A stretch of DNA of 64,000 bases from positions 3,596,001-3,660,000 of the forward strand of contig NC_014151.1 in assembly GCF_000092865.1 (NCBI RefSeq). Reading direction: 5' to 3'. Shown piece by piece: positions 1 through 64,000 of this stretch (its first letter is position 1; every line of letters starts with the position of its first letter). Position numbers and translations under genes: made by a program. The notes below the pieces were generated by a model that saw only the letters and a list, made by a program, of their open reading frames with translations, did no database searches and was not told where the DNA came from. This stretch comes from Cellulomonas flavigena DSM 20109. Lineage in GTDB: Bacteria > Actinomycetota > Actinomycetes > Actinomycetales > Cellulomonadaceae.

Positions 1-162
1 GGCGGGCGCCTGCCCGTCGACGATGCCGTGGAACGTGTCGGCGAGCATGGTGCGCAGCGCGAACGTGCCGGCGACGAACGCGACGCCGAGCGCCACGGCC
101 AGGATCGACAACGCGAAGCGCACCGCGTGCGCGCGCACGCTGCGCAGGGTGACGCGCAGCAT
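1..162 (-). CDS. FtsX-like ABC transporter permease, N-terminal part only
   Basis: The first 54 residues of a permease read leftward out of the window. They show a basic start (MLRVTLRSVRAHAVRF) followed by one hydrophobic helix (ALSILAVALGVAFVAGTFAL) and then an extracytoplasmic stretch, which is the usual opening of MacB/FtsX-type permeases. The ATG overlaps the TGA of the upstream ATPase gene in an ATGA arrangement, so the two are translationally coupled. With that ATPase it should form an ABC exporter or a lipoprotein/peptide-release complex in the membrane. The substrate cannot be told from this fragment. The call rests on the N-terminus and the neighbour. Confidence 0.82.
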   Translation of the reverse strand, partial: MLRVTLRSVRAHAVRFALSILAVALGVAFVAGTFALRTMLADTFHGIVDGQAPA

Positions 163-947
163 CAGCGGGCCTCGGCGGCTGCGGTGGCCTGCGCGCGGCG
201 GGTCAGCGCGCCGAGGCGCTCGAGCACGGCGTCGGACGTCGGCTCGGCGAGCTCGTCGACGATCCGCCCGTCGGCGAGGAACAGGACGCGGTCGGCGTAG
301 GACGCGGCGGTCGGGTCGTGCGTCACCATGACGACCGACTGCCCGAGCTCGTCGACGCTGCGCCGCAGGAACGACAGCACCTCGTGCGCGGACGACGAGT
401 CGAGGTTGCCCGTCGGCTCGTCGGCGAACACCACGGCGGGGCGCGTGACGAGCGCGCGGGCGCACGCGACGCGCTGCTGCTGCCCACCGGACAGCTCACC
501 GGGCTTGTGGTGCAGCCGGTCCCGCAGGCCGACGGCCTCGACGACGGCGTCGAGGTGCGCGCGGTCGACGGGCCGGCGCGCGATGTCGAACGGCAGCGTG
601 ATGTTCTCCAGGGCGGTGAGCGTCGGCACCAGGTTGAACGCCTGGAAGACGAACCCGATGCGGTCGCGGCGCAGGCGTGTCAGCCGCCGCTCCGACATGG
701 CCGAGACCTCCTCGCCGTCGACCACGACGGTGCCCGACGTGGGGCGGTCGAGCCCCGCCAGGCAGTGCATGAGCGTCGACTTGCCGGACCCGGACGGGCC
801 CATGGTCGCGGTGAGGCGCCCGCGCTCGACGTCGAGGTCGACCCCCGCGAGCGCGTGGACGGCCGTCGGGCCGGCGCCGTAGGTGCGCACGAGCCCGCGT
901 GCGGTGGCGATCGGGGTGGCGGCGCGGGGGGTCTCGGTGAGGGTCAC
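162..947 (-). CDS. ABC transporter ATP-binding protein (MacB/LolD type)
   Basis: This is the ATPase that powers the coupled FtsX-like permease. Using the GTG at 947 the protein has 261 residues. It carries Walker A GPSGSGKST (50-58), Q-loop Gln102, signature LSGGQ (152-156), Walker B VVFADE (172-177), D-loop NLDSS and switch His210. The motif order and the sequence VFADEPTGNLDS are typical of the MacB/LolD/FtsE group that pairs with FtsX-like permeases. An in-frame extension upstream to 1205 is proline- and arginine-rich with no family similarity, so I reject it. No regulator lies next to it. Substrate unknown. Confidence 0.95.
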   Translation of the reverse strand: MTLTETPRAATPIATARGLVRTYGAGPTAVHALAGVDLDVERGRLTATMGPSGSGKSTLMHCLAGLDRPTSGTVVVDGEEVSAMSERRLTRLRRDRIGFVFQAFNLVPTLTALENITLPFDIARRPVDRAHLDAVVEAVGLRDRLHHKPGELSGGQQQRVACARALVTRPAVVFADEPTGNLDSSSAHEVLSFLRRSVDELGQSVVMVTHDPTAASYADRVLFLADGRIVDELAEPTSDAVLERLGALTRRAQATAAAEAR

Positions 948-1234
948 GAGGTAGATCGTCCCGCCCCCGGGGCCGGTGCGACATCCGGACGCGCCCGGAG
1001 GGGGACCCTGACCGCGCGGCCGGGGCGGGTCAGGGTGCCGCCCGGACGCGAACGTCCTGCTCAGCGGCTCGGCGCGCGGGCGGACGTCCTCGGCGGCCAC
1101 CCGACCCCCCGGGGGTCGGACGTCGCGCGTCCCGGGACGGACCGGGGCCCGCCCCGGATGCGGGGGCGGGCCCGGCGGGCCAGGCTCGTCCTCGACGGGC
1201 CGCACCGGCGGCCACCGGCACCGAGAGGTCTCTC

Positions 1235-1369
1235 ATGCACGCGCTCCGCCGCACCGCGCACGTCGTCGGCGCCGTCGTCCTCGGGGCGGGCCTCGCGTTC
1301 GCGGCGCAGCCCGCGCTGCTGACCGACCTCGCCCGGCCCGTCGTCGCCGCGATGCTGGGGGCCGGCTGA
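1235..1369 (+). CDS. possible 44-aa secreted or membrane mini-protein
   Basis: An ATG preceded by GAGAGG opens a 44-codon frame. It reads MHALRRTAHVVG, then a hydrophobic alanine/valine-rich stretch, then AQPALLTDLARPVVAAMLGAG. The N-terminal part could be a signal peptide or single membrane helix. It lies alone between the ABC transporter start and the YciO-like gene, so about 465 bp would otherwise be empty. I do not recognise a family. In DNA this GC-rich short frames arise by chance, so the call depends on the plausible ribosome site and composition only. Confidence 0.33.
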   Translation: MHALRRTAHVVGAVVLGAGLAFAAQPALLTDLARPVVAAMLGAG

Positions 1370-1412
1370 CGCACGAGGTGAGCGCCCGCGGGCCCACCCC
1401 TAGGCTGACGTC

Positions 1413-2030
1413 ATGGCCCGGTACTTCGACGTCCACCCGACGGACCCGCAGCCGCGCTCGATCGCGCAGGTCGTCGCCATGCTGCGCGACGACGCGGTGA
1501 TCGCCTACCCGACGGACTCCATGTACGCGCTGGGCACGCGGCTGGGCAACCACGACGGGGCCGAGCGGATCCGCCGCATCCGGAACCTCGACGACCGGCA
1601 CCACTTCACGCTCGTGTGCTGCGACTTCGCGCAGCTCGGGCAGCTCGTGCACCTCGACAACAGCGCGTTCCGGGCCATCAAGTCCGCCACTCCCGGGCCG
1701 TACACGTTCATCCTGCCCGCGACGCCCGAGGTGCCGCGGCGCCTCGCGCACCCGAAGAAGCGCTCGGTGGGTGTGCGGATCCCCGACGACCCGGTCGCGC
1801 TGGCGATCCTGCGCGAGCTCGGCGAGCCGCTCGTCTCGTCGTCGCTGCTCGTGCCGGGGCACGACTGGCCGATGAGCGAGGGCTGGCAGATCAAGGAGGA
1901 GCTCGACGACGTGCTCGACGCGGTCGTCGACGCCGGCGACCGCGGCAGCGAGCCCACGACCGTCGTGGACTGGACGGACGGCGCGCCGGAGGTCGTGCGC
2001 GAGGGCGCGGGCGACCCGTTGCGGTTCTGA
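1413..2030 (+). CDS. L-threonylcarbamoyladenylate synthase-like protein (YciO/Sua5/YrdC family)
   Basis: The 205-aa protein has the YrdC fold signatures: PTDSMYALG at 33-41, the basic stretch KKRSVGVRIPD near 115-125, and the serine-rich VSSSL at 141-145. Family members condense threonine, bicarbonate and ATP to threonylcarbamoyl-AMP for tRNA t6A synthesis. The short length and the opening MARYFDVHP with PQPR fit the YciO subgroup, whose exact role is less settled than that of TsaC. No C-terminal Sua5 extension is present. It ends 10 bp before the uracil-DNA glycosylase gene on the same strand, so the two may be co-transcribed. Confidence 0.92.
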   Translation: MARYFDVHPTDPQPRSIAQVVAMLRDDAVIAYPTDSMYALGTRLGNHDGAERIRRIRNLDDRHHFTLVCCDFAQLGQLVHLDNSAFRAIKSATPGPYTFILPATPEVPRRLAHPKKRSVGVRIPDDPVALAILRELGEPLVSSSLLVPGHDWPMSEGWQIKEELDDVLDAVVDAGDRGSEPTTVVDWTDGAPEVVREGAGDPLRF

Positions 2031-2040
2031 CGGGCGCGCC

Positions 2041-2886
2041 GTGGCCGACGGGGGCGTGGCCGGGACGCGCGGCGTGAGCCCCACGCCGGAACGTCCCGCC
2101 GGTCCACCCCCGGCAGACGCGCGGCCCGCGCCGTCCTCCCCCGCGGACGTCGTCGCCGCGGCGGCCGCCGCGCCGGACCTGGCGGCCCTCGCGGACGTCG
2201 TCACCACGTGCCGTGCCTGCCCGCGCCTCGTCGCGTGGCGCCGGGCGACCGCCGCCGACCCGCCGGCGCGGTACCGCGGGCAGACGTACTGGGCGCGACC
2301 CGTTCCCGGGTTCGGCGACGAGCACGCCGGGATCGCGCTGGTCGGCCTCGCGCCCGCCGCGGACGGCGGCAACCGCACGGGGCGGATGTTCACGGGCGAC
2401 CGGTCCGGGGACTTCCTCGTCGCCGCGCTGCACCGCGCGGGGCTGGCGTCGCAGCCCACGTCGGAGGACCGTGACGACGGACTGGTGCTCACCGGGGTGC
2501 GGATGACCGCACCGGTGCGGTGCGCGCCGCCCGCGAACGCCCCCACGCCCGCCGAGCGCCGCACGTGCGGGCCGTGGCTCGCCCGGGAGCTCGCGCTCGT
2601 CGACCCGCGGGTGGTGGTCGTGCTGGGCGGGTTCGGCTGGCGGGCGCTGCTCACCACGCTGGACGAGCAGGGCTGGGGCGTGCCGCGCCCGCGGCCCGCG
2701 TTCGGGCACGGCGTCGAGCTGACGCTGCGGCGCGGCGACGCGAGCCTGGTGCTGCTCGGTTGCTTCCACGTCAGCCCGCACAACACGTTCACCGGACGTC
2801 TCACACCGCAGATGCTCGACGCGGTGCTCGAGCGCGCGAAGGCCCTGGGCGGCGGTCAGCCCAGCAGCTCCGCGGCGACCACGTAG
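2041..2886 (+). CDS. uracil-DNA glycosylase, family 5 (UdgB type)
   Basis: This base-excision repair enzyme removes uracil and other deaminated bases. The 281-aa frame starts with GTG 10 bp after the preceding gene. Four cysteines, C57 and C60 (CRAC), C161 and C176, fit a [4Fe-4S] cluster. Motif 1 is GLAPAADGGNRTGRMF (102-117), which lacks the catalytic aspartate of family 4 and is the family 5 form. Motif 3 is HVSPHN (243-248). The first 45 residues are proline/alanine-rich and probably disordered. Its last 31 bp overlap the convergent CPBP protease gene. Confidence 0.9.
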   Translation: MADGGVAGTRGVSPTPERPAGPPPADARPAPSSPADVVAAAAAAPDLAALADVVTTCRACPRLVAWRRATAADPPARYRGQTYWARPVPGFGDEHAGIALVGLAPAADGGNRTGRMFTGDRSGDFLVAALHRAGLASQPTSEDRDDGLVLTGVRMTAPVRCAPPANAPTPAERRTCGPWLARELALVDPRVVVVLGGFGWRALLTTLDEQGWGVPRPRPAFGHGVELTLRRGDASLVLLGCFHVSPHNTFTGRLTPQMLDAVLERAKALGGGQPSSSAATT

Positions 2887-3767
2887 CCGTTCGCCAGCAC
2901 GTGCAGCGCGACCGTCAGCCACGCGTTGCGGTACCGGGACCACAGGAATGCCGCGACGAGCCCGAACCCGAGGCCCTGCAGGACGACGGCCCCGGCGACC
3001 TCGACGAGCAGCCCCTGCCCGTGCCGTGACCCGACGTGCAGGGCCGCGAAGGCGAGCGTCGCGACGGCGATCCCGCCCCAGCGGCCCAGCAGCGCCTCGA
3101 GCCGCGTCTGGAGCCACACCCGGTACAGCAGCTCCTCGCCGACCCCGGCGGTGAGGGCGGTCGCGACGCCGGCCGCGAGCAGCAGGTCGGCCGGGTACGC
3201 GGAGTAGTCGCCGTGCTGCAGCCACGGCGCGGCCTGGGCGAGCAGCGTCCAGACGAGGACGACGACGGCCGGCGCCCACCAGCGCCAGGCGACGCGCGGT
3301 CGGTCGGCCGTCAGGGAGCCGCGCGTCGCCAGGACCGCGACCCCGGGCACGAGCACGAGCACCGCGACCTTCACGAGGTGGTACTCGGCCCGGGCCCCCA
3401 CGCCCGTCGAGGCGACGACCAGCGGGAACACGGCAGCAGCGCCGAGCATCACGGCCACGGCCGCCAGGACGCGGCGACGGTCGGCGACGCGCGGCGCCGG
3501 GAGGTCCGCCCGCGGCGGGAGCACGCCGACGAGCGCGAGCGCGACGGCCGTCGGCAGCAGCAGGTGCCAGGACGGCACGAGCGGGGAACCGGGGTCCGCG
3601 GAGCGCGCCAGACCGTCGGGGGCGAGGACGAGCAGGACGGTGAGGGACGCGGCGGCGGTCACGGCCCCGCCGACGGCCGCGGCACGGCCGGCACGCGGTG
3701 CGACGGGACACGGGCCGTCGGGCGGGCCGGTCGGGCCGGTCGGGCCGGTGACGGGTGTCGAGGTCAT
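2856..3767 (-). CDS. CPBP-family intramembrane metalloprotease
   Basis: From the ATG at 3767 the protein has 303 residues: a glycine/proline-rich cytoplasmic start of about 30 residues, then roughly eight hydrophobic segments. The CPBP (Abi/Rce1-like) catalytic motifs are in order: EELLYR at 211-216, FAALHVG with His244, and LHVLANGY with His289. In eukaryotes this family processes prenylated proteins; in bacteria members act in bacteriocin self-immunity or unknown proteolysis. No bacteriocin gene is adjacent. A longer frame to 4223 runs into arginine/proline-rich shadow sequence. The 3' end overlaps the convergent glycosylase gene by 31 bp. Confidence 0.9.
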   Translation of the reverse strand: MTSTPVTGPTGPTGPPDGPCPVAPRAGRAAAVGGAVTAAASLTVLLVLAPDGLARSADPGSPLVPSWHLLLPTAVALALVGVLPPRADLPAPRVADRRRVLAAVAVMLGAAAVFPLVVASTGVGARAEYHLVKVAVLVLVPGVAVLATRGSLTADRPRVAWRWWAPAVVVLVWTLLAQAAPWLQHGDYSAYPADLLLAAGVATALTAGVGEELLYRVWLQTRLEALLGRWGGIAVATLAFAALHVGSRHGQGLLVEVAGAVVLQGLGFGLVAAFLWSRYRNAWLTVALHVLANGYVVAAELLG

Positions 3768-3827
3768 GTCGCGACGTTCCCAGCAGCGGCCCTCGCGGCG
3801 CGTCGTCCGACCCGACGACGTCCCGCG

Positions 3828-3855
3828 GACGTCTCGTCCGGACGGACGAGACGTC
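3828..3855. promoter_or_regulatory. perfect 12-bp inverted repeat in a divergent promoter region
   Basis: GACGTCTCGTCC at 3828-3839 and GGACGAGACGTC at 3844-3855 are exact complements separated by 4 bp. The repeat lies between the starts of the CPBP protease (3767, leftward) and the small membrane protein (3935, rightward). This placement suits an operator for a dimeric regulator of both genes. A hairpin in the 5' leader is the alternative. No regulator gene lies next to it. Confidence 0.35.
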
Positions 3856-3934
3856 GGGACACAACCTTTTCGTCCCCTCGGACGTCTTCTCCCATGAGGG
3901 CACCTGCACGCGCGGGTGCGACGGAGGGGGTGCC

Positions 3935-4234
3935 GTGGCGGACCGACCGGCCGAGCACCGTCCTGCCGCGAGCGCGCGCACACCTGCCGGGTGGCCGGCC
4001 GTCGCGGCCCTCCTCGGGCTCGTCGTCGCAGCGACGACGCTCGTGGGGCTCTCGACGCAGGCGTGGGGCAGCGCGGAAGGGCTGGCCCCGCGCGCGTGGT
4101 GGGAGCGTGTGGTGGACGACGGCTGGCCCCGTGGGGGCTGGCCCGGCGCCGGGTGGCCGGGTGACGGGCGGGCGGGCTCCCCACCGTCCCCCGGCCACCC
4201 GGGGTACGCCGACGGGCCGTCACGGGCGGGCTGA
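3935..4234 (+). CDS. small single-pass membrane protein, unknown function
   Basis: The GTG at 3935 follows GGAGGGGGTGCC, a strong ribosome site, and gives 99 residues. A hydrophilic start is followed by one membrane segment (VAALLGLVVAATTLVGLS, about 22-42), then a tryptophan/glycine-rich tail with short repeats of the form GGWPGAGWPGDG. I recognise no family. It diverges from the CPBP protease across a 167-bp intergenic region that holds a 12-bp inverted repeat. Reading the same frame further upstream to 3755 would cross that promoter region and is less likely. Confidence 0.6.
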   Translation: MADRPAEHRPAASARTPAGWPAVAALLGLVVAATTLVGLSTQAWGSAEGLAPRAWWERVVDDGWPRGGWPGAGWPGDGRAGSPPSPGHPGYADGPSRAG

Positions 4235-4258
4235 CGACCGCGGCGCCGCGGCGCGGGG

Positions 4259-4909
4259 TCAGGCGGCCGCGACGGCCTCCTCGACGGGGGTGTCACCGGC
4301 GACGAGCTCCAGCTGCCGCCCGATCGTCGCCGGCTCCCGGAGGGCCGCAGCGACGACCGCCGCGACGTCGGCGCGCGTGACCTGTCCCCGCTCGACGTGC
4401 TCGGCCAGCGCGACGCGGCCCGTGCCCTCGTCGTCCGTCAGGCCACCGGGGCGCAGGATCGTCCACTCCAGGTCGGTGTCCCGCAGCGCGGAGTCGGCGT
4501 CACGCTTGGCGACGACGTACGCGGCCCACACGGCCGGCATGTCGTCGGTGATCGGCTCGTCGACGCCGATCGCCGACACCTGCACGAACCGCCGCACGCC
4601 TGCCAGGCGCGCACCCTCCTGGGACTTCAGCGAGCCCTCGAGGTCGACCGTGCGCTTGCGGTCCGCGCGTCCGTCGGGCCCGGCCCCGGCCGCGAACACC
4701 ACGGCGTCCGCTCCGCGCAGGACGGCCGCGAAGTCGTCCGCGTCGGACGCCTCGATGTCGAGCAGCGCGGGCTGCGCGCCGAGGGCCGCCAGCTCGTCGG
4801 CGTGCTCCGGCCGACGAACCAGCGGCACGACCTCGTCGCCGCGGGCGACCAGCAGCGGCGCCAGCAGGCGCGCGACCTTGCCGTGCCCGCCCACGACGAC
4901 GACCCGCAT
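4259..4909 (-). CDS. NAD(P)H-binding protein, atypical SDR (YwnB/NmrA-like)
   Basis: This 216-aa protein opens with a dinucleotide-binding Rossmann motif, VVVVGGHGKVARLL (3-16), with an NADP-type arginine pair RRP downstream. It continues with ADAVVFAAGAG, VSAIG and TILRPGGL, the usual landmarks of atypical short-chain dehydrogenases that use a flavin reductase or NAD(P)H-binding fold. Family members are linked to oxidative-stress responses, but no substrate can be named. Its ATG overlaps the stop of the upstream SDR by one base (TGATG), so the two are probably coupled. Confidence 0.9.
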   Translation of the reverse strand: MRVVVVGGHGKVARLLAPLLVARGDEVVPLVRRPEHADELAALGAQPALLDIEASDADDFAAVLRGADAVVFAAGAGPDGRADRKRTVDLEGSLKSQEGARLAGVRRFVQVSAIGVDEPITDDMPAVWAAYVVAKRDADSALRDTDLEWTILRPGGLTDDEGTGRVALAEHVERGQVTRADVAAVVAAALREPATIGRQLELVAGDTPVEEAVAAA

Positions 4910-5835
4910 CAGGACCGCCCGCCCGTCACCATGATCCGGTCGCCCGTGACGTACGACGACTCCTGCGACGCGAGGAACACGTACGCCGGCGCGAGCTCGG
5001 CGGGCTGCCCGGCGCGCCCCAGCGGGGTGTCGGCGCCGAACTGCTCGACCTTCTCGGCGTTCATCGTCGCGGGGATCAGCGGCGTCCAGATCGGGCCCGG
5101 GCACACCGCGTTGACGCGGATGCCGTCCGCGGCGAGCTGCTGGGCCAGGCCCTTGCTGAAGTTGTAGATCGCGGCCTTCGTGGACGCGTAGTCGAGCAGC
5201 GGCGGGCTGGGGTGGAACGCCTGGATGGACGAGGTGTTGATGATCGACGCGCCCTTGTCCAGATGGGGCAGCGCGGCCTGGGTGATCCAGAACATCGCGT
5301 AGACGTTGGTCTTCAGCACGCGGTCGAGCTGCTCGGTGGTGATGTCCGCGAGCCCGCCGGACTGCGCCATCTGGTACGCGGCGTTGTTGACCAGCACGTC
5401 GAGCCCGCCGAACGCCTCGACGACCCTGCCGGGCAGCGAGCGCGCGAGCTCCTCGTCGCGGATGTCGCCCGGCAGCGCGAGACCGCGCCGGCCGGCCTTC
5501 TCGACCCACGCGAGCGTCTCGCGCGCGTCGTCCTCCTCCTCGGGCAGGTAGGAGATCGCGACGTCGGCGCCCTCGCGCGCGAACGCGATCGCCACGGCAC
5601 GGCCGATCCCGGAGTCGCCGCCCGTGATGAGCGCGCGGCGCCCCTCGAGGCGCCCGGAGCCGCGGTACGACTCCTCACCGTGGTCGGGCTGCTGGTCCAT
5701 GTCGTCGGTGTGCCCGGGGTGCGCGATCTGCTCGGCGGACTGCGTGTCCGGGTCCGGGTGCTGGGTCGTCGGGTCCTGGGGTGTCGTCTGGTCGGCCATA
5801 CGTTCCATCGTGCGGTCGCCGCCCCGGTCCGGCAT
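4909..5835 (-). CDS. SDR-family oxidoreductase (YghA/general stress type)
   Basis: This classical short-chain dehydrogenase has a hydrophilic N-terminal extension of about 60 residues (GHTDDMDQQPDHGEESYRGS), typical of the YghA/YdaD-like stress group. The cofactor motif TGGDSGIG is at 71-78, VNNAAY near 149-154, the catalytic Ser in NTSS, and Y216xxxK220 (YASTK). PGPIWTPLIP follows, as expected for substrate-loop binding. I chose the ATG at 5835 because GGGAGG lies 9 bases upstream; ATGs at 5808 and 5799 are alternatives. It is followed by the coupled NAD(P)-binding gene. The two probably serve redox or osmotic stress, which is inferred. Confidence 0.92.
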   Translation of the reverse strand: MPDRGGDRTMERMADQTTPQDPTTQHPDPDTQSAEQIAHPGHTDDMDQQPDHGEESYRGSGRLEGRRALITGGDSGIGRAVAIAFAREGADVAISYLPEEEDDARETLAWVEKAGRRGLALPGDIRDEELARSLPGRVVEAFGGLDVLVNNAAYQMAQSGGLADITTEQLDRVLKTNVYAMFWITQAALPHLDKGASIINTSSIQAFHPSPPLLDYASTKAAIYNFSKGLAQQLAADGIRVNAVCPGPIWTPLIPATMNAEKVEQFGADTPLGRAGQPAELAPAYVFLASQESSYVTGDRIMVTGGRS

Positions 5836-5863
5836 CCGCAACGCCTCCCGCCCGCCCTCTCGT

Positions 5864-5939
5864 CGCCGAGTGCGGGGGTACGCCGCCGAGTGCGGGGGAA
5901 ACGACCCCCGCACCCGGCGAGCTTCCCCCGCACTCGGCG
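5864..5939. repeat. four-arm extragenic palindromic repeat, copy 1
   Basis: Two direct copies of CGCCGAGTGCGGGGG (5864-5878 and 5884-5898) are followed by two inverted copies (5905-5919, 5925-5939). A second, slightly diverged element lies at 6473-6547. The structure can fold as nested hairpins and resembles a REP/BIME-type extragenic element. It begins about 28 bp upstream of the SDR start, and its right arm lies 24 bp beyond the stop of the CBS gene, for which it could act as a terminator. Confidence 0.7.
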
Positions 5940-5962
5940 AGGGGGTGGGTGGTCGGGGGTCG

Positions 5963-6379
5963 TCAGTTGTTGGCCGGGGCCTCGCTGATGTCCGCCAGGG
6001 CCGACGACGGGTCGAGCTCGGCCGCCAGGTCGCCGATGCTCAGGACGCCGACGGCCGCACCCCCCTCGACGACGGGCACGCGGCGGACCGCCTGCTCGCG
6101 CATGATGCGCACGACGTCGGCGACGTCGTCGTCGGGCCCGACCGTCAGCAGGTCGTCGGTGGCGAGCTGCCCGACCGGCGCGTCGAGGCCGATGCCCTCG
6201 GCCAGACCGCGGACCACCAGGTCCCGGTCGGTGACGATGCCGACCACGGTGCCCTCCTCGGCGACGACGAGCGAGCCGATGTCCTGCGTGGCCATCGTCT
6301 GCGCGACGGCGCGGAGCGTGTCGGTGACCTCGACCACCGTCGGGTGAGGCGTCATGAGCTCGGAGACCGTGCGGGTCAT
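5963..6379 (-). CDS. CBS-domain protein (tandem CBS pair)
   Basis: The 138-aa protein is essentially two CBS motifs. The first opens with VSELMTPHPTVVEV and ends in GIVTDRDLVVR; the second runs from LLTVGPDDDV to GVLSIGDLAAEL. Stand-alone CBS pairs bind adenine nucleotides and act as energy or stress sensors, often in actinobacterial dormancy responses. The ATG at 6379 follows AGGAGGACCCC, a near-perfect ribosome site. The gene is bracketed by the two copies of the four-arm palindromic repeat, so it stands as a single-gene unit. Confidence 0.92.
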   Translation of the reverse strand: MTRTVSELMTPHPTVVEVTDTLRAVAQTMATQDIGSLVVAEEGTVVGIVTDRDLVVRGLAEGIGLDAPVGQLATDDLLTVGPDDDVADVVRIMREQAVRRVPVVEGGAAVGVLSIGDLAAELDPSSALADISEAPANN

Positions 6380-6472
6380 GGGGTCCTCCTGGTCCTGGGG
6401 CCGACGACGCGGGCGCGCCGCCACGACCACCGTCCGTCACCCGCCTCGGGTCCGCATCCCGAGGCGCGGCGA

Positions 6473-6547
6473 CGCCGGGTGCGGGGGTACGCCGCCGGGT
6501 GCGGGGGAGACGACCCCCACACCCGGCGAGCTTCCCCGCGCTCGGCG
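6473..6547. repeat. four-arm extragenic palindromic repeat, copy 2
   Basis: Two direct arms of CGCCGGGTGCGGGGG (6473-6487, 6493-6507) and two inverted arms (6514-6528, 6534-6547) repeat the layout of the element at 5864-5939. Changes are shared between arms: the GAG of copy 1 is GGG in three of four arms here. That pattern suggests gene conversion between arms. It sits between the CBS gene start and the start of the large nuclease/helicase gene. Confidence 0.68.
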
Positions 6548-6587
6548 CAGAGGCCGGGGTGTCGGTGCCGACCCGTAGCCTGCCGGT

Positions 6588-9500
6588 GTGATCCTGCTCG
6601 ACGACGGCACCCTGACGTACTCCGCGAGCGACCTGACGGCCGCCGCGCGGTGCGAGCACGCCGTGCTGCGCGCGCTCGACGCGCGGCTCGGGCGCGGCCC
6701 CGCGGCCGAGCCGGACGCGGACGTGGTGCTGGCGCGCGTCGCGCACCTCGGCGACGAGCACGAGCAGCGGGTGCTGCGCGGGCTCGTCGAGCGGTACGGG
6801 GTGTGGCGCCCGGGCACCCGGGGCGGGCTCGCGCAGGTCCCGGCGACGCGTGACCCCGCGTCCCGCGCGCACCTGGAGGCCGCGCACGCCGCGACGCTCG
6901 ACCGGCTCGGGTCCGCGGACGTCGTGCACCAGGCCGCGTTCTTCGACGGGCGGTTCGTCGGACGGGCGGACTTCCTGGTCCGCGACGACGACGGCGCGTG
7001 GTCCGTGCGCGACGCCAAGCTCGCGCGCAACGCCCAGCCCACCGCCCTGCTGCAGGTCGCCGCGTACGCGGACCAGCTCGCGCGCGCGGGCGTGCCCGTG
7101 GCGCGCGAGGTGCAGCTCGTGCTGGGCGACGCGGCGGTCACGCGGCACGCGGTGGCGGACCTCGTGCCCGTCTACCGCGAGCGCCGCGCGCGGCTGCAGG
7201 AGCTGCTCGACGCGCACCGCGCGCAGGACGGGCCCGTGACGTGGGGCGACACGCGGTGGGCCGCGTGCGGGCGGTGCTCGCTGTGCACCGCCGAGCTCGA
7301 GGCGCGGCGCGACGTCACGCTCGTGGCCGGCGTGTACGAGCGTCAGCGCGCGCTGCTCGGCGCCGCGGGCGTCGCGACGATCGACGAGCTCGCGGCCCTT
7401 CCCGACGACCGCGAGGTCGAGGGGCTGAGCCCGGACGTGCTCGCGAGGGTGCGGCTGCAGGCACGGCTGCAGCTCGAGCAGGAAGCCCGCAACGCCGACC
7501 CGGCGCACCCGGTGGACGTCCCGTGGGCCCTCACGCACCCCCCACGGGTCGCCGCGCTGCTGCCGCCGCCGGACCCGGGCGACATCTTCTTCGACTTCGA
7601 GGGAGACCCCCTCTGGTACGACGCGGCGATGGCCGGCGAGCCCGACGCGTGGGGTCTGGAGTACCTGTTCGGTGTGGTCGAGAACCCGCCCGCGCCGGAG
7701 GCGGAGGCGCCGTTCGTCGCGTTCTGGGCGCACGACCGCGCCGAGGAGCGCGTCGCGCTGCGGGAGTTCCTCGCCTACCTCGCCGACCGTCGCGCACGGT
7801 TCCCCGGCATGCACGTCTACCACTACGCGGCGTACGAGAAGACGACGCTGCGGCGGCTCGCGGCGCGTCACGGCGAGGGCGAGGCGCAGGTCGACGGCCT
7901 CCTGCGCGAGGGGCTGCTCGTCGACCTGTACACCGCGGTCAAGGCGGGCGTGCGCACGGGCCAGCGGTCGTACTCGCTGAAGAAGCTCGAGCCGCTGTAC
8001 ATGGCGACGGGACGCGGCGACGGCGTCACGAACGCGGCCGACTCGATCGTCGAGTACGCCGAGGCGGTCGCGGCCCGCGACGCGGGGCGGCTCGACGACT
8101 GGAACGAGCGCATCAAGGCCATCGAGGTCTACAACCACTACGACTGCGACTCGACGCTCGGGCTGCGGGACTGGCTGCTCGCGCGGCTCGCCGAGGTCGG
8201 CGTCGCGCCGTCGCGCCCGGTCGTGCTCGACCCCGAGGCGGAGGCCCGTGCCGCCGAGCTCGGCGCGCCCGACCCGCTGGAGGACGAGCTGCTGGCGCTC
8301 GCCGGGCCCGGACCGGGCGAGGGCGTGGTGCGGACGCCCGGGCGGCAGGCCGTCGCGCTCGTCGGCGCCGCGCTGCGGTACCACCAGCGGGAGGACAAGC
8401 CGTACTGGTGGGGCCACTTCGACCGACTGTCGGCGCACCCGTCGGACTGGACGGAGCGGCGCAACGTGCTGCTCGCCGACCGGCCCGGCGCGGTCGAGGT
8501 GGTCACCGACTGGCACCTGCCGCCGGGCAAGCAGGTCGAGCGCCGCGTGCTGCGCATGACCGGGCGGCTCGAGCCGGGCAGCGACCTGCGGCCGGGCGCG
8601 CAGGCCGTCGGGCTGTACGACGCACCGCTGCCCGCGTGCGTGCGCACGTCCGTCGACGGGCCGCGCGGCTGGTGCGAGCGCATGACGGTGCTCGAGGTCA
8701 GGGCTGACGTCGAGGGGCGCAGCCCGCGGGACGTGCTGGTCGTCGAGGAGACGCGACCCAAGGGCTCGGAACCGTTCGCCGAGCTGCCGATGGCGCTGGC
8801 CCCGGCCGGGCCGATCGGCACCGCACCGCTGCGCGAGGCGATCCGCAGGCTCGCGGAGCGGGTCCGCGACGCGGTGGCGGACGGCTCGGCAGCGACGGGC
8901 GACGCCGCGGCGGCGACGGGCGCGACGCCGGACGACGCGCCCGACGTGAGCCTGCCGCGCTCCGCGGTCCTCGACCTCGCACGCCGCACGCCGCCGCGCA
9001 CGCGGTCGGGCGCGCCGCTGCCGACCGCCGACGGGGACCTCGTCGACGTGCTGACGCGCGCGGTGCTGGATCTCGACGACTCGTACCTCGCCGTGCAGGG
9101 CCCGCCCGGCACCGGCAAGACGTACACCGGCGCGCGGGTGATCGCCGCGCTCGTGGAGCGCGGGTGGCGCGTCGGGGTCGTCGCGCAGTCGCACGCCGTG
9201 GTCGAGAACATGCTGCGCGGCGTCGCCGGTGCCGGGGTGCCGGCGGGCGCGATCGCGAAGAAGCTCCCCACCGACGGGCGGGACGCGACGGCCGACGCCC
9301 CGTGGACGTGGGTGCCGGACAAGGGGTTCGGGGCGTTCTGGTCCGCACACCCGGGTGGGGCGGACGGTGCCGGCGCGGTGCTCGGCGGCACCGCGTGGGA
9401 CCTCGTCAGCACCACGAGGCTGCCGTCCGCGCCGCTGGACCTGCTCGTCGTGGACGAGGCCGGGCAGTTCGCGCTCGCCACCACGTTCGCCGTGGCCGGC

Positions 9501-10274
9501 TCGGCGCGCAACCTGCTGCTGCTGGGCGACCCGCAGCAGCTGCCCCAGGTCAGCCAGGGCACGCACCCCGAACCGGTCGACCGCAGCGCGCTGGGTTGGC
9601 TGACCGACGGGCACGACACGCTCCCCGCCGAGCTCGGCTACTTCCTGCCGGTGACGTACCGCCTGCACCCCGAGCTGTGCGCCGCCGTGTCGACGCTCGC
9701 CTACGAGGGACGGCTGGTGTCCGCGCCGGCCGCGGCGGCCCGGTCGCTCGACGGCGTCCCGGCGGGCGTGCACGGCGTGCTCGTCGAGCACGAGGGGAAC
9801 GCCGTCGCGTCCCCGGAGGAGGCCGAGGTCGTGGCGCGCACGGTCGCGCACCTCGTCGGGCGCACGTGGCGGGACCCCGCCGCCGCGGCACCCGAGCGTC
9901 CCCTGACGCCGGCCGACGTGGTGGTCGTCGCGGCCTACAACGCGCAGGTGTGGACGGTCCGGCGCGCGCTCGACGCCGCAGGCTTCACCGCGACCCGCGT
10001 CGGCACGGTCGACCGGTTCCAGGGCCAGGAGGCGCCGGTCGTCGTGGTGACCACCGCGGCGTCGTCGCCGTCGCAGGTGCCCCGCGGCCTCGACTTCCTG
10101 CTCGACCGCAACCGGATCAACGTCGCGGTCTCCCGCGGGCAGTGGGCGGCGTTCGTCGTCCGCTCGACGCGGCTGTCGCACACGCTGCCGCACCGGCCCG
10201 AGTCGCTCGAGCGCCTCGGCGCGTTCGTGGGCCTCACGACGCGCTCGGTCGTGGACGTGCCCGCGGCGACGTAA
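6588..10274 (+). CDS. TM0106-family RecB-like nuclease fused to DNA2/NAM7-type helicase
   Basis: This 1228-aa protein combines three parts. Residues about 1-260 are a Cas4/RecB-like PD-(D/E)XK nuclease (RADFLVRDDD, then VRDAKLARNAQ) followed by a cysteine cluster (WAACGRCSLC). Residues about 330-540 are an RNase H-like segment (DIFFDFEGDPLW, YHYAAYEKTTLRR, YNHYDCDSTLGLRDW). From about 810 comes a superfamily 1 helicase with Walker A GPPGTGKT (838-845), Walker B VVDEAGQ (954-960) and VDRFQGQEAPVV near the end. The family is common in actinobacteria and is thought to act in DNA repair or RNA/DNA processing. It stands alone. GTG is the only plausible start at the N-terminus. Confidence 0.92.
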   Translation: MILLDDGTLTYSASDLTAAARCEHAVLRALDARLGRGPAAEPDADVVLARVAHLGDEHEQRVLRGLVERYGVWRPGTRGGLAQVPATRDPASRAHLEAAHAATLDRLGSADVVHQAAFFDGRFVGRADFLVRDDDGAWSVRDAKLARNAQPTALLQVAAYADQLARAGVPVAREVQLVLGDAAVTRHAVADLVPVYRERRARLQELLDAHRAQDGPVTWGDTRWAACGRCSLCTAELEARRDVTLVAGVYERQRALLGAAGVATIDELAALPDDREVEGLSPDVLARVRLQARLQLEQEARNADPAHPVDVPWALTHPPRVAALLPPPDPGDIFFDFEGDPLWYDAAMAGEPDAWGLEYLFGVVENPPAPEAEAPFVAFWAHDRAEERVALREFLAYLADRRARFPGMHVYHYAAYEKTTLRRLAARHGEGEAQVDGLLREGLLVDLYTAVKAGVRTGQRSYSLKKLEPLYMATGRGDGVTNAADSIVEYAEAVAARDAGRLDDWNERIKAIEVYNHYDCDSTLGLRDWLLARLAEVGVAPSRPVVLDPEAEARAAELGAPDPLEDELLALAGPGPGEGVVRTPGRQAVALVGAALRYHQREDKPYWWGHFDRLSAHPSDWTERRNVLLADRPGAVEVVTDWHLPPGKQVERRVLRMTGRLEPGSDLRPGAQAVGLYDAPLPACVRTSVDGPRGWCERMTVLEVRADVEGRSPRDVLVVEETRPKGSEPFAELPMALAPAGPIGTAPLREAIRRLAERVRDAVADGSAATGDAAAATGATPDDAPDVSLPRSAVLDLARRTPPRTRSGAPLPTADGDLVDVLTRAVLDLDDSYLAVQGPPGTGKTYTGARVIAALVERGWRVGVVAQSHAVVENMLRGVAGAGVPAGAIAKKLPTDGRDATADAPWTWVPDKGFGAFWSAHPGGADGAGAVLGGTAWDLVSTTRLPSAPLDLLVVDEAGQFALATTFAVAGSARNLLLLGDPQQLPQVSQGTHPEPVDRSALGWLTDGHDTLPAELGYFLPVTYRLHPELCAAVSTLAYEGRLVSAPAAAARSLDGVPAGVHGVLVEHEGNAVASPEEAEVVARTVAHLVGRTWRDPAAAAPERPLTPADVVVVAAYNAQVWTVRRALDAAGFTATRVGTVDRFQGQEAPVVVVTTAASSPSQVPRGLDFLLDRNRINVAVSRGQWAAFVVRSTRLSHTLPHRPESLERLGAFVGLTTRSVVDVPAAT

Positions 10275-10330
10275 CGTCAGGGCAGCACGGCGCGCCGCCT
10301 GCGCCGGCACGACGAGGATCCGGAGGGACG

Positions 10331-10768
10331 ATGGGCGTGGACGAGGAGTTCGAGCGGGTCCGCACGGCGCTGCGCACGGAGGAGCAGGCGCTGGCCCGGG
10401 AGCTCGACCAGATCGACGCCGAGGCGCGCGCGACCGTCGACGCGAGCGTCGAGCACGTGCGCGCGCAGCTCGCGACGCAGGCCGACCGTATCCGCGCGGC
10501 GATCGCCCAGCAGCGCGTGGAGGTCGAGGCACGTCAGGAGGAGCTGCGCAACGACGAGGCGGAGCGGGCCGGGGCCGACGACTCGCCCGAGGCGCCTGCC
10601 GGCGACGACGACGTGGCGGCAGCCGACGTGACCGAGGACGAGGTCGACGTCGACGTCGCGGAGCCGACAAGCCACGTCGAGCAGCACGACGGCACGGACG
10701 TCGAGCAGGTGACGACGGGCACGGACGACCCCGACGAGCTCGTCGGTGACGTCGAGCGGGGCGACTGA
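10331..10768 (+). CDS. acidic coiled-coil protein, unknown function
   Basis: The ATG at 10331 follows CGGAGGGACG and gives 145 residues. Residues 1-80 form a strongly predicted coiled coil rich in Glu, Arg, Ala and Gln (EEFERVRTALRTEEQALARE). The rest is very acidic (VTEDEVDVDVAEP) and probably disordered. There is no signal peptide or cysteine. It follows the large nuclease/helicase by 56 bp and precedes the MT0933-type antitoxin, with no obvious functional link. I recognise no family. Confidence 0.75.
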   Translation: MGVDEEFERVRTALRTEEQALARELDQIDAEARATVDASVEHVRAQLATQADRIRAAIAQQRVEVEARQEELRNDEAERAGADDSPEAPAGDDDVAAADVTEDEVDVDVAEPTSHVEQHDGTDVEQVTTGTDDPDELVGDVERGD

Positions 10769-10976
10769 CCGCAGCCGAGGGTGTCCTCACGGACCGCCCG
10801 CAGGCCGACGATGCGCGTGCCCCACGACGTCCCGGTGCGCGCCCGCGCGCGTGCCCCGCGCACGGGAGAGCACCTCGCCGCAAGGACCGGGAGGCACGTG
10901 ACCGCGACCCGGCGGGACGGCAGACTGAGCCCGGCGGGAGCCGGTCGTCGGTTCCCGGACACGGATGGAGGAGCCC

Positions 10977-11162
10977 ATGGGTCTCGATGACCTGGTGAAC
11001 AAGGCGAAGGGCGCGCTGGACGGCCGCGAGGAGCAGGCCAAGGACGCGCTCGACAAGGCGGCCGAGGCTGTCAAGTCCCGCACGGACACCGGCACGGACG
11101 CTCAGATCGACAAGGTGGTCGACGCCGCCAAGGACTACCTGGACCAGCAGAAGAAGTCCTGA
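10977..11162 (+). CDS. MT0933-like antitoxin family small protein
   Basis: The 61-aa protein is amphipathic and Lys/Asp/Ala-rich: MGLDDLVNKAKGALDG at the start and DAQIDKVVDAAKDYLDQQ near the end. This is the pattern of the PF14013 family, named after Mycobacterium tuberculosis MT0933 and assigned as an antitoxin partly by inference. AGGAG lies 6 bases before the ATG at 10977, which favours it over the ATG at 10965. No partner toxin is adjacent, as is usual for this family in Micrococcales. A strong terminator follows immediately. Confidence 0.82.
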   Translation: MGLDDLVNKAKGALDGREEQAKDALDKAAEAVKSRTDTGTDAQIDKVVDAAKDYLDQQKKS

Positions 11163-11171
11163 CCGTCCCGC

Positions 11172-11216
11172 CCTTCCCGCTGAGCGCGGTGCTCGTCCGC
11201 GCTCAGCGGGAAGGGG
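11172..11216. terminator. strong hairpin between convergent genes
   Basis: An 18-bp perfect stem (11172-11189 with 11199-11216, core TTCCCGCTGAGCGCG) encloses a 9-nt loop. It lies between the antitoxin-like gene ending at 11162 and the MFS gene ending at 11235 on the other strand. It has no long T-tract on either side, as is usual in high-GC actinobacteria, and could serve both genes. Confidence 0.8.
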
Positions 11217-11234
11217 CAGGGTGGGCGCCGAACG

Positions 11235-12854
11235 TCAGGTCAGGGCCTCGCCGGTGCGTTCCGGGAGTGCGAGCGCGCCGGCGGACGCGACGACGAAGAC
11301 CGCGGCGAACACGGTGAACAGCAGGCCGGTACCGCCCAGCTCACGCAGCTGCGGCACCGCCAGCGGCGCCAGCACCGACGCCGTGCGCCCGATCCCCGCG
11401 GCCCAGCCCGCGCCGGTGGTCCGCACGCGCGTCGGGTACAGCTCGGGGGTCACCGCGTAGAGCGCGCCCCACGCGCCGAGGTTGAAGAACGAGAGCATCA
11501 CGCCGGCGCCGAGGATCTGCGCGTCGCCCGAGGCGGCGGCGAACGCACCGGCCGCGAGGGCGGAGCCGGCGAGGAACGCCGCGAGCGTGCGGCGCCTCCC
11601 CCACGTCTCGACGAGCACGGCGGCCGCCGCGTACCCGGGGAGCTGCCCGAGCGTGATGATGAGCGTGTACTCGAACGACCGCACGAGGGTGTGCCCGTCG
11701 GCTGCGAGGAGCGACGGCAGCCAGATGAACGCGCCGTAGTAGGAGAAGTTCACGGCGAACCACACGAGCCACAGGGCCGCGGTGCGGCGGCGCAGCGACG
11801 GCGCCCAGAGCGCGGCGAGGCGCGGCGCGGGGTCCGGAGCGGGCGCGGCGGTCGCGTCGGGTGCGGTCGCGGCGGTGGGGTCGGGCGCGGGCGCGACGCC
11901 CGCCGAGGACGAGCGCGCGCGGTCTGCGCCCGCCGGCGACGTGCGGTCGGCGTCGGTGCCGGCTGGCGACGTGCGGTCGGCGTCGGTGCCGGCTGGCGAC
12001 GTGCGGTCGGCGTCGGTGCCGGCCGCCGACGAGGAGTGACGCTCGACGTCGGCCGCGGCGGACGACGGGCGTGCCGTCGCCGCGTCGCGGACCTGCGCCC
12101 CGGTCAGCCCGCCGTGCCCGACGGCGCGCGACGCCTCGAGCTCCGCGACGACCTGCTCGGCCTCGGCATGCCGACCGCGCGCCTGCAGGTACCGCACGGA
12201 CTCGGGCAGCCCGCGGCGCACGACGACGGAGTACAGCGCGGGCAGGGCACCGAGCGCGAGCGCCCACCGCCACCCGTCGTCGCCGGACGGCACGACGAGG
12301 TACCCGATGAGGGCGGCGAGGATCCACCCGACGGCCCAGAACGACTCGAGGACGACGACGGCGCGTCCGCGGATGCGTGGCGGTGCGAACTCGCTGACGA
12401 GCGTGGACGCGACGGGCAGCTCGGCGCCGAGCCCGAGCCCGACGACGAACCGCAGCGCCATGAGCACGGCGACGCCGCCGACGAGCGCGGACGCCCCGGT
12501 CGCGACCCCGTACACGAGCAGGGTGAGAGCGAACACCTGGCGGCGCCCGATGCGGTCGGCGAGCAGCCCGCCGACGGCGGCCCCGACGGCCATGCCGACG
12601 AACCCGGCGGATGCGACCCACCCGAGCGTGGTCGCGTCGGTGCCCCAGACGACCGCGAGCTGGGCGATGACGAACGAGATGAGCCCGACGTCCATCGCGT
12701 CGAACGTCCACCCGACGCCGGACCCGACGAGCAGCCGCACGTGCCGGCGCGTGACGGGCAAGCCGTCGAGGCGGGTCGCGGGGTCGGCGGTCGGCGGCGC
12801 AGGGTGTACGGCCCTCGCTGCAGCCCCGGGCTCGGGGACGTCGGCTCCGGTCAC
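11235..12854 (-). CDS. MFS transporter with an expanded repetitive central loop
   Basis: The GTG at 12854 follows AGGAGGTGCC and gives 539 residues with 12 membrane segments. Sugar/metabolite-porter landmarks are visible: the loop 2-3 motif GGLLADRIGRRQVF, the exit motif LPESVRYLQARGRHAEAE after helix 6, and PELYPTRVRTTGAGWAAGIG late in the second half. The group includes SV2-like and aromatic-acid or niacin proton symporters, so the substrate is open. The central cytoplasmic loop is lengthened by three copies of GTDADRTSPA, encoded by a 30-bp tandem repeat. It is a single-gene unit that converges on the MT0933-like gene. Confidence 0.9.
   Translation of the reverse strand: MTGADVPEPGAAARAVHPAPPTADPATRLDGLPVTRRHVRLLVGSGVGWTFDAMDVGLISFVIAQLAVVWGTDATTLGWVASAGFVGMAVGAAVGGLLADRIGRRQVFALTLLVYGVATGASALVGGVAVLMALRFVVGLGLGAELPVASTLVSEFAPPRIRGRAVVVLESFWAVGWILAALIGYLVVPSGDDGWRWALALGALPALYSVVVRRGLPESVRYLQARGRHAEAEQVVAELEASRAVGHGGLTGAQVRDAATARPSSAAADVERHSSSAAGTDADRTSPAGTDADRTSPAGTDADRTSPAGADRARSSSAGVAPAPDPTAATAPDATAAPAPDPAPRLAALWAPSLRRRTAALWLVWFAVNFSYYGAFIWLPSLLAADGHTLVRSFEYTLIITLGQLPGYAAAAVLVETWGRRRTLAAFLAGSALAAGAFAAASGDAQILGAGVMLSFFNLGAWGALYAVTPELYPTRVRTTGAGWAAGIGRTASVLAPLAVPQLRELGGTGLLFTVFAAVFVVASAGALALPERTGEALT
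11941..12030. repeat. 30-bp tandem repeat (three units) inside the MFS gene
   Basis: Units at 11941-11970 and 11971-12000 are identical; the third, 12001-12030, differs near its right end. Thirty bases equals ten codons, so copy-number change keeps the frame and only lengthens the cytoplasmic loop (repeat GTDADRTSPA). This is coding minisatellite structure. Confidence 0.9.
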
Positions 12855-13056
12855 GGCACCTCCTGGCACGCACCTGGCGATGGGCGCGACGGGTCGGGCC
12901 GCGCGGCGGCGTCATCGGCACCGTCCGGCATCGTCGCCCACTCCCGCCGCCACCGCCAGAGCACCCGGTCCCACCCCGCCCACCCCGCCCACCGGAACCC
13001 GGCTCCTCGACGGCACCGCCCGACGAGTACCCAGGTCCCGCTCGCGGCCCCGCACC

Positions 13057-13194
13057 CCGCCGACCGGAACACCACTCCCCGTCAGGCCCCACCATCGAGG
13101 AGCCAGGTTCCGCCCGGCGAGCCCCGCATCCCGCCGACCGGAACACCACTCCCCGTCAAGCCCCACCATCGAAGAGCCAGGTTCCGCTCGGCGG
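13057..13194. repeat. 74-bp tandem repeat in a gene-free stretch
   Basis: Two copies with a 74-bp period begin with CCGCCGACCGGAACACCACT at 13057 and 13131 and differ at a few positions. More diverged copies of the same CCGG..AAC pieces extend back to about 12975. The stretch 12855-13210 between the MFS start and the tail-collar scar holds no gene that I can support, only these repeats. Confidence 0.75.
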
Positions 13195-13210
13195 GATCGG
13201 GGGCGGGCTG

Positions 13211-13327
13211 TCAGGGGCGCGGGGGGAAGATGCCCTGCAGGGCGATGCAGAAGTTGAGGGCCAGGTGGGGCGGCATGTTCTCGTGCGGCTGACCGCCGCC
13301 CCGGACACCCACGGCCTGTGCCGACAT
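13211..13327 (-). pseudogene. 3' remnant of a tail-collar (MdpB-like) protein gene
   Basis: On the minus strand 38 codons and a TGA read MSAQAVGVRGGGQPHEN then MPPHLALNFCIALQGIFPP. This is the conserved C-terminus of phage tail-collar / microcystin-dependent proteins, which end in QPHxNxxPxLxLNxCIALQGIFP. An in-frame TGA lies six codons upstream of this segment, and the remaining 120 or so residues of a normal gene are absent. The fragment abuts the Ig-repeat gene, which lacks its own 5' end on the other strand. Confidence 0.75.
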
Positions 13328-15067
13328 CGCGACGAGCGCTGCCGGTCACGGCGGGTCCGCCACGACGGGTACCGCGTCCGTCACGGCCCGGTACGCGCCG
13401 ACGGTCACCGACCCGGCCGACGCGACCGTGGCCGCGGGCGACGACGCGTCGTTCACCGTCACGGTGACGGGCTCGCCCGCACCGACGGTGACGTGGCAGC
13501 GCCGTGCCGCGGGCGCCGGGTCGTGGACCGCCGCAGGCACGGGGACGTCGCTGGACCTCGCGGACGTCACGCCCGCGGACCACGGCACGCAGGTGCGCGC
13601 CGTCGTGACCAGCACGCAGGGCTCGGCGACGAGCGCCGCCGCGACGCTCACGGTGCGCTGGGCGCCCGTGCTCACGGCCCACCCGGCCGACGTCACGGGC
13701 CTCGCGGACGACGAGGTCACGTTCACGGCCGCCGCCACCGGCAACCCGGCGGCGAGCCCCACGTGGCAGACGTCGCCTGACGGCACGACGTGGACGACCG
13801 TGCCGGGCGCCACCGGGTGGACCTACAGCCGCACGCTCGCCGACGCGGACCACGGTCTGCAGGTGCGCGCCGTGGCGAGCAACGCCGAGGGCACCGCGGT
13901 CTCCGAGGTCGCCCGCGTGACGGTCGACGCGCCCCCCGCGATCGTCGCGCAGCCCGCCGACGCGACCGTGGACCTCGGCACGGACGCGACGTTCGAGGTC
14001 GCGGTCACCGGGCGACCCGCACCGGCCGTGCAGTGGCAGACGCAGGTCGACGGCGACTGGGTCGACGTGCCCGGCGCCACCGGCACGACGCTCGTCGTCC
14101 CCGGCACGCAGGACGCGCACGGCACCCGCTACCGCGCGGTCGCGACCAACGCGCGCGGCACGACGACCAGCGACGTCGTGACCCTCGCGGTCCTGCTCGC
14201 ACCGACGGTCACCGACCCGCAGGACGTCGCGACCGCGCCGGGCGAGCAGGTGACGTTCAGCGTCGACGTCACGGGCCGCCCGGTGCCGGACGTCACGTGG
14301 GAGGCGTCGCACGACGGGGTCACGTGGACGCCCGTCGGCACGGGCACGACGCTCACCCTGACGCCGACGCTCGCCGACGACGGCCTGCTGGTGCGGGCCG
14401 TCGCGACCGCGACGCTCGTGACCGGCCCGGCCTCCGTGACCAGTGCGGCCGCCGAGCTGGTCGTGGCCGAGGTGCCCGAGTTCCTCGACGGCCCCGCGCC
14501 GCTGACGAGCGTCACGGCCGGGGTCCCGACGACGCTCGCGTGGACCGTGCGCGCCGCCGACGCGACGGCACGCTGGGAGGTGTCGCGTGACGGCGGGGCC
14601 ACGTGGACGCCCGCCCCCGTGGGCTGGACGCCCGGCACGGAGGCGGCGGTCCTGGCGGCGCGCGCCGCCGGACCGGCCGTGCGGACCGTGCACACGCTGG
14701 CGTTCACGCCCACCGCGGCGGACGAGGGCGTGCTCGTGCGCCTCACCGTCGCCTCGCCGGGCGGTGCGGCGAGCGCGAGCACCGTGCTCGACGTCGTGGC
14801 GGTCGCCGACCCGGGGACGGGCGGCGGCAGCCCGGGGGACGGCACGGCGGGCGGCACGGCGGCGGCGCGGGAGGCGGCACGGCGGGCGGCACGAGCTCCA
14901 CCGGCCCCGCGGGCTCGGGCGCGACGGGCGCGACGGGCAGCGGGGCGTCGTCGCTCCCCCGTACCGGCACCGACCCGCTGGCGCTGCTGGCCCTCGGCGC
15001 CCTGCTCGCCGCGGCGGGCCTCGTGACGGCGGTCGCCGCGACCCGCCGCCGCGAGCTGCGCGCCTGA
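13293..15067 (+). pseudogene. Ig-like repeat surface protein with LPxTG anchor, 5'-truncated and frameshifted
   Basis: The frame is open from 13293 (in-frame TGA at 13290) but has no start codon before a GTG at 13428, and no signal peptide. It encodes about five immunoglobulin-like repeats of roughly 85 residues, each with a PADxTV...VxW core (PTVTWQ, PTWQTSPDG, PAVQWQT, PDVTWEAS). Near 14850-14875 the frame breaks in a GGC-rich run. One base later the reading continues as GGAGGGTAGGTSST, then LPRTG, a hydrophobic helix and RRRELRA, a sortase anchor. The ancestral product was a wall-anchored adhesin-like protein. A sequencing error could explain the 3' shift but not the missing 5' end. Confidence 0.75.
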
Positions 15068-15111
15068 CGGCTCCCGGCCGGCGCGTCGTCACCTCGACGC
15101 GCCGGCCGGCA

Positions 15112-15261
15112 GGTCGTCCTCACGCGTCGGTCGGCAGGTCGTCCTCACGCGCCGGCCGGCAGGCCGTCCTCACGCGTCGGTCGGCAGGTCGTCCTCACGC
15201 GCCGGCCGGCGGGTCGTCCTCACGCGCCGGCCGGCAGGTCGTCCTCACGCGTCGGCCGGCA
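15112..15261. repeat. 25-bp tandem repeat, six units
   Basis: Six units start at 15112, 15137, 15162, 15187, 15212 and 15237, reading GGTCGTCCTCACGCG plus YCGGYCGGCR. The rightmost unit contains the last five codons and the stop of the leftward nitroreductase-like gene, so the array looks like serial duplication of that 3' end. It fills the gap after the Ig-repeat gene. Confidence 0.88.
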
Positions 15262-15739
15262 GCACGCGGAACACGGGGTGGTCCGCCGCGATCTCCTCGA
15301 ACGCCTCGACGGGCTCGTGCCGGTCGACGCGCACGTGCGGGCGCGCGCCCGGCGCGATCTGCACGAGCCTGCGGACCATCGGCGCCCGCTCCGCGACCGG
15401 GACCTCCACGAGCCGCACGGGTCGCGGGCGGCCGTGCCGCAGGACTGCGCGGCCGTCCGCGGCGCGGACGTTCCACACCCAGGCGCACTCGCCGAGCATG
15501 GACACCAGGTACCAGCGGCCGTCGACGTCGGCCATCACGAGCGGAAACCGCGTGGCCTTGCCGGTGCGGCGGCCGGGCACCTCGAGCGTGACCCAGCGGC
15601 GCGGCGTCAGCCACGTGCCGTGCAGCGCCGCCCAGAAGCGTGCGGCCCGCCGGGCGAACGCGTCGGCGCGCCCGCCTGCGTAGTGCCGGCGGAGGGCCTG
15701 CGCCCGCCGCTCCACCCAACCCCGCCCCGCCCTGTCCAT
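15245..15739 (-). CDS. nitroreductase/quinone reductase family (DDN-like, F420-type) protein
   Basis: The ATG at 15739, preceded by AGGGGGCGACG, gives 164 residues. The core WVTLEVPGRRTGKATRFPLV, then DGRWYLVSMLGECAWVWNVRA, is typical of deazaflavin (F420)-dependent Ddn-type split-barrel reductases, which have TxGRRSGxxR and a downstream NW/WxxN element. Such enzymes reduce quinones or nitro compounds with F420H2. The stop codon lies inside the last unit of a 25-bp tandem repeat. No cofactor genes are nearby. Confidence 0.85.
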   Translation of the reverse strand: MDRAGRGWVERRAQALRRHYAGGRADAFARRAARFWAALHGTWLTPRRWVTLEVPGRRTGKATRFPLVMADVDGRWYLVSMLGECAWVWNVRAADGRAVLRHGRPRPVRLVEVPVAERAPMVRRLVQIAPGARPHVRVDRHEPVEAFEEIAADHPVFRVLPADA

Positions 15740-15877
15740 CGTCGCCCCCTGCGCTCGTCGTCGAGCGTGGCGCACCCGGAACCGACCCGGCAAGGGCCAC
15801 GGGTCCCGGGTGCGTCCGCGACGCGACGCGGCGCATCAGCGGGCCGACGCGTCGGGCGACGCTCGCCGTCGTGCGGC

Positions 15878-15945
15878 GCGACACGTCAGGCAGCGCGACG
15901 TGTCAGTTGGGGCGACACGCCAGGTGGGGCGACGCGTCAGGTGGG
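15878..15945. repeat. 17-bp degenerate tandem repeat, four units
   Basis: Units start at 15878, 15895, 15912 and 15929 with the pattern GCGACRYGYCAGKTGGG. They lie in the gap 15740-15955 upstream of the nitroreductase-like gene. No gene was found there. Confidence 0.65.
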
Positions 15946-15955
15946 ACGGCGGACG

Positions 15956-16144
15956 TCAGAGCCGCGCGTCGCCGGCGACGGGGCGCACGACGGGCGTGAT
16001 GCCCGGCAGGACGCCCTTCTCGTCGGCGAGCGCCTCGTCCTCGGGGACGTCCTCGGGGGCCGGATCGGCCCGCGGCTCGGTGGCGGTGACGGGGTCGGGG
16101 ACCTCGTCGGGGACGGGCGTGACGGTGTCGTCGGGCACGGTCAT
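15956..16144 (-). CDS. acidic proline-rich mini-protein A (62 aa)
   Basis: The ATG at 16144 follows GTAGGAGGTCACCG, an excellent ribosome site. The product is very acidic and proline-rich (MTVPDDTVTPVPDEVPDPV, then EDEALADEKGVLPG) with no cysteine or membrane segment. The next gene upstream encodes a clear paralog, with shared VPDDxxTPxPDEVPDxVTAT and PAPxD segments. I recognise no family; the composition suggests a disordered protein. Confidence 0.7.
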   Translation of the reverse strand: MTVPDDTVTPVPDEVPDPVTATEPRADPAPEDVPEDEALADEKGVLPGITPVVRPVAGDARL

Positions 16145-16188
16145 CGGTGACCTCCTACGCGTGTGGTCGAGGTGCGAGGCCGGGCCCG

Positions 16189-16380
16189 TCAGGCGAAGCC
16201 CGTGCTCGCGCGGTTGCCGGGGACGGGCAGCACCGTGCCCTCCTCGCCGGGCGTCCCCGCGTCGGCAGGGGCGTCGTCGAGGGCGTCGTCGGGTGCCGGG
16301 TCGGCGGCGGGCGCGGTCGCGGTGACGGCATCGGGCACCTCGTCGGGCGCCGGCGTGGCGCGGTCGTCGGGGACGGACAT
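16189..16380 (-). CDS. acidic proline-rich mini-protein B (63 aa), paralog of A
   Basis: The ATG at 16380 is preceded by GGAGGCCACG. The sequence starts MSVPDDRATPAPDEVPDAV, lines up with mini-protein A through most of its length, and then diverges (GEEGTVLPVPGNRASTGFA). The two genes are 44 bp apart on the same strand and must have arisen by tandem duplication. Conserved ribosome sites and frames in both copies support real translation. Function unknown. Confidence 0.7.
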   Translation of the reverse strand: MSVPDDRATPAPDEVPDAVTATAPAADPAPDDALDDAPADAGTPGEEGTVLPVPGNRASTGFA

Positions 16381-16493
16381 CGTGGCCTCCGTTCGTCGGT
16401 GCCTCTCGATCGTCACACGCGCGCCGCGGCCTGTCCTGGCGAGCGTCGTCGCCCGTCGGGGACGGGCGCGTGCGACGCCGACGACGGGTGATG

Positions 16494-17504
16494 TCAGGGC
16501 CGCGCGTACACCTCGTACCGCGTCGTCGGCGGCAGCACCCGGTCGAACCGCACCTCGAACTGCGCGCGCCCGCGGGCGGGCACGGGCACCGTCTCCACGG
16601 TCGCGGAGCCCGTCACCTGCTCCTGCGCGTCGCGCGCGACGACGGTCACGTGCACGTCCGTCGCGTGGCCGTACGCGCTGCGCACCGCGCCGCGGACGAC
16701 CGTCGTCGTCTCCGTGCGCGCCGTCAGCTCCCCGGTGCGCAGGCCTCCGGGGGTGCCGGTGCGCGGTCCGTCGTCCGGCTGCGGCCCGCGCACCTCGACG
16801 CGCTCGACCTCGTCGTCGCCGACGTCGAACGTGCCCGTCAGGGCGGTGCGGCCCGGCCACAGCTCGAGCTCGCCGACGAGGTCCCGGTCCAGCACCGTCC
16901 CGTCCGCGCGCAGCGCGACGACCTCGTAGGCCGACACGGGCACCACGTAGCCCGGCGTCGCGTTCTCGACGACGGCCACGTACCACGAGGCGCGGCCCGA
17001 CACCGGGCCGGCGGCCGTCTCCACGACGGCGGGCGCGAAGGGCGCAGCCTGCAGGGTCGAGCGCAGGGCCACGAGACCGGGTGCGGCCTCCGGGGCCTCC
17101 GGCGACCGGCGCGGGTCGACCTGCGACAGCCCGGCCACGACCAGCTCCCCGGCCTCGTACTGCCCGATGCGCACCGCGGACGCCACGACGAGGGCCACGA
17201 CCGCGACGAGCACCGCCGCCACGGCCGTCGCGCGCCCCGTGCGGCGGGGGCGGGCCGTCACCAGCGAGAGGACCGCGAGCGCGACCGCGCCCACGGCCAG
17301 CGCCACCACGACCCCGCGCGGGGCTCCTCCGCACAGCAGCAGCGCGACCCCCGCGACGACGAGGGCGAGCCCGGCCGTGCCGCGGCCGTGCGGGACGGGC
17401 CCGAGGACGACGACGGGGAGACCTGGCTCGGCCGGCGGCGGGTCCGCGGCGCCGCTCGGGCGCGACGGCGCAGGGCGTGTGCCGCGCTCGCTCGTCGTGC
17501 TCAT
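16494..17504 (-). CDS. membrane protein with C-terminal extracytoplasmic beta-rich domain, unknown function
   Basis: The ATG at 17504 follows GGAGGCGGCACGC. The 336-aa product has a disordered start of about 30 residues, three hydrophobic segments between about 35 and 115 (LVVAGVALLLCGG, GVVVALAVGAVALAVLSLV, AVAAVLVAVVALVVASAV), then about 220 residues with alternating hydrophobic strands, such as SWYVAVVENATPGYVV and ARGRAQFEVRFDRVLPP. The tail resembles FxLYD/Ig-like exported domains that shield or sense the cell surface, but I cannot assign a family. It is the upstream-most of three leftward genes with the mini-proteins and could share their promoter. Confidence 0.7.
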   Translation of the reverse strand: MSTTSERGTRPAPSRPSGAADPPPAEPGLPVVVLGPVPHGRGTAGLALVVAGVALLLCGGAPRGVVVALAVGAVALAVLSLVTARPRRTGRATAVAAVLVAVVALVVASAVRIGQYEAGELVVAGLSQVDPRRSPEAPEAAPGLVALRSTLQAAPFAPAVVETAAGPVSGRASWYVAVVENATPGYVVPVSAYEVVALRADGTVLDRDLVGELELWPGRTALTGTFDVGDDEVERVEVRGPQPDDGPRTGTPGGLRTGELTARTETTTVVRGAVRSAYGHATDVHVTVVARDAQEQVTGSATVETVPVPARGRAQFEVRFDRVLPPTTRYEVYARP

Positions 17505-17778
17505 GCGTGCCGCCTCCGCGCCGAGACCTGGACAGGTGTCCTGACTCCAGGACCTGCACATCGGCACGCCACGGGCCACGCATGACCCCCGCACCACCCC
17601 ACCACCCGGATGCCCGCGCGCACCCCCAGGGGCTGACCCGGTCGCCCCTCGCCCGCCGGAGCACGGCGACGCCGAGCACGCGATGCCCGTCGGGGAGTAC
17701 GCGCGCTCGGCGGAGCTGCTGCTCGGGGTCGCGCTGCACCGGGCGGGGTGACGGCGCACGGCGTGCCACGCCGGCGCG
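17505..17778. other. gap with a possible gene fragment
   Basis: No complete gene was found here. On the plus strand the last 40 or so codons before the TGA at 17748-17750 read naturally (EHGDAEHAMPVGEYARSAEL then LLGVALHRAG), but the frame has no start upstream. It may be the end of a decayed gene. Confidence 0.3.
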
Positions 17779-18447
17779 TCAGGCTCCGGCCGGCGGGAGC
17801 ACCACCTCGTAGCCCAGGCGGTTGAGCGCGTGCGCATGGTCCGTGCCGCCGTCGTAGCTGCCGGGCAGGTCGCACATCGGGTTCACGCCCCCGCCCGGCC
17901 GCGCCTCGAGCACCAGGGTCTCGGACCACCGCGGCATCACCCGGCCCAGGACCACCACGCGCGGGTAGGTCGCGTACGGCTGCCGCAGCGGCGGGTCGAG
18001 GCGGTACTCGGCGGCGACGTACGGGTACCGGCCCTCCAGGTCGTCGCTCGCCAGCGTCGCCTCGAGCCACGCGTACCGGATCTCGGGCGGGCGCACGGGC
18101 CCCTCGACGCACGGTGTGGCCGCGCCGTCGACGGCGGCAGACGTCCACCGCGCACCGACGAGCAGCGCACCACCGTCGAACAGGTGGACGCTCGGGCCCG
18201 TGGTGCTCAGGTGCACCTCGAGGAGCGTCGTGTCGTGCACCCACCACCGGGCCGCCGCACCGTCGTCGTCGACGACGTGCACGTGCTGCCCGTCGAGCCG
18301 CGTGACGCGGTGCGCGCGGCCGGGCTCGTGGACGGCCCGGCGCACGGCCGCGTCGGTCGGCACGTGACCCGCGTCGTGGGACACGCACCCGGTGGCCGCG
18401 AGGCCGGTCGCCGAGGTCGCGTAGGGGTAGGGAGGGATCTGGGTCAT
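17779..18447 (-). CDS. hypothetical protein, 222 aa
   Basis: The ATG at 18447 has GCGGAG seven bases upstream. The product is soluble and beta-rich, without a signal peptide or membrane helix. Recognisable stretches are RVTRLDGQHVHVVDDDGAAA, WWVHDTTLLEVHLS and a C-terminal GGTDHAHALNRLGYEVVLPP. I do not recognise a family. It is transcribed alone, with gene-free stretches on both sides. A start at 18480 is possible but has no ribosome site. Confidence 0.7.
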   Translation of the reverse strand: MTQIPPYPYATSATGLAATGCVSHDAGHVPTDAAVRRAVHEPGRAHRVTRLDGQHVHVVDDDGAAARWWVHDTTLLEVHLSTTGPSVHLFDGGALLVGARWTSAAVDGAATPCVEGPVRPPEIRYAWLEATLASDDLEGRYPYVAAEYRLDPPLRQPYATYPRVVVLGRVMPRWSETLVLEARPGGGVNPMCDLPGSYDGGTDHAHALNRLGYEVVLPPAGA

Positions 18448-18847
18448 CGGGGGCTCCGCAGGTCGAGCGTCTTCCCGCACCGGTCGGCGCGGGCGGATCT
18501 TCCTCCGGGGGCACCGTGCGCTCCGCGCGGTTGCCAGTCGGCCGGCCGGAGGGCTTGCGGCCGAGCTTCGTGATCAGCCAGGACGGTACGCGGGGGCACC
18601 GACATCCGACCCGGAGGCTTCCGGTCGCCGTGGACGGCACCCCCGCACGACGCCGGGGCGCGGCTATCGTCCTCGCCGTGGAAGACGGGACGAGCGCCAC
18701 GGGCGCGGCGAGGCGTGCGTCGGTGAGGCGTGCGTCGACGTGCCGTGCGTCGGCGTGCGCGGACGTGCGGCCCCGTGACGTCCGGGCGTGGCGGCCCGTC
18801 ACGACGCGGTCTCAGCCGAGGCGCACCGGCTGCCGATCTGTGACCCT
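18448..18847. other. 400-bp gap with degenerate short repeats
   Basis: No gene could be supported on either strand. The stretch contains a string of related pieces (GGCGAGGCGTGCGTCGG, GTGAGGCGTGCGTCGAC, GTGCCGTGCGTCGGCG) between about 18705 and 18775. It must hold the divergent promoters of the genes at 18447 and 18848, but no convincing -10/-35 pair was seen. Confidence 0.4.
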
Positions 18848-20464
18848 ATGACCATGTCCCACGACGACCCGCCGCGCTCACCCTCGGGCCGGCTGCCGCG
18901 CTGGGCCGCCGAGGAGGCGGCAGCGCGGGAGTCCGCCGCGGAGCAGTCGGGGCCGCGACGGTGGGGCGGGCCCTCGTCGAGCGCGTCGGCCTTCGAGCCG
19001 CCCTCGTCGAGCGCGCCGATGTCCGGGTCGCCCTCGTCGAGTGCGCCGTCGGGGCCGAGCTCGTCGGGGCCGACCGCCTCACGCCCGTCCTGGTCGACGA
19101 CGCCCCCGGCCGGGCCGGCCTCGCCGTCCGGTCCGACCGCGTCCGGCACGTCCTGGCCCTCCGCGCCCTCGTCCTGGAACCCCGAGCCCGCGCCCGACCC
19201 GCGGGTGTCACCCGTGCCGCCGCCGGCGGCCGGGGCCTGGTCCGGTGCACCGTCGCCGACCTCACCCTCGGCACCGTCCGGCCCGCCCCCGTCGAACCCG
19301 CCCCCCTCCGACGCCACCTGGTACTCAGGGTCGCCGCCCGAGGCACCGCGGCGCCGCAGCCTGGCCGTGCGCCTGGGCGTCGTCGTCGGGGCCGCGGCGC
19401 TCGCGCTGTGGTTGGCGCTCGGTGTGCTGCCGGGGCTGCTGCGCGACGCGGACGCGCCGTTCCTCGACGGCATCGTCGCCGGCCGCGTGCCGGACCCGAC
19501 GCCCGAGGTCGAGGCGCTGGCTGACGAGATGTTCCTCACCGACGAGGGTCGCGACCTGCTCTACGTCGCGCAGCCCGAGCTGCTCGGGGCCGAGGAGTTC
19601 GCGGGACGCTGCGACCGCGGCGACGCCGGCGCGGCCGGCGAGACCGGCGGCGCCGTCGGCTGCTACCACTCCAGCGCGGGCGGCCTGCAGGCCAACGGCC
19701 GCATCGTCGTCTACACGCCCGCGGACGCGCGGCTGCGTCCGTTCGTCGTCGAGACCGCCGCGCACGAGCTGCTGCACGCCGCGTGGAACGAGCTGAGCGA
19801 CGGCGAGCAGGACGTCGCGACGCGCGCGCTCGCCACCGTGCTGTCCGGCGTGGACCCCGAGGACGACATCCACGAGCAGATCGCCGGGTCGGTGGCGGGG
19901 CAGGCAGCCAACCGGCCGACCGAGCTGTTCGCGTACATCGGGACGCAGGTGTGGCGCGAGGGCGGGGTCGACCCCGAGCTCGAGGCGCTGTACGGGCGGT
20001 TCATCAGCGACCGTGAGGCGCTCGTCGCGGTGCACACCGCCTTCGAGACGGCGATCGACACGATGACGACCGACCTCACCACCGCGCAGCAGGCGCTCGC
20101 GCAGCGGCAGTACGACCAGGGAGTCGCGCGGGCGCAGCTCGAGGCGGACACCGCGAACCTCGCGCAGTACCGCAGCACGATCGAGCAGGAGGAGGCGCGG
20201 CTCGCGTCCCTGTCCTCGTCGGTGCGGTCCCGGTCGCTGCTCGCGTGGACGTGGCGCGACGGCACCCCGCTGCCCGAGCAGCCCGCCGCCGAGCTGCTCG
20301 CGAAGGCCCGCGAGCTGCTGGCCCGCGACGAGGCCGAGCTGGCCGCACGCGGTGAGGCGATCGCGGCCGGCGACGCGGAGGTCGCCGCGGAGACGGCCCG
20401 CGTCGAGGGGCTCCGCGCCGACCTGCAGGGCCTCTTCGACCAGCTCGACCCCACCCGGTCCTGA
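18848..20464 (+). CDS. membrane-anchored protein with HExxH motif and C-terminal coiled coil
   Basis: The 538-aa product has four parts. Residues 1-165 are Ser/Pro/Gly-rich with repeated SSSAP and SGPSSSGP pieces. A membrane helix follows at about 172-197 (VVVGAAALALWLALGVLPGLL). Residues about 210-390 form an extracytoplasmic domain with AAHELLHAAWNE, where HELLH (306-310) fits a zinc-metalloprotease site. From about 400 to the end there is a long coiled coil (QYDQGVARAQLEADTANL). A downstream glutamate as third zinc ligand cannot be assigned with certainty. ATGs at 18848 and 18854 compete; neither has a good ribosome site, so the mRNA may be leaderless. I recognise no named family. Confidence 0.75.
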   Translation: MTMSHDDPPRSPSGRLPRWAAEEAAARESAAEQSGPRRWGGPSSSASAFEPPSSSAPMSGSPSSSAPSGPSSSGPTASRPSWSTTPPAGPASPSGPTASGTSWPSAPSSWNPEPAPDPRVSPVPPPAAGAWSGAPSPTSPSAPSGPPPSNPPPSDATWYSGSPPEAPRRRSLAVRLGVVVGAAALALWLALGVLPGLLRDADAPFLDGIVAGRVPDPTPEVEALADEMFLTDEGRDLLYVAQPELLGAEEFAGRCDRGDAGAAGETGGAVGCYHSSAGGLQANGRIVVYTPADARLRPFVVETAAHELLHAAWNELSDGEQDVATRALATVLSGVDPEDDIHEQIAGSVAGQAANRPTELFAYIGTQVWREGGVDPELEALYGRFISDREALVAVHTAFETAIDTMTTDLTTAQQALAQRQYDQGVARAQLEADTANLAQYRSTIEQEEARLASLSSSVRSRSLLAWTWRDGTPLPEQPAAELLAKARELLARDEAELAARGEAIAAGDAEVAAETARVEGLRADLQGLFDQLDPTRS

Positions 20465-20566
20465 CGCGGTGACCGGCGTGCAGGGTGCGTCACGCCGAGC
20501 GGCCAGGTTCATCCGAGGCGGACGCGCGGTACGCGTCCGCGACCTGAAGCTCGAGGGAGTGCTGCG

Positions 20567-21052
20567 ATGACGCCGAACATCCCCCCGGAGGTCCGCGGCC
20601 TCGTCGACGAGGCCGGCGGGAGTATCGAGATCCGCGGAAACGCCGTCCGGATCGACTTCGGCGACACCGGCCTTCAGGTGCGCGAGGACGACGGACGGTT
20701 CCTGGTCGAGGCGATCGAGCGTGGCACCGTCGAAGGAGTCGACCTGGAGACCTCGTCTCGCGCTGCTCTGGAGCGCCTGCTGGTCGTCTCCTGTGGCGCG
20801 ACCTGGCGGTCGCGGCGACGACTGGGCACGCTGCAGCCCCCGTCCCGACGCAGCACGGCACCCGACACGCGCCTGCAGCCCGACGGGCCGGTGTGGGTCC
20901 TCGAGTGGCAGGAGTCAGGCGAGATGCAACGAGCCGTGTTCTGGTCCCAGTGGGACGCACGTGCGGTCGCACAGGCGCTCGCGGCGGACCTGGGAGACGT
21001 CGCCGCAGCTGTCCGCCGTGCGGACGGGCGTCCGTTGTACGTCGTGGCATGA
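20567..21052 (+). CDS. small protein, possibly Imm61-type immunity protein
   Basis: The ATG at 20567 follows CGAGGGAGTGCTGCG and gives 161 residues. The pattern is EVRGLVDEAGGSIEIRGNAV, then FLVEAIERG, a helix ERLLVVSCGATWR, then GPVWVLEWQ and QWDARAVAQALAADL. This order of a short strand-rich start, an arginine-rich middle and a late helix recalls Imm61-like immunity proteins of polymorphic toxin systems, but the match is from memory and weak. Decayed pieces of the same gene occur at 22256 and 32236, which shows it belongs to a family that multiplied locally. No toxin gene is adjacent. Confidence 0.6.
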   Translation: MTPNIPPEVRGLVDEAGGSIEIRGNAVRIDFGDTGLQVREDDGRFLVEAIERGTVEGVDLETSSRAALERLLVVSCGATWRSRRRLGTLQPPSRRSTAPDTRLQPDGPVWVLEWQESGEMQRAVFWSQWDARAVAQALAADLGDVAAAVRRADGRPLYVVA

Positions 21053-21146
21053 CGAGACGCGCGACGTCGTCGGAACCGGGGCCGGAGCCGACACCGCGGT
21101 GGGAGGGGTTCGCGGGGCACGGTGACGCCCTCGCCCCATGACCACC

Positions 21147-21412
21147 TCAGCCCGCACCGTCGGCCAGGCCCTCACCCAGGTCGCCCCAGACGTCCTCCTC
21201 CAGCACCGCGACACGCCTCTCACGCATGGCCGGTGCCAACCCGGTGTCAGCGTCGTCACGGCGCTCGTCCGCCAGCCCGACGTGCACACGAGCGGCGGCA
21301 CGTCGGCGCCGAGGTGGTCGACGGCCAGCGCGAGGACCGCCGGGGTCTCGACGACGTGCACGACGCGGGACCACTCGCCGCCGGCAGGGCTGACGGAGCG
21401 GGCGAGTGCAGG
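21147..21412 (-). pseudogene. decayed C-terminal fragment of a TIGR02679/DUF2399 (JetD-like) protein
   Basis: On the minus strand 21242-21412 reads SPAGGEWSRVVHVVETPAVL, then PPLVCTSGWRTSAVTTL, the Toprim-like core of DUF2399 proteins (VxENPxVL ... PLVCTSGxPS). In the next frame 21147-21250 continues with GLAPAMRERRVAVLEEDVW and GDLGEGLADGAG, matching the usual C-terminus. A frameshift therefore splits the remnant, and the N-terminal three quarters are missing. Intact relatives are part of Wadjet-type plasmid-defence operons (DUF2397, DUF2398, TIGR02680, DUF2399). No sister genes are present. Confidence 0.6.
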
Positions 21413-21516
21413 GAGTTGTCCAGGGTTTGCGCTTCCCTTCACTGCAAGGGTGCCGCAAGACCAGGGAGAAACTGGATGCCCGGCACACTCAACGGGTCGG
21501 CACGTCGTGCATGCCG

Positions 21517-21771
21517 ATGACCGCCGACCGCATCGCACGTCTGGTCGCCGCCCGGCGGGGCGACGACTCGACCGACGAGCCCACCTCGGTGCCGGCACGC
21601 GCCGTCGACCCCCTTTGCCATGACGACCGCTCGTCAGTTCTTGCGCAACGCCACCGATCCCACCCGACGCTCCTGGCCGGTCCCGGCGGCGTCCTCACGC
21701 TGGAGACGGCGTGGCAGGTCACCGAGGACGGCTACCGTCTGACCACGATCATCCCGATGGGAAGGACATGA
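21517..21771 (+). CDS. hypothetical protein, 84 aa, coupled to the next gene
   Basis: The frame starts MTADRIARLVAARRGDDS and ends with a beta-rich tail LTLETAWQVTEDGYRLTTII. Its TGA overlaps the ATG of the following gene (ATGA), which suggests an operon. An alternative ATG lies two codons upstream at 21511, and neither has a strong ribosome site. The tail resembles the C-terminal strand pattern of the small proteins at 21768 and 24362. Part of its upstream region overlaps the JetD-like remnant on the other strand, so it may be a hybrid. Function unknown. Confidence 0.45.
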   Translation: MTADRIARLVAARRGDDSTDEPTSVPARAVDPLCHDDRSSVLAQRHRSHPTLLAGPGGVLTLETAWQVTEDGYRLTTIIPMGRT

Positions 21772-22121
21772 TGGGCGCACCCCTGATCGCACCGGACGAC
21801 CACGCCCTCGCGCTGCTGGGACTGGACGCCGATCCGGGTGACAAGCCTTGGGTCCGTTCCGTCACCTTGACGGCAGTCGACCACGCGACGGTCACAGTGA
21901 CCTGGGACGTGGTGGCAGCATCCGTTCACGTGCTCTGGGTCCAGCACGACGTGGTACGCGCCGAGCTCAGCCGCGAGTCCGTCGACGTGGTCGCGCTGGA
22001 CGCGCGCGGCGACGGGTACGCGGCGACGATCACCTCGCGCGGCGAGGGTCTCACCGGGATCCTGACGATCACCGCGACGTCCGCAGGCGTCCGGCTGCGC
22101 GACAGCGTCCTGAGGACATGA
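21768..22121 (+). CDS. hypothetical immunity-like small protein, 117 aa
   Basis: ATGs at 21768 and 21771 both follow GGGAAGG. The product has a short helical start (APDDHALALLGLDA) and a strongly beta-patterned remainder (VTLTAVDHATVTVTWDVV, then GYAATITSRGEGLTGILTI). The last 54 codons and the downstream region recur with high identity at 32023-32226, fused to another 5' end. The small size, coupled position and local duplication are what one expects of immunity genes, but no toxin is adjacent and no family was recognised. Confidence 0.6.
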   Translation: MMGAPLIAPDDHALALLGLDADPGDKPWVRSVTLTAVDHATVTVTWDVVAASVHVLWVQHDVVRAELSRESVDVVALDARGDGYAATITSRGEGLTGILTITATSAGVRLRDSVLRT

Positions 22122-22163
22122 CCGAGCGGTGACCGACCAGGTGCTCGGTTCATCGGTCCGCAC
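21960..22163 (+). repeat. 204-bp direct repeat, left copy
   Basis: This stretch covers the last 54 codons of the 117-aa gene and 42 bp downstream. It aligns without gaps to 32023-32226, with roughly 90 percent identity by eye. The similarity goes on for a few bases with small gaps (CGGAC-GGCAAC). The two copies are 10,063 bp apart in direct orientation and enclose the regulator, toxin-antitoxin and sdp-like genes. Confidence 0.9.
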
Positions 22164-22709
22164 GCCGGACCGGCAACGTCGACACGCGAGCGCGAGATGC
22201 GCGACACGTCGGAACCGACGATTAGATCCGTGCGAGCGGCAGCGGGGCCCCGGCGATGACGCCGAACATCCCCCGAGGTCCGCGGCCTCGTCGAGGCCGC
22301 CGTCGTCGGAGCCGGAACCGGAGCCGTCACTCTTCGAGGACGACGAGGGGTAGATGCCCAGGCACCGCCTCCTCGGCGGCAGACGACGTCACACCGCACT
22401 CAGCGTGTGGCGCTCGGACCCGGCTCGGGGACGATGACGCCGTCGCTGCCCAGCTTCCGCAGGTCGGCCGGGCCCGGCGCGGGTCGAACGGGCCGTGCGC
22501 GATCTCGACGTCGGCGCAGGTCTCGTCCGTCAGGGTCGGTCGCCAGACCGTCGACGCAACCCCATGACCGGGTCGGGGAGCGCGGCGACCGAGACCGGCA
22601 TACCGCTGACCACGCGGCGTTCCGCACCCGGGCGCCGGCGCATGACGCGTCAGACGACACTCAAAACTTATGAATCCACGGCATGCATCTCTTGCCTACT
22701 CCATAATGT
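22122..22709. other. gene-poor stretch with degraded sequence
   Basis: Apart from the end of the direct repeat and the scar at 22256-22353, no gene could be supported. The last 60 bp (22650-22710) are distinctly AT-rich (ACTCAAAACTTATGAATCC, CATAATG) and probably hold the promoter of the AlbA-type gene; CATAAT at 22702-22707 could be its -10 box. Confidence 0.4.
22256..22353 (+). pseudogene. scar of the 161-aa immunity-like gene (5' end)
   Basis: ATGACGCCGAACATCCCCC and the following GAGGTCCGCGGCCTCGTCGA repeat the start of the gene at 20567, with 2- and 3-bp deletions. After about 45 bp the similarity is lost and the frame ends at TAG 22351-22353. It is a broken duplicate. Confidence 0.65.
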
Positions 22710-24365
22710 ATGCATCATCATCGGTCAGTGAAGACCATCGACCTGCTCGCGGGCGGCGAGACACTCACCGTCGAGTTCAAGCGTGACATCAACGACCGAG
22801 ACCTCGTCAAGGCAGCCGCGTGCCTCGCCAACGGGGACGGAGGCGTGCTCCTCGTCGGCGTCGAGGACGACGGCACGGTCACCGGGGCCAAGCCGCGGCA
22901 CGGCGCCTCGACGGAGCCGCACCGGGTCGCGGCCTTCATCATGAACTCGACGGAGCCGCCGCTGCCCGTCGACGTCGCCGTGGAGTCGGTCGAAGGCGCG
23001 CAGGTCGTGCGCATCGACGTCCCGCGCGCCGACCCCGGGCCCGTCGGCACCAAGGACGGCCTGTTCACCAAGCGTGTCATCGCCACCGACGGCCGCCCTC
23101 AGTGTCTGCCGATGACGGCTCACGAGATCGTGAGCATGGGCCTGGTGACTCGTGGGCAGGACTTCGCGGCGGCAGTCGCACGCGACGCGACCATGGACGA
23201 CCTCGACCCCCGGGAGCTCGACCGGTTCCGCACGCTGTGCCGCGCCGCCGGCGACAGCCTCGGGAGCCTCGCCGACGTCGACATCCTTAAGGCGCTCGGG
23301 CTCGTGCCGATGACCGCTCCCGTCAGCATCGGCGCAGTTCTGCTGTTCGGGACACGCGCGGCGGTCGAGCGCTGGGTCCCGAACGCGGAGTTCCTCTTCC
23401 AGGACCTGCGCGGGCACGGGGACGGGACGAACGAGCGCATCGTCGGCCCCCTCCTGCAGTCGGCGGACCAGATGCGGCGACTTATCGACGAACGCAACAC
23501 CACCACCGAGCTCATGGCCGGCCTGCACCGTGTCGAGGTCCCGCTGATCCCGTCGGTCACCCGACGAGAAGCGCTCGCCAACGCCGTGGTCCACCGTGAC
23601 TATGCCGCCGTGGGCCCCACCGTCGTCCAGGTCACCGACGAGGAGTTCGTCGTCTCCAACCCCGGAGGCCTGCCTCCCGGCGTCACCATCGCCAACATCC
23701 TCGACCAGTCACGGCCACGCAGCCCGCTCCTCGCATCCGCGTTCAAGCGCGCGGGCCTGGTGGAACGCAAGGGCAAGGGCGTCAACGAGATGTTCGAGCA
23801 GCAGCTCCGGGCGGGACGCGGCGTCCCGGACTACTCCCGCAGCACCCCGGACTCCGTCGTCGTCACCGTCCCGCTCGGCACAGCCGACCTCGACCTCGTG
23901 CGGTTCCTGCTCGTCTGGGAGGACGAGAGACAACGCCCGCTGACGCTGGACGAGCTGCGGGTGGTGCACGACGTCAAAGCGTCCGGTTCCGCGACGAGCG
24001 CCGACCTCACGGAGGCCCTCGGCCTCATCCCTCAGACGACCCGCACGATCACGACGCGTCTCGTGGAGCGCGGGATCCTCGAGGCCCGGGGCAACGGGCG
24101 CAGCCGACGTTTTCACCTGACCGCCCGCTTCTACGACCTCGCACAGGACCGCAACGCCTACGTACGGGTGATGGGCGCCGACCCGCTGCAGCAGGAGCGC
24201 ATGATCCGCGACTACGTGACGGCCTACGGGTCCATCACCCGCAGCCAGGCCGCTCAGCTGTGCCAGGTGTCACCGGTCCAGGCTCGGACCATCCTCAAGC
24301 GCCTCGTCGACGCCGGCGCACTACGTCTCGTCGGTGAACGGAGGACGTCGAAGTACGTGGTGTGA
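22710..24365 (+). CDS. AlbA/Schlafen-type ATP-binding transcriptional regulator
   Basis: The product of about 550 residues has an N-terminal AlbA_2/Schlafen domain (LTVEFKRDINDRDLVKAAAC, GGVLLVGVEDDGTVTG, then IDVPR), a central part with an HATPase_c_4-like segment (REALANAVVHRDYAAVGPTV, VSNPGGLPPGVT), and two winged-helix segments at the C-terminus (QTTRTITTRLVERGILEARG and SPVQARTILKRLVDAGAL). Such proteins are frequent in defence islands and regulate or sense nucleic acids. The ATG at 22710 gives a His-rich start; the GTG at 22728 (VKTIDLLAGG) fits the family start better and a possible -10 box at 22702. It overlaps the next gene by GTGA. Confidence 0.85.
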   Translation: MHHHRSVKTIDLLAGGETLTVEFKRDINDRDLVKAAACLANGDGGVLLVGVEDDGTVTGAKPRHGASTEPHRVAAFIMNSTEPPLPVDVAVESVEGAQVVRIDVPRADPGPVGTKDGLFTKRVIATDGRPQCLPMTAHEIVSMGLVTRGQDFAAAVARDATMDDLDPRELDRFRTLCRAAGDSLGSLADVDILKALGLVPMTAPVSIGAVLLFGTRAAVERWVPNAEFLFQDLRGHGDGTNERIVGPLLQSADQMRRLIDERNTTTELMAGLHRVEVPLIPSVTRREALANAVVHRDYAAVGPTVVQVTDEEFVVSNPGGLPPGVTIANILDQSRPRSPLLASAFKRAGLVERKGKGVNEMFEQQLRAGRGVPDYSRSTPDSVVVTVPLGTADLDLVRFLLVWEDERQRPLTLDELRVVHDVKASGSATSADLTEALGLIPQTTRTITTRLVERGILEARGNGRSRRFHLTARFYDLAQDRNAYVRVMGADPLQQERMIRDYVTAYGSITRSQAAQLCQVSPVQARTILKRLVDAGALRLVGERRTSKYVV

Positions 24366-24652
24366 CGCGCTGGACGGCGGACCGGCACCGCGCAGGTTCT
24401 CAGCGGTCGACCTTCTCCCGAGACGGGCGACCGGTCACCGCGGCATGGCGCGAAGGTCCGGGGTTCACCATCGCCGTGAGCCTCGCGCGCTCGTCCGACG
24501 CCCGGCACGAGAGCCGCCGGGCGCTCCGCATTCAGCTCGTGGCGCTCGGATCTGGTTACCGGCTCGTCCACGCCACGCCGAGTGGCAAGGTGCGGATCGA
24601 CGACCTGCAGCTCGACCCAGCGACGCTCGAGATCCGGGTCGTCGACCAGTGA
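24362..24652 (+). CDS. hypothetical small protein, 96 aa
   Basis: The GTG at 24362 overlaps the stop of the AlbA-type gene (GTGA), and the frame ends 20 bp before the first DUF6301-like gene, so the genes form one operon. The sequence is beta-rich (GFTIAVSLARSS, LRIQLVALGSGYRLVHATPS) and shares its strand pattern (VALxxGYxxxxxSxG) with the 117-aa protein at 21768. I recognise no named family; an immunity or adaptor role is only a guess from context. Confidence 0.6.
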   Translation: MTRWTADRHRAGSQRSTFSRDGRPVTAAWREGPGFTIAVSLARSSDARHESRRALRIQLVALGSGYRLVHATPSGKVRIDDLQLDPATLEIRVVDQ

Positions 24653-24672
24653 ACGACCGAGGAGGACACCCC

Positions 24673-25191
24673 GTGCAGACCGCGTCCGTCGACCAGATCC
24701 GGGCACTCCTGCGCACCTTCCAGGCGATCACCTGGCCCGCCGGCCGACAGAAGGCGCTGGCCCTCGCCGACGAGTGCGGCTGGACAATCCGGCTCGAGAC
24801 CCCCCGCGGCGTCCGGTACCTCACGGGGTACCCGACGAACGACCAGCGCGCCAACGCGCTGATCAGGCCGGACGACGCCGACGGCAGCATCCTCGACCTC
24901 ACCGTGCACGTCTCCGACCGCGACCCCGCCACGCCCGCGGAGCTCGACGAGGCATACCGGTCCGTGGCGGCCACGGTCCGGGCGGAGCTGGGTACCCCCG
25001 TGCGCACCGACGAGTGGGAGCACGCCCGCACCGTGTGGGACATCGCCGGCGGCGGGCGCGTCGTGATCCAGAAGCTCGACTCCGTCGTCCTCATCCTGCG
25101 CTCGCAGGAGGTCACCGACCTCGAACGCGACGAGGAACGGCTCGGGGTCGACCCGGGCCGCATTCCCGGGGCGGGCGACGAGGACTTCTGA
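24673..25191 (+). CDS. DUF6301-like protein, tandem copy 1
   Basis: The GTG at 24673 follows GAGGAGGACACCCC. The 172-aa product opens with a helix (SVDQIRALLRTFQAITWPAG) and continues with GWTIRLETPRGVRYLTG, ILDLTVHVSDRDP, VWDIAGGGRVVIQKLDSVVL and a C-terminal GVDPGRIPGAGDEDF. This layout (helix, W-P-x-G-R, then GW, then an acidic end) is that of actinobacterial DUF6301-type proteins, which are often found beside polymorphic toxins as putative immunity proteins. The name is from memory. Copy 2 follows without a gap, and three or more broken copies lie nearby. Confidence 0.75.
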   Translation: MQTASVDQIRALLRTFQAITWPAGRQKALALADECGWTIRLETPRGVRYLTGYPTNDQRANALIRPDDADGSILDLTVHVSDRDPATPAELDEAYRSVAATVRAELGTPVRTDEWEHARTVWDIAGGGRVVIQKLDSVVLILRSQEVTDLERDEERLGVDPGRIPGAGDEDF

Positions 25192-25716
25192 GTGCGCACA
25201 GCATCACCCGACCAGATCAGCGACCTCCTGCGCGCCTTCGACGCTGTCACGTGGCCGGCCGGCAGGCAGGCCGCGCACGACCTCGCCGCCGCGCTCGGAT
25301 GGTCCGTGAGGCTCGAGACCCCGAACGGGATCCGCTTCGTCACGAACCTGGGCACCAACGACGACCGAGCCCGGGCCCTGGTGATCACGGACGAGACCGC
25401 CGGCGACGTCCTCGACGAACTCGAGATCAACGTCTCGGACGCCGAGGACCCGTCGCCCACCGCGTTGCGGCAGGCCTACACGAGTCTCTGCACAGCAGTC
25501 GAGGAGACGCTCGGCGCACCCGTGGTCGCCGACCGCGGGGAGAACCCGCGGACGTTCTGGGACCTGACCAACGGTGGACGGGTCGGCCTCCAGCGGCTCG
25601 ACGACATCGTGGTCATGGTCCTGCTGTCGCGTGACGCCGCGGATCTCGCACGCCAGGAGGCGCGTCTCGGGATCAGCCCCGACCGGGTACCCGGGACGGG
25701 GCACGAGGACCTGTAG
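25192..25716 (+). CDS. DUF6301-like protein, tandem copy 2
   Basis: This 174-aa paralog starts with GTG directly after the TGA of copy 1. It keeps the same landmarks: SPDQISDLLRAFDAVTWPAG, GWSVRLETPNGIRFVTN, LDELEINVSDAEDPSP, FWDLTNGGRVGLQRLDDIVV and GISPDRVPGTGHEDL. Divergence from copy 1 at the protein level is considerable, so the duplication is not recent. Zero spacing suggests the two are co-translated. If these are immunity proteins, the pair would protect against different toxin variants; that is inference. Confidence 0.75.
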   Translation: MRTASPDQISDLLRAFDAVTWPAGRQAAHDLAAALGWSVRLETPNGIRFVTNLGTNDDRARALVITDETAGDVLDELEINVSDAEDPSPTALRQAYTSLCTAVEETLGAPVVADRGENPRTFWDLTNGGRVGLQRLDDIVVMVLLSRDAADLARQEARLGISPDRVPGTGHEDL

Positions 25717-25834
25717 TCGCGACACGCTCAGGCGCACCCGCGAGATCAGATCTGATCGACCGGAAGTGCCGGCAGACCATCGAACGCCTCGAGAGCGCGA
25801 TCGCCGCTGACCCGTCACCCAGGCCCGAACGTGC

Positions 25835-26004
25835 CGCTTCGTCACGAACTCGGGCACCAACGACGACCGCGCCGGGGCACTGGTGCTCTCGGGCGAGAGC
25901 ACCGGCGGCGCCCTCGACGAACTCGAGGTCACCATCTCGGACGCCGAGACTCAGTCGCCAGGCGCGCTGAAGGAAGGCCTTCACGGACCTGTCCGCGGTT
26001 CTGT
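25835..26004 (+). pseudogene. broken DUF6301-like copy 3, middle part
   Basis: From CGCTTCGTCACGAACT onward the sequence follows copy 2 (25331-25500) closely: GGCACCAACGACGACCG, then GACGAACTCGAGGTCACC and TCGGACGCCGAGACTCAG. The start is missing and the similarity stops near 26004. The XRE-MntA/HepT pair follows at 26047-26843, and a matching C-terminal piece of the same family lies just after it. Confidence 0.75.
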
Positions 26005-26019
26005 CGCAGGCGTGCGACT

Positions 26020-26037
26020 GATAGCAGACGCGCTATC
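26020..26037. promoter_or_regulatory. 6-bp inverted repeat over the MntA promoter
   Basis: GATAGC (26020-26025) and GCTATC (26032-26037) are perfect inverted arms 6 bp apart, 9 bp upstream of the ATG at 26047. TATCGT at 26034-26039 could be the -10 box. The downstream protein starts with an XRE DNA-binding domain, so autoregulation at this site is likely. Confidence 0.45.
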
Positions 26038-26046
26038 GTCGACCAC

Positions 26047-26505
26047 ATGTCCACGTCGTACGGCACGCAGCTGCGGGCACGCCGCATTCGCCTCGGCCTG
26101 ACGCAGCGCGAGCTCGCGCGGCTGTCGGGCGTCGCACAGCCGGTGATCGCCGCGACGGAGACGGGGCGACGCGGCGTGAGCGCGGAGACTCGGTCCCGGC
26201 TCGACGAGGCGCTCAGCGTCCGCCCGTCGGTCGTGCTGGGACGTCACCGCGACGCCGTCCGCGAGGCCGTCGCACGCCACCACGGCCACGACGCCTACCT
26301 CATCGGGTCGGTCGCGCGCGGCGACGACACCCCGCAGTCCGACGTCGACCTCATGATCACCTTCGACGACGGCACCGACCTCGTCGACGTCCTCGACCTC
26401 ACCGACGAGCTCGAGGAGCTCCTGGGCGCCAAGGTGGACGTCATCTCCGGACGCGTCGACGGCGCCGTGAGCTCGCACGCGCGGCGCGACGCGGTCCCGC
26501 TGTGA
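26047..26505 (+). CDS. XRE-HTH fused to MNT nucleotidyltransferase antitoxin (MntA-like)
   Basis: The 152-aa protein has an N-terminal Cro/C1-type helix-turn-helix (residues about 8-60, LTQRELARLSGVAQPVIAAT) and a minimal nucleotidyltransferase domain. The latter carries GS at 87-88 and D99, D101, an exact GSX10DXD motif (GSVARGDDTPQSDVD). MntA proteins AMPylate and silence the HepT ribonuclease. The fused DNA-binding domain points to autoregulation through the inverted repeat at 26020-26037. It overlaps hepT by GTGA. The pair appears to sit inside a broken DUF6301-like gene. Confidence 0.9.
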   Translation: MSTSYGTQLRARRIRLGLTQRELARLSGVAQPVIAATETGRRGVSAETRSRLDEALSVRPSVVLGRHRDAVREAVARHHGHDAYLIGSVARGDDTPQSDVDLMITFDDGTDLVDVLDLTDELEELLGAKVDVISGRVDGAVSSHARRDAVPL

Positions 26506-26843
26506 CGGCCGACGACAAGGTCTCCCGCCTGCTCGACGACCTCGCCTCCATCGCGCAGGATGCGGCCCATGTCGTCAGCCTCGGCGAGGAGGCCTACCTC
26601 GCCGACGACCCCCAGGGGCGGCTGTTGCGCAACGCCGGAGAGCGCATCGTCATCAAGGTGTCGACCGTGGTGGAGCGGCTACCCCAGGCCTTCAAGGACG
26701 CGCACCCCGAGGTTGAGTGGCTCAAGATCCAACGCATGCGGAACCTCATCGCTCATCACTACGACAAGGTGCAGGCGGACTTCGTCTGGGCGACGCTGCG
26801 GGGTCGGATACCGGAGCTCACGCGCCAGGTGAAGGACAGCTGA
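26502..26843 (+). CDS. HepT-like HEPN ribonuclease toxin
   Basis: This 113-aa all-alpha HEPN protein has the toxin motif RX4HXY as RNLIAHHY (Arg80, His85, Tyr87). In HepT the motif forms the RNase active site and the tyrosine is the residue AMPylated by MntA. It starts with GTG overlapping the stop of the MntA-like gene. The length and the motif position near the C-terminus are normal for the family, and nothing suggests inactivation. Confidence 0.9.
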   Translation: MTADDKVSRLLDDLASIAQDAAHVVSLGEEAYLADDPQGRLLRNAGERIVIKVSTVVERLPQAFKDAHPEVEWLKIQRMRNLIAHHYDKVQADFVWATLRGRIPELTRQVKDS

Positions 26844-26943
26844 GCTCGGCGGACCCGGCTCGCTCATGGAGTCAGCCGTGAGCGGCTCCCGACTCCAGAC
26901 TCCCGCGTCGACGGCCGATGCCTGGACGGCACCGTCCGCCCGC

Positions 26944-27029
26944 GCTACCAGCGCCGCCGACCTCATCCGTGAGGACTCCGTCTCGGGCTCGACCCGAACC
27001 GCATGACCGGGGACGACGACGGCTTGTGA
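26944..27029 (+). pseudogene. C-terminal scar of a DUF6301-like gene
   Basis: GCTACCAGCGCCGCCGACCT encodes ATSAADLIRED, matching the DAADLARQEAR part of copy 2. After a one-base shift CGTCTCGGGCTCGACCCGAA gives RLGLDPNRMTGDDDGL and a stop, the family C-terminus. Together with 25835-26004 it could be one copy split by the MntA/HepT pair. The rest of 26844-27188 shows no gene. Confidence 0.65.
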
Positions 27030-27188
27030 CGCCGCCTGCGTCGACGTCACCGACCGCGACAAGTCACGGGCCGTCCGTCCGGTGCTGCCGGGCCGAGCGG
27101 CGGGTCGCGGAATGACTGGAGGTCCTCATCCCTGCCGCCGGCGTGGCGTTCCCCGCCACCCGTCGACCGACCTGGTGAGCTCAGCCCT

Positions 27189-28082
27189 GTGGACACCGCC
27201 GTCGAGTCAGCCCTCCGCATGCAGATCATCGCGTGGGTGCACGAGCGCGCCGAGCGCAACGGCGGGTTCCTCCACCGTCAGGAGCTGCTGAGCTACCGCA
27301 CCGGGGACCGAGACCTCCCGCTGATCGACTTCTCCCGCGGCATCCGCAACCCCGCGGGCTTTGCGTCGACGCTCGCCATCGTGCAGTCGGCGCACGGCCC
27401 GTACGACGACATCGAGGACCCCGACGACGGTCTGCTGCACTACGCCTACCGGTCCGGTGACCCGTTCGGCGGCGACAACCGCAAGATGCGCGCCGCGATC
27501 GAGACGGGCATGCCGCTGATCCTGTTCCGCAAGGAGACGCCCAACTACTACACGCCGATCGCCCCGGTGTACGTCGTCGACGACGTCCCGGAGGAGAGCG
27601 CCTTCCTCATCGCCCTCGACGAGTCGTTCCGATACATGGGCGACCTCCGCTCGCTCTCCGAGCCGCAGCGGGCGTACGCCCTGCGACTGGCGAAGCAGCG
27701 CCTGCACCAGCCGGCGTTCCGCACCCGGGTCCTCCTCGCCTACGAGACGCGGTGCGCCGTCTGCACGCTGCGGCACGGGTCGCTCCTCGACGCCGCGCAC
27801 ATCGCCCCGGACGCCTCCGCGCGCGGCATCCCGACGACGCCCAACGGGCTGGCGCTGTGCAAGATCCACCACGCCGCGTTCGACCAGAACATGCTCGGCA
27901 TCTCGCCTGACTACGTGGTGCACATCGACCGCGACCTCATGGAGGAGATCGACGGTCCGATGCTCAAGCACGGGCTGCAGGAGATGCACGGGCGGGCGTT
28001 GACGCTGCCGGAGCGTGTGGAGGACCGGCCCGACCGGGAGCTGCTGGCGGAGCGGTGGGAGGGGTTCGCGGGGGTGCGGTGA
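27189..28082 (+). CDS. HNH restriction-type endonuclease
   Basis: The 297-aa product has an N-terminal region of about 170 residues with GIRNPAGFASTLAIVQSAHG and LHYAYRSGDP, typical of the DNA-reading part of putative restriction endonucleases. The C-terminal HNH domain has C189xxC192 (CAVC), DAAHIAP with His204, NGLALCKIHH with Asn219 and His227/228, and AFDQNMLGI. It probably cuts modified or foreign DNA. No methyltransferase is nearby, which fits a modification-dependent enzyme. The start is GTG without a clear ribosome site. A scar of a close relative (NLALCNIDHAAFDQN) lies at 30943. Confidence 0.87.
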   Translation: MDTAVESALRMQIIAWVHERAERNGGFLHRQELLSYRTGDRDLPLIDFSRGIRNPAGFASTLAIVQSAHGPYDDIEDPDDGLLHYAYRSGDPFGGDNRKMRAAIETGMPLILFRKETPNYYTPIAPVYVVDDVPEESAFLIALDESFRYMGDLRSLSEPQRAYALRLAKQRLHQPAFRTRVLLAYETRCAVCTLRHGSLLDAAHIAPDASARGIPTTPNGLALCKIHHAAFDQNMLGISPDYVVHIDRDLMEEIDGPMLKHGLQEMHGRALTLPERVEDRPDRELLAERWEGFAGVR

Positions 28083-28142
28083 GGGCGGAGCGGGCGGACA
28101 GACTCCCCACGACGCCGAGCGCAGCGAGGCTGCCGCCCTGGT

Positions 28143-28619
28143 TCAACGATGCGCGACGAGCACGCCGAGCAGCTCGTCGATCCGGTCGCTCCCCACCACG
28201 TACGTCCGCCGGCCATCGAGCGTGCGCAGGACGACACCAGGGCCGCTACGCACCATCAGCGCGACGCGCCCGGCACCCAGGAAGCGCAAGCCGAGGCCAC
28301 CTGCTCGGACGACACCAACCTGCTCGACCCCGTCGACAGCGAGATCGTCCCGGGCGATCCGCCGACGCCAGACCGTGACACCGAGTCGGAACGCCAGGCT
28401 CACGCCGTCAGCGGAGACTTCTGTCACCGAGGACATGCGTGCGACGAGCACGCAGAGGGCGACGACAGCGACGGCCAGCAGGGCGAACAGGGCTCGTTCG
28501 ACGTCGGACGTGGCGCTCGGCCACGCGCTGAGGAGCAGGTTGACCGCGACAGCGACGCCGATCGTCACCGCCACTGCTCCGACGCCGGCGGTGGCGTACC
28601 GAACCTCACGGAATCTCAT
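28143..28619 (-). CDS. two-helix membrane protein, possible Sdp immunity protein
   Basis: The 158-aa protein overlaps the stop of the sdpB-like gene by ATGA, so it is the last gene of the sdp-like operon. It has two hydrophobic segments (GVGAVAVTIGVAVAVNLLL, ALFALLAVAVVALCVLVA) followed by about 95 cytoplasmic residues resembling a PH-like barrel (VSLAFRLGVTVWRRRIARDD, RVALMVRSGPGVVLRTLDG). It is not similar to the six-helix SdpI of Bacillus. Its position makes it the natural candidate for self-protection, which is inference only. Confidence 0.7.
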   Translation of the reverse strand: MRFREVRYATAGVGAVAVTIGVAVAVNLLLSAWPSATSDVERALFALLAVAVVALCVLVARMSSVTEVSADGVSLAFRLGVTVWRRRIARDDLAVDGVEQVGVVRAGGLGLRFLGAGRVALMVRSGPGVVLRTLDGRRTYVVGSDRIDELLGVLVAHR

Positions 28620-29584
28620 CTGCCCATGCTTCCCATCTGTGAAACTGCCAGCAGCTCCGACTCGGCGTCGCGTTGTGCCTCACGTCGAGGTGTGACTGCC
28701 GTCTCCTCACCTTGCTCGGGCACCCGCCGCCGCACCCGGACGCTCGCTCCGACAGGTGGCACGAGCACGAGCAGCGCCGCCAACATGGCTATCGAGAACG
28801 ACCACAGGCCCAGAGTGAGCCCGATGCCGAGATGAAGCGCTGCGCCCAGTCCCATGATCCAGAGCCGCGCGAGGCGTGGCAGAAGCAGGACGAGCGCGAG
28901 TGCGAACTCGATAGCGACAGTGCCCCAGGTCAGCCCCGCGACGAGAAGCGGAACGTCCACGACAGCGGACGCGATGAACGCTGACCACGCGGTCACGCCG
29001 AAGACCGGGTGGTGCAGCCAGTAGTAGACGGCGGTGCCGTCAGCCCACTCGGCGTGGGGAAGCTTCGCGAGCGATGCCTGCAGATAGAGGACGCTGATCT
29101 GCAACTTGGCGAGGCAGTAGGCGCAGACTCCAGCGAGCGTCATGATACGACCGACGGTCCCCTCCGGATCCCGGTCCGAGATCTCCCAGTGCCATCGACG
29201 GCCGTCGGTGATGCCGACCACTGCGAGCAGAATCGCCAGGTTGCCCGCGATCTGGTCGCCGCCTTCGGGGATGGCGATCCCCGTGCTCACGCTCAGGGCG
29301 ATCCACGCGAGCGGGATCGCCGTGAACCGCGGCCGCCAGCCACTGGCGACGACGGCGAGCAGGATCGCGCAGACCGCACGGGCGATGCCGAGGTTGTCGT
29401 TGCCGACCAGGCAGAAGACGCCGACCCGCGCAATGCCCTCGCACAAGGGGTACTCACCGAGACCACCCACAGGGCGGAACAGCGTCGTCGTCGAGGAGCC
29501 GAGGACCGTGACCATGAGAGCCAGGGCGAGGATGGTCCGCGCGATGCCCACGACATTTCCCCATGGCACGGGTAGGCGAATCAT
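28616..29584 (-). CDS. SdpB-like membrane protein (HTTM-related)
   Basis: The 322-aa polytopic protein has about the same length as Bacillus SdpB (323). It has six to eight hydrophobic segments, a luminal stretch with PLCEGIARVGVFCLVG, and the family landmarks LQISVLYLQASLAKLPHAEW, WADGTAVYYWL and LHLGIGLTLGLWSFSI, which are shared with HTTM/vitamin K gamma-carboxylase-like membrane domains. SdpB is needed, with SdpA, to turn pro-SdpC into active toxin. The ATG at 29584 overlaps the sdpA-like stop (ATGA). A much longer open frame to 30505 is only shadow of the other two genes. Confidence 0.82.
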   Translation of the reverse strand: MIRLPVPWGNVVGIARTILALALMVTVLGSSTTTLFRPVGGLGEYPLCEGIARVGVFCLVGNDNLGIARAVCAILLAVVASGWRPRFTAIPLAWIALSVSTGIAIPEGGDQIAGNLAILLAVVGITDGRRWHWEISDRDPEGTVGRIMTLAGVCAYCLAKLQISVLYLQASLAKLPHAEWADGTAVYYWLHHPVFGVTAWSAFIASAVVDVPLLVAGLTWGTVAIEFALALVLLLPRLARLWIMGLGAALHLGIGLTLGLWSFSIAMLAALLVLVPPVGASVRVRRRVPEQGEETAVTPRREAQRDAESELLAVSQMGSMGR

Positions 29585-30192
29585 GCCGACCCGCAACGCA
29601 CGTCGAGCTGGAGCGCGCTCACCGGACGCAGGTGCTCGTCGACGAGGTGCCGCCAGGCCCAGGGACGTGGTTCGTGACGGACCAGGGCGACGGGACCGCA
29701 CAGTGTCGGTCCCGGGCTTTCGTTCTCCACCCTGATGCCCTCCTGCCCTTCCAGTACATCGGCACAGTCGGAGAGCCTCACGCAGTTCACCCAATCCTCT
29801 TCGCTCACGTTGACGTCGTAGAGGAGCGTGCCGATCTCCACTCCTTGAGCCCGCGCTCCACGACTCAGCCCGAAGGCGTGACGTGGGTCGGAGTTGGGTC
29901 CGGTCGACAAGGACTCCAGGGCACCGACCCCTGTCACCGCGAACGGCAGTATCTCCTCGTCGCGCGGGCTCTTGGTGAAGAAGGCCCACCCTTGGGGAAG
30001 GACCGGAGCGATCTGAGGCGCGATGCTGGTCTGAAGCGGGAGCGTGAGGGCGTTGGGAGGAAGACTCGCTTGAGCGACGTAGAGAACGACAATGACGCAG
30101 ACGACGACCGCCGACGCGAGACTGCGCCGCGTGATCTCCAAGGTCCGGGGTGGGACGGCGGTGACGACAACGCCGCCCGTCCCGGTGCTCAT
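29581..30192 (-). CDS. SdpA-like protein
   Basis: The 203-aa product has an N-terminal membrane helix (LASAVVVCVIVVLYVAQASL) and then the diagnostic SdpA segment LPQGWAFFTKSPRDE, followed by IGTLLYDVNVSEEDWVNC and a C-terminal WAWRHLVDEH. Family members work with SdpB in maturation of the SdpC toxin. It is longer than the Bacillus protein (158 aa) because of its tail. It is coupled by ATGA overlaps to both the sdpC-like gene upstream and the sdpB-like gene downstream. Confidence 0.82.
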   Translation of the reverse strand: MSTGTGGVVVTAVPPRTLEITRRSLASAVVVCVIVVLYVAQASLPPNALTLPLQTSIAPQIAPVLPQGWAFFTKSPRDEEILPFAVTGVGALESLSTGPNSDPRHAFGLSRGARAQGVEIGTLLYDVNVSEEDWVNCVRLSDCADVLEGQEGIRVENESPGPTLCGPVALVRHEPRPWAWRHLVDEHLRPVSALQLDVRCGSA

Positions 30193-30842
30193 CGAGCGTC
30201 GAGGGCGACGGTCGCGATCGCGAGCTGCTCCTCTGCCTTGAGCTCCTTGGAGTGGACAGACCTGTTCTTGACGTAGGACACGTTGACTGCTGCTGCGCCA
30301 TTCGCCACGTACAGCACGGTGACGGCGGCTCCACCAAAGACAGCAAGAGCGATGAGTACGGCGACCACCACGACAAGCGCGGCGGCATCCGGTTGAGCGC
30401 CGGCGACCTCGGTCTGCGCTCCGGACTCTGCAGCAGCCTGCTCCAGAGCGTCCCCGGCGTCGACGAGGGCGTCGCGCAGCAGATAGGGGTCGCCGGACCG
30501 GGCACTCTCGCCGAAGCGCTCGAACAATGCCGGATCCGCTTCGTCGACCTGGTCGAGCAGATCTTCGGTCACTGCCAGCACAGGCTCCGAGTTGTTGGCG
30601 GCAACGAGTTCGGCTGCTTGCTCAGGAGCCCCGAAGAACCCGGCGTCGACGAGTTCGCTCCCGAGCTCACCCTGGCCGAACGCCATGGCCCGGAAAGCCT
30701 CGCGACCGTAGTCGGCGTCCGAGGCCCCGGCAAACGCCTCGACCACGTCCGCAGGCGCCGGCGTGCTAGCGGCCTCTGCGGAGCGCGCACCGGCAACACT
30801 CAGCGCTACGACCAGCACGGAAACCAGGACCTTCTTGCGCAC
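30189..30842 (-). CDS. SdpC-like pre-pro-toxin (cannibalism peptide family)
   Basis: The GTG at 30842 follows AAAGGGGCAAAC and yields 217 residues. The start VRKKVLVSVLVVALSVAGA ends in AEAA, a clear Sec signal peptide. Residues about 45-60 (YGREAFRAMAFGQGELG) match the conserved GExxFRGxxFGQG of SdpC. A very hydrophobic segment near 150-185 (AALVVVVAVLIALAVFGG, then AAVTVLYVANGAAAVNV) corresponds to the mature toxin. No cysteine is present, so the disulfide of Bacillus SDP is absent. It is the first gene of the sdpC-A-B-like operon and should be exported and cleaved to a membrane-collapsing peptide; this is inferred from the family. Confidence 0.82.
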   Translation of the reverse strand: MRKKVLVSVLVVALSVAGARSAEAASTPAPADVVEAFAGASDADYGREAFRAMAFGQGELGSELVDAGFFGAPEQAAELVAANNSEPVLAVTEDLLDQVDEADPALFERFGESARSGDPYLLRDALVDAGDALEQAAAESGAQTEVAGAQPDAAALVVVVAVLIALAVFGGAAVTVLYVANGAAAVNVSYVKNRSVHSKELKAEEQLAIATVALDAR

Positions 30843-30942
30843 GTTTGCCCCTTTGGTGATGGTTTGAAGTGCTCGATACTCACAGCCCCCTCGTCGCTGT
30901 GGGGCAGGCGTCCAGTAGTGAGACCGCTGAGGAGCGGATGGG

Positions 30943-30987
30943 AACCTGGCGCTGTGCAACATCGACCACGCCGCGTTCGACCAGAAC
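30943..30987 (+). pseudogene. scar of an HNH endonuclease gene
   Basis: Fifteen codons, NLALCNIDHAAFDQN, repeat the HNH core of the gene at 27189 (NGLALCKIHHAAFDQN). Nothing before or after matches. It lies just upstream of the sdp-like operon on the other strand. Confidence 0.7.
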
Positions 30988-31442
30988 TCGAGATCGCGGA
31001 CATCACGCGGTACCTCGCCGGCGAACTCGCCCCGGAGGCACGAGCTGCTCGCGGCAAGGAGAGTCACCGGACGTCGGGCGCCGCCGCCGATCTGCCGTCG
31101 AGTGCACGTCGAGCCCCCACGCGTCGCCCCGCGGGTCTTGCCGGCTACCTCGTGCTCGCGGCTGCGGCGGCGCTCGGCGCGAACGAGGGCGGCGCTGTGG
31201 CGCTCTCACTGGCGGCGTCGGTGCTGTTCCTCGGTTCCGTCTGGACGGCGATCTCGGGACGGCGCTTCGCGTTCCTGCGATCCCGGACCCATGGCCTGCT
31301 GGGGATCCTGGTCGCCGTGGCCTTCATGTCCGTGGCCGGCGCGTTCCTGCCACCGCCGGACACGGTGAGTCCGACCGACGCGCCCCAGCCCTCCGTGGTG
31401 ACGACGAGCGCGCCGCCTGGCCCGGACACGCCCGGGAGCTGA
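30988..31442 (+). pseudogene. membrane protein fragment without a clear start
   Basis: Directly after the HNH scar an open frame reads EIADITRYLAGELAPEARAA, then two hydrophobic segments (GLAGYLVLAAAAALGANEGG to LSLAASVLFLGSVWTAI, and GLLGILVAVAFMSVAGAFL) and a proline/threonine-rich tail ending at TGA 31440-31442. There is no start codon with a ribosome site before the first segment; GTG 31152 is possible but lies within it. It is probably the remains of a small membrane protein fused to the scar by deletion. Confidence 0.4.
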
Positions 31443-31503
31443 CGCCGCCGACCGTCAGAGCTGGGCCCCGGCTGGCTCCCGGTGCACGGGCCGGCGTGGC
31501 CGG

Positions 31504-31695
31504 TCACCGGTCTGCCGGCCCGCTGCCTCCGGCACCGCGGCCCGCCTGCACGGCCCCCGCGAGGAACACCGCCGCAATGGTCCCGAAGACCACCGACGGA
31601 CCGAGCTGCACCTGGAGCAGCAGCACGGCGGCAGCAGCACCGAAGACCCCGGCGACGACGAGACGCATCCCGACGCGCTGTCCGATGTTCCCCAT
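31504..31695 (-). CDS. small two-helix membrane protein, 63 aa
   Basis: The ATG at 31695 is preceded by AGAAGGGTGAAGCC. The sequence MGNIGQRVGMRLVVAGVFGA, then AAVLLLQVQLGPSVVFGTIA and AVFLAGAVQAG, forms two membrane segments and ends in a short hydrophilic tail. It is on the opposite strand to the preceding membrane fragment and faces degraded sequence on both sides. I recognise no family. The good ribosome site and clean hydrophobic pattern support it. Confidence 0.5.
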   Translation of the reverse strand: MGNIGQRVGMRLVVAGVFGAAAAVLLLQVQLGPSVVFGTIAAVFLAGAVQAGRGAGGSGPADR

Positions 31696-31911
31696 GGCTT
31701 CACCCTTCTCTCACTGTGGGTTCCCCACGTCGGACGGCGCACCCGCGGCACGGCGGACGCCGGCCGGAGCACGTGGAGCTGCGCGCCGCACGCCGTCACC
31801 ACGACGGCGCCGCGGACGGCACCGACTGCGAGCGCGAGCGTCACGTCCGCGGGTGGCAACGACCTCGATGACGCGAGGATAGGAAGACCAGGACACCGGC
31901 GTACATGGTCA

Positions 31912-32184
31912 TTGGTCCTGAAGTTGCTCGAGCAACTGGCAGGAGTGCGGGGTGATGTGCGCGAGGTCGCGCGGGGCGATGGAGTCCGCGCGTCGGCGCG
32001 GCGCTCCCCGCCGCTCGTCATCGCCGAGCTCAGCCGCGAGACCGTCGACATGGTCGCGCTGGTCGCGCGCGGCGACGGGTACTCGGCGACGATCACCTCG
32101 CGCAGCGAGGGTCTCACCGGGATCCTGACGATCACCGCGACGTCCTCAGGCGTCCGGCTGCGCGACAGCCTCCTGAGGACATGA
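31912..32184 (+). pseudogene. chimeric copy of the 117-aa immunity-like gene
   Basis: The last 54 codons (from AELSRETVDMVALVARGDGY to the stop) repeat the 3' part of the gene at 21768. The first 37 codons (MVLKLLEQLAGVRGDVREV) are unrelated to it and have no ribosome site. The frame is intact but probably lost its native N-terminus in the rearrangement. Confidence 0.55.
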
Positions 32185-32226
32185 CCGACCGGTCACCGAC
32201 CAGGGGCTCGGTTCATCGGTCCGCAC
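32023..32226 (+). repeat. 204-bp direct repeat, right copy
   Basis: It aligns without gaps to 21960-22163, with scattered substitutions. Both copies are followed by broken pieces of the 161-aa immunity-like gene, so the duplicated unit once extended further. Confidence 0.9.
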
Positions 32227-32234
32227 ACGGACGG

Positions 32235-32420
32235 GCAACCTCGTCGACGAGGCCGGCGAGAGCCTCGAGGACCGCGCGCACGCCGTCCGGATCGCCGGGC
32301 ACGCTGCAGCCCCCGTCGCCAGGCCGCCCTCGATTCGGGCAGGGAGCCTCGGAGGAGCGCACAGCGATCCTGCAGACGTTCACCCGCTTCAGAGGGGCTT
32401 GGCCTGCGGGCCGTCACCCG
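32235..32420 (+). pseudogene. mosaic of two immunity-like gene scars
   Basis: CTCGTCGACGAGGCCGGCG, then CACGCCGTCCGGATCG and GGGCACGCTGCAGCCCCCGT repeat separated pieces of the gene at 20567, with the parts between deleted. At about 32370 the sequence ATCCTGCAGACGTTCACCCG and TGGCCTGCGGGCCGTCA encodes ILQTFTRF and WPAGR, the N-terminal signature of the DUF6301-like family. Confidence 0.6.
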
Positions 32421-33743
32421 TCACTCGGGTGCGGACCCGGCGTCCGAGGACTCGCCCGACGTGGTGGAGGCACGACCTCGCGCGACAGCGCCCCGGATCA
32501 CGCCTGCAGAGCTGCGGGCTCGTCCGGCCAACGTGGACCCGACGTCCCGGGTCCGGTCGGCCACCTGGCTACCCGCAGACCGCGCAAGGCCGGCGGCCTG
32601 TGTCCCGACCTGCACGGCGGCCTCGACACTCCCTGAGCCGGCCTCGACCACACGGTCCCGGACGTCCGCCGCGGCCTCGACCCAGCGACGAGCGTCGACG
32701 GGCGTCATCTCGCGCGTGACGCCCAATCGACGGTAGAGCTCCGTGACGTCACCGGTCACGTCGTTCCTCGTCGCCACGACGACACGGGCCTTCGTGGGGT
32801 GCCGTAGCACCTTGTCGTTCGCAGTCCCCGCGGCGGCATCGAGACGCGCGAGGAGCTGCTCCGTGGTGCGGGAGATCTGCTCGCGGCGCTTCTCGCGCGC
32901 CACGCGAAGCGCCTCTCGTCGCCGGGTGATCCTCTCGGGATCACCGTCGAGCACGCGGTCGAGCTCGAGAACGTCGAGGGCGTCCTGGAGCCGGAAGCAG
33001 TGGGCCAGCACGGCGAGCCAGTCGCGTGCCTCCTCGGGAACGTTCTCGCACACCTGCGCGAGCCTGGGGACGTCTCGCGCCTTCTCGACCTTCTGCGCGA
33101 GCCCGTCGAGCTGGAGGAGGGCATAGGCCTGGGTTCGCGCGATCACCCATGCCGTCCCCTGCACCTTGGACCACGTGAGCTCGTCGACGTCGTCGTGCTC
33201 GCGGATCGTCATGGCGTCGTCGATGACCAGGTCGACGCCGATCATGTCCGCGAGCGCGGCGTCCTTCTGCGCGCGGAGCACCTGGTCGATCTTGGCGTCG
33301 ATGACGGCGAGGTAGTCGCTGATGTCGTCCATCGCCTGCTGCATCGCGAGCTGCGTCATGATGCCCGCGGCTCCCGCCAGCATCGCGGGGTTGGCGGCGA
33401 AGGCACCAGGGCCCTTGGCGAACTGGACGATGCTCTTGATCTGGCCGTTGCTGCCCCGGACGATCCCCATGTCGAGCCCGGTCGTCTTGCTCTTCATGAG
33501 GCCGAGCATCTTGACCTGCGCCGCCGACTCCTCCGTCAGCTTGACCCATCGCCCCGACTGCGCGGAGGCCTCCGCCGTCGTCTGCACGATGCCGGAGAGC
33601 TTCGCGAACGACCGCGGGACGCGCGTTCGCTCCGCTGCGGACGTCGCCAGTCCCATGTCGCCGAGGAACCGATCGATCGCGCGGGAATCACCGAAGACTG
33701 CGAGCCCTTCGCCGTCGCTGATGAGCTCGATCTCGTCGTCCAT
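32421..33743 (-). CDS. hypothetical 440-aa helical protein
   Basis: The ATG at 33743 follows GAGGACGGCG; an ATG four codons upstream is less well placed. The protein opens MDDEIELISDGEGLAVFGDS and is largely alpha-helical. Around residues 115-165 it has an amphipathic, alanine-rich stretch (FAANPAMLAGAAGIMTQLAM, then DISDYLAVIDAKIDQVLRAQ). The last 70 residues are low in complexity (SSAGVIRGAVARGRASTTSG). No catalytic motif or signal peptide is visible. Similar proteins of unknown function are common in actinobacterial accessory DNA, but I cannot name a family. It is the one full-length leftward gene amid scars. Confidence 0.7.
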   Translation of the reverse strand: MDDEIELISDGEGLAVFGDSRAIDRFLGDMGLATSAAERTRVPRSFAKLSGIVQTTAEASAQSGRWVKLTEESAAQVKMLGLMKSKTTGLDMGIVRGSNGQIKSIVQFAKGPGAFAANPAMLAGAAGIMTQLAMQQAMDDISDYLAVIDAKIDQVLRAQKDAALADMIGVDLVIDDAMTIREHDDVDELTWSKVQGTAWVIARTQAYALLQLDGLAQKVEKARDVPRLAQVCENVPEEARDWLAVLAHCFRLQDALDVLELDRVLDGDPERITRRREALRVAREKRREQISRTTEQLLARLDAAAGTANDKVLRHPTKARVVVATRNDVTGDVTELYRRLGVTREMTPVDARRWVEAAADVRDRVVEAGSGSVEAAVQVGTQAAGLARSAGSQVADRTRDVGSTLAGRARSSAGVIRGAVARGRASTTSGESSDAGSAPE

Positions 33744-33995
33744 CGCCGTCCTCATGCCTCGTGAGTGGTCACGACGAGCACGCGTCGTGATGTGACGCAC
33801 TGTTGCAGGTGGTGCGGATGGCGTCGAGCGCCACGCGAGCGACTCCTGCGACGTCGCGCCCTTCGCGGCCGCGTGGCACACATCCCGTCGGTCATCGCGG
33901 CCGCGGAACCACGCTGTCTTTGTGCCCCAGCAGTCCGCCGCAGCACTGCTGTCACTGCGGAGCGGGCCATACGGTCAACATCGGAGCGCCGCATC

Positions 33996-34691
33996 GTGAG
34001 CAACGTCCGGAGTGCACCCGTCTACAGCTTCCCGATGACGCGCCGCTCACCTGGGCGAGACCGGTCCGAGATCGACGCCGTCGCGGCCCTGCTCGGCGCA
34101 CAGATGCCGCTCTTCGTCATCGAAAACGTCGGTCCGCTGCGCCGCGTGCGGCTCGCGTGGGTCACAGCCGCGGACGATGCGGCGCAGAGTTTCTTGCTGG
34201 AGTTCGCGCCACGGCCACCGGCGCCATTCGTCGTGCAGCCTGATCCTGAGCGCCCCTTCGTTCGCGCTGCTCGGCGGACCCGACGTGGCGCGATGACCCA
34301 CCGCCTCCACCGGGACGCCGGCTTCACCTTCCGCGTGCTGCACCGCTACGGCGCGCGGTGCGCCATCAGCGGTATCCCCGTGAAGGAGGTGCTCGACGCA
34401 GCGCACGTCATCCCTGTTGCGGACGGCGGACCTGACGACGAGCGGAACGGGCTCCTGCTGTCGGCGACGCTCCACCGAGCGTTCGACGCGGGGCTGTGGG
34501 CACTCAACCCCGCCACGCGAGCGATCGAACTCGATCCTCGCGTGCGCCCGGACGACCTGCGGCTGGCGTCACTGCAGTTGCGGCCGGATGCCCCCTACCC
34601 CCACGAAGACGCCCTGACCTGGAGGTACCAGCAGTTTCGTCATGAGGCCCAGAGCGTGGCCGAGACACCCTGCCCGGCGGTGAGCCTCTAA
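33996..34691 (+). CDS. HNH endonuclease (C-terminal HNH_2 type)
   Basis: The 231-aa product has a C-terminal HNH nuclease: RYGARCAISGIPVKEVLDAA, HVIP with His137, ERNGLLL with Asn151, and LHRAFDAGLWAL with His160. The first 100 residues are of unknown role. The start is uncertain: GTG 33996 and ATG 34035 are possible and neither has a strong ribosome site. The last 28 codons (DAPYPHEDALTWRYQQFRHE onward) recur as a scar at 61838-61924. A restriction-like defence role is likely but not shown. Confidence 0.82.
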   Translation: MSNVRSAPVYSFPMTRRSPGRDRSEIDAVAALLGAQMPLFVIENVGPLRRVRLAWVTAADDAAQSFLLEFAPRPPAPFVVQPDPERPFVRAARRTRRGAMTHRLHRDAGFTFRVLHRYGARCAISGIPVKEVLDAAHVIPVADGGPDDERNGLLLSATLHRAFDAGLWALNPATRAIELDPRVRPDDLRLASLQLRPDAPYPHEDALTWRYQQFRHEAQSVAETPCPAVSL

Positions 34692-34708
34692 GCGGCACCC
34701 GGTCAGCG

Positions 34709-34736
34709 TTGCACTTATAACTGACCCCCCTACGGT
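34709..34736 (+). promoter_or_regulatory. possible promoter of the antitoxin gene
   Basis: TTGCAC (34709-34714) and TACGGT (34731-34736), spaced by 16 bp, lie 37 bp upstream of the ATG at 34774. The stretch is the most AT-rich around (CACTTATAACTG). The -10 match is weak. Confidence 0.35.
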
Positions 34737-34773
34737 TGCAGGTGTATCCGACCCAGCCGTCCAGGGAGCTCTG

Positions 34774-35205
34774 ATGGCAACGACCGTGGCGGCACGCCAG
34801 GACGTACTGACGGATCCGCGCGACGCGGAACTGGCACGACACGTGCTCGCGTCGCTCGCCGATCCCCGCGCCGTGCTCTCGGTGACTCTGAACGACGAGA
34901 CAGTTCCGGTCCCTGGCAGCATCCACGCCCTCCTCCGCGAGGTACTACGTGCAGTCGCCTCCGCCTCGACGATCACCATCACCACCACCCCGCCGGAGGT
35001 CACCACGTCGACGGCTGCTGCCATCCTCGGCATCTCTCGTCCCACGCTCATGAAGCTGATCAGGAACGGCGACATCCCTGCGCACAAGGTGGGCACGCAC
35101 ACCCGTTTGCGAACAGACGACGTGCTGGTCGCCAAGCGTGCGCGCCGCGAGCGTGAGCGCGCCGCGTACCGCGAGCTCCTCGCGCTGGAGGGTGACGAGG
35201 AATAG
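34774..35205 (+). CDS. excisionase-type HTH antitoxin of a PIN toxin system
   Basis: The 143-aa protein has a C-terminal excisionase-like helix-turn-helix (STAAAILGISRPTLMKLIRN, then IPAHKVGTHTRLRTDDVL) and an N-terminal domain of about 70 residues. This architecture is that of antitoxins encoded directly upstream of PIN-domain toxins in actinobacteria. The toxin is normally adjacent, but here a PIN gene starts at 37852, beyond 2.6 kb of insertion sequences. GGGAG lies before the ATG. If the pair still works, the toxin may be transcribed separately. Confidence 0.85.
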   Translation: MATTVAARQDVLTDPRDAELARHVLASLADPRAVLSVTLNDETVPVPGSIHALLREVLRAVASASTITITTTPPEVTTSTAAAILGISRPTLMKLIRNGDIPAHKVGTHTRLRTDDVLVAKRARRERERAAYRELLALEGDEE

Positions 35206-35247
35206 CCGTCGCCAGGGCTTGCGCTCACAAAGTCCTGTACGGCTAGG

Positions 35248-36365
35248 TGTTGCGTCTCATCAGGTTGGTGACACCGCGCGGGGCGTGAGCGAGGGGTAGG
35301 CCCGCCGGCGGCAGGATGGGAAGTGCGACCAACACATCCGCGCCGAGAGAGACCTACCCCTCATGAGCCACGCTAACGCCCCGTTGACCCCTGCCGGCAG
35401 GCTCCGCCTGGTGCAGCGCTGTCGGGCCCGTCCGATCGCTCACGTCGCTGCCGAGGCCGGGATCTCCCGACAGTGCCTGTCGAAGTGGAAGGCCCGCTAC
35501 GACGAGCTCGGCGAGGTCGGGCTGCTGGACCGTTCCAGCGTCCCGCACGCGAGCCCGACCCAGCTGGACCCGGGCGTCGTCGAGCAGATCGAACGCCTGC
35601 GCCGGGAGCACAAGTGGACGGCCCGCCAGATCCACCTCGAGCTGACCCGCAGCGGGCACCGCGTCTCGCTGGCGACGGTCTCGCGGTGGCTGGTCCGGCT
35701 CGGGATCAACCGGCGCCGGGACATCGACCCCGACGGGTCCACCAACCGCACCACGGGACGGATCACCGCGCGCTACCCCGGGCACATGGTTCACCTGGAC
35801 GTGAAGAAGGTCGGACGGATCCCCGACGGCGGCGGGTGGCGAGCCCACGGCCGCGGCTCGACGCAGGACAAGGCCGCTCAGCGCGCCAAGACCTCCGGCG
35901 CCCGCGCGGGCTACGTCTACCTGCACTCCGCGGTCGACGGGTACTCCCGCCTGGCCTACACCGAGCACCTGCCCGACGAGACAGCGGCCACCACGATCGG
36001 GTTCTTCCACCGCGCCCGAGCGTTCTTCGCCGCCCACGGCATCGACCGACTCGTGCGGGTCGTCACCGACAACGGGGCGAACTACAAGGCCACCGCGTTC
36101 ACCCGCACCGTCCTGGCGACCGCATCACGCCACCAGCGCATCCGCCCCCACACGCCCCGGCACAACGGCAAGGTCGAGCGCTACAACCGGATCCTGGCCG
36201 AGGAACTCCTCTACGCCCGGGTCTGGACCTCCGAAGCCGAGCGCGCCGCCGCGATCAAGGTCTGGAACGTCCACTACAACTACCATCGCGCTCACACGGC
36301 CGCCGGCGACCGACCCCCGGCCTCACGCCTGCGAGCAGGCGTCACCAACGTCATGACCCAGAACA
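35248..36365 (+). mobile_element. IS481-family insertion sequence, copy A
   Basis: The 1118-bp element has TGTT...AACA ends with imperfect inverted repeats (TGTTGCGTCTCATCAGGTTG against TGTTCTGGGTCATGACGTTG). It is flanked by the 6-bp duplication GCTAGG (35242-35247, 36366-36371). Copy B at 49194 is about 90 percent identical. The element landed in the CTAG that marks the left border of the IS5-like element. Confidence 0.93.
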
Positions 36366-36370
36366 GCTAG
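35363..36370 (+). CDS. IS481-family transposase, copy A
   Basis: The 335-aa DDE transposase has an N-terminal helix-turn-helix (IAHVAAEAGISRQCLSKWKA), a second one (VSLATVSRWLVRLGINRRRD), and an integrase core with HLDVKKVG, DGYSRLAYTEHLPDE, RVVTDNGANYKA and HNGKVERYNRILAEEL. The last codon and the TAG stop lie in the target-site duplication GCTAGG, outside the element proper. The frame is complete, so the copy may be active. Confidence 0.95.
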   Translation: MSHANAPLTPAGRLRLVQRCRARPIAHVAAEAGISRQCLSKWKARYDELGEVGLLDRSSVPHASPTQLDPGVVEQIERLRREHKWTARQIHLELTRSGHRVSLATVSRWLVRLGINRRRDIDPDGSTNRTTGRITARYPGHMVHLDVKKVGRIPDGGGWRAHGRGSTQDKAAQRAKTSGARAGYVYLHSAVDGYSRLAYTEHLPDETAATTIGFFHRARAFFAAHGIDRLVRVVTDNGANYKATAFTRTVLATASRHQRIRPHTPRHNGKVERYNRILAEELLYARVWTSEAERAAAIKVWNVHYNYHRAHTAAGDRPPASRLRAGVTNVMTQNS

Positions 36371-36380
36371 GGCGTGTCTC

Positions 36381-36881
36381 TCAAGTGGCAGGGCTGAAGC
36401 CGAGGGAGATGTAGAGCATGTGCGCTTCAGCTGCAGAGTCGTCGACACGTAGGCCGATGCTGGTGCGGAGCGCGTATTGAACCGCCTGGACGAGTGCGCG
36501 ACCGATGCCGCGACGGCGCATGTCCGGCAGGACGAAAAGGTCGATAATGAAAGGGCCGCGCGGGACGTCCGGCCAGGGCGGGTCGTCGACGGTGAGAATC
36601 GCGCCGGACAGCTCGTCGTTGACCCGGGCGAGGAAACTGCCCGGGGTCAGCCAGCGACCGTACTCGCCGTTCCACGCGGCCAGGACGTCGTGGGTGGCCT
36701 TCGTCAGGGTCATCTCTTCCGGCGTGCCCAGGTAGGTGCGCCAGTAGGCGCGACCGACGTCCGCCAGGTCCTGCTCGCCGATGGGGTGGAGTGTCACCCC
36801 AGCGGGCGGCCGTGGCGGGGTGTCACCGAGAGGCTCGGAGGTCAGCAGCATGTTCGCCACGCGGGCACGGTAGATGCTCAC
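36381..36881 (-). CDS. GNAT acetyltransferase, passenger of the IS5-like element
   Basis: The protein has up to 166 residues and shows the GNAT acetyl-CoA motif: FIIDLFVLPDMRRRGIGRAL, then VQAVQYALRTSIGLRV and a final AEAHMLYISLGFSPAT. The opening DLADVGRAYWRTYLGTPEEM fits the family N-terminus. The substrate is unknown; GNATs can acetylate antibiotics, toxins or proteins. GTG 36881 is the longest start and ATG 36851 an alternative. Its TGA overlaps the left terminal repeat of the element and its 5' end lies 18 bp from the transposase stop on the same strand, so it sits fully inside the element. Confidence 0.85.
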   Translation of the reverse strand: MSIYRARVANMLLTSEPLGDTPPRPPAGVTLHPIGEQDLADVGRAYWRTYLGTPEEMTLTKATHDVLAAWNGEYGRWLTPGSFLARVNDELSGAILTVDDPPWPDVPRGPFIIDLFVLPDMRRRGIGRALVQAVQYALRTSIGLRVDDSAAEAHMLYISLGFSPAT

Positions 36882-36899
36882 CGGACGGGGCGCGACGAG

Positions 36900-37433
36900 T
36901 TATCGACAGGTCGGCGCTCGTAGCCAGGCGAGGATCGCCGCGAGCACGACGGCGCCACGGTAGGTGACGGCGTGCTTGTCGTACCGAGTGGCCAGCCCTC
37001 GCCAGTGTTTGAGCGCGTTGAATGCTCGCTCGACGACGTTGCGGCGCTTGTACTGGTCCGGGTCATAGGTGACGGGCCGCCCGCCGGCTGAGCCGCGGCG
37101 CTTGCGGTGGCCTTGCTGGTTGCGTGGCTCGGGGATCACGCTGACGACACCTCGGCGGCGCAGCTCGGCTCGGATCGCGCGAGAGGAGTACGCCTTGTCG
37201 GCGAGGACTGCGTCGGGCCGGGTGCGCGGGCGTCCCGACCCCTTGCGAGGGACCCGGATTGTGTTGAGCACCGGCAGGCACATCGGCGCGTCCCCACCTT
37301 GACCTGGGCCGAGGAGCACAGCCAAGGGCCTGCCCTTGCCGTCCACCGCGTGGTGGATCTTCGTGCTCAGACCGCCGCGGGACCGTCCGATCGCGTGGTC
37401 ACCCGGCTCGACGCGCAGATTCCTGTGATTCAT
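36900..37433 (-). CDS. IS5-family transposase, ORF B
   Basis: This is the C-terminal catalytic half: GRSRGGLSTKIHHAVDGKGR, DAVLADKAYSSRAIRAELRR and RRNVVERAFNALKHWRGLAT, with the DDE-domain aspartate in LADKAY and glutamate in VERAFN. It overlaps ORF A by 35 bp in another frame, the usual arrangement for programmed frameshifting in IS427-group elements. The product of 177 aa is complete. Confidence 0.93.
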   Translation of the reverse strand: MNHRNLRVEPGDHAIGRSRGGLSTKIHHAVDGKGRPLAVLLGPGQGGDAPMCLPVLNTIRVPRKGSGRPRTRPDAVLADKAYSSRAIRAELRRRGVVSVIPEPRNQQGHRKRRGSAGGRPVTYDPDQYKRRNVVERAFNALKHWRGLATRYDKHAVTYRGAVVLAAILAWLRAPTCR

Positions 37434-37791
37434 CGGTTCCCCCCGTGACGCGGGGAAGGGTGGTCGCGTGCTGGTGTGCGCGGTTGATCGTGGAGTCGAT
37501 GCTTACTGCCCAGTCGATGTCGCCAGCGGCGTCGGCGTCGGCCAACACGGCCGTCAGGATCCTGTCCCAGGTGCCGTCCCGACTGAACCGAGCGTGCCTC
37601 TTCCACACCGTCTGCCATGGTCCGAAGCGCTCTGGCAAATCTCGCCAGGCGATCCCGCATCGGTATCGGTGAACGATGCCCTCCACGACCTGTCGGTGGT
37701 CGCGGAACGGCCGTGACCTTCCGCGCACCAGCGGCATCAACGGTGCGATCCGCTCCCACTGAGCGTCACTGAGCTCCTGCGCACGAGTCAC
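37399..37791 (-). CDS. IS5-family transposase, ORF A
   Basis: This N-terminal half (130 aa) reads LSDAQWERIAPLMPLVRGRS, IVHRYRCGIAWRDLPERFGP and WQTVWKRHARFSRDG, the DUF4096-type start of IS5 transposases. It ends with SIDSTINRAHQHATT, which contains the first catalytic aspartate. Fusion with ORF B needs a ribosomal frameshift in the 37399-37433 overlap. Confidence 0.93.
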   Translation of the reverse strand: MTRAQELSDAQWERIAPLMPLVRGRSRPFRDHRQVVEGIVHRYRCGIAWRDLPERFGPWQTVWKRHARFSRDGTWDRILTAVLADADAAGDIDWAVSIDSTINRAHQHATTLPRVTGGTDESQESARRAG

Positions 37792-37851
37792 GCGAGCAGC
37801 GTCGACGACCGGGCGCGCTCAACTTGGGAGACACGCCCTAGCCTCCCCCGG

Positions 37852-38433
37852 ATGCGGCAGATCGGCCCGGTCAGCGTCTTCGTCGACGCCAACGTGTGGT
37901 TCTCGCGGACGCTCCGCGACTGGCTCGGGCTCCTCTACGTACTCCCGGACGATCCACCGTTCGTCGTGCACTGGTCGGAGGACGTGTTCGCCGAAGTTCT
38001 CTACCACCTGCGCAAGACTCACCCCACGTGGCCCGGTCACCGCATCAGCGGGATCCGGGACCGCCTTGCCGGCACTTTCGAGGCCGGACGTGTCGACACC
38101 TACGAGATCGACTCGACGTACGGCGGGCGGGAACTTGATGACGCGCACGTCCACGCTGCCGCCGTGGCCTGCGGCGCCGACGTCCTCCTGACGTTCGACG
38201 TCGACGACTTCGACTGGGACACCAACACGTCGCCCTACGAGGTCATGCATCCGGACGACTTCCTCGTGCTCCTCGACGACTTCTGCCCAGAGCTCGTGAA
38301 GGCTGCGGTCGACGAGATGGTGGGCTACTGGATCGCACGGGGACTCGACGCCGACATGCCTGGGAGGCTGCGCAAGTCCGGCTGCCCTCAGTTCGCCGAT
38401 CGAGCCGCTAGCCACTCCAGGCTTCGGGGCTGA
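37852..38433 (+). CDS. PIN-domain ribonuclease toxin
   Basis: The 193-aa protein has the PIN acidic set: Asp12 (VFVDANVWFSR), Glu48 (VFAEVL), Asp97 (LDDAHVHAAA) and Asp116 (LLTFDVDDF). The tail of about 60 residues (VKAAVDEMVGYWIARGL) is typical of VapC-like toxins paired with excisionase-type antitoxins. The start codon lies 11 bp after the CTAG at the right border of the IS5-like element. Before the insertions it would have followed the antitoxin gene (stop at 35205) by about 50 bp. The frame is intact. Confidence 0.9.
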   Translation: MRQIGPVSVFVDANVWFSRTLRDWLGLLYVLPDDPPFVVHWSEDVFAEVLYHLRKTHPTWPGHRISGIRDRLAGTFEAGRVDTYEIDSTYGGRELDDAHVHAAAVACGADVLLTFDVDDFDWDTNTSPYEVMHPDDFLVLLDDFCPELVKAAVDEMVGYWIARGLDADMPGRLRKSGCPQFADRAASHSRLRG

Positions 38434-38527
38434 GCTTCGGCCGTCGGGCAGCGCAGCAATTGGTTCCCTCGCGACTTCACCCGCCTGACGGCTCACAGCG
38501 CTCCGCTGTGCAGGCGACCATCACCCC

Positions 38528-39721
38528 ATGCCCTCGTCCTTCGGCTGGCTCGACAGCGACACGGAGCAGCGCCGGCGGATGCTCGAGGTCGTCGACCTTT
38601 TCTCGCAGGACGGCACGGTCGACGAGCTGGGCACGGGGGCGATCCGGGACGCGCTGTCGCACGCACTGTTCCCGGGCACCTCGGTGGTGCACACGCGCCT
38701 GCGGTACGTGCTGTTCGTGCCGTGGTTGCTGCAGCGGGCAGCCGACGGTAGCGCCGGCCGCGACGCGGCCCAGCACCTCCGTGATCTCGAGGTGCGCCTC
38801 ATCGGCAGCCTGCTGGCCGGTGGCGAGCCGACCGGGGTGATCGGCAGCCAGGCGGGCGCGCGTCTCCGGCGGATGCCGAGCAGCGTGTACTGGTCCGCGC
38901 TGGGCGCCTGGGGCATCCGGCAACCCGACCTGAGCGTCGAGGGCTACCTCCGCCGGCGTCACGACCTCGCACGCCTCGCCGCGAGGACGGCGGTGAGCGA
39001 CGACCCGGAGGCACGCGAGCAGGCACCCGGCGCCGGGCTCGATCCCCACCTCCCACCACCACCCGCCGACCTGCTCACCAGGGCGACGTTCGACCTCACC
39101 CCCGTCGAGGAGGAGTACCTCTCCGACAGCATCGCGCGCGCGACCGCGGGCTCGCTGCTCGCCTGGCTCGTCCACCATCCCCCGCCGGAGCTCGCGACCT
39201 ACGTCTGGGAGATCGCCACGCTCGGCAGCCTCCCGGCGGACCTGGCCGAGACCGTCGACCACGCGCGCCGGTTCCACACGGCGATCCACGGCGCTGTCCT
39301 CCTCTACAACCTCCTCCTCGCGCGCCGGCGCAGCATGGACGAGGCGGTCGCCGGCTACGAGTCCGACCTTGCCCTGTGGCGCGGCGAGCTCCAGTCGACC
39401 GGTGCGCTCGACGGCTGGGACCGCGTCGCCTGGTGGACCACGGTCATCCGCCTGAACCCCGAGATCCGGCCCCTCACCCGCGTGTTCGTCGACCAGTGGC
39501 TCGACCTCGTCACGTCGGACCCGGACGTGGCGAGCAGCACCGACGCGGCGCACCTCGTGGCGACCCGCGAGCGCCAGATCAAGGGTGGCCGGGCGCGCCT
39601 GGCGAACCAGGCGGCGCTGGACCACTGGGGCGGCGCGAGCGGTCTGCGGCGTCTGGACTTCAACTGGTCGGTCGCACGCACCCACCTGGCCGACCTCTAC
39701 GCCGCGCGAGGTGTCGCGTGA
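38528..39721 (+). CDS. DUF6361 family protein
   Basis: The 397-aa product opens SSFGWLDSDTEQRRRMLEVV, then GTGAIRDALSHALFPGTSVV and RYVLFVPWLL, the conserved start of DUF6361 proteins. The rest is helical, with YWSALGAWGIRQPDLSVEGY in the middle and LRRLDFNWSVARTHLADLY at the end. No catalytic residues are evident. It overlaps the phospholipase D-like gene (GTGA), which in turn overlaps the helicase gene. The three-gene order DUF6361, PLD, helicase recurs in accessory regions and is probably a defence module; its mechanism is unknown to me. Confidence 0.85.
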   Translation: MPSSFGWLDSDTEQRRRMLEVVDLFSQDGTVDELGTGAIRDALSHALFPGTSVVHTRLRYVLFVPWLLQRAADGSAGRDAAQHLRDLEVRLIGSLLAGGEPTGVIGSQAGARLRRMPSSVYWSALGAWGIRQPDLSVEGYLRRRHDLARLAARTAVSDDPEAREQAPGAGLDPHLPPPPADLLTRATFDLTPVEEEYLSDSIARATAGSLLAWLVHHPPPELATYVWEIATLGSLPADLAETVDHARRFHTAIHGAVLLYNLLLARRRSMDEAVAGYESDLALWRGELQSTGALDGWDRVAWWTTVIRLNPEIRPLTRVFVDQWLDLVTSDPDVASSTDAAHLVATRERQIKGGRARLANQAALDHWGGASGLRRLDFNWSVARTHLADLYAARGVA

Positions 39722-41532
39722 CGCTCACCCCCGAGTCCCGCGTCCTGCTCACGGACGCCCTGCGCCCGCCGGCCGGGCACCGCGTCGACGTCGTCGTCGG
39801 CACGACGTACTCGCTCGACCTCACGGCGCTGCTGATGGCGCCGCTGTCGTTCGCGGTGTCCGAGCAGGTGGACGGCGACGTGGAGCGCGTCGACCCGATC
39901 CGCATGCTGGAGGCGGTCCGCCGCCACGCCGAGCACACCACCGTCTTCGTCCAGGCGGGCGGCATCCACGTGCCGTCGACGTACCGCAGCGTCCTGACGT
40001 TCCTCGAGGACACGGTCGTCGAGGTCACGGCGCCGCGCGAGGGAGCGATCTTCCACCCCAAGCTGTGGGCCGTGCGGTTCGTCGGCCCCGACGGCACCGC
40101 GACGCACCGCGTGGTGATCCTGTCGCGCAACATGACGTTCGACCGCTCATGGGACACGGCGCTCGTGCTCGACGAGGCACCGGACGGCGCGGTCGACGCA
40201 GCACCGGCCGCCGACTTCGTCCGGGCCCTGCCGGCTCGGGCGCTCCGCGCCCTCTCGACGGCCCGCGAGGACCAGGTCGCCGACCTCTCGACGACCCTGG
40301 CCTCGGTCCGCCTCGCGGTCCCCGCACCCTTCACCGGCGGCTACCTCCTGCCCATCGGCCTCGACGGCACGGACGTCTGGCCGTTCCCGGAGCGCGCGAA
40401 GCGCCTGCTCGCGATCACCCCGTTCCTCGGCCGTCCGGCGGTGCGGGCGCTGGCACGCGTGGCGGACGAGCGCACGCTCGTCTCGCGTCCCGAGTCGCTC
40501 GACATGCTCGGGTCCGACGCGGTCGACGGCTGGCAGGCCACGGTGCTGCAGCGCCAGGCCGAGGTGGAGCCCGGCGGCGACATCGACGCCGTCCCGCCCG
40601 TGCGGACGGAGCTCGAGACCCGCACCGGCCTGCACGCCAAGACGTTCGTCGTCGACCTGCCGGACGGCACGTCGGCGACCGTGACGGGCAGCGCCAACCT
40701 CACCTACGCGCCGTGGGGCCGCAACGTCGAGTTCGGCGCGGTCCTCACGGGTCCGACGCGGGCGTGCGGCGTGGCCAGCGTGCTCGACGGGTCGTCCGGG
40801 GTCGCGGGGCTGGCCTCCCTCCTGCAGGATCACGCGCCCTCGTCGGCGCAGGGCGTGCCGGATCCCGCCATCGCGACGTCGCTGGAGATCGAGCAGTTCC
40901 ACCGCGTGCTGGCGACGCTCCTTCCGGTCGCGCACGTCAGGCGTCTCGACGACGAGCGGGCGGAGGTGACGGTCACGGTGGACGTCCCGCCGGACGCACC
41001 CGGCACGACCCGCACGTGGCTCGCGTCGCTCCCCGACGGCCACGCGCAGGCCCTGGCCCCGACGACGAGATGGACGCTCGCGCACCTCAACGTCACCCCG
41101 TTCCTCGTCGTGGAGACGACGGCCGGTGCGGGCGACGCCCGCGTCACGCGTCGCTGCGTGCTCAAGACCGAGCTCACCGGCGACGTCGACCGGCGCCGTC
41201 ACGACGCCGTCTTCGACGTCCTGCGGAGCAAGCAGGACGTGCTGCGTTACCTGCTGTTCCTGCTCGGCGACCCGTCGTACGACGCGCTTCTCGCCGAGCT
41301 CGCGGGCACCGGCGAGACCGGCTTCCACCCCGAGGCCACGGGAACACGGCAGGACGTCGCGCTCCTCGAACCGCTGGTGCGTGCCATCGGCCGCGACGAC
41401 GACGCGCTGGCCCGCGTCGCGAGCCTGGTCGAGGACCTGCGCGCGATGCCGAACGGGCACGAGCTCGTCCCTGACAACTTCGACGTCCTGTGGGACGCGG
41501 TCTGGCTGGTCCACCAGGAGGCGCGGCGATGA
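39718..41532 (+). CDS. phospholipase D-like nuclease
   Basis: The 604-aa protein holds two PLD half-sites. The first has IFHPKLWAVRF (His113, Lys115) followed by LSRNMTFDRSWD. The second has GLHAKTFVVDLPDG (His307, Lys309) and GSANLTYAPWGRN near 325. The pattern HxK...(S/N)xN is that of HKD nucleases. The last third is a separate domain of unknown role. It starts with GTG overlapping the DUF6361 stop and ends overlapping the helicase start, so it is translated as the middle gene of a tight operon. The likely action is nucleic-acid cleavage guided by the helicase. Confidence 0.88.
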   Translation: MTLTPESRVLLTDALRPPAGHRVDVVVGTTYSLDLTALLMAPLSFAVSEQVDGDVERVDPIRMLEAVRRHAEHTTVFVQAGGIHVPSTYRSVLTFLEDTVVEVTAPREGAIFHPKLWAVRFVGPDGTATHRVVILSRNMTFDRSWDTALVLDEAPDGAVDAAPAADFVRALPARALRALSTAREDQVADLSTTLASVRLAVPAPFTGGYLLPIGLDGTDVWPFPERAKRLLAITPFLGRPAVRALARVADERTLVSRPESLDMLGSDAVDGWQATVLQRQAEVEPGGDIDAVPPVRTELETRTGLHAKTFVVDLPDGTSATVTGSANLTYAPWGRNVEFGAVLTGPTRACGVASVLDGSSGVAGLASLLQDHAPSSAQGVPDPAIATSLEIEQFHRVLATLLPVAHVRRLDDERAEVTVTVDVPPDAPGTTRTWLASLPDGHAQALAPTTRWTLAHLNVTPFLVVETTAGAGDARVTRRCVLKTELTGDVDRRRHDAVFDVLRSKQDVLRYLLFLLGDPSYDALLAELAGTGETGFHPEATGTRQDVALLEPLVRAIGRDDDALARVASLVEDLRAMPNGHELVPDNFDVLWDAVWLVHQEARR

Positions 41533-44500
41533 CGCCTGAGACGGAGCGGATGCTCGCGAGCCTCAAGGACTTCCAGCGGGCCACGGTCGACCACGTGTTC
41601 CGGCGGCTGTGGTTGGACGACGACCAGGTCAAGCGGTTCCTCGTCGCGGACGAGGTCGGGCTCGGCAAGACGATGGTCGCGCGCGGCGTCATCGCCCGGA
41701 CCGTCGAGCACGTGCGCACGCAGGGCAAGCGGGTCGACGTCGTGTACATCTGCTCGAACGCGCAGATCGCCCGGCAGAACCTCAGCCGGCTCAACGTCGT
41801 CAACGCTTCCGAGATGCGTCACGCTGACCGGCTGACGCTGCTGCCCAAGGTCATCCGGGACCTGCGCGAGCAGGACGTGAACTTCGTGTCCTTCACGCCC
41901 GGGACGTCGTTCAACGTCGGGTCGTCGGGCGGCAAGGGCGAGGAGCGCGTCCTGCTGTACTGGATGCTCGCCACCGCCTGGGGCACGGACGTGCTGCGCC
42001 CGCGCCGGTGGACGCGGTTCTTCCAGGGCGGCATGAAGCTGGAGAACTTCGAGCGGGACCTGCGCTGGTTCGACCGGTCGTCGCTGGACCCGGAGTTCTG
42101 CCGAGCGTTCGGGGAGACGGTCGACGCGGCCGACGGCCCGGGCGGCGGGCCCCTGCGCACCGAGCTCGAGGAGTGCGTGCAGGACTTCAACTACCTCCGC
42201 TGCGACCCGTCCTACGCGCTGAGCACACGGCGCTACCGCCTCCTCGGCGTGCTGCGCCGGCTCGTCGCGCGGGCGGCGGTCGAGCACCTCGATCCGGACC
42301 TGGTGATCCTCGACGAGTTCCAGCGCTTCAAGGACCTGCTGGACGGCAGCGACGACGAGGGCGCGCAGCTCGCGCACGCGATCTTCGACCACGAGGACGC
42401 GAAGGTGCTGCTGCTGTCAGCGACGCCGTACAAGATGTACACGCTGCCCGACGAGCCGGAGGGCGACGACCACTACCGCGACTTCGTGCGGACGACGACG
42501 TTCCTCGCCGGCGAGGAGCGGGCACGGGTGGTCGAGGGGGCGCTGCGGACGATGCGCGAGACGCTCGTCGCCGGCGGTGACATCGCCCGGGCGCGGGATG
42601 CGCGCGACCGCGTCGAGCACGAGCTGCGCCGCGTCATGTGCCGCACTGAGCGGCTCGCGTCCACGCCCGACCGCGACGGCATGCTCGTCGAGAAGTCCCT
42701 CCCCCAGGTGGCACTGACGGCGGACGATCTGCGGGGGTGGCGGACGTTCGACGGCGTCGGGCGGGCCGTCGACCGGCACGACGTGCTCGAGTACTGGCGT
42801 TCGTCGCCGTACCCGCTGAACCTCATGGACCGGAACGGCTACCAGGTGCGCGCCCGGTTCCAGGCTGCTGCCGAGCGGCAGGAGCCGTCGCTCGTCGCGG
42901 CGCTCGACGGGGCTCCGGGCCTGCTCGCGTGGGAGGACGTGCGGGCGTACCGGCGCGTCGACCCCGGCAACGCGAAGCTGCGCGGGCTGTTCGCGGACGT
43001 CCTCGACCGCGGCGCGTGGCGGCTCGCATGGCTGCCGCCGTCGCTCCCCTACTACGAGCTCGCGGGCGCGTACGCCGAGCCGGACCTACGGAGCTTCACC
43101 AAGCGGCTGGTGTTCTCCGCGTGGGCGGTGGTGCCGAAGGCCATCGCCGTGCTCACCAGCTACGAGGCCGAGCGTCGCACGCTGTCGGCCGCGGGTGACC
43201 AGCTCGCGTACGACGACCGTCCGGTGACGCCGCCGCTGCAGTTCCGGGTCGCGGGTGAGCGGCCTGCCGGCATGCCGGCGCTCGCGCTGCTCTACCCGTC
43301 GCTCGCTCTGGCGCGCGCCGGTGACCCGCTGGAGGTCGCGCGGGCGGAGGGCGCGGTGCCGCTGCCGGTCGAGCGCGTGCGCGCGGTCGTCGCGGAGCGC
43401 GTTCGTGCGCTGCTGGGGCGGCTGCCGGAGGGCGAGCCCACGAGCGAGCGCGTCGACCAGGGCTGGTACTGGGCCGCGCCGTTCCTGCTGGACGAGGCCC
43501 TCCACGGGAAGGACCACGCGGCGCTGCGGGCGACGATGAGTCGGTGGGGCTCGGTCGACGAGGACCACGAATCGCGACTCGCCGCGCACCTGCGGCTCGC
43601 GCTCGACGTCCGCGCGGAGGATCTCGGCCGACGTCCCGACGACCTCGTCGACGTGCTCACGTCCCTCGCGATCGCCGGCCCCGGGGTGACGAGCCTGCGC
43701 GCGCTGGCCCGCGTCGCGGGAGGTGCCGCGGCCATCGCTGACCCGGTCGTGCGCGACCGCGCGTTCCACGTGGCGCAGGGGCTGCGCTCGCTGTTCAACA
43801 AGCCGGAGATCGTCGCGCTGCTGCGCGCGACCGAGGACGAGACCTACTGGCGAACGGTCCTGGACCACGCCACCGACGGGTGCCTGCAAGCCGTGCTCGA
43901 CGAGTACGTGCACGTGCTCGTCGAGTCCGAGGGTCAGCAGGACGCGGCGCCGCTCGACCGCGTCGGCGTCATCGCCGAGACGATCGCCGAGGCGCTGTCC
44001 ACGCGCGCGGCACCGCACGTCGTTGACGACATCCAGGTGGTCGACGGGCAGGTCCACGTCACCGACCACCGCATGAGCGCGCACTTCGCCGCGCGGTTCG
44101 GGCGGGCGCAGACCGACGAGAAGACCGTGATGCGCGAGTCGACCGTGCGGGCGGCATTCAACTCGCCGTTCCGGCCGTTCGTACTCGCGTCCACGTCGGT
44201 GGGCCAGGAGGGGCTGGACTTCCACACGTACAGCCACGCGGTCGTGCACTGGAACCTGCCCGGGAACCCCGTTGACCTCGAGCAGCGTGAGGGGCGGGTG
44301 CACCGGTACAAGGGGCACGCGGTGCGGAAGAACGTCGCCGTGCTGCACGGGGAAGCTGCGCTCGAGGACCGTGACGATCCGTGGGGTGCGGTGTTCGAGG
44401 CTGCGCACGCGGCTCGCGGTGCCGGGGCGTCCGACATCGAGCCGTACTGGGTGTGCACGCGGCCCGGCGGTGCGGTCATCGAGAGGTACGTGCCGGCGCT

Positions 44501-44666
44501 GCCGCTCAGCCGCGAGGAGCAGCAGCGGCAGCGGTTGCTGCGGACCGTGGGGGCGTACCGGATGGTCATCGGGCAGCCGCGGCAGGACGACCTGGTGCGG
44601 TACGTCGGGGAGGACGTGGAGTGGTTGCGGGTGGATCTGACGCCTCCGGGGCACAGGTTCAGCTGA
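41529..44666 (+). CDS. SNF2/HepA-like helicase
   Basis: The 1045-aa ATPase has DEVGLGKT (41-48) as Walker A, ILDEFQRF (Asp262, Glu263) as motif II, and LLLSATPYKMYT (about 294-305) as motif III. In the second RecA-like lobe are STSVGQEGLDFHTYSHAVVH and LEQREGRVHRYKGHAVRKN, the SNF2/HepA-type motif VI. A long insertion of about 450 residues separates the lobes. It is the motor of the DUF6361-PLD-helicase operon and overlaps the PLD gene by ATGA. A longer start at 41490 lies inside the PLD gene and is rejected. It converges on the YhaN-like gene with a 25-bp gap. Confidence 0.9.
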   Translation: MTPETERMLASLKDFQRATVDHVFRRLWLDDDQVKRFLVADEVGLGKTMVARGVIARTVEHVRTQGKRVDVVYICSNAQIARQNLSRLNVVNASEMRHADRLTLLPKVIRDLREQDVNFVSFTPGTSFNVGSSGGKGEERVLLYWMLATAWGTDVLRPRRWTRFFQGGMKLENFERDLRWFDRSSLDPEFCRAFGETVDAADGPGGGPLRTELEECVQDFNYLRCDPSYALSTRRYRLLGVLRRLVARAAVEHLDPDLVILDEFQRFKDLLDGSDDEGAQLAHAIFDHEDAKVLLLSATPYKMYTLPDEPEGDDHYRDFVRTTTFLAGEERARVVEGALRTMRETLVAGGDIARARDARDRVEHELRRVMCRTERLASTPDRDGMLVEKSLPQVALTADDLRGWRTFDGVGRAVDRHDVLEYWRSSPYPLNLMDRNGYQVRARFQAAAERQEPSLVAALDGAPGLLAWEDVRAYRRVDPGNAKLRGLFADVLDRGAWRLAWLPPSLPYYELAGAYAEPDLRSFTKRLVFSAWAVVPKAIAVLTSYEAERRTLSAAGDQLAYDDRPVTPPLQFRVAGERPAGMPALALLYPSLALARAGDPLEVARAEGAVPLPVERVRAVVAERVRALLGRLPEGEPTSERVDQGWYWAAPFLLDEALHGKDHAALRATMSRWGSVDEDHESRLAAHLRLALDVRAEDLGRRPDDLVDVLTSLAIAGPGVTSLRALARVAGGAAAIADPVVRDRAFHVAQGLRSLFNKPEIVALLRATEDETYWRTVLDHATDGCLQAVLDEYVHVLVESEGQQDAAPLDRVGVIAETIAEALSTRAAPHVVDDIQVVDGQVHVTDHRMSAHFAARFGRAQTDEKTVMRESTVRAAFNSPFRPFVLASTSVGQEGLDFHTYSHAVVHWNLPGNPVDLEQREGRVHRYKGHAVRKNVAVLHGEAALEDRDDPWGAVFEAAHAARGAGASDIEPYWVCTRPGGAVIERYVPALPLSREEQQRQRLLRTVGAYRMVIGQPRQDDLVRYVGEDVEWLRVDLTPPGHRFS

Positions 44667-44691
44667 GTGAGGTCAGTGCATCAGTCCCCAG

Positions 44692-47600
44692 TCACTCGAC
44701 GGCCACTCGCGTAAGTTCCACACTCGAGTGCCGGGGGTCAATGAGGTGCACTCGTGCCCATTCAGCAACCTCTTGCCCTTGCGCGAAGAGGATCACCTGA
44801 CGATCCGAGGCCAGTGCGAGCAACAGGTCGAGGATGCCGACGGTCCGTTCTGCGTCTGCCTGAACGGTGACATCGTCGAGCAGGAGAGGGCAGGACTCGC
44901 CCGTGGTGCTCAAGTGCTGGGCCAGTGCCACCCGCAGGAGCAGGTAGACCTGTTCTGCTGTACCGATCGATAGACGGTCGGCATTCCGCCACTTGCGCTG
45001 GGGGCCGCACACCTTGACCTCCAACGTCGCCGGGTTCACCGTCGCGTCCGTGTACCGCCCCCCTGTGACCAGCGGTAGCCAGGAACTCAGCGTGTCGGCC
45101 AGTACCGGCGCGATCGTCCGGTGGACCTGTTCCTGAGCGTCCGTGAGGAAATGGCTGGTGAGCCGCAGCGTCTCGGAGAGCTCGCTGACCCGGGCAAGCT
45201 CGGCTTCGGCAGCGACCAGGCACTCCTCGGCCTCGGCGACGCTGCGGAGTGTCCTACCTCGCTCAGCTGCGACCCCGGCGGCGTTCTCCGCCACTGCTGC
45301 CAGCTCCATCTCCTGCTCCTGGGCTGCGGCCCGCGCCTGTCGAGCCCGGGTCAGGTCGCTGAGCGCAGCGTCCACACCTGCGCTGATCGGTGCGCCGGCA
45401 TCGGCTGCGAGTTCCTCACCATGCACGACCGCCTCTTGCAGAGCTCGCCGGGCCGCGTCCGAGGCCTTAGCGGCCTCGGCGACCGCCTCCTCTGCCGCCA
45501 TGAGCGACGACTCGAGTTCGTCCAGCGTCGAGCCGTCCAGTACGACATCGAGCTGGGAAAGATCGCGCTGACGAGCTTCGGTCGCGATCAGCAGCTCGTC
45601 GTAATGAGCCTGCCACTGGATCAGCGCATCGCGCAGGGCCTCCGGATCAGCTTCAGGATCAACGCCTACACTCGCGACGCTCACGGCAGCTCGCAGAGCG
45701 TCCAGAGCTGACTCCCGCTGCGCCAGGACGTCGGCGGCGTCCCTGTCGGCGGCTTCGCGAGCAGCAAGCGCCCTCTCGACCTCTGGACGCCGGGCAGCCC
45801 GGGCGGCCTGCTCTGCGCGCTCCGCACACGCGCGCTCGTACGCGGAGAACGCGTCCTCGGTGGACGTGGCTCCGACGGCGACGCCTCGGTCGGCGAGAGC
45901 TCGGAGAAGCCCACTCTCCGCCTGCGCGAGGGTCCTGGCCTCCCGCTGCGACTCAGACTCCCAACGAAAGAAGGCCTCCCGTGCTTCCAGGTGCTGCTCA
46001 GCGCGGGCAGCAAGCTGTTGCAGCGCACCGGGGTCGGCAGGCAGGGACCGCGCGGCACAGCGCGCAGCGACCTCGGCCGCTGCGGACGAGGAGGCGGCAG
46101 CTGCGCGCAGTTGCGCGTCCGCGGATGCCACCTCAGTTACCGCTGCGTACAGGCGCTCCTGCGCGGAGGCCAGAGCCTCTTCCGCTGCGTGGCCCGCGGC
46201 ACTCAGAGCTGGGATGTTCACCGCGCCGCTGGTCGGGTGGCGGGGCTCCGGGCGGGCGACGACGAAAGCGCCGACGGCAGCGGCGATGCAGAGCGCGCCC
46301 AGCACAAGTGCCACCGTCACGTTCGACAAGGCGATGGCCGTGGTCACCGCCGCGACTGCGGCGGCGGCCGCTGTGGCGACAAGGCCGTAGCGCGGCACGC
46401 GGGACCGGCCGGTCGTCGTCGACGGAGGCGCCGCCATGGCTGTCGTGAAGGCGGCTCGAGCAGCGTTCGCCCGGGCCGTCGCGTCGGCGAGCGACGCCTG
46501 AGCCGCTGCCTGTTCTGAGCGAGCCTGGTCGCGCGCATCGGTCAGGTACTGCACCTGCTCCGAGTTGCCATTGCCGGTCGCGCCGAGCTGGGCTGCGAGT
46601 TGGCGCAGCATCGACGGGCCAGCTTCGACGGCGGGCTCGAGGTCCTGCGAAGGAGTTCCCGGGTCAGGTGGGCGACGGCCATCGTGAGCGGTGACCACTG
46701 CGACCGCACGGGTCCACCCCTGATAGGCGTCCCGGACCGCCGCCGCCACCTGAGTGTCGCCATCGGGTGGTGGTGGTAGGGCATCGAGCTGTTGAGCGAG
46801 GTCGGCGGCGGTGGACCCCGCCGGCATCCGCAGGTCGGGAACTGAGGACCATCGTGCAAGTGCGGCTGCGACAATGCGAGCGACTGCTTCTGCGGCTGGC
46901 GCTCCCGCGGGGACGGCGTCGTCGGTGGAAGCGGCACTCAGTGAGCGAGCCTTCGCCACACGCTGAGCAAGTGCGTCTCTGCGCGTCACAGCCGCCTTGC
47001 TGACATCGTCGACGCGCGCGGCATCGCCTTGCCGTTCGGCCACGACCTGCAGGGCATGCACCAGAAGCTCGAGTGCCGCGGCCTTCTCCTGCGCGGCGAG
47101 AGTCCGTTGCGCGGCCTTGTCCGCCCTCGCGCGATGTGTCTCGGCTACCGCCGTGAGCTCCAGGTAGCGCGCGTGCTCGGCGAAGGCGGCGTCGAGGTCG
47201 GCTCTTGCGTTCTCGAGCGCATTCTTTGCTGCGCGCAACGGCTTGGAGGAGTTCGCCCGGTCGAGTCCGACGTTGTCGCGCGCGAACGTCTCCAGGGCGG
47301 CCAGTGCGGCGGCGGCGGTCGCGTCCGCGCCGGCGGTGGCCGCGGCGCGCTGCAGGTGCTCCTGCAGGCCGTTGGCGGCGTTCAGTACCCCGAGGAGCTC
47401 CGCCTGATTGACGACGGCGATGGCCGCGAAGCTCTTGCGGTCGAGACCGAGGTACCGCGAGGCGTCCGGAGCGCCTTCGAACATGATCTCCGCCGAGACG
47501 TCCGTACCGAGGGCAAGGTCGGTCGCACGGCAGTCGACCTTGCCGTTCAGGTCGTGGGCTAGCTCGATGCGTCGGCCGTCATCGAGGACGAGGACTGCGG

Positions 47601-47835
47601 ACACACGCCACTGATCGTCGTCCCAGGGCTTGTGGAGCTCAGCAAAGCGGCGCTCCTCACGGGTCGGCGCACCCTTGCCGCGTCGGCGTCCCGTCACAGC
47701 GGCGTACACAGCGGCGTGCCAAGAAGACTTCGCGGACTCGTTGACGCCCGTAACGACCGTCATCCCGGGGGCGAACCGAAGGTCGCCGGACTGCAGAGGA
47801 CCGAATGCGTGTGCAGTGACGGACTCAATATTCAC
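44692..47835 (-). CDS. YhaN/SbcC-like SMC-type ATPase with internal membrane segments
   Basis: The 1047-aa protein has an N-terminal ATPase half with Walker A GVNESAKSS (30-38), where the usual Gly before Lys is Ala, and VVNQAELLGVL downstream. Long coiled coils follow, with two membrane helices near 482-528 (LVATAAAAAVAAVTTAIALS, VTVALVLGALCIAAAVGAFV). The C-terminal half has the ABC signature LSIGTAEQ (about 950) and Walker B CPLLLDD (about 980). Membrane segments in the coiled coil are a mark of YhaN-type proteins of firmicutes. It starts with GTG one base after the stop of the YhaO-like gene, so the pair should act like Rad50 and Mre11 at the membrane. Confidence 0.87.
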   Translation of the reverse strand: MNIESVTAHAFGPLQSGDLRFAPGMTVVTGVNESAKSSWHAAVYAAVTGRRRGKGAPTREERRFAELHKPWDDDQWRVSAVLVLDDGRRIELAHDLNGKVDCRATDLALGTDVSAEIMFEGAPDASRYLGLDRKSFAAIAVVNQAELLGVLNAANGLQEHLQRAAATAGADATAAAALAALETFARDNVGLDRANSSKPLRAAKNALENARADLDAAFAEHARYLELTAVAETHRARADKAAQRTLAAQEKAAALELLVHALQVVAERQGDAARVDDVSKAAVTRRDALAQRVAKARSLSAASTDDAVPAGAPAAEAVARIVAAALARWSSVPDLRMPAGSTAADLAQQLDALPPPPDGDTQVAAAVRDAYQGWTRAVAVVTAHDGRRPPDPGTPSQDLEPAVEAGPSMLRQLAAQLGATGNGNSEQVQYLTDARDQARSEQAAAQASLADATARANAARAAFTTAMAAPPSTTTGRSRVPRYGLVATAAAAAVAAVTTAIALSNVTVALVLGALCIAAAVGAFVVARPEPRHPTSGAVNIPALSAAGHAAEEALASAQERLYAAVTEVASADAQLRAAAASSSAAAEVAARCAARSLPADPGALQQLAARAEQHLEAREAFFRWESESQREARTLAQAESGLLRALADRGVAVGATSTEDAFSAYERACAERAEQAARAARRPEVERALAAREAADRDAADVLAQRESALDALRAAVSVASVGVDPEADPEALRDALIQWQAHYDELLIATEARQRDLSQLDVVLDGSTLDELESSLMAAEEAVAEAAKASDAARRALQEAVVHGEELAADAGAPISAGVDAALSDLTRARQARAAAQEQEMELAAVAENAAGVAAERGRTLRSVAEAEECLVAAEAELARVSELSETLRLTSHFLTDAQEQVHRTIAPVLADTLSSWLPLVTGGRYTDATVNPATLEVKVCGPQRKWRNADRLSIGTAEQVYLLLRVALAQHLSTTGESCPLLLDDVTVQADAERTVGILDLLLALASDRQVILFAQGQEVAEWARVHLIDPRHSSVELTRVAVE

Positions 47836-47836
47836 G

Positions 47837-48943
47837 TCAGTGGACCTCCAGCTCGCTGGTGCGCCCGTCGAGTGCCCGCAGGCCTGTCACCAGGACACGG
47901 CGGCGTTGGTTCTCGTCAAGGTTGGTGGAAGCCTGGACGTCCCGCACGAACTGTCCCCGGACCGTCTGCTCGGCCGCAAGACTCACCAAGTCGTAGGTGA
48001 CCCCGATGCGTCCAAGGCGCGGCACGATGGCGTCCAGGCCCGAGCTGATCCCGACGAGGTCGCTCAGTCGGACATCGACTTCAGGAGCGACGTCACCGTG
48101 CAGCGTCACGCGCGCCACCCCGGTCAGACCTTGGAGTGCCGCTTCGGCCTTAGCGCAGATGTCCGAAGAAGAGGTCGCGCCAGTGACGTCGACGGATACG
48201 TCATGGACAGTGCTCGCCGCGACCGTGTGCCGCTCGCACATCACCGTTCCGTCAGGGGTGATCGTTGCCAGGATGGCACCGCGCGGCCCGGTCTCACCAA
48301 ACGTCAGGGGATCGGGGTTGCCGGGGTAGGTGTGGCGAGCGGCGTCTCGAGGGGTGTGGAAATGACCGACGAACGCATGATCGAGGCCGCTATGTTCGAT
48401 CTGTTCGGCGCTGAACGGCGCGTGCGGGACCTTGCCGCTCTCTTGGTAGAACAGCTGTGCACTCTCCGAACCGTGGAAGAGTGCGATGTTGACTCCGTTG
48501 CGATCAACCCTGAAGTCGTTCTCAAAGAATCCGTCAGTGTTGGCGGGGGCTCGGTGAGCAGCACCCCACAGAGTCACGCCCTCGATCAGGTCGACTGGAA
48601 CGAAGCGCGCCTCGGTGAACACGTGGACGTTCGGTGTCCAGTCGGCCATCCGATAGAGCGACGCGGGCCCGTACCAGTCGTGATTTCCTGGGGCGAGGTA
48701 GACGGCACGGTTGGAATCTGCAAAGGTCTGACGCAGAAAAGCCGTGGTGTCGGGGCTGAACCGCTCGTGCTCGTACAGGTCTCCGGCACACAGGATGGCG
48801 TCGACATCGTTCTCCTCGGCCAGGGACATGATCCGGGTCAGCGTGGTGCGCAACGCCATGCGGCGAGCGCGGGCAAGGCCGGGCGGCGCCCACTTGAACG
48901 GCGTGTCGAGATGGAGGTCCGAGAACACCAGCAGTTTCGTCAC
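47837..48943 (-). CDS. YhaO/SbcD-like metallophosphoesterase (Mre11-type nuclease)
   Basis: From the GTG at 48943 the protein has 368 residues with the complete metallophosphoesterase set: Asp9 and His11 (SDLHLD), GD at 54-55, GNHD at 86-89, His157 (LFHGSE) and GHFH at 193-196. The C-terminal 100 residues form a capping and partner-binding region (VDVTGATSSSDICAKAEAAL). It should be a Mn-dependent nuclease acting with the coupled YhaN-like ATPase on DNA ends. The start at 48967 lacks a ribosome site. The pair converges on the DUF6361-PLD-helicase operon and may extend that system. Confidence 0.9.
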   Translation of the reverse strand: MTKLLVFSDLHLDTPFKWAPPGLARARRMALRTTLTRIMSLAEENDVDAILCAGDLYEHERFSPDTTAFLRQTFADSNRAVYLAPGNHDWYGPASLYRMADWTPNVHVFTEARFVPVDLIEGVTLWGAAHRAPANTDGFFENDFRVDRNGVNIALFHGSESAQLFYQESGKVPHAPFSAEQIEHSGLDHAFVGHFHTPRDAARHTYPGNPDPLTFGETGPRGAILATITPDGTVMCERHTVAASTVHDVSVDVTGATSSSDICAKAEAALQGLTGVARVTLHGDVAPEVDVRLSDLVGISSGLDAIVPRLGRIGVTYDLVSLAAEQTVRGQFVRDVQASTNLDENQRRRVLVTGLRALDGRTSELEVH

Positions 48944-49193
48944 GACCCTGTCTCCCGTCGCTCGCACGGACGGTCGTGGGCCACCCGCGGGAGCGCAATG
49001 ATCTCAGTGCGCCTTGACATCGCTAGGTCTTTGGCCCCTTTCGGTGCGCTGATGAGCCTGTCTGCTGCGTCTGCAGACGTATTGCTGGCGCTCGCTATCA
49101 GACTCCTGGGCCGCTGCACGAGGTAGCTGCGCGAGGCGGTCGCGGTCATGGACCCCTTCCACGTCTGCCGGAGTTGCGACGAACAGCTCTAGG

Positions 49194-50312
49194 TGTTGCG
49201 TCTCATGAGGTTGGTGACACCGCGCGGGGTGTGAGCGAGGGGTAGGCCCGCCGGCGGCAGGATGGGAAGTGCGACCAACACATCCGCGCCGAGAGAGACC
49301 TACCCCTCGATGCCCCACGCTAACGCCCCGTTGACCCCTGCTGGCCGTCTTCGCCTGGTCCAGCGCTGTCAGTCCCGTCCGATCGCGCACGTCGCAGCCG
49401 AGGCCGGGATCTCCAGGCAGTGCCTGAGCAAGTGGAAGGCCCGCTACGAGCAGCTCGGCGAGGTCGGGCTGCTGGACCGTTCCAGCGCCCCGCACGCCAG
49501 CCCCACGCAGCTGCCGGCGGACGTGGTCGAGCAGATCGAACGTCTGCGGCGGGAGCACAAGTGGACCGCCCGTCAGATCCACCTCGAGCTGACCCGCACC
49601 GGCCACCGCGTCTCGCTTGCGACGATCTCGCGGTGGCTGGTCCGGCTCGGGATCAACCGGCGCCGGGACATCGACCCCGACGGGTCCACCAACCGCAGCA
49701 CCGGGCGGATCATCGCCCGCTACCCCGGGCACATGGTCCACCTGGACGTGAAGAAGGTCGGCCGGATCCCCGACGGCGGCGGGTGGCGCGCCCACGGGCG
49801 CGGATCCACGCAGGACAAGGCCGCGCAGCGCGCCAAGACCTCCGGCGCTCGGGCGGGCTACGTCTACCTGCACTCCGCGATCGACGGGTACTCCCGGCTG
49901 GCCTACACCGAGCACCTGCCCGACGAGAAGGCCGCCACCACGATCGGGTTCTTCCACCGCGCCAGGGCGTTCTTCGCCGCCCACGGCATCGGTCGGATCG
50001 TCCGCGTCGTGACGGACAACGGCGCGAACTACAAGGCGACCGCGTTCACCCGCACCGTGGTCGCGGTCGCCTCCCGGCACCAGCGCATCCGCCCGCACAC
50101 GCCGCGGCACAACGGCAAGGTCGAGCGCTACAACCGGATCCTGGCCGAGGAGCTGCTCTACGCCCGGATCTGGACCTGCGAGGCTGAACGCGCCGCTGCG
50201 ATCAAGATCTGGAACGTCCACTACAACTACCATCGCGCTCACACCGCCGTCGGCGACCGACCCCCGGCCTCACGCCTGCGCGCGGGCGTCACCAACGTCA
50301 TGAGCCAGAACA
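49194..50312 (+). mobile_element. IS481-family insertion sequence, copy B
   Basis: The 1119-bp element has the same TGTT...AACA ends as copy A and is flanked by the duplication TCTAGG (49188-49193, 50313-50318). It inserted downstream of nothing identifiable, between the YhaO-like gene start and the zinc-ribbon gene. Confidence 0.93.
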
Positions 50313-50317
50313 TCTAG
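49310..50317 (+). CDS. IS481-family transposase, copy B
   Basis: The 335-aa transposase is nearly the same as copy A, with the helix-turn-helix IAHVAAEAGISRQCLSKWKA, HLDVKKVG, DGYSRLAYTEHLPDE and RVVTDNGANYKA. Most differences are synonymous or conservative. The last residue is Ile here and Ser in copy A because the final codon and the TAG stop come from the different target duplications (TCTAGG and GCTAGG). Confidence 0.95.
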   Translation: MPHANAPLTPAGRLRLVQRCQSRPIAHVAAEAGISRQCLSKWKARYEQLGEVGLLDRSSAPHASPTQLPADVVEQIERLRREHKWTARQIHLELTRTGHRVSLATISRWLVRLGINRRRDIDPDGSTNRSTGRIIARYPGHMVHLDVKKVGRIPDGGGWRAHGRGSTQDKAAQRAKTSGARAGYVYLHSAIDGYSRLAYTEHLPDEKAATTIGFFHRARAFFAAHGIGRIVRVVTDNGANYKATAFTRTVVAVASRHQRIRPHTPRHNGKVERYNRILAEELLYARIWTCEAERAAAIKIWNVHYNYHRAHTAVGDRPPASRLRAGVTNVMSQNI

Positions 50318-50348
50318 GCGTTCAGAGCCGCGCAATTCGTCGGATGAA

Positions 50349-50453
50349 TTACTTCCGCACGATGGTGTCGCAGCTTGAGCACTTCAACTGGTTCGTGGTA
50401 TACGGCTGAAGCGTGTATCGCCCGCACACGGGGCACTCATGTCCCTTGGCCAC
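50349..50453 (-). CDS. 34-aa zinc-ribbon protein
   Basis: The GTG at 50453 has AGAGGAG five bases upstream. The frame encodes VAKGHECPVCGRYTLQPYTT then NQLKCSSCDTIVRK and ends in TAA, a rare stop here. Two CxxC pairs (CPVC, CSSC) make a minimal zinc ribbon, as in many very small actinobacterial proteins. An ATG five codons upstream (50468) is the alternative. Local base composition is lower in GC than the surroundings, which suggests transfer. Role unknown; nucleic-acid binding is possible. Confidence 0.72.
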   Translation of the reverse strand: MAKGHECPVCGRYTLQPYTTNQLKCSSCDTIVRK

Positions 50454-50710
50454 GGCGACTCCTCTCATTGGTACTGCCCGCGAGCGGTTCGCGTCCCGCC
50501 GACCGTAGCGTGGGCTGTGCCGAGGTCCGGGATTGATTGCATCAAAGTCACCCGGTTGACCTGCAGTTTCGCAACTAATGCCCCCGGGCGGTGGCCGACG
50601 TCAACGGACGAAGGGCCGCCTCGAAGTGGGAGGGCTGCGCCCTTCTCCGCCGCCTCGTAGCCGTTACCGTCGAGCCGCTGCACCGAGCCTGTCCTCAGGT
50701 GCCGTGGGCG

Positions 50711-50730
50711 CGGGCTCAGCGCTGAGCCCG
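50711..50730. repeat. 20-bp perfect palindrome
   Basis: CGGGCTCAGCGCTGAGCCCG is fully self-complementary. It lies in the 50454-50750 stretch, where no gene is seen, 20 bp before the ISL3-like left end. It could be a terminator stem without a loop or a protein-binding site. Confidence 0.5.
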
Positions 50731-50750
50731 TCAGCACTCGAAGCCAAACT

Positions 50751-50774
50751 GGCTCTTCCCAGTTGAGGGTGTAG
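50751..50774. repeat. left terminal repeat of an old ISL3-like element
   Basis: GGCTCTTCCCAGTTGAGGGT opens this 24-bp stretch and resembles ISL3-family ends (GGCTCTTC...). Its complement matches 54347-54370 at 19 of 24 positions, so these may be the two ends of the outer, older element. Confidence 0.5.
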
Positions 50775-50881
50775 CCGGCGGCCAGGCGGCGCGAGGGACG
50801 GGCGGCGCGTCGGTGCCCGGGTAGAGGTCGAGGTCTCCCGTGGATGGAAGTTCTCACACAGCCATCCAGGAAGACCTCGAC

Positions 50882-50999
50882 GTGCCTGACGCTACCTTCA
50901 CGACCCCTGACCTGACGACGTTCTGCCGCCTCGACGAGCTCGGTCTCGTGGTCGTGGGCCAGCACCTGGAAACTGACCGGGCGGTGCTCGCTTGCCGCG
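50882..50999 (+). pseudogene. ISL3-family transposase, N-terminal fragment
   Basis: A GTG opens PDATFTTPDLTTFCRLDELG followed by LVVVGQHLETDRAVLACRV. This is the start of ISL3 transposases, just before their zinc-binding cysteines. The gene is cut at 51000 by the IS3 element. The rest of the transposase does not reappear on the other side. Confidence 0.78.
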
Positions 51000-51157
51000 T
51001 GAATCGCCCCGGGTTCGGTGGAGGCTCTCAACCCTGGAGGATGAGAGTCATGGTGGCACCGAAGAAGTACAGCGATGAGCTGCGTGAGCGGGCCACGCGG
51101 ATGGCGTTGGACGCGATCGCGGGGTCTTGACCCCTGATGGTGGACACGCGGGTGGTT

Positions 51158-52057
51158 TCACGCGGCGAGCGTCAGGTTAGCCGCGTGGTGGGCGTTCTCG
51201 TAGTCGGTGGGGCTGAGGTAGCCGCAGGTGGAGTGCCGCCGGCGGGTGTTGTAGCGGGTGATCCAGGTGAACACCTCGTGGCGGGCGGTGGGCGAGTCGG
51301 GCCAGCCGTGCGCGCCGGCGAGGGTCTCGCGCTTGAGGGTGGCGTTGAAGGACTCGGCCATCGCGTTGTCCGCCGAGGTGCCCACGGCGCCCATCGAGCG
51401 CGACACGCCCAGGCGGGTGCACAGCTGCGCGTAGACCTTGGCTCCGTACTGGGCTCCGTGGTCGGTGTGCATCACGGCCCCGGCCAGGGTGCCGCGGGTC
51501 GCGGCGGCCGCGAGCAGCGCGTCGGTGACCAGGTCGGTGCGCATGTGGTCGGCGATGGACCAGCCGACCAGGCGCCGGGAGAAGCAGTCGATGACGGTGG
51601 CCAGGTAGAGGAACCCGTCGTCGCCGCAGGGCAGGTAGGTGATGTCCCCGACGTACTTGGCGTTCGGCTCGCTCGCGGTGAAGTCCCGCTCGAGCAGGTC
51701 CGGCACCAACGCGGCGCCGGGGTCGGGCACCGTGGTGCGCACGCGTCGTCGCAGCCGGATCCCCGCGATGCGGTGCTCGCGCATCACCCGGGCCACCCGC
51801 TTGTGGTTGACCCGCGCGTCGGGGGCGGCGCCGTCGTTGAGCTCGACGGTGATCCGCGGTGCCCCGCACGCACGATCCTGCACGTGCACCGCGCGGATAC
51901 GCGCGGCCAGCGCCTCGTCACCGGCCGCCCGCGCGGCGCGAGCCGGCGCGGCGGCCAGCCACTTGTAGAACGAGGACCGGGCCACACACAGCACCTGACA
52001 CAGCCGCTTCACCTCGAAGGTGTTGGAGTGCTCGGCGACGAACTGGAAGCGGCTCAC
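51158..52057 (-). CDS. IS3-family transposase orfB (element Y)
   Basis: The 299-aa integrase-type catalytic subunit shows YVGDITYLPCGDDGFLYLAT, VIDCFSRRLVGWS, VMHTDHGAQYGAKVYAQL and DNAMAESFNATLKRETL, supplying the DDE residues. It ends with RYNTRRRHSTCGYLSPTDYE. It overlaps orfA by 4 bp, as expected for the frameshift fusion of IS3 elements. The frame is intact and the element may be active. Confidence 0.94.
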   Translation of the reverse strand: MSRFQFVAEHSNTFEVKRLCQVLCVARSSFYKWLAAAPARAARAAGDEALAARIRAVHVQDRACGAPRITVELNDGAAPDARVNHKRVARVMREHRIAGIRLRRRVRTTVPDPGAALVPDLLERDFTASEPNAKYVGDITYLPCGDDGFLYLATVIDCFSRRLVGWSIADHMRTDLVTDALLAAAATRGTLAGAVMHTDHGAQYGAKVYAQLCTRLGVSRSMGAVGTSADNAMAESFNATLKRETLAGAHGWPDSPTARHEVFTWITRYNTRRRHSTCGYLSPTDYENAHHAANLTLAA

Positions 52058-52383
52058 CAGTTCGTCTCCCCGGCGAAATACTTCGCCGCCGCGCGCAGGA
52101 TCTCCCGCTCGGTGGCCAGCTTGCGCCGTTCGTCCTCCAGCTCGACGACCCGCGACCGCAGCCGTGCCAGCTCCTGCTCGGGCGTCTCGTCCGGCGGCGC
52201 GGACCTACCGGCCGGGCGGGACTGCCCGCGGATCGGCACCCCCGCGGCCTTGATCCACGCCGAGAGCGTGGAGTCCATGATCCCCAGGTCCGCCGCGATC
52301 CCCGCGACCGTCGCGCTCGGCGTCGTCCGGTACAGCTCGACCGCGTCACGGCGGAACTCCGCCGGATACGTCTTCCTTGCCAT
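52054..52383 (-). CDS. IS3-family transposase orfA (element Y)
   Basis: From ATG 52383 the 109-aa protein begins MARKTYPAEFRRDAVELYRT, a helix-turn-helix (TVAGIAADLGIMDSTLSAWI), then a coiled coil (ELARLRSRVVELEDERRKLA) ending at KYFAGETNW. It is the DNA-binding half of the element Y transposase. The longer start at 52434 has no support. Confidence 0.93.
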   Translation of the reverse strand: MARKTYPAEFRRDAVELYRTTPSATVAGIAADLGIMDSTLSAWIKAAGVPIRGQSRPAGRSAPPDETPEQELARLRSRVVELEDERRKLATEREILRAAAKYFAGETNW

Positions 52384-52704
52384 GAGCAGATCTTCTCGCT
52401 TCCTCCGGGCCAGGCCCGGGTTCAGCGTGTCCACCTCACGGGGTCAAGCCCCGCGATCGAGGGGGCAGCGGATGGGAGCGATCCGTCGGATCGCCGGTCA
52501 GCTCGACGTGCACCCCGAGGCGTTGCGCACCTGGGTCAAGCGGGCCGAGGTCGATGCCGGTGCCCGGGCGGGCACGACGAGCGAGGACGCCGCTCGGATC
52601 GCCGAGCTCGAGGCGCAGGTCCGGGACCTGAAGCGGGCGAACCACATCTTGAAGACGGCCTCGGCTTTCTTCGCGGCGGAGCTCGACCGCCCCTCCAGCA
52701 GGTA

Positions 52705-53667
52705 GTGGCCTACCTCGACGCGCACCGTCACCAGGTCGTCGAGGGACGCCAGCTCGGGGTCGAGCCGATCTGCGCGGTGCTCAAGGACACCGCCGCGAAG
52801 ATCGCTCCGAGCACGTACTACGCGGCCAAGACCAGGAAGCCCTCGGCGCGGGCGGTGCGTGACGCGCGCCTACTGCCGCTGGTCCGCAAGGTCCACGCCG
52901 ACAACCTGGGCGTCTACGGGGCGCGCAAGGTCTGGGCCGAGCTGAACCGCCAGGGCACGACGGTGGCCCGGTGCACGGTCGAACGGCTGATGACGGCCGA
53001 CGGGTTGCGCGGGATCGCCCGGGAGAAGACGACCCGCACGACGGTCAGTCACGGCGCGCAGAGCGAGCGGCCCGGTGACCTGGTCGAGCGGGAGTTCGTC
53101 GCCGATGCGCCGAACCGGTTGTGGGTCGCGGACATCACCTACATCCGCACGCACGCCGGCTGGACGTATGCCGCGTTCGTGCTCGACGTGTTCTCCCGCT
53201 ACGTCGTGGGCTGGCAGGTCTCCACGTCGCTGCGCACCGATCTGGCGCTGCACGCCCTGGACATGGGGTTGTGGGCCCGGCGGCGGGCCGGTCAAGACGT
53301 GACCGGGCTGACCCACCACTCGGACAGGGGCGTTCAGTACCGAGCGGTGCGCTACACCGAGCGCCTCGCCGAGGCGAACGCCGTCGCCTCGGTCGGGTCC
53401 AAGGGCGACTCCTACGACAACGCGATGGCCGAAGCGTTCAACTCGCTGTTCAAGGCCGAGTGCATCCGCAACCCCACGATGCGCCCGACCGGCGGCTGGA
53501 AGACCATCACCGATGTCGAGCTCGCCGTCGCGGAGTACGTCGACTGGTTCAACCACCGACGCCTGCACGGCGAGATCGGCCTCGTCCCACCCGCCGAGCA
53601 CGAGCAGCACCACTGGCAGCACTACGCTGCCCACAACCCGGCCGAACTCGAGGCCGTAGCCACGTAA
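52705..53667 (+). CDS. IS3-family transposase orfB (element X)
   Basis: GTG 52705 overlaps the orfA stop. The 320-aa integrase subunit contains GVYGARKVWAELNRQGTTVA, LWVADITYIRTHAGWTYAAF, LDVFSRYVVGW, LTHHSDRGVQYRAV and YDNAMAEAFNSLFKAECI, giving a complete DDE set. It is intact, but since orfA of the same element is split, it can act only if supplied in trans. Confidence 0.93.
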   Translation: MAYLDAHRHQVVEGRQLGVEPICAVLKDTAAKIAPSTYYAAKTRKPSARAVRDARLLPLVRKVHADNLGVYGARKVWAELNRQGTTVARCTVERLMTADGLRGIAREKTTRTTVSHGAQSERPGDLVEREFVADAPNRLWVADITYIRTHAGWTYAAFVLDVFSRYVVGWQVSTSLRTDLALHALDMGLWARRRAGQDVTGLTHHSDRGVQYRAVRYTERLAEANAVASVGSKGDSYDNAMAEAFNSLFKAECIRNPTMRPTGGWKTITDVELAVAEYVDWFNHRRLHGEIGLVPPAEHEQHHWQHYAAHNPAELEAVAT

Positions 53668-53697
53668 CCGAGCCTCCACCAAACCCGGGGCGATTCA

Positions 53698-54323
53698 ACC
53701 CCGCGCTGCGGGCCGAGCCTGTCTGGAACCCGGCCGCTCACACCGGCTCGTGGCGGGCGATCTGGGCGTACTCCGCCAAGAGAGCCGCCAGGGACGGCAA
53801 GACCCTGACCGCGCAGGAGAACCGCGCCCGCGCGGTCATCAACGGCGAGTCCGCCGCGCGCAAGCCGCGATTCGTCAAGGCCTCGACCAGCGGGTTCACC
53901 CTCGACGAGGCCGCCCTGGCACGCGCGCGGCGCCTGGTGGGTCTCAAGGGCTATGTCACGAACCTGCCCGCGACCGTGATGCCCGCACCCGAGGTGATCG
54001 CCAGCTACCACGAGCTGTGGAACGTCGAGCAGTCCTTCCGGATGTCCAAGTCGGACCTTGCAGCACGGCCGTTGTTCGCCCGCCGCCGTGACGCGATCGA
54101 GGCGCACTTGACCATCGTGTTCACCGCGCTGGCCGTCTCGCGCACCCTCCAGCAGCGATCCGGCCTCGCCCTTCGCCGGATCCTGCGGACCCTGCGGCCG
54201 CTGCGCTCCGCGACGATCGCGATCAACGGCGCCGTCCAGACCTTACCGCCCGAACTCGACGCCGACGAATGCGCGCTCGTCGACGCACTCCTGCGGGGCC
54301 GCGTCACGCACCAAAGGAAATGA
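53698..54323 (+). pseudogene. IS1634-type transposase, C-terminal fragment
   Basis: The frame lacks a start and begins at the edge of element X. It reads WRAIWAYSAKRAARDGKTLT, then GLKGYVTNLPATVMPAPEVI, YHELWNVEQSFRMSKSDLAA and DAIEAHLTIVFTALAVSRTL, which is the C-terminal third of IS1634/IS4-like transposases (LWxVEQSFRMSKxDL). The N-terminal part is absent from the window. Confidence 0.85.
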
Positions 54324-54346
54324 GCAAACTCAGGTCAGACAGCGAC

Positions 54347-54370
54347 TACACCCTGGATTGGGATAAGCCA
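54347..54370. repeat. right terminal repeat of the outer old element
   Basis: CTACACCCTGGATTGGGATA and the next four bases pair with the complement of 50751-50774 at 19 of 24 positions. They lie just after the IS1634-type fragment. Confidence 0.45.
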
Positions 54371-54431
54371 TTTTCCTGGGGAACGCGTCGCTCCAGGCTG
54401 CTCGGATCGCTTATCCCGCGAGTTCACGCCG

Positions 54432-54763
54432 GTGCGACGACGACGCGCACCTGAATCTCCCCACCGGGATCGCCACCGTGAGGTGTTCCTCGAGGCGGTC
54501 GAGGCGTACCGGGCCCGGTGGATCCGCGAGCTGGAGCGACGCCTGCACGACGTGCGACGGGGACGCGCCATCGACCAGACGTTCCGCCTCCCCGAGCCCG
54601 AGGACCACACGGACGACTACGACCGCGTGCTCGCGATGGCGCGGATGTCGGTCGACGACGTCATCGAGCTCACCGAGCACGAGTCGGCGAGTACGTGATG
54701 GACGACTGGGGCTGGAAGCGCACGTTCGAGCGCACGAGCATGCTGTACACGAGGCTGCCGTGA
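54432..54763 (+). pseudogene. frameshifted small acidic protein gene (VMDDWGWKRTF family)
   Basis: The first frame reads HREVFLEAVEAYRARWIREL, RLPEPEDHTDDYDRVLAMAR and MSVDDVIELTEHE, then runs out at 54698. In the next frame the sequence EYVMDDWGWKRTFERTSMLY continues to a TGA at 54761-54763. Both parts belong to one phage/hypothetical family with the order VFLEA, DRVLxM, MDDWxW. One missing base near 54688 explains the split. The 5' end is uncertain because it runs into IS-derived sequence. A sequencing error cannot be excluded. Confidence 0.65.
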
Positions 54764-55348
54764 GCGCGGCGACGCTGCCGGTGCTGCGCGCCGCGAACGC
54801 GTCCTTCGTGACCCCGGCCCTGCTGGTCGGTGGGGACCTCCGCACCGACGACCCGGAGGTGGCTCGCGGAGCTGGTCGACGTCGGGGTGACGCACATCGT
54901 CGACGCGCGGATCGAGTGGGACGACGACCGGTTCGTCGCCGCCCACGCCCCGGGCGTCGCCTGCCTCCACCACGGCATGGACGACGCCGGGCAGGAGGTG
55001 CCGGAAGAGTGGTTCGACGTCGCGGTCGGGTGGGCGGTGCCGGCGATCGCGGACGGCGGCGTGGTGCTGACCCACTGTCACATGGGGATCAACCGCGGTC
55101 CGTCGCTCGGGTTCGCGGTCCTGCTGGCGCTCGGGTGGGCGCCCGTGGAGGCCATGGCGGCGATCCGTGCGGCGCGTCCGATCGCCTACGCCGCCTATGC
55201 CGAGGACGCGTTGCGCTGGCACCACTGGCGGAGCGCCGTCGGTCCGCGGCGGCGCGCTGCCGAGGTGGCGGAGCTCGACGCCTGGAGGCGGGAGAACCCG
55301 ATGGACGTGCGGCGCGCGATCCGCGCGGCTGCCGGTGGCGTGGCGTGA
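54760..55348 (+). pseudogene. dual-specificity phosphatase-like gene with a frameshift
   Basis: A GTG overlapping the previous stop (GTGA) starts SAATLPVLRAANASFVTPAL then LVGGDLRTDDPEVA. Near 54858 the frame shifts by one base to LAELVDVGVTHIVDARIEWD. The active site follows as HCHMGINRGPS, a CX5R cysteine phosphatase loop, near 55077-55109. The rest (GFAVLLALGWAPVEAMAAIR) is as in dual-specificity phosphatases. If the shift is real, translation from GTG 54830 would give a shorter protein with a foreign N-terminus. Two adjacent shifts suggest local decay or poor sequence. Confidence 0.7.
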
Positions 55349-55411
55349 AGACGGCCCCCTCGGCGACGCGCACGTCGCACGCGTGCGCGCTGCCGAGGTG
55401 GCCCCGGCCTA

Positions 55412-56545
55412 TCAACGGGCGAGCGGACTTGTGTCGGCTCCTCGTGCTACCCGGCCAGCGGCCGCGCTCTTGAGCAGACGCTGGAAGTCCGGCAAAGCAC
55501 TGGCCCCCATCCAGAACAAGGGATTGGCGTCGGCGCGCGTCATGTCAGCCGCGTAGTCGGGGAATTCTCTGTAGAAGCTGTCCCAGCAGTCCGGACCGAT
55601 GCCACGCGCAAGGGAGACCGGGTCGCGGAGCGGAAGACCGCAGACCCCACAGGCTCCGCGCACGGGATTGACGAATCCCTTGAATCCGCGGCCGGCGAAA
55701 GCCTGACGGTACTTGGCCTCATCATGTACGCGAAGAAGTCTGTGCCGGGCCTCAGCACCATCGGCGAGATCGACCCGGATCGCGAGCTGCTGCAGATCGC
55801 GGAGCTCGAGTCCGTCGTGCACGAGTCCGAGTGCCGCGCGGACTGCACTGAAGGCGCGATCGCTGCGCCACGTCGCGATGGCGGGGATCTGTGGTGTGAC
55901 GGTCAGGTAGTCGGGTCGGTCCCAGGCGCAGGGGTGCTCGCGCGGCCAGACGTGCCAACCTCGGCGTCGCAGCAGTTCTGCCAGCTGACGGTTGTCAGGC
56001 ACGCACCATGCGACGAAACAGGGGTAGTCGTCGATGATCACGCGCTGGATCGAGAGGCTCAGCCCAGCGGGTAGGCAGGTGAGTTCGAGTCGATCGACCA
56101 ACGAGTCCTCGAGAGTCGCGGGTGCCCGCGAAGAGAGGTCGCCCCAGGACTCCACCGGGGGTTTGCGCCCGAGCGGGAAGGGGTGCAAGCGGAAACCGCT
56201 CGGCTTGAACCCGGGCTGGATGTCCTGCTGGCGCAGAAGCCGCTGACGCTCCGCGGCACCGAGCGCCGGCGTCTTGACGCGTGGCGCGGCTGGACTGCCT
56301 GAACCGGCGCCGGCGTCCTGCGCCTTGCCGGCGGCGGCCGGGAACCAGATCGGCGGGGAATCGCCGACCCTACGGAAGAGGTCGGTGCGGCGGTACAGGA
56401 CGCTGTTCATCTCCGTGGCGTCGGCGTCGAAGCCACGGGTGTGCAGCTCTCGGAGAAGCGCCCGCTTGTCCATGCCTGCCCGCTCGGTCAGGCAGGCCAT
56501 GAGAGCGTCGGTCAGCCGCGCTCTTCGGTCGCTCCTGTTCGCCAT
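55412..56545 (-). CDS. DUF6011-like zinc-finger protein with N-terminal winged helix
   Basis: From ATG 56545 the protein has 377 residues. The first 70 resemble a winged helix (MDKRALLRELHTRGFDADAT, EMNSVLYRRTDLFRRVGD). The middle has a strand-rich domain (RVIIDDYPCFVAWCVPDNRQ, GWHVWPREHPCAW). Near 320-345 comes CGVCGLPLRDPVSLARGIGP plus DC, the C-x2-C...GIGPxC pattern of DUF6011-type zinc fingers. It is on the same strand as the Hsp70-NYN operon, 260 bp downstream of it, and could belong to that locus. Function unknown. Confidence 0.75.
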   Translation of the reverse strand: MANRSDRRARLTDALMACLTERAGMDKRALLRELHTRGFDADATEMNSVLYRRTDLFRRVGDSPPIWFPAAAGKAQDAGAGSGSPAAPRVKTPALGAAERQRLLRQQDIQPGFKPSGFRLHPFPLGRKPPVESWGDLSSRAPATLEDSLVDRLELTCLPAGLSLSIQRVIIDDYPCFVAWCVPDNRQLAELLRRRGWHVWPREHPCAWDRPDYLTVTPQIPAIATWRSDRAFSAVRAALGLVHDGLELRDLQQLAIRVDLADGAEARHRLLRVHDEAKYRQAFAGRGFKGFVNPVRGACGVCGLPLRDPVSLARGIGPDCWDSFYREFPDYAADMTRADANPLFWMGASALPDFQRLLKSAAAGRVARGADTSPLAR

Positions 56546-56805
56546 GCGCGTGTCCTTCGTCTGGCTTCTCTCAGGGGTAAGCCCTTCCACGGCGGCAGCC
56601 CGCCACGCTGTCTCGACAGACCGCTGCGGAGACCGCTCGTCTGACGCGCGCCTACCTGTCCATCGGCCGGACGCGGGTCAGTGTTGATCGATCGCTGGGG
56701 TGACGCCGCTCCGTATGGGCCGCACTCGATGGGGTGGGGCAATCGGTGGCAGAGATACGCGCCGCCCCGTGTCTCGCTCTCCCCCTTCGAGACAGCCTTC
56801 ATCAT

Positions 56806-59049
56806 TCACTTGCTGTCGAGCGGCGACATGTAGTAGTTCTCGCTCACCGGCCCGAAGGCCTCGGTCGCGCGCCGGCGAGGACCCGCCAGAGCCTCCTGGG
56901 ACTTCCACCCCGAGTCCTGCCAGCCGGCGGGCAGCGCGTGAGCAACCGCACCTGCGGGCTTTGTCACTACCTGCGCTGCGCTCGTCCCGGCGGGAGGTTT
57001 GCGGTCGAGGAAGATCCAGTGCGTTCCGACCAGCGTCGCACCGAGCATCCGGTGACCGGACCGCAGCCACGGGTGCGCGTCCTGGAATTCGCGGTAGCTG
57101 TCGTTCGAGACGACTCTCCCCTCCGTGATCTCGGCAATCGCAAGGACGAGTGCGTCACCCGCGCCGATCGTCCCGGCGGGCGGCTGGAGCCAGCGCCCGG
57201 ACTGGACCGCATTCTCGACGAGTGGCTTCTCGGACTGTTCCACCTGGTGGCGAAGGTTCGCGTCGACGACGACCTTGATCTCCGCGGACGGGAACGTCGC
57301 GAGCAAGGCGTCCAGCGCGTCCGACAGCGCAGCGATCGAGGGCTTCTCTCCGGCTGCCCGGTCGCGACCCGACCACGCCACGTTCGACCCGTCGACGACG
57401 AGGACGACGGGAGCGACGTCCGAGGGCGGCGAGTACGTCGGCGGCCGAGGCACAGGCCGTGTGGGAACCCGCCGCGACGACACGGGGGATGTCTCCGCAG
57501 GTGTCGGCGGCGGGGTCGAGGTAGGCGCACTCGACGCGGCCACGGCGCCGAAGACGGCCTCCAGCTCAGCCCGGATCGCCTCCTTCTCCTTCGCGCGGTC
57601 GGACTGCTTCTCGTTCTCCTCGAACACGTCGATGACGTCGTCGAAGAGCACGACACCGGTCTTGACGATCTCGGCCCGGACGGACACCCGCCCGTCCTCG
57701 CCGTACGTGAAGTCGAGCCGGAAGCGAGCGTCGGCCTGGGGCGTGGGCCGTGGGTACGGGATCCTCAGCTTCTTCAGCATCTGGTTGAACGGGTCGCTCA
57801 GCGCACGGTCGGGGTCACCCTCCCACACTTCGACGTCGACCTCGGAGACGAGAGGACGTCGAGGCACGTACGTCCGGCCGTCGCTGATCGGCAGCGGGGA
57901 GTTCCGCGGGATGATCGTGCTGAACGAGGCACCGTGCTCGTCTCGGACCTTCGTCCCCAGCGCGTTGGCCGTGACGACGCAGATCGTGTCGTCGACGTCC
58001 TGCCGAAGTGCGGCAGCGGCGAACGCCGCGCCCATGCCGACCGCCGTCATGGGGTCGAGGAGCTCCTGCGCGACCGGTTCCTGCCCGAGCAGCTCGGTGA
58101 GGGTCCGCCGCGCGATCGGCATTCGGCTCGAGCCACCCACCATGATGACGGCATCCACCGTGTCAGGATCGAGCCGAAGGTCGCTCAGGACCTCGATGAC
58201 GGGCTCCATCGACCCGTCCACGAGGTCCTTCACCAGATGCTCGAACTCGGTGCGCTCGAGGTCGACGACCTCGTCACCGGCCGGAGACAGGATGGTGACG
58301 ACCTCTTCGGTCGAGAGCTGGATCTTGGCGCGCTCGACCTCGAGCCGGAACTGCCGGGCGTGGTGCGCCGTCCACGACGGATGGTTCTTGAACCGCGAAC
58401 GGACGGCCTGACGCAGTGCAGCATCGATGTCGACGCCGCCGAGCTCGGTGCGCCCGCTGGCCGCGCGCTCGATGAGCACACCGTCCTCGTAGTCGAGCAC
58501 CGTCGCGTCGACGGTGCCTCCGCCCCAGTCGTAGACGAGGAAGCGTCCGTTCTCCCGGATGAGGTCGACGTAGGCCATCGCCGCGGCGGTCGGCTCGTTG
58601 ATGAGCGACAGCGTGCGGATGCCCGCCAGGTGCGCCGCTTCCCTCGTGCGGAACCGGGCCTGCCCGGTGGCCTTGGCGGGCACCGTCACCACGGCCTCGT
58701 CGAGCTCGGCACCGGCCCGCCGCATGCCCTCACGGATGGCCCGGAACATCAGCGTGGCGACGTGCCCGCTCGTGTATCGCCTGCTTCCGACAGTGACGTA
58801 GTGGTGCCCGTTCAGGAGTCGCTTGATCGCGTCCGCCCGCTCGTCGGCGAGGAGCTTCGCCCGCCATCCGAACATCGCCTCGCCCGTTGTCTCGCTGGTA
58901 CCGAAGACGGAGGGGAAGACCTGCTCGCCGCCGAAGCCGTACCAGTCGGCGCTGACGTTGGCGCTGTCGAATGGCACCACGTACGACCCGTCGGGTTGCC
59001 AGCGGGCGACTGCGCAGTTGGAGGTGCCGAAGTCGATCCCGTATGTCAC
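56806..59049 (-). CDS. Hsp70 chaperone fused to a Regnase-like NYN ribonuclease domain
   Basis: The 747-aa protein begins with an Hsp70 ATPase: phosphate 1 YGIDFGTSNCAVARW (3-17), phosphate 2 VYDWGGGTVDATVLDYEDG (about 195-213), and adenosine motif VIMVGGSSRMPIARR (about 300-315). A reduced substrate-binding region follows up to about 500, then a Pro/Ser/Thr-rich linker. Residues about 545-680 are a NYN domain of the ZC3H12/N4BP1 kind: VVLVVDGSNVAWSGRD, IKVVVDANLRHQVEQ, AGDALVLAIAEITEGRVVSN and DSYREF. The acidic residues of that fold are present. A further 70 residues end in ENYYMSPLDSK. I know of no described prokaryotic system with this fusion. It overlaps the GrpE-like gene (ATGA). Confidence 0.88.
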   Translation of the reverse strand: MTYGIDFGTSNCAVARWQPDGSYVVPFDSANVSADWYGFGGEQVFPSVFGTSETTGEAMFGWRAKLLADERADAIKRLLNGHHYVTVGSRRYTSGHVATLMFRAIREGMRRAGAELDEAVVTVPAKATGQARFRTREAAHLAGIRTLSLINEPTAAAMAYVDLIRENGRFLVYDWGGGTVDATVLDYEDGVLIERAASGRTELGGVDIDAALRQAVRSRFKNHPSWTAHHARQFRLEVERAKIQLSTEEVVTILSPAGDEVVDLERTEFEHLVKDLVDGSMEPVIEVLSDLRLDPDTVDAVIMVGGSSRMPIARRTLTELLGQEPVAQELLDPMTAVGMGAAFAAAALRQDVDDTICVVTANALGTKVRDEHGASFSTIIPRNSPLPISDGRTYVPRRPLVSEVDVEVWEGDPDRALSDPFNQMLKKLRIPYPRPTPQADARFRLDFTYGEDGRVSVRAEIVKTGVVLFDDVIDVFEENEKQSDRAKEKEAIRAELEAVFGAVAASSAPTSTPPPTPAETSPVSSRRVPTRPVPRPPTYSPPSDVAPVVLVVDGSNVAWSGRDRAAGEKPSIAALSDALDALLATFPSAEIKVVVDANLRHQVEQSEKPLVENAVQSGRWLQPPAGTIGAGDALVLAIAEITEGRVVSNDSYREFQDAHPWLRSGHRMLGATLVGTHWIFLDRKPPAGTSAAQVVTKPAGAVAHALPAGWQDSGWKSQEALAGPRRRATEAFGPVSENYYMSPLDSK

Positions 59050-59960
59050 TGCGTCTCCTCATCATCGGTCTTCACGTCGTCCGCCCGGGCTGCGGTGCCC
59101 GGCTGGACGAGCCGTCCTGTGTGGCCGTCCACGTAGGCCGGCTCGACGACCTCCCACTTCCCCTCCGCCCCGACACCCGGGAAGAAGGCCGTGTCCTCGA
59201 TCGACGTGACGACGCGCACGTGGGTCTCCCGCAGGAACTGCACGATCATGTGCCGCAGGACCTCGACGCTCTGCGCACGCCGGGCCGCCTGGTGAAGCCG
59301 GACGACCATGGCCTGCTGCTGCTGGGCCACGGCGGCGAGCGCAAGATCGGTGTGCGAGCGCAGGTCGGGCGCGGCGCGTAGTTGCGAGATGGTGTCTCGC
59401 AGCTCCCGAATCAGTAGCTCGAGTTCTGTGGGGTCCCCGTCGGGCAGCGTCTCGGACGCCTGCCGAGCGGTGTCGGGCGTGAGCTGCGGAGCCCTGTCCT
59501 CGACGTGCGCCACTGCCTCGGCGCCGCCCACTACGCCGGGCGTTGCGGGCGCGGCTTCAGGCTTCGGCTTCGCTCGCCCTCGGCGCTTCGGGGCGGGAGG
59601 ACGCAGCTCGGCGCCCGGATCGGCAGGCGTCTCCCGTCGCGTCACCTCCTCGCGACGGCCGGGGCGGGTCTCGCTGGTCTTTCGTGAACCGACCGGCTCG
59701 TGCGGCAGGGGCACACCCTTGCTCGGACTCGAACGCCGCCGAGGCCTGGCGGCGTTCTGCAGCGCGCCCGGTGCCGCGTCGTCGTAGACCGTCGTCCCGG
59801 CCGACTCGATCTCGGGACGCTCCCCATCCTGCCGGGAGCCCGCGGTGCGGGAACGTCTCGGGGACGCCGAGCCGCGCGCTGCTCGGGATCCCTTTCCCGA
59901 GGCCCGGGGACGCGTCTCATCGTCAGCCGTCGTGTTCCTCTTGATGTCACCCTCGCGCAT
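59046..59960 (-). CDS. GrpE-like protein with long disordered N-terminus
   Basis: From ATG 59960 (AGGAACTGC upstream) the protein has 304 residues. The first 160 are basic, proline-rich and low in complexity (SASPRRSRTAGSRQDGERPE). Residues about 185-245 form a helix/coiled coil (ELELLIRELRDTISQLRAAP, LAAVAQQQQAMVVRLHQAAR). The end, VRVVTSIEDTAFFPGVGAEG then KWEVVEPAYVDGHTGRLVQP, imitates the C-terminal beta domain of GrpE (EVLQxGYxLxGRxLRPA). A nucleotide-exchange role for the adjacent Hsp70-NYN protein is a natural inference. It overlaps both neighbours. Confidence 0.7.
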   Translation of the reverse strand: MREGDIKRNTTADDETRPRASGKGSRAARGSASPRRSRTAGSRQDGERPEIESAGTTVYDDAAPGALQNAARPRRRSSPSKGVPLPHEPVGSRKTSETRPGRREEVTRRETPADPGAELRPPAPKRRGRAKPKPEAAPATPGVVGGAEAVAHVEDRAPQLTPDTARQASETLPDGDPTELELLIRELRDTISQLRAAPDLRSHTDLALAAVAQQQQAMVVRLHQAARRAQSVEVLRHMIVQFLRETHVRVVTSIEDTAFFPGVGAEGKWEVVEPAYVDGHTGRLVQPGTAARADDVKTDDEETQ

Positions 59961-61635
59961 CATGCAGTTCCTGCCACAGCTCGGTCGGTCGCGCCTCGCG
60001 GAGCGCGGTGGAGATGGCTTCTCGCCAGACACGCCGGAGCGACTCCCGGACGCTCTCGACGTCCGGAGGCGGCGTGCGCCGGGGCATCGGTGACGCCTCG
60101 GGGAACAGCACTCCTCGACGTGCAGGGACGTAGGAGTCCGCCGCGAGCGGAACGATGAAGTGACGCCGCTCTTCGTCTCCCACCGCCAACCGCTGCCTGG
60201 CTCGGTTGACCCGGATTCGACGGGCGGCGTCGGTCTTGGTCTCGCGCTGCAGTGCGACCCAGCGCGCATCCCACGGCCGCTCCACGCTTGACTCCGACCC
60301 CGCGGGTTCATCGAGCCCCAGCACGACCCAAGGGCTCTCGAAGTCCTCGAGTGCCGACCTCTTGTCGCCGTCGCGCATGCGGTTCAGCGTGGTCTCGGCC
60401 ACGTCGATGTTCCGCGCCGTCGCTGCGGACCGCCCGGGGGCGCGCAGCTCTCGTAGCAGGGCCCGCGCCGAATTGACGTCCCCGGAGAGAACCGCGCAGT
60501 ACAAGGCGAGGTTGTGGACCTCCACGGCCATCCTGCCCCCGCTCGGCAGTGACGGGACGTCACGCACGCAGGCCGCGGCCGCCGCCAGGTCGTCGGAGTA
60601 GAGCATTGCTCGGGCGCGGGCAAGACGACGCCACACGTCGAACGTCAGGTGCCCGGTTCCCGCGAGGTCGTCACCGAGTGCGGCATCGAGAAGACGCCAC
60701 AGGGACGGATCGGCGCCCTGCGTCTCGACGAACTGCCGCGGAGACCGGAGCACGTCCAGGATTTCCACCAGCTCAGGAAGCGCCGACGGGACGAGCGCGG
60801 CCGCACCAACGTCGCCCTCGAAGAGCCGGTGCCGCAGAACCCAGGGGTCGTCCTCGTGGAGATCACGCGGGAGCTCACCGGCGACGAGCTGTCGCCGTCG
60901 GATCTCCTCGTGCCACCCGAGCTGGACGAGCGCGTCGTGGTCGACGAGACGTGGCCGGGTCCGTGCCTTGAGATAGTTGCCCTCGATCGCCGAGACCTCC
61001 GGTCGGATCGTCGTGACGAGGGCCGGGTCCTGGTCGAGCGCGGAGTCCACCATGGCGAGGTCGGCTGAGCGAGCCATGGCCCGGAGGTCCTCGGGCTGAG
61101 GTCGCAGGCCTCCGAGGACGGCAGCGGCACCCCGTGCGATGCGCCAGGAGTCCGGTCCGTCCACCGCGGCTGTCATGTCGCGGTCGACGGCGGCACGAAG
61201 CAGCCTCAGACGCTCCGGCGCCAACGACACCAGTTCGCGCTCCACAAGTAAGAGGAGCACCTGTCCGATCCCGTCGCCTGCCTCGAGCGCCGAGCGGAGG
61301 AAGGCGTCCCAGTCGTCCCGTCGCCAGAGTGCGAGCCCGGGCGCGGCCGCGGTGAGGCCCCCGACCGTCGCGTCCAACTCCCGTGCAAGCGCCTCGAGAC
61401 GCTCGGTGTGCGCCACCCGCTGTGCGAGCCCACGGACCTGCCCCGCCACGTGACGCAGCAGGACTGCCCGCTGGGCACGCTCGGCCTGCGACATCGCCAT
61501 GAGCACGGACCTGTGCGCGGCGACCTCACGGCGCTCTCGCTGCGCCTGCCGCCGCTCCCGCTCCGCCGCGATGAGGGCGGCACGACGTTGTGCGGGCGTC
61601 AGAGGGAAGGGTGACTCCTGGAACGAGGTCGACAT
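59947..61635 (-). CDS. large helical protein of the Hsp70-NYN operon, unknown function
   Basis: The 562-aa protein opens with a basic coiled coil (AQRRAALIAAERERRQAQRE). The body is made of helical hairpins, such as LALWRRDDWDAFLRSALEAG, DVWRRLARARAMLYSDDLAA and NLALYCAVLSGDVNSARALL, resembling TPR/HEAT-like scaffolds. Near 460-480 a basic stretch ETKTDAARRIRVNRARQRLA precedes ERRHFIVPLAADSYVPARRG. There is no J-domain HPD motif, so it is not an ordinary DnaJ. It is the first gene of the operon and overlaps the GrpE-like start by 14 bp. It may be a scaffold or sensor for the chaperone-nuclease; that is inference. Confidence 0.75.
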   Translation of the reverse strand: MSTSFQESPFPLTPAQRRAALIAAERERRQAQRERREVAAHRSVLMAMSQAERAQRAVLLRHVAGQVRGLAQRVAHTERLEALARELDATVGGLTAAAPGLALWRRDDWDAFLRSALEAGDGIGQVLLLLVERELVSLAPERLRLLRAAVDRDMTAAVDGPDSWRIARGAAAVLGGLRPQPEDLRAMARSADLAMVDSALDQDPALVTTIRPEVSAIEGNYLKARTRPRLVDHDALVQLGWHEEIRRRQLVAGELPRDLHEDDPWVLRHRLFEGDVGAAALVPSALPELVEILDVLRSPRQFVETQGADPSLWRLLDAALGDDLAGTGHLTFDVWRRLARARAMLYSDDLAAAAACVRDVPSLPSGGRMAVEVHNLALYCAVLSGDVNSARALLRELRAPGRSAATARNIDVAETTLNRMRDGDKRSALEDFESPWVVLGLDEPAGSESSVERPWDARWVALQRETKTDAARRIRVNRARQRLAVGDEERRHFIVPLAADSYVPARRGVLFPEASPMPRRTPPPDVESVRESLRRVWREAISTALREARPTELWQELHDARG

Positions 61636-61837
61636 CGGTCAACGGACCCGCGCACCACATGTGGCCGCTGGGCCACCGGCCGGCTCACGGACGAGGAGTG
61701 TCACCCCCTCTTCATCGGCATGAGCGGAGGCGTTCTCAATCGTGACGTGTGCACCGCGCCGCGAGCAGACGAGCGACTCCGAGGCTTCACCCGCCAGACA
61801 GTTGATGGCGCTCCGATCCGGGAAGTCGGTCGGTCCA

Positions 61838-61924
61838 GATGCTCCCTACCCGCATGAGGATGCGTTGAGCTGGAGGTACCAGCAGTTTCGCCACAAGGCA
61901 CAGAGCGAAGCAGCGCCGCGGTGA
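61838..61924 (+). pseudogene. 3' scar of an HNH endonuclease gene
   Basis: Codons for DAPYPHEDALSWRYQQFRHK then AQSEAAPR and a stop repeat the C-terminus of the HNH gene at 33996. The rest of the gene is absent. The stretch 61636-62077 holds no other gene and must contain the divergent promoters of the Hsp70-NYN operon and the helicase. Confidence 0.75.
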
Positions 61925-62077
61925 GGTCGTGCGTGGCTGGCGCCCGCCGCGTGTGCGAGTGGTCGATCCAGGGCAATTGCCAACTATCGGGCCGTGACGT
62001 GCGGTCTTGCCTCGACCTCCTGCTTCCCGATGGCACACTCGACCCCAGACAGGCGAGCGCAAAGGGGGCCCTGGGCT

Positions 62078-64000
62078 GTGGACGTGTTCAGCATCCGCGA
62101 TCGCCTGATCGCGGACTATCGCGCATTCACCTCGGGCGCCGTCGAGGTCCGCGACCGTCGGATCGCGGAGCACGTCTCCTCGCTCCTCGATGGCGGTGCG
62201 CAGTGGCCGGACCCGTGGCTCAGCCTGAATCCCAGCTTCGAGACAGGCGGCACCGTCAGCGACCTGGTGTCCGAGGGGGTGCTGCACCCGGAGAACGGGC
62301 GGATCTTCCGCGTCAAGAAGCACCCTGCTGACCCGGGGTCGTCGACGCTGACGCTGCACCGCCACCAGCGCGAGGCCATCGACGCGGCGAGGACGGGCGG
62401 CTCGTACGCCCTGACGACAGGCACGGGGTCGGGGAAGTCACTGGCCTACATCGTGCCGATCGTCGACGCGGTGCTACGCGAGCGAGAGTCCGCCGGCGCC
62501 CGCGTCCCTGGCGTCAAGGCGATCGTCGTCTACCCGATGAACGCGTTGGCGAACTCGCAGACGCTCGAGCTCGAGAAGTTCCTGCGCTACGGGTACCCCG
62601 CGGGCCAGGAGCCGGTCACCTTCGCCCGCTACACCGGCCAGGAGCGGGACGACCGCCGCCGCGAGATCCTCGCGAACCCGCCTGACATCCTGCTGACCAA
62701 CTACGTGATGCTCGAGCTCGTGCTCACGCGTCCGGACGAGCGGACCCACCTGATCCGCGCGGCCCGCGACCTGCGCTTCCTGGTCCTCGACGAGCTCCAC
62801 ACCTACCGCGGACGCCAGGGGGCCGACGTCGCGCTCCTCGTGCGCAGGCTCCGCGACGCCTGCGCGTCAAGCAACCTCCAGGTGATCGGTACGTCGGCAA
62901 CGATGGCGTCCGGTGGCTCGGTCGCCGAGCAGAGGGCGACGGTGGCGGACGTCGCAACCCGCTTGTTCGGATCGGAGGTGACGCCCGAGCGAGTGATCGG
63001 CGAGTCCCTGACGCGTGCGACGTCCGACAGCCGTGTCGATACGGACGCACTGCTGCGCTCGGTGCGCGCCGCAGGCACGCTGGCTGACCTCACGTACGAG
63101 CAGCTCGCGGCCGATCCCTTGTCCCGATGGGTCGAGACGACCTTCGGCCTGGACACCGAACCGGAGAGCGGCCGTCTGGTGCGCCGCACACCGACGACGG
63201 TCAGCGTCGCGGCACGCACCCTCGCAGAGCTGACCGGCGCGGATGAACCGGCCGCGGCGGAGGCCATCCGATCCGTCCTGCTCATCGGCTCGAACACCCG
63301 CCACCCGGTCACCGGCCGCCCGCTCTTCGCGTTCCGCCTGCACCAGTTCCTGTCCAAGGGCGACACGGTCTACGTCTCGCTGGAGCCGGAGGACACCCGG
63401 TACATCACCAGCACCTACCAGCTCCGGGTGCCGGGCGACGCGAGCAAGGCGCTGCTGCCGCTGGGGTTCTGCCGCGAGTGCGGGCAGGAGTACCTCGTCG
63501 TCGCCAAGACTGCGGGCGGCCGCGAGGCGTTCGTCCCGCGCCAGGACGCGGACGCGTCGGGCGGCGACGCGGTCACGGGGTACCTGTACGTGTCCTCCGA
63601 CCTGCCGTGGCCGGCGAACCCGGTGGTCGAGAACCGGCTGCCCGACCACTGGCTGACGACGGACCCGTCGGGGAGCACCGAGGTGCTCGCGACGAAGGAG
63701 AAGTACCTGCCGACGGAGGTGTGGATCGCCCCGGACGGCAGTGTCACCGCACCGCACAGCGGCCTGCGGGCGTGGTTTGTCTCGACCCCGTTCGCGTTCT
63801 GCATGCGGTGCCGTGTGTCCTACGAGCAGGTGCGCGGCAACGACTACGCGAAGCTCGCGACGCTGGACCGCGAGGGCCGGTCGTCGGCGGTCACCGTGGT
63901 GAGCGCTAGCATCGTCCGCTCGCTCAAGCAGCTCCCGGCGTCCGAGCTGCCGGCCGATGCGCGCAAGCTGCTGACGTTCGTCGACAACCGGCAGGACGCG
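62078..64000 (+). CDS. DEAD/DEAH-box helicase of the DUF1998-associated type, 5' part
   Basis: The first 641 residues run off the right edge. GTG 62078 follows AAAGGGGGCC; GTG 62084 is an alternative. Visible motifs are NPSFETGGTVSDLVSEGVLH, the Q-motif-like LHRHQREAIDAA, Walker A LTTGTGSGKSLAY, motif Ib region VYPMNALANSQ, motif II LVLDELHTYRGRQGAD, and motif III GTSATM. A CxxC pair (GFCRECGQEY) and FCMRCRVSYEQV follow, as in helicases that carry DUF1998-like zinc regions (YprA, DrmA or DruE-like). Related helicases drive DISARM and Druantia defence. It diverges from the Hsp70-NYN operon. Confidence 0.85.
   Translation, partial: MDVFSIRDRLIADYRAFTSGAVEVRDRRIAEHVSSLLDGGAQWPDPWLSLNPSFETGGTVSDLVSEGVLHPENGRIFRVKKHPADPGSSTLTLHRHQREAIDAARTGGSYALTTGTGSGKSLAYIVPIVDAVLRERESAGARVPGVKAIVVYPMNALANSQTLELEKFLRYGYPAGQEPVTFARYTGQERDDRRREILANPPDILLTNYVMLELVLTRPDERTHLIRAARDLRFLVLDELHTYRGRQGADVALLVRRLRDACASSNLQVIGTSATMASGGSVAEQRATVADVATRLFGSEVTPERVIGESLTRATSDSRVDTDALLRSVRAAGTLADLTYEQLAADPLSRWVETTFGLDTEPESGRLVRRTPTTVSVAARTLAELTGADEPAAAEAIRSVLLIGSNTRHPVTGRPLFAFRLHQFLSKGDTVYVSLEPEDTRYITSTYQLRVPGDASKALLPLGFCRECGQEYLVVAKTAGGREAFVPRQDADASGGDAVTGYLYVSSDLPWPANPVVENRLPDHWLTTDPSGSTEVLATKEKYLPTEVWIAPDGSVTAPHSGLRAWFVSTPFAFCMRCRVSYEQVRGNDYAKLATLDREGRSSAVTVVSASIVRSLKQLPASELPADARKLLTFVDNRQDA

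Follow-up and report, generated by a model that had tools for sequence, protein, structure and literature searches.

A putative Hsp70 machine carrying a Zc3h12a-type NYN domain lies beside YprA-family helicase defence genes in Cellulomonas flavigena and some related actinobacterial loci

The window analyzed here is a stretch of 64,000 nucleotides from Cellulomonas flavigena DSM 20109 (NC_014151.1, positions 3,596,001 to 3,660,000). A first-pass annotation of this DNA had placed three overlapping genes at positions 56806-61635 of the window; our coordinates agree, and all three open reading frames (ORFs) are intact on the minus strand (Table 1). The middle gene may start with an ATG at 59963 or 59960; counted from 59963, it encodes 305 aa and overlaps the gene of the helical protein by 17 bp, and the Hsp70-NYN gene in turn overlaps the middle gene by 4 bp. 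The genome encodes one other Hsp70, its DnaK.

Table 1. Features of the three-gene locus and the adjoining helicase gene (window coordinates)
Feature	Position	Strand	Details
Helical protein gene, first of the trio	59947-61635	-	ATG start, 562 aa; found in 29/29 loci
J-like segment lacking the HPD motif, about residues 434-488 of the helical protein	60172-60336	-	Profile comparison
Middle gene, GrpE-like	59046-59963	-	Found in 29/29 loci; profile-profile match to GrpE
GrpE-like segment, about residues 230-292 of the middle protein	59088-59276	-	Profile and structure comparison
Hsp70-NYN fusion gene	56806-59049	-	GTG start, 747 aa; PF00012 and PF11977 above cut-offs; fusion in 18 loci
Hsp70 portion (residues 1-467), covering the nucleotide-binding domain plus the beta part of the substrate-binding domain	57649-59049	-	Pfam match 77-467
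Proline-rich linker, residues 468-549	57403-57648	-	Read from translation
NYN (Zc3h12a-type) domain, residues 550-679	57013-57402	-	Acidic residues D553, D632, D650
YprA/DruE-like helicase gene	61994-64000	+	PADLOC models; ORF runs beyond the window, 1762 aa as ORF

The annotation had read the third protein as an Hsp70 joined to a Regnase-like NYN domain, and Pfam searches bear this out: the Hsp70 part matches PF00012 (E=5e-59, 200.5 bits, cut-off 20.6), and residues 550-679 match PF11977, RNase_Zc3h12a (E=3.9e-7, 30.4 bits, cut-off 23). The helical lid of Hsp70 is unmatched, the Pfam match stopping at profile position 491 of 599, after which come the linker and the NYN domain; judged from the translated sequence, the NYN domain is in the lid's place. 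The Hsp70 ATPase positions are invariant in 28/28 members. The PDB matches of the NYN domain were KHNYN and ZC3H12A-C, and nearly every fused homologue retains the acidic residues of the domain (D553 in 18/18, D632 in 18/18, and D650 in 17/18). A chance fusion or a frameshift was rejected, since the fusion recurs in 18 loci. We also considered a broad Hsp70-NYN family detectable from the NYN domain alone and rejected it after searches at three levels: the NYN query hit 2/200 genomes at family level (G061 and the genome of the window), 4/347 in the order sample (the genome of the window plus three weak hits with E values from 4e-5 to 9e-4), and 30/396 in the phylum sample (the genome of the window, two weak hits, and 27 more, whose ORFs we interpret as NYN proteins standing alone, with no Hsp70).

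For the two partner proteins, the first reading held in part. The middle protein had been given a GrpE-like end, which profile-profile comparison with GrpE supports (P 3.2e-5; 0/200 shuffles reach the score), whereas the protein has no Pfam or NCBIfam match, PF01025 being unmatched at E<=1 by the window's copy and at E<=10 by four homologues. Among the 50 structure matches listed for this protein, 1dkg_B (GrpE) gave the longest alignment, 96 residues. The first protein had been called a helical scaffold, a fair description that missed its J-like stretch; a J-like protein that has lost its HPD motif fits better. Its profile aligns with that of the J domain with P 1.7e-4 and a probability of 49% (0/200 shuffles reach the score), the protein has no Pfam match, and the HPD motif is missing in 27/27 copies that align at the J-like stretch (those of loci L098 and L099, with no alignment in this region, were left out). 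The GrpE and J reference sequences came from genomes of one phylum, and cross and reversed controls of both comparisons stayed near background. Both assignments, a GrpE-like middle protein and a degenerate J-like protein without HPD, are new from the profile comparisons and are supported, not proven.

The profiles for the conservation survey derived from five loci among the 29 finally counted. In all 29 examined, which come from one actinobacterial class, the three genes stand in the same order on one strand, and the Hsp70 keeps its partner genes. The first reading would have failed if the NYN region matched no nuclease profile or lacked its acidic site in most homologues, or if homologues turned up only as Hsp70 without the partner genes; both points were checked, and neither refuted it. 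All loci but the window and G061 were identified by their helical protein, and Hsp70-NYN genes without a helical gene would thus be missed. The Hsp70 carries the NYN domain in 18 loci and lacks it in 10, and one locus (L078), cut by a contig end, was excluded from the NYN and Hsp70 counts. Two further candidates were dropped before counting: G1473 (E 3.2e-12) and G971 (E 3.9e-5), the latter on a 7.6-kb contig where gene calls show no trio. Occurrence is sporadic (5/374, 17/257, and 11/200 genomes). Since 10 of the 28 Hsp70s lack the NYN domain, the trio has a role independent of this putative RNase.

The trio was said to lie in a defence island next to a helicase gene, and both statements were confirmed: its setting is defensive, beside anti-phage genes, and the neighbouring helicase is YprA/DruE-like by PADLOC models. 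This gene is divergent from the trio and heads an ARMADA type I-like set in the window. At locus L100, such a set runs YprA helicase, BrxHII-like helicase, PglX-like methyltransferase, in that order, an assignment that rests on gene order and on matches to the DruE, DpdE/DrmD/BrxH, and DrmMI/PglX models. Altogether, the trio occurs in three helicase settings, namely Druantia-type, DruE-like operon, and ARMADA type I-like, the last with the trio divergent in the window and co-directional in G1341. In eight Druantia-type loci (L084-L091), the trio abuts DruE, a DruF-like gene also lies beside it, and the NYN domain is absent from all eight. Across 28 trio-bearing genomes (that of L078 not included), 14 of 30 YprA/DruE helicase genes, merged by hand from search pieces, adjoin the trio against 0.12 expected, a count that represents about five settings and not 14 independent events because the eight loci of Druantia type are closely related (their DruE proteins share 75-98% identity with that of L085). 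No such helicase was found in the region read for 15/29 trios. Besides DruE/DruF and ARMADA-type genes, the trio is linked to NsnA and other defence-model genes.

The first-pass interpretation, that ATP-driven chaperone cycling could switch an RNase on when foreign protein or RNA appears, with a role in defence, is as a whole partly supported, and the results suggest an immune device in which a chaperone would control a putative RNase. The fusion, the retained acidic residues, the conserved partner genes, and the defensive setting are the supported parts; RNase activity, its switching by the ATPase cycle, the sensing of foreign protein or RNA, and a defence phenotype are predicted. We put at about even chances the reading that the trio is a dedicated Hsp70 machine working in YprA-family helicase immunity, either as an accessory module or as an effector. 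The conserved operon, fusion, and catalytic positions, the linkage to helicases, and the GrpE and J profile matches were counted in its favor. The machine would pair an Hsp70, bearing a Zc3h12a-type NYN RNase in the position of the lid, with two partners, a J-like adaptor that has diverged and a GrpE-like exchange factor. A client made or exposed during infection, which could be a phage protein or else the helicase complex, would be engaged by the J-like protein or by the substrate-binding domain of Hsp70; ATP hydrolysis and exchange assisted by the GrpE-like protein would then change the state of Hsp70, and the tethered NYN domain would be brought to RNA or freed to cut it. Such cleavage, whether of phage transcripts or in a shut-down of the cell, may supplement defence at the DNA level.

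The strongest competitor, which we regard as unlikely yet worth keeping in view, makes the trio mainly an assembly or remodelling chaperone that loads or recycles YprA/DruE and its partners, with the NYN domain an RNA-processing or RNA-binding part added in some lineages. The absence of NYN from every Druantia-linked locus, where the trio abuts DruE, and the ATPase positions kept in every Hsp70 copy fit this explanation; however, about half of the trios lack a YprA/DruE helicase in the stretch that was read, and 18/28 Hsp70s retain a NYN domain with an intact-looking acidic site. A chaperone-controlled toxin, in which the partners hold a self-poisoning NYN RNase inactive until phage attack on them or client overload frees it, in the manner of toxin-antitoxin-like abortive defence, is improbable: such systems exist, as in the SecB-type three-gene system described in PMC7159879, and the last gene of the operon does encode the putative RNase, but here the NYN domain is fused to the chaperone itself. 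Moreover, trios without NYN persist, and the partner proteins gave no antitoxin-like family match. Hsp70, GrpE, and J proteins all belong to the stress proteins, and the nearest wider NYN relatives stand alone in other actinobacteria, but it is very unlikely that the trio is a common set of stress chaperones with a domain for RNA turnover that lies near defence genes by chance. The sporadic presence of the trio, its links to several kinds of defence genes, and the excess of helicase genes beside it speak against this.

If a dedicated Hsp70 machine in YprA-helicase immunity is the right reading, a nuclease-fused Hsp70 with its own co-chaperone-like partners would tie the sensing of protein state directly to RNA destruction. 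The linkage spans three different helicase-based defence types, and the trio offers a missing-component hypothesis for actinobacterial Druantia-type and ARMADA loci. We tentatively extend this, with the chances somewhat against it, to a portable immune sensor-effector shared by Druantia-type, ARMADA type I, and DruE-like operon systems, in which infection-made clients would load the private Hsp70, its ATP cycle would gate the NYN RNase, and protein sensing and RNA cutting would be added to DNA-level defence.

Among known systems, ARMADA type I comprises a YprA helicase, a BrxHII-like helicase, and a PglX-like methyltransferase (Bell et al. 2025 preprint, PMC12458937), and the genes neighbouring the trio in the window match this published layout; the terms Hsp70, NYN, GrpE, DnaK, and chaperone are absent from the main text of that preprint. 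Druantia resembles the eight related loci in which trios adjoin DruE- and DruF-like genes, but the Hsp70s there have no NYN domain, and the window has no DruF match among the flanking proteins scanned. CnuD is an Hsp70-like protein of CoCoNuT, a defence system that is predicted to target RNA and often lies near Druantia; CnuD is described as having a degenerate Walker A-like motif, with little ATP hydrolysis expected, and as fused to or beside McrB/McrC parts (PMC11090510). By that description it differs from the trio's Hsp70, whose ATPase positions are all intact and which is fused to NYN and has GrpE-like and J-like partners; GrpE, DnaJ, and NYN are not found in the main text of PMC11090510. 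GAP1-N2 GTPase conflict systems join HSP70 and GrpE with either DnaJ or a TPR protein (PMC7159879), a combination like that of the trio, but NYN does not occur in the main text of that paper. We rejected membership of the trio in these systems, as a search of 28 genomes gave nine GAP1-N2 matches in 7/28, none close to the trio. The Regnase/ZC3H12 and KHNYN RNases share their Pfam family and the places of the acidic motifs with the trio's NYN domain, which differs in being bacterial and Hsp70-fused and in having G or A at one of the two positions aligned with the DD pair. Finally, phage detection by bNACHT25 needs a co-chaperone, the housekeeping DnaJ of the host (PMC12169576), whereas the trio has a private set.

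The Hsp70-NYN fusion and the overlapping genes described in the first-pass annotation were confirmed by Pfam matches above the cut-offs and by the gene coordinates. The three genes (the trio), encoding a helical protein (J-like, without HPD), a middle protein (GrpE-like), and Hsp70-NYN, share one direction and overlap at their ends. In the fusion, residues 77–467 match PF00012 (E 5e-59, 200.5 bits against a cut-off of 20.6) up to profile position 491 of 599, which covers the nucleotide-binding domain and the beta part of the substrate-binding domain; the helical lid of the latter is unmatched by this profile. A proline-rich linker leads to the NYN domain, of which residues 550–679 match PF11977 (RNase_Zc3h12a; E 3.9e-7, 30.4 bits against a cut-off of 23). 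When the NYN region was compared with PDB (E ≤ 10), 10 of the 11 chains among the matches listed were KHNYN or ZC3H12A-C, none of them a strong match by itself (E 0.02–1.7). The genome encodes one Hsp70 elsewhere, and the genome-wide Pfam search for co-chaperones found two DnaJ and one GrpE, all outside the trio operon, which has no match to either family. Directly downstream of the trio is a gene with a DUF6011 motif, for which an association with the trio was not found at other loci.

Coordinates of the trio and other features (window positions unless a locus is named)
Feature	Coordinates	Strand	Length
Helical protein gene	59947–61635	minus	562 aa
Middle protein gene	59046–59963	minus	305 aa
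Hsp70-NYN gene	56806–59049	minus	747 aa
DUF6011-motif gene	55412–56590	minus	392 aa
Putative transposase genes	35363–36370; 49262–54323		
Near-identical transposase-like copies	35363–36370; 49262–50317		
Weak mad3-type ATPase match and putative metallophosphoesterase	44692–48967	minus	1047 aa; 376 aa
Zac set	38528–44666	plus	
Partial MkoA-type match	6588–10274	plus	1228 aa
Conserved protein gene, L046	11180–14497		1105–1108 aa
Conserved protein gene, L092	11047–14373		1105–1108 aa
Conserved protein gene, L095	5616–8936		1105–1108 aa

Querying 200 genomes of the family with the NYN domain returned a single second fusion, in Flavimobilis marinus DSM 19083 (G061; 58% identity over the query), with all trio genes present in the same order. 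Both fusions end in FGPVSxNYYMSPLDSK, which is missing from the three more distant copies in the alignment. A helical-protein profile built from two sequences matched 5 of 374 genomes in a class sample, the window's own included; the trio was seen again at three of the four other matches, and its genes were not seen at the fourth, on a short contig. A profile built from five sequences found matches in 17 of 257 genomes in the family of genome G1114 and in 11 of 200 in that of G916. The helical-middle-Hsp70 order on a single strand was found in 29 of 29 loci examined, window counted. By a NYN profile built in this analysis, 18 Hsp70s carried the domain and 10 lacked it (loci L084–L091, L098, and L099), leaving out L078, which is cut by a contig end; in Pfam, HSP70 matched 28/28 and RNase_Zc3h12a 17/28.

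The NYN acidic residues D553 and D632 were kept in 18/18 domains and D650 in 17/18 (G in L097); the human DD pair aligned to G/A-D in this family. Ten Hsp70 positions, which we take to be nucleotide-site residues via DnaK numbering, were invariant in all 28 proteins. On the Hsp70 tree, the NYN label takes three changes, and NYN may have had a single origin; the Druantia-linked NYN-less clade adjoins two NYN-bearing rows with moderate support (84/87).

More widely, the nearest NYN relatives were stand-alone proteins (~39–46% identity; L009–L035, 27 of 396 genomes sampled in the phylum); many of them have lysine-alanine-rich tails and a second conserved region, read as S1-like. The distant trios L098 and L099 have a larger first protein (TPR-bearing in L099) and an Hsp70 without NYN; a vWA gene lies near both and a PP2C gene near L099, possibly linking them to phosphatase/vWA conflict systems.

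The trio recurs beside YprA/DruE-type helicases. By similarity clusters, each of the eight loci L084–L091 has a DruE-like helicase as well as a DruF-like gene; in L085 these score 2188 (DruE4) and 340 bits (DruF4) in PADLOC, and DruE adjoins the helical gene. In L046, a DruE1/DruE3-like helicase (605 and 603 bits, PADLOC) lies 28 bp downstream of Hsp70-NYN, and its relatives in L092 and L095 (68 and 87% identical) lie 57 and 33 bp downstream; that in L097 (55%) is 3.9 kb from the trio. Since L046, L092, and L095 also encode a 1105–1108-aa protein upstream (neither Pfam nor PADLOC match for the L046 copy), the trio there is enclosed by other members of a larger gene set. After the window's divergent helicase ORF (1762 aa) come genes for a DpdE/DrmD/BrxH-like helicase, a DrmMI/PglX-like methyltransferase, and an AAA_5 protein, the last read as McrB-like; next is a gene of 398 aa that had no model match and was read as McrC-like. 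Counterparts of the three ARMADA-type genes are present in genome G1341 (52, 54, and 49% identity to those of the window), where they continue into the trio, in the order helical, middle, Hsp70-NYN, on a single strand. The DruE model matched in 20 of 28 trio genomes; of 30 helicase genes, obtained by merging match pieces by hand, 14 lie within ~12 kb of a trio against 0.12 expected by random placement, the loci not being independent. The three helicase classes near the trio share only 29–35% identity over their best 319–497 residues. The region read at 15 of 29 trios lacks such a helicase, which counts against an obligatory partnership. Other defence-model neighbours were NsnA (433 bits, L044), DrmMI (L082), AbiU (L045), ThsA-type SIR2 (L036), type IIG (L097), and an LmuB/mad3-type ATPase (L080); several further neighbours matched none of the models tested.

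Within the window, ~12 kb from the trio, is a complete-looking three-gene Zac set (ZacA 430, ZacB 537, and ZacC 1188 bits, PADLOC). Beside it, the 1047-aa and 376-aa proteins are possibly an SbcCD-like pair. Putative transposase genes separate the Zac set from the trio, and two near-identical copies belong to one family. The partial MkoA-type match scores 108 bits.

Taken together, these comparisons show an Hsp70 core whose ATPase positions are kept, joined to a NYN domain with an intact-looking site and encoded, in defence settings, alongside two diverged co-chaperone-like proteins. To this extent they partly support the earlier proposal of a putative defence RNase switched by a chaperone cycle; the switching itself is conjectural. 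A client would be loaded via the J-like or helical protein, the GrpE-like protein would assist exchange on Hsp70, and the NYN RNase would be controlled conformationally, or delivered, by Hsp70. The NYN-less trio in Druantia-type operons indicates that chaperone work is the trio's common job, perhaps sensing or assembly; an RNase output would belong to other lineages.

Among known systems, the window's helicase gene set matches the published ARMADA type I layout. GAP1-N2 systems contain HSP70-GrpE-DnaJ (excerpt of PMC7159879); the trio is not a member, with no GAP1-N2 gene nearby in the 28 genomes searched. CoCoNuTs encode the Hsp70-like CnuD (excerpt of PMC11090510), from which, going by its partial description, the trio Hsp70 differs by keeping ATPase positions. 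Phage sensing by bNACHT25 requires host DnaJ (excerpt of PMC12169576). An Hsp70-NYN protein is not described in the excerpts of these three papers, and neither fusion nor trio was found among the matches listed from open-access main texts. The trio belongs with known chaperone-bearing conflict systems, to which the effector fusion and the link to YprA-helicase immunity are new.
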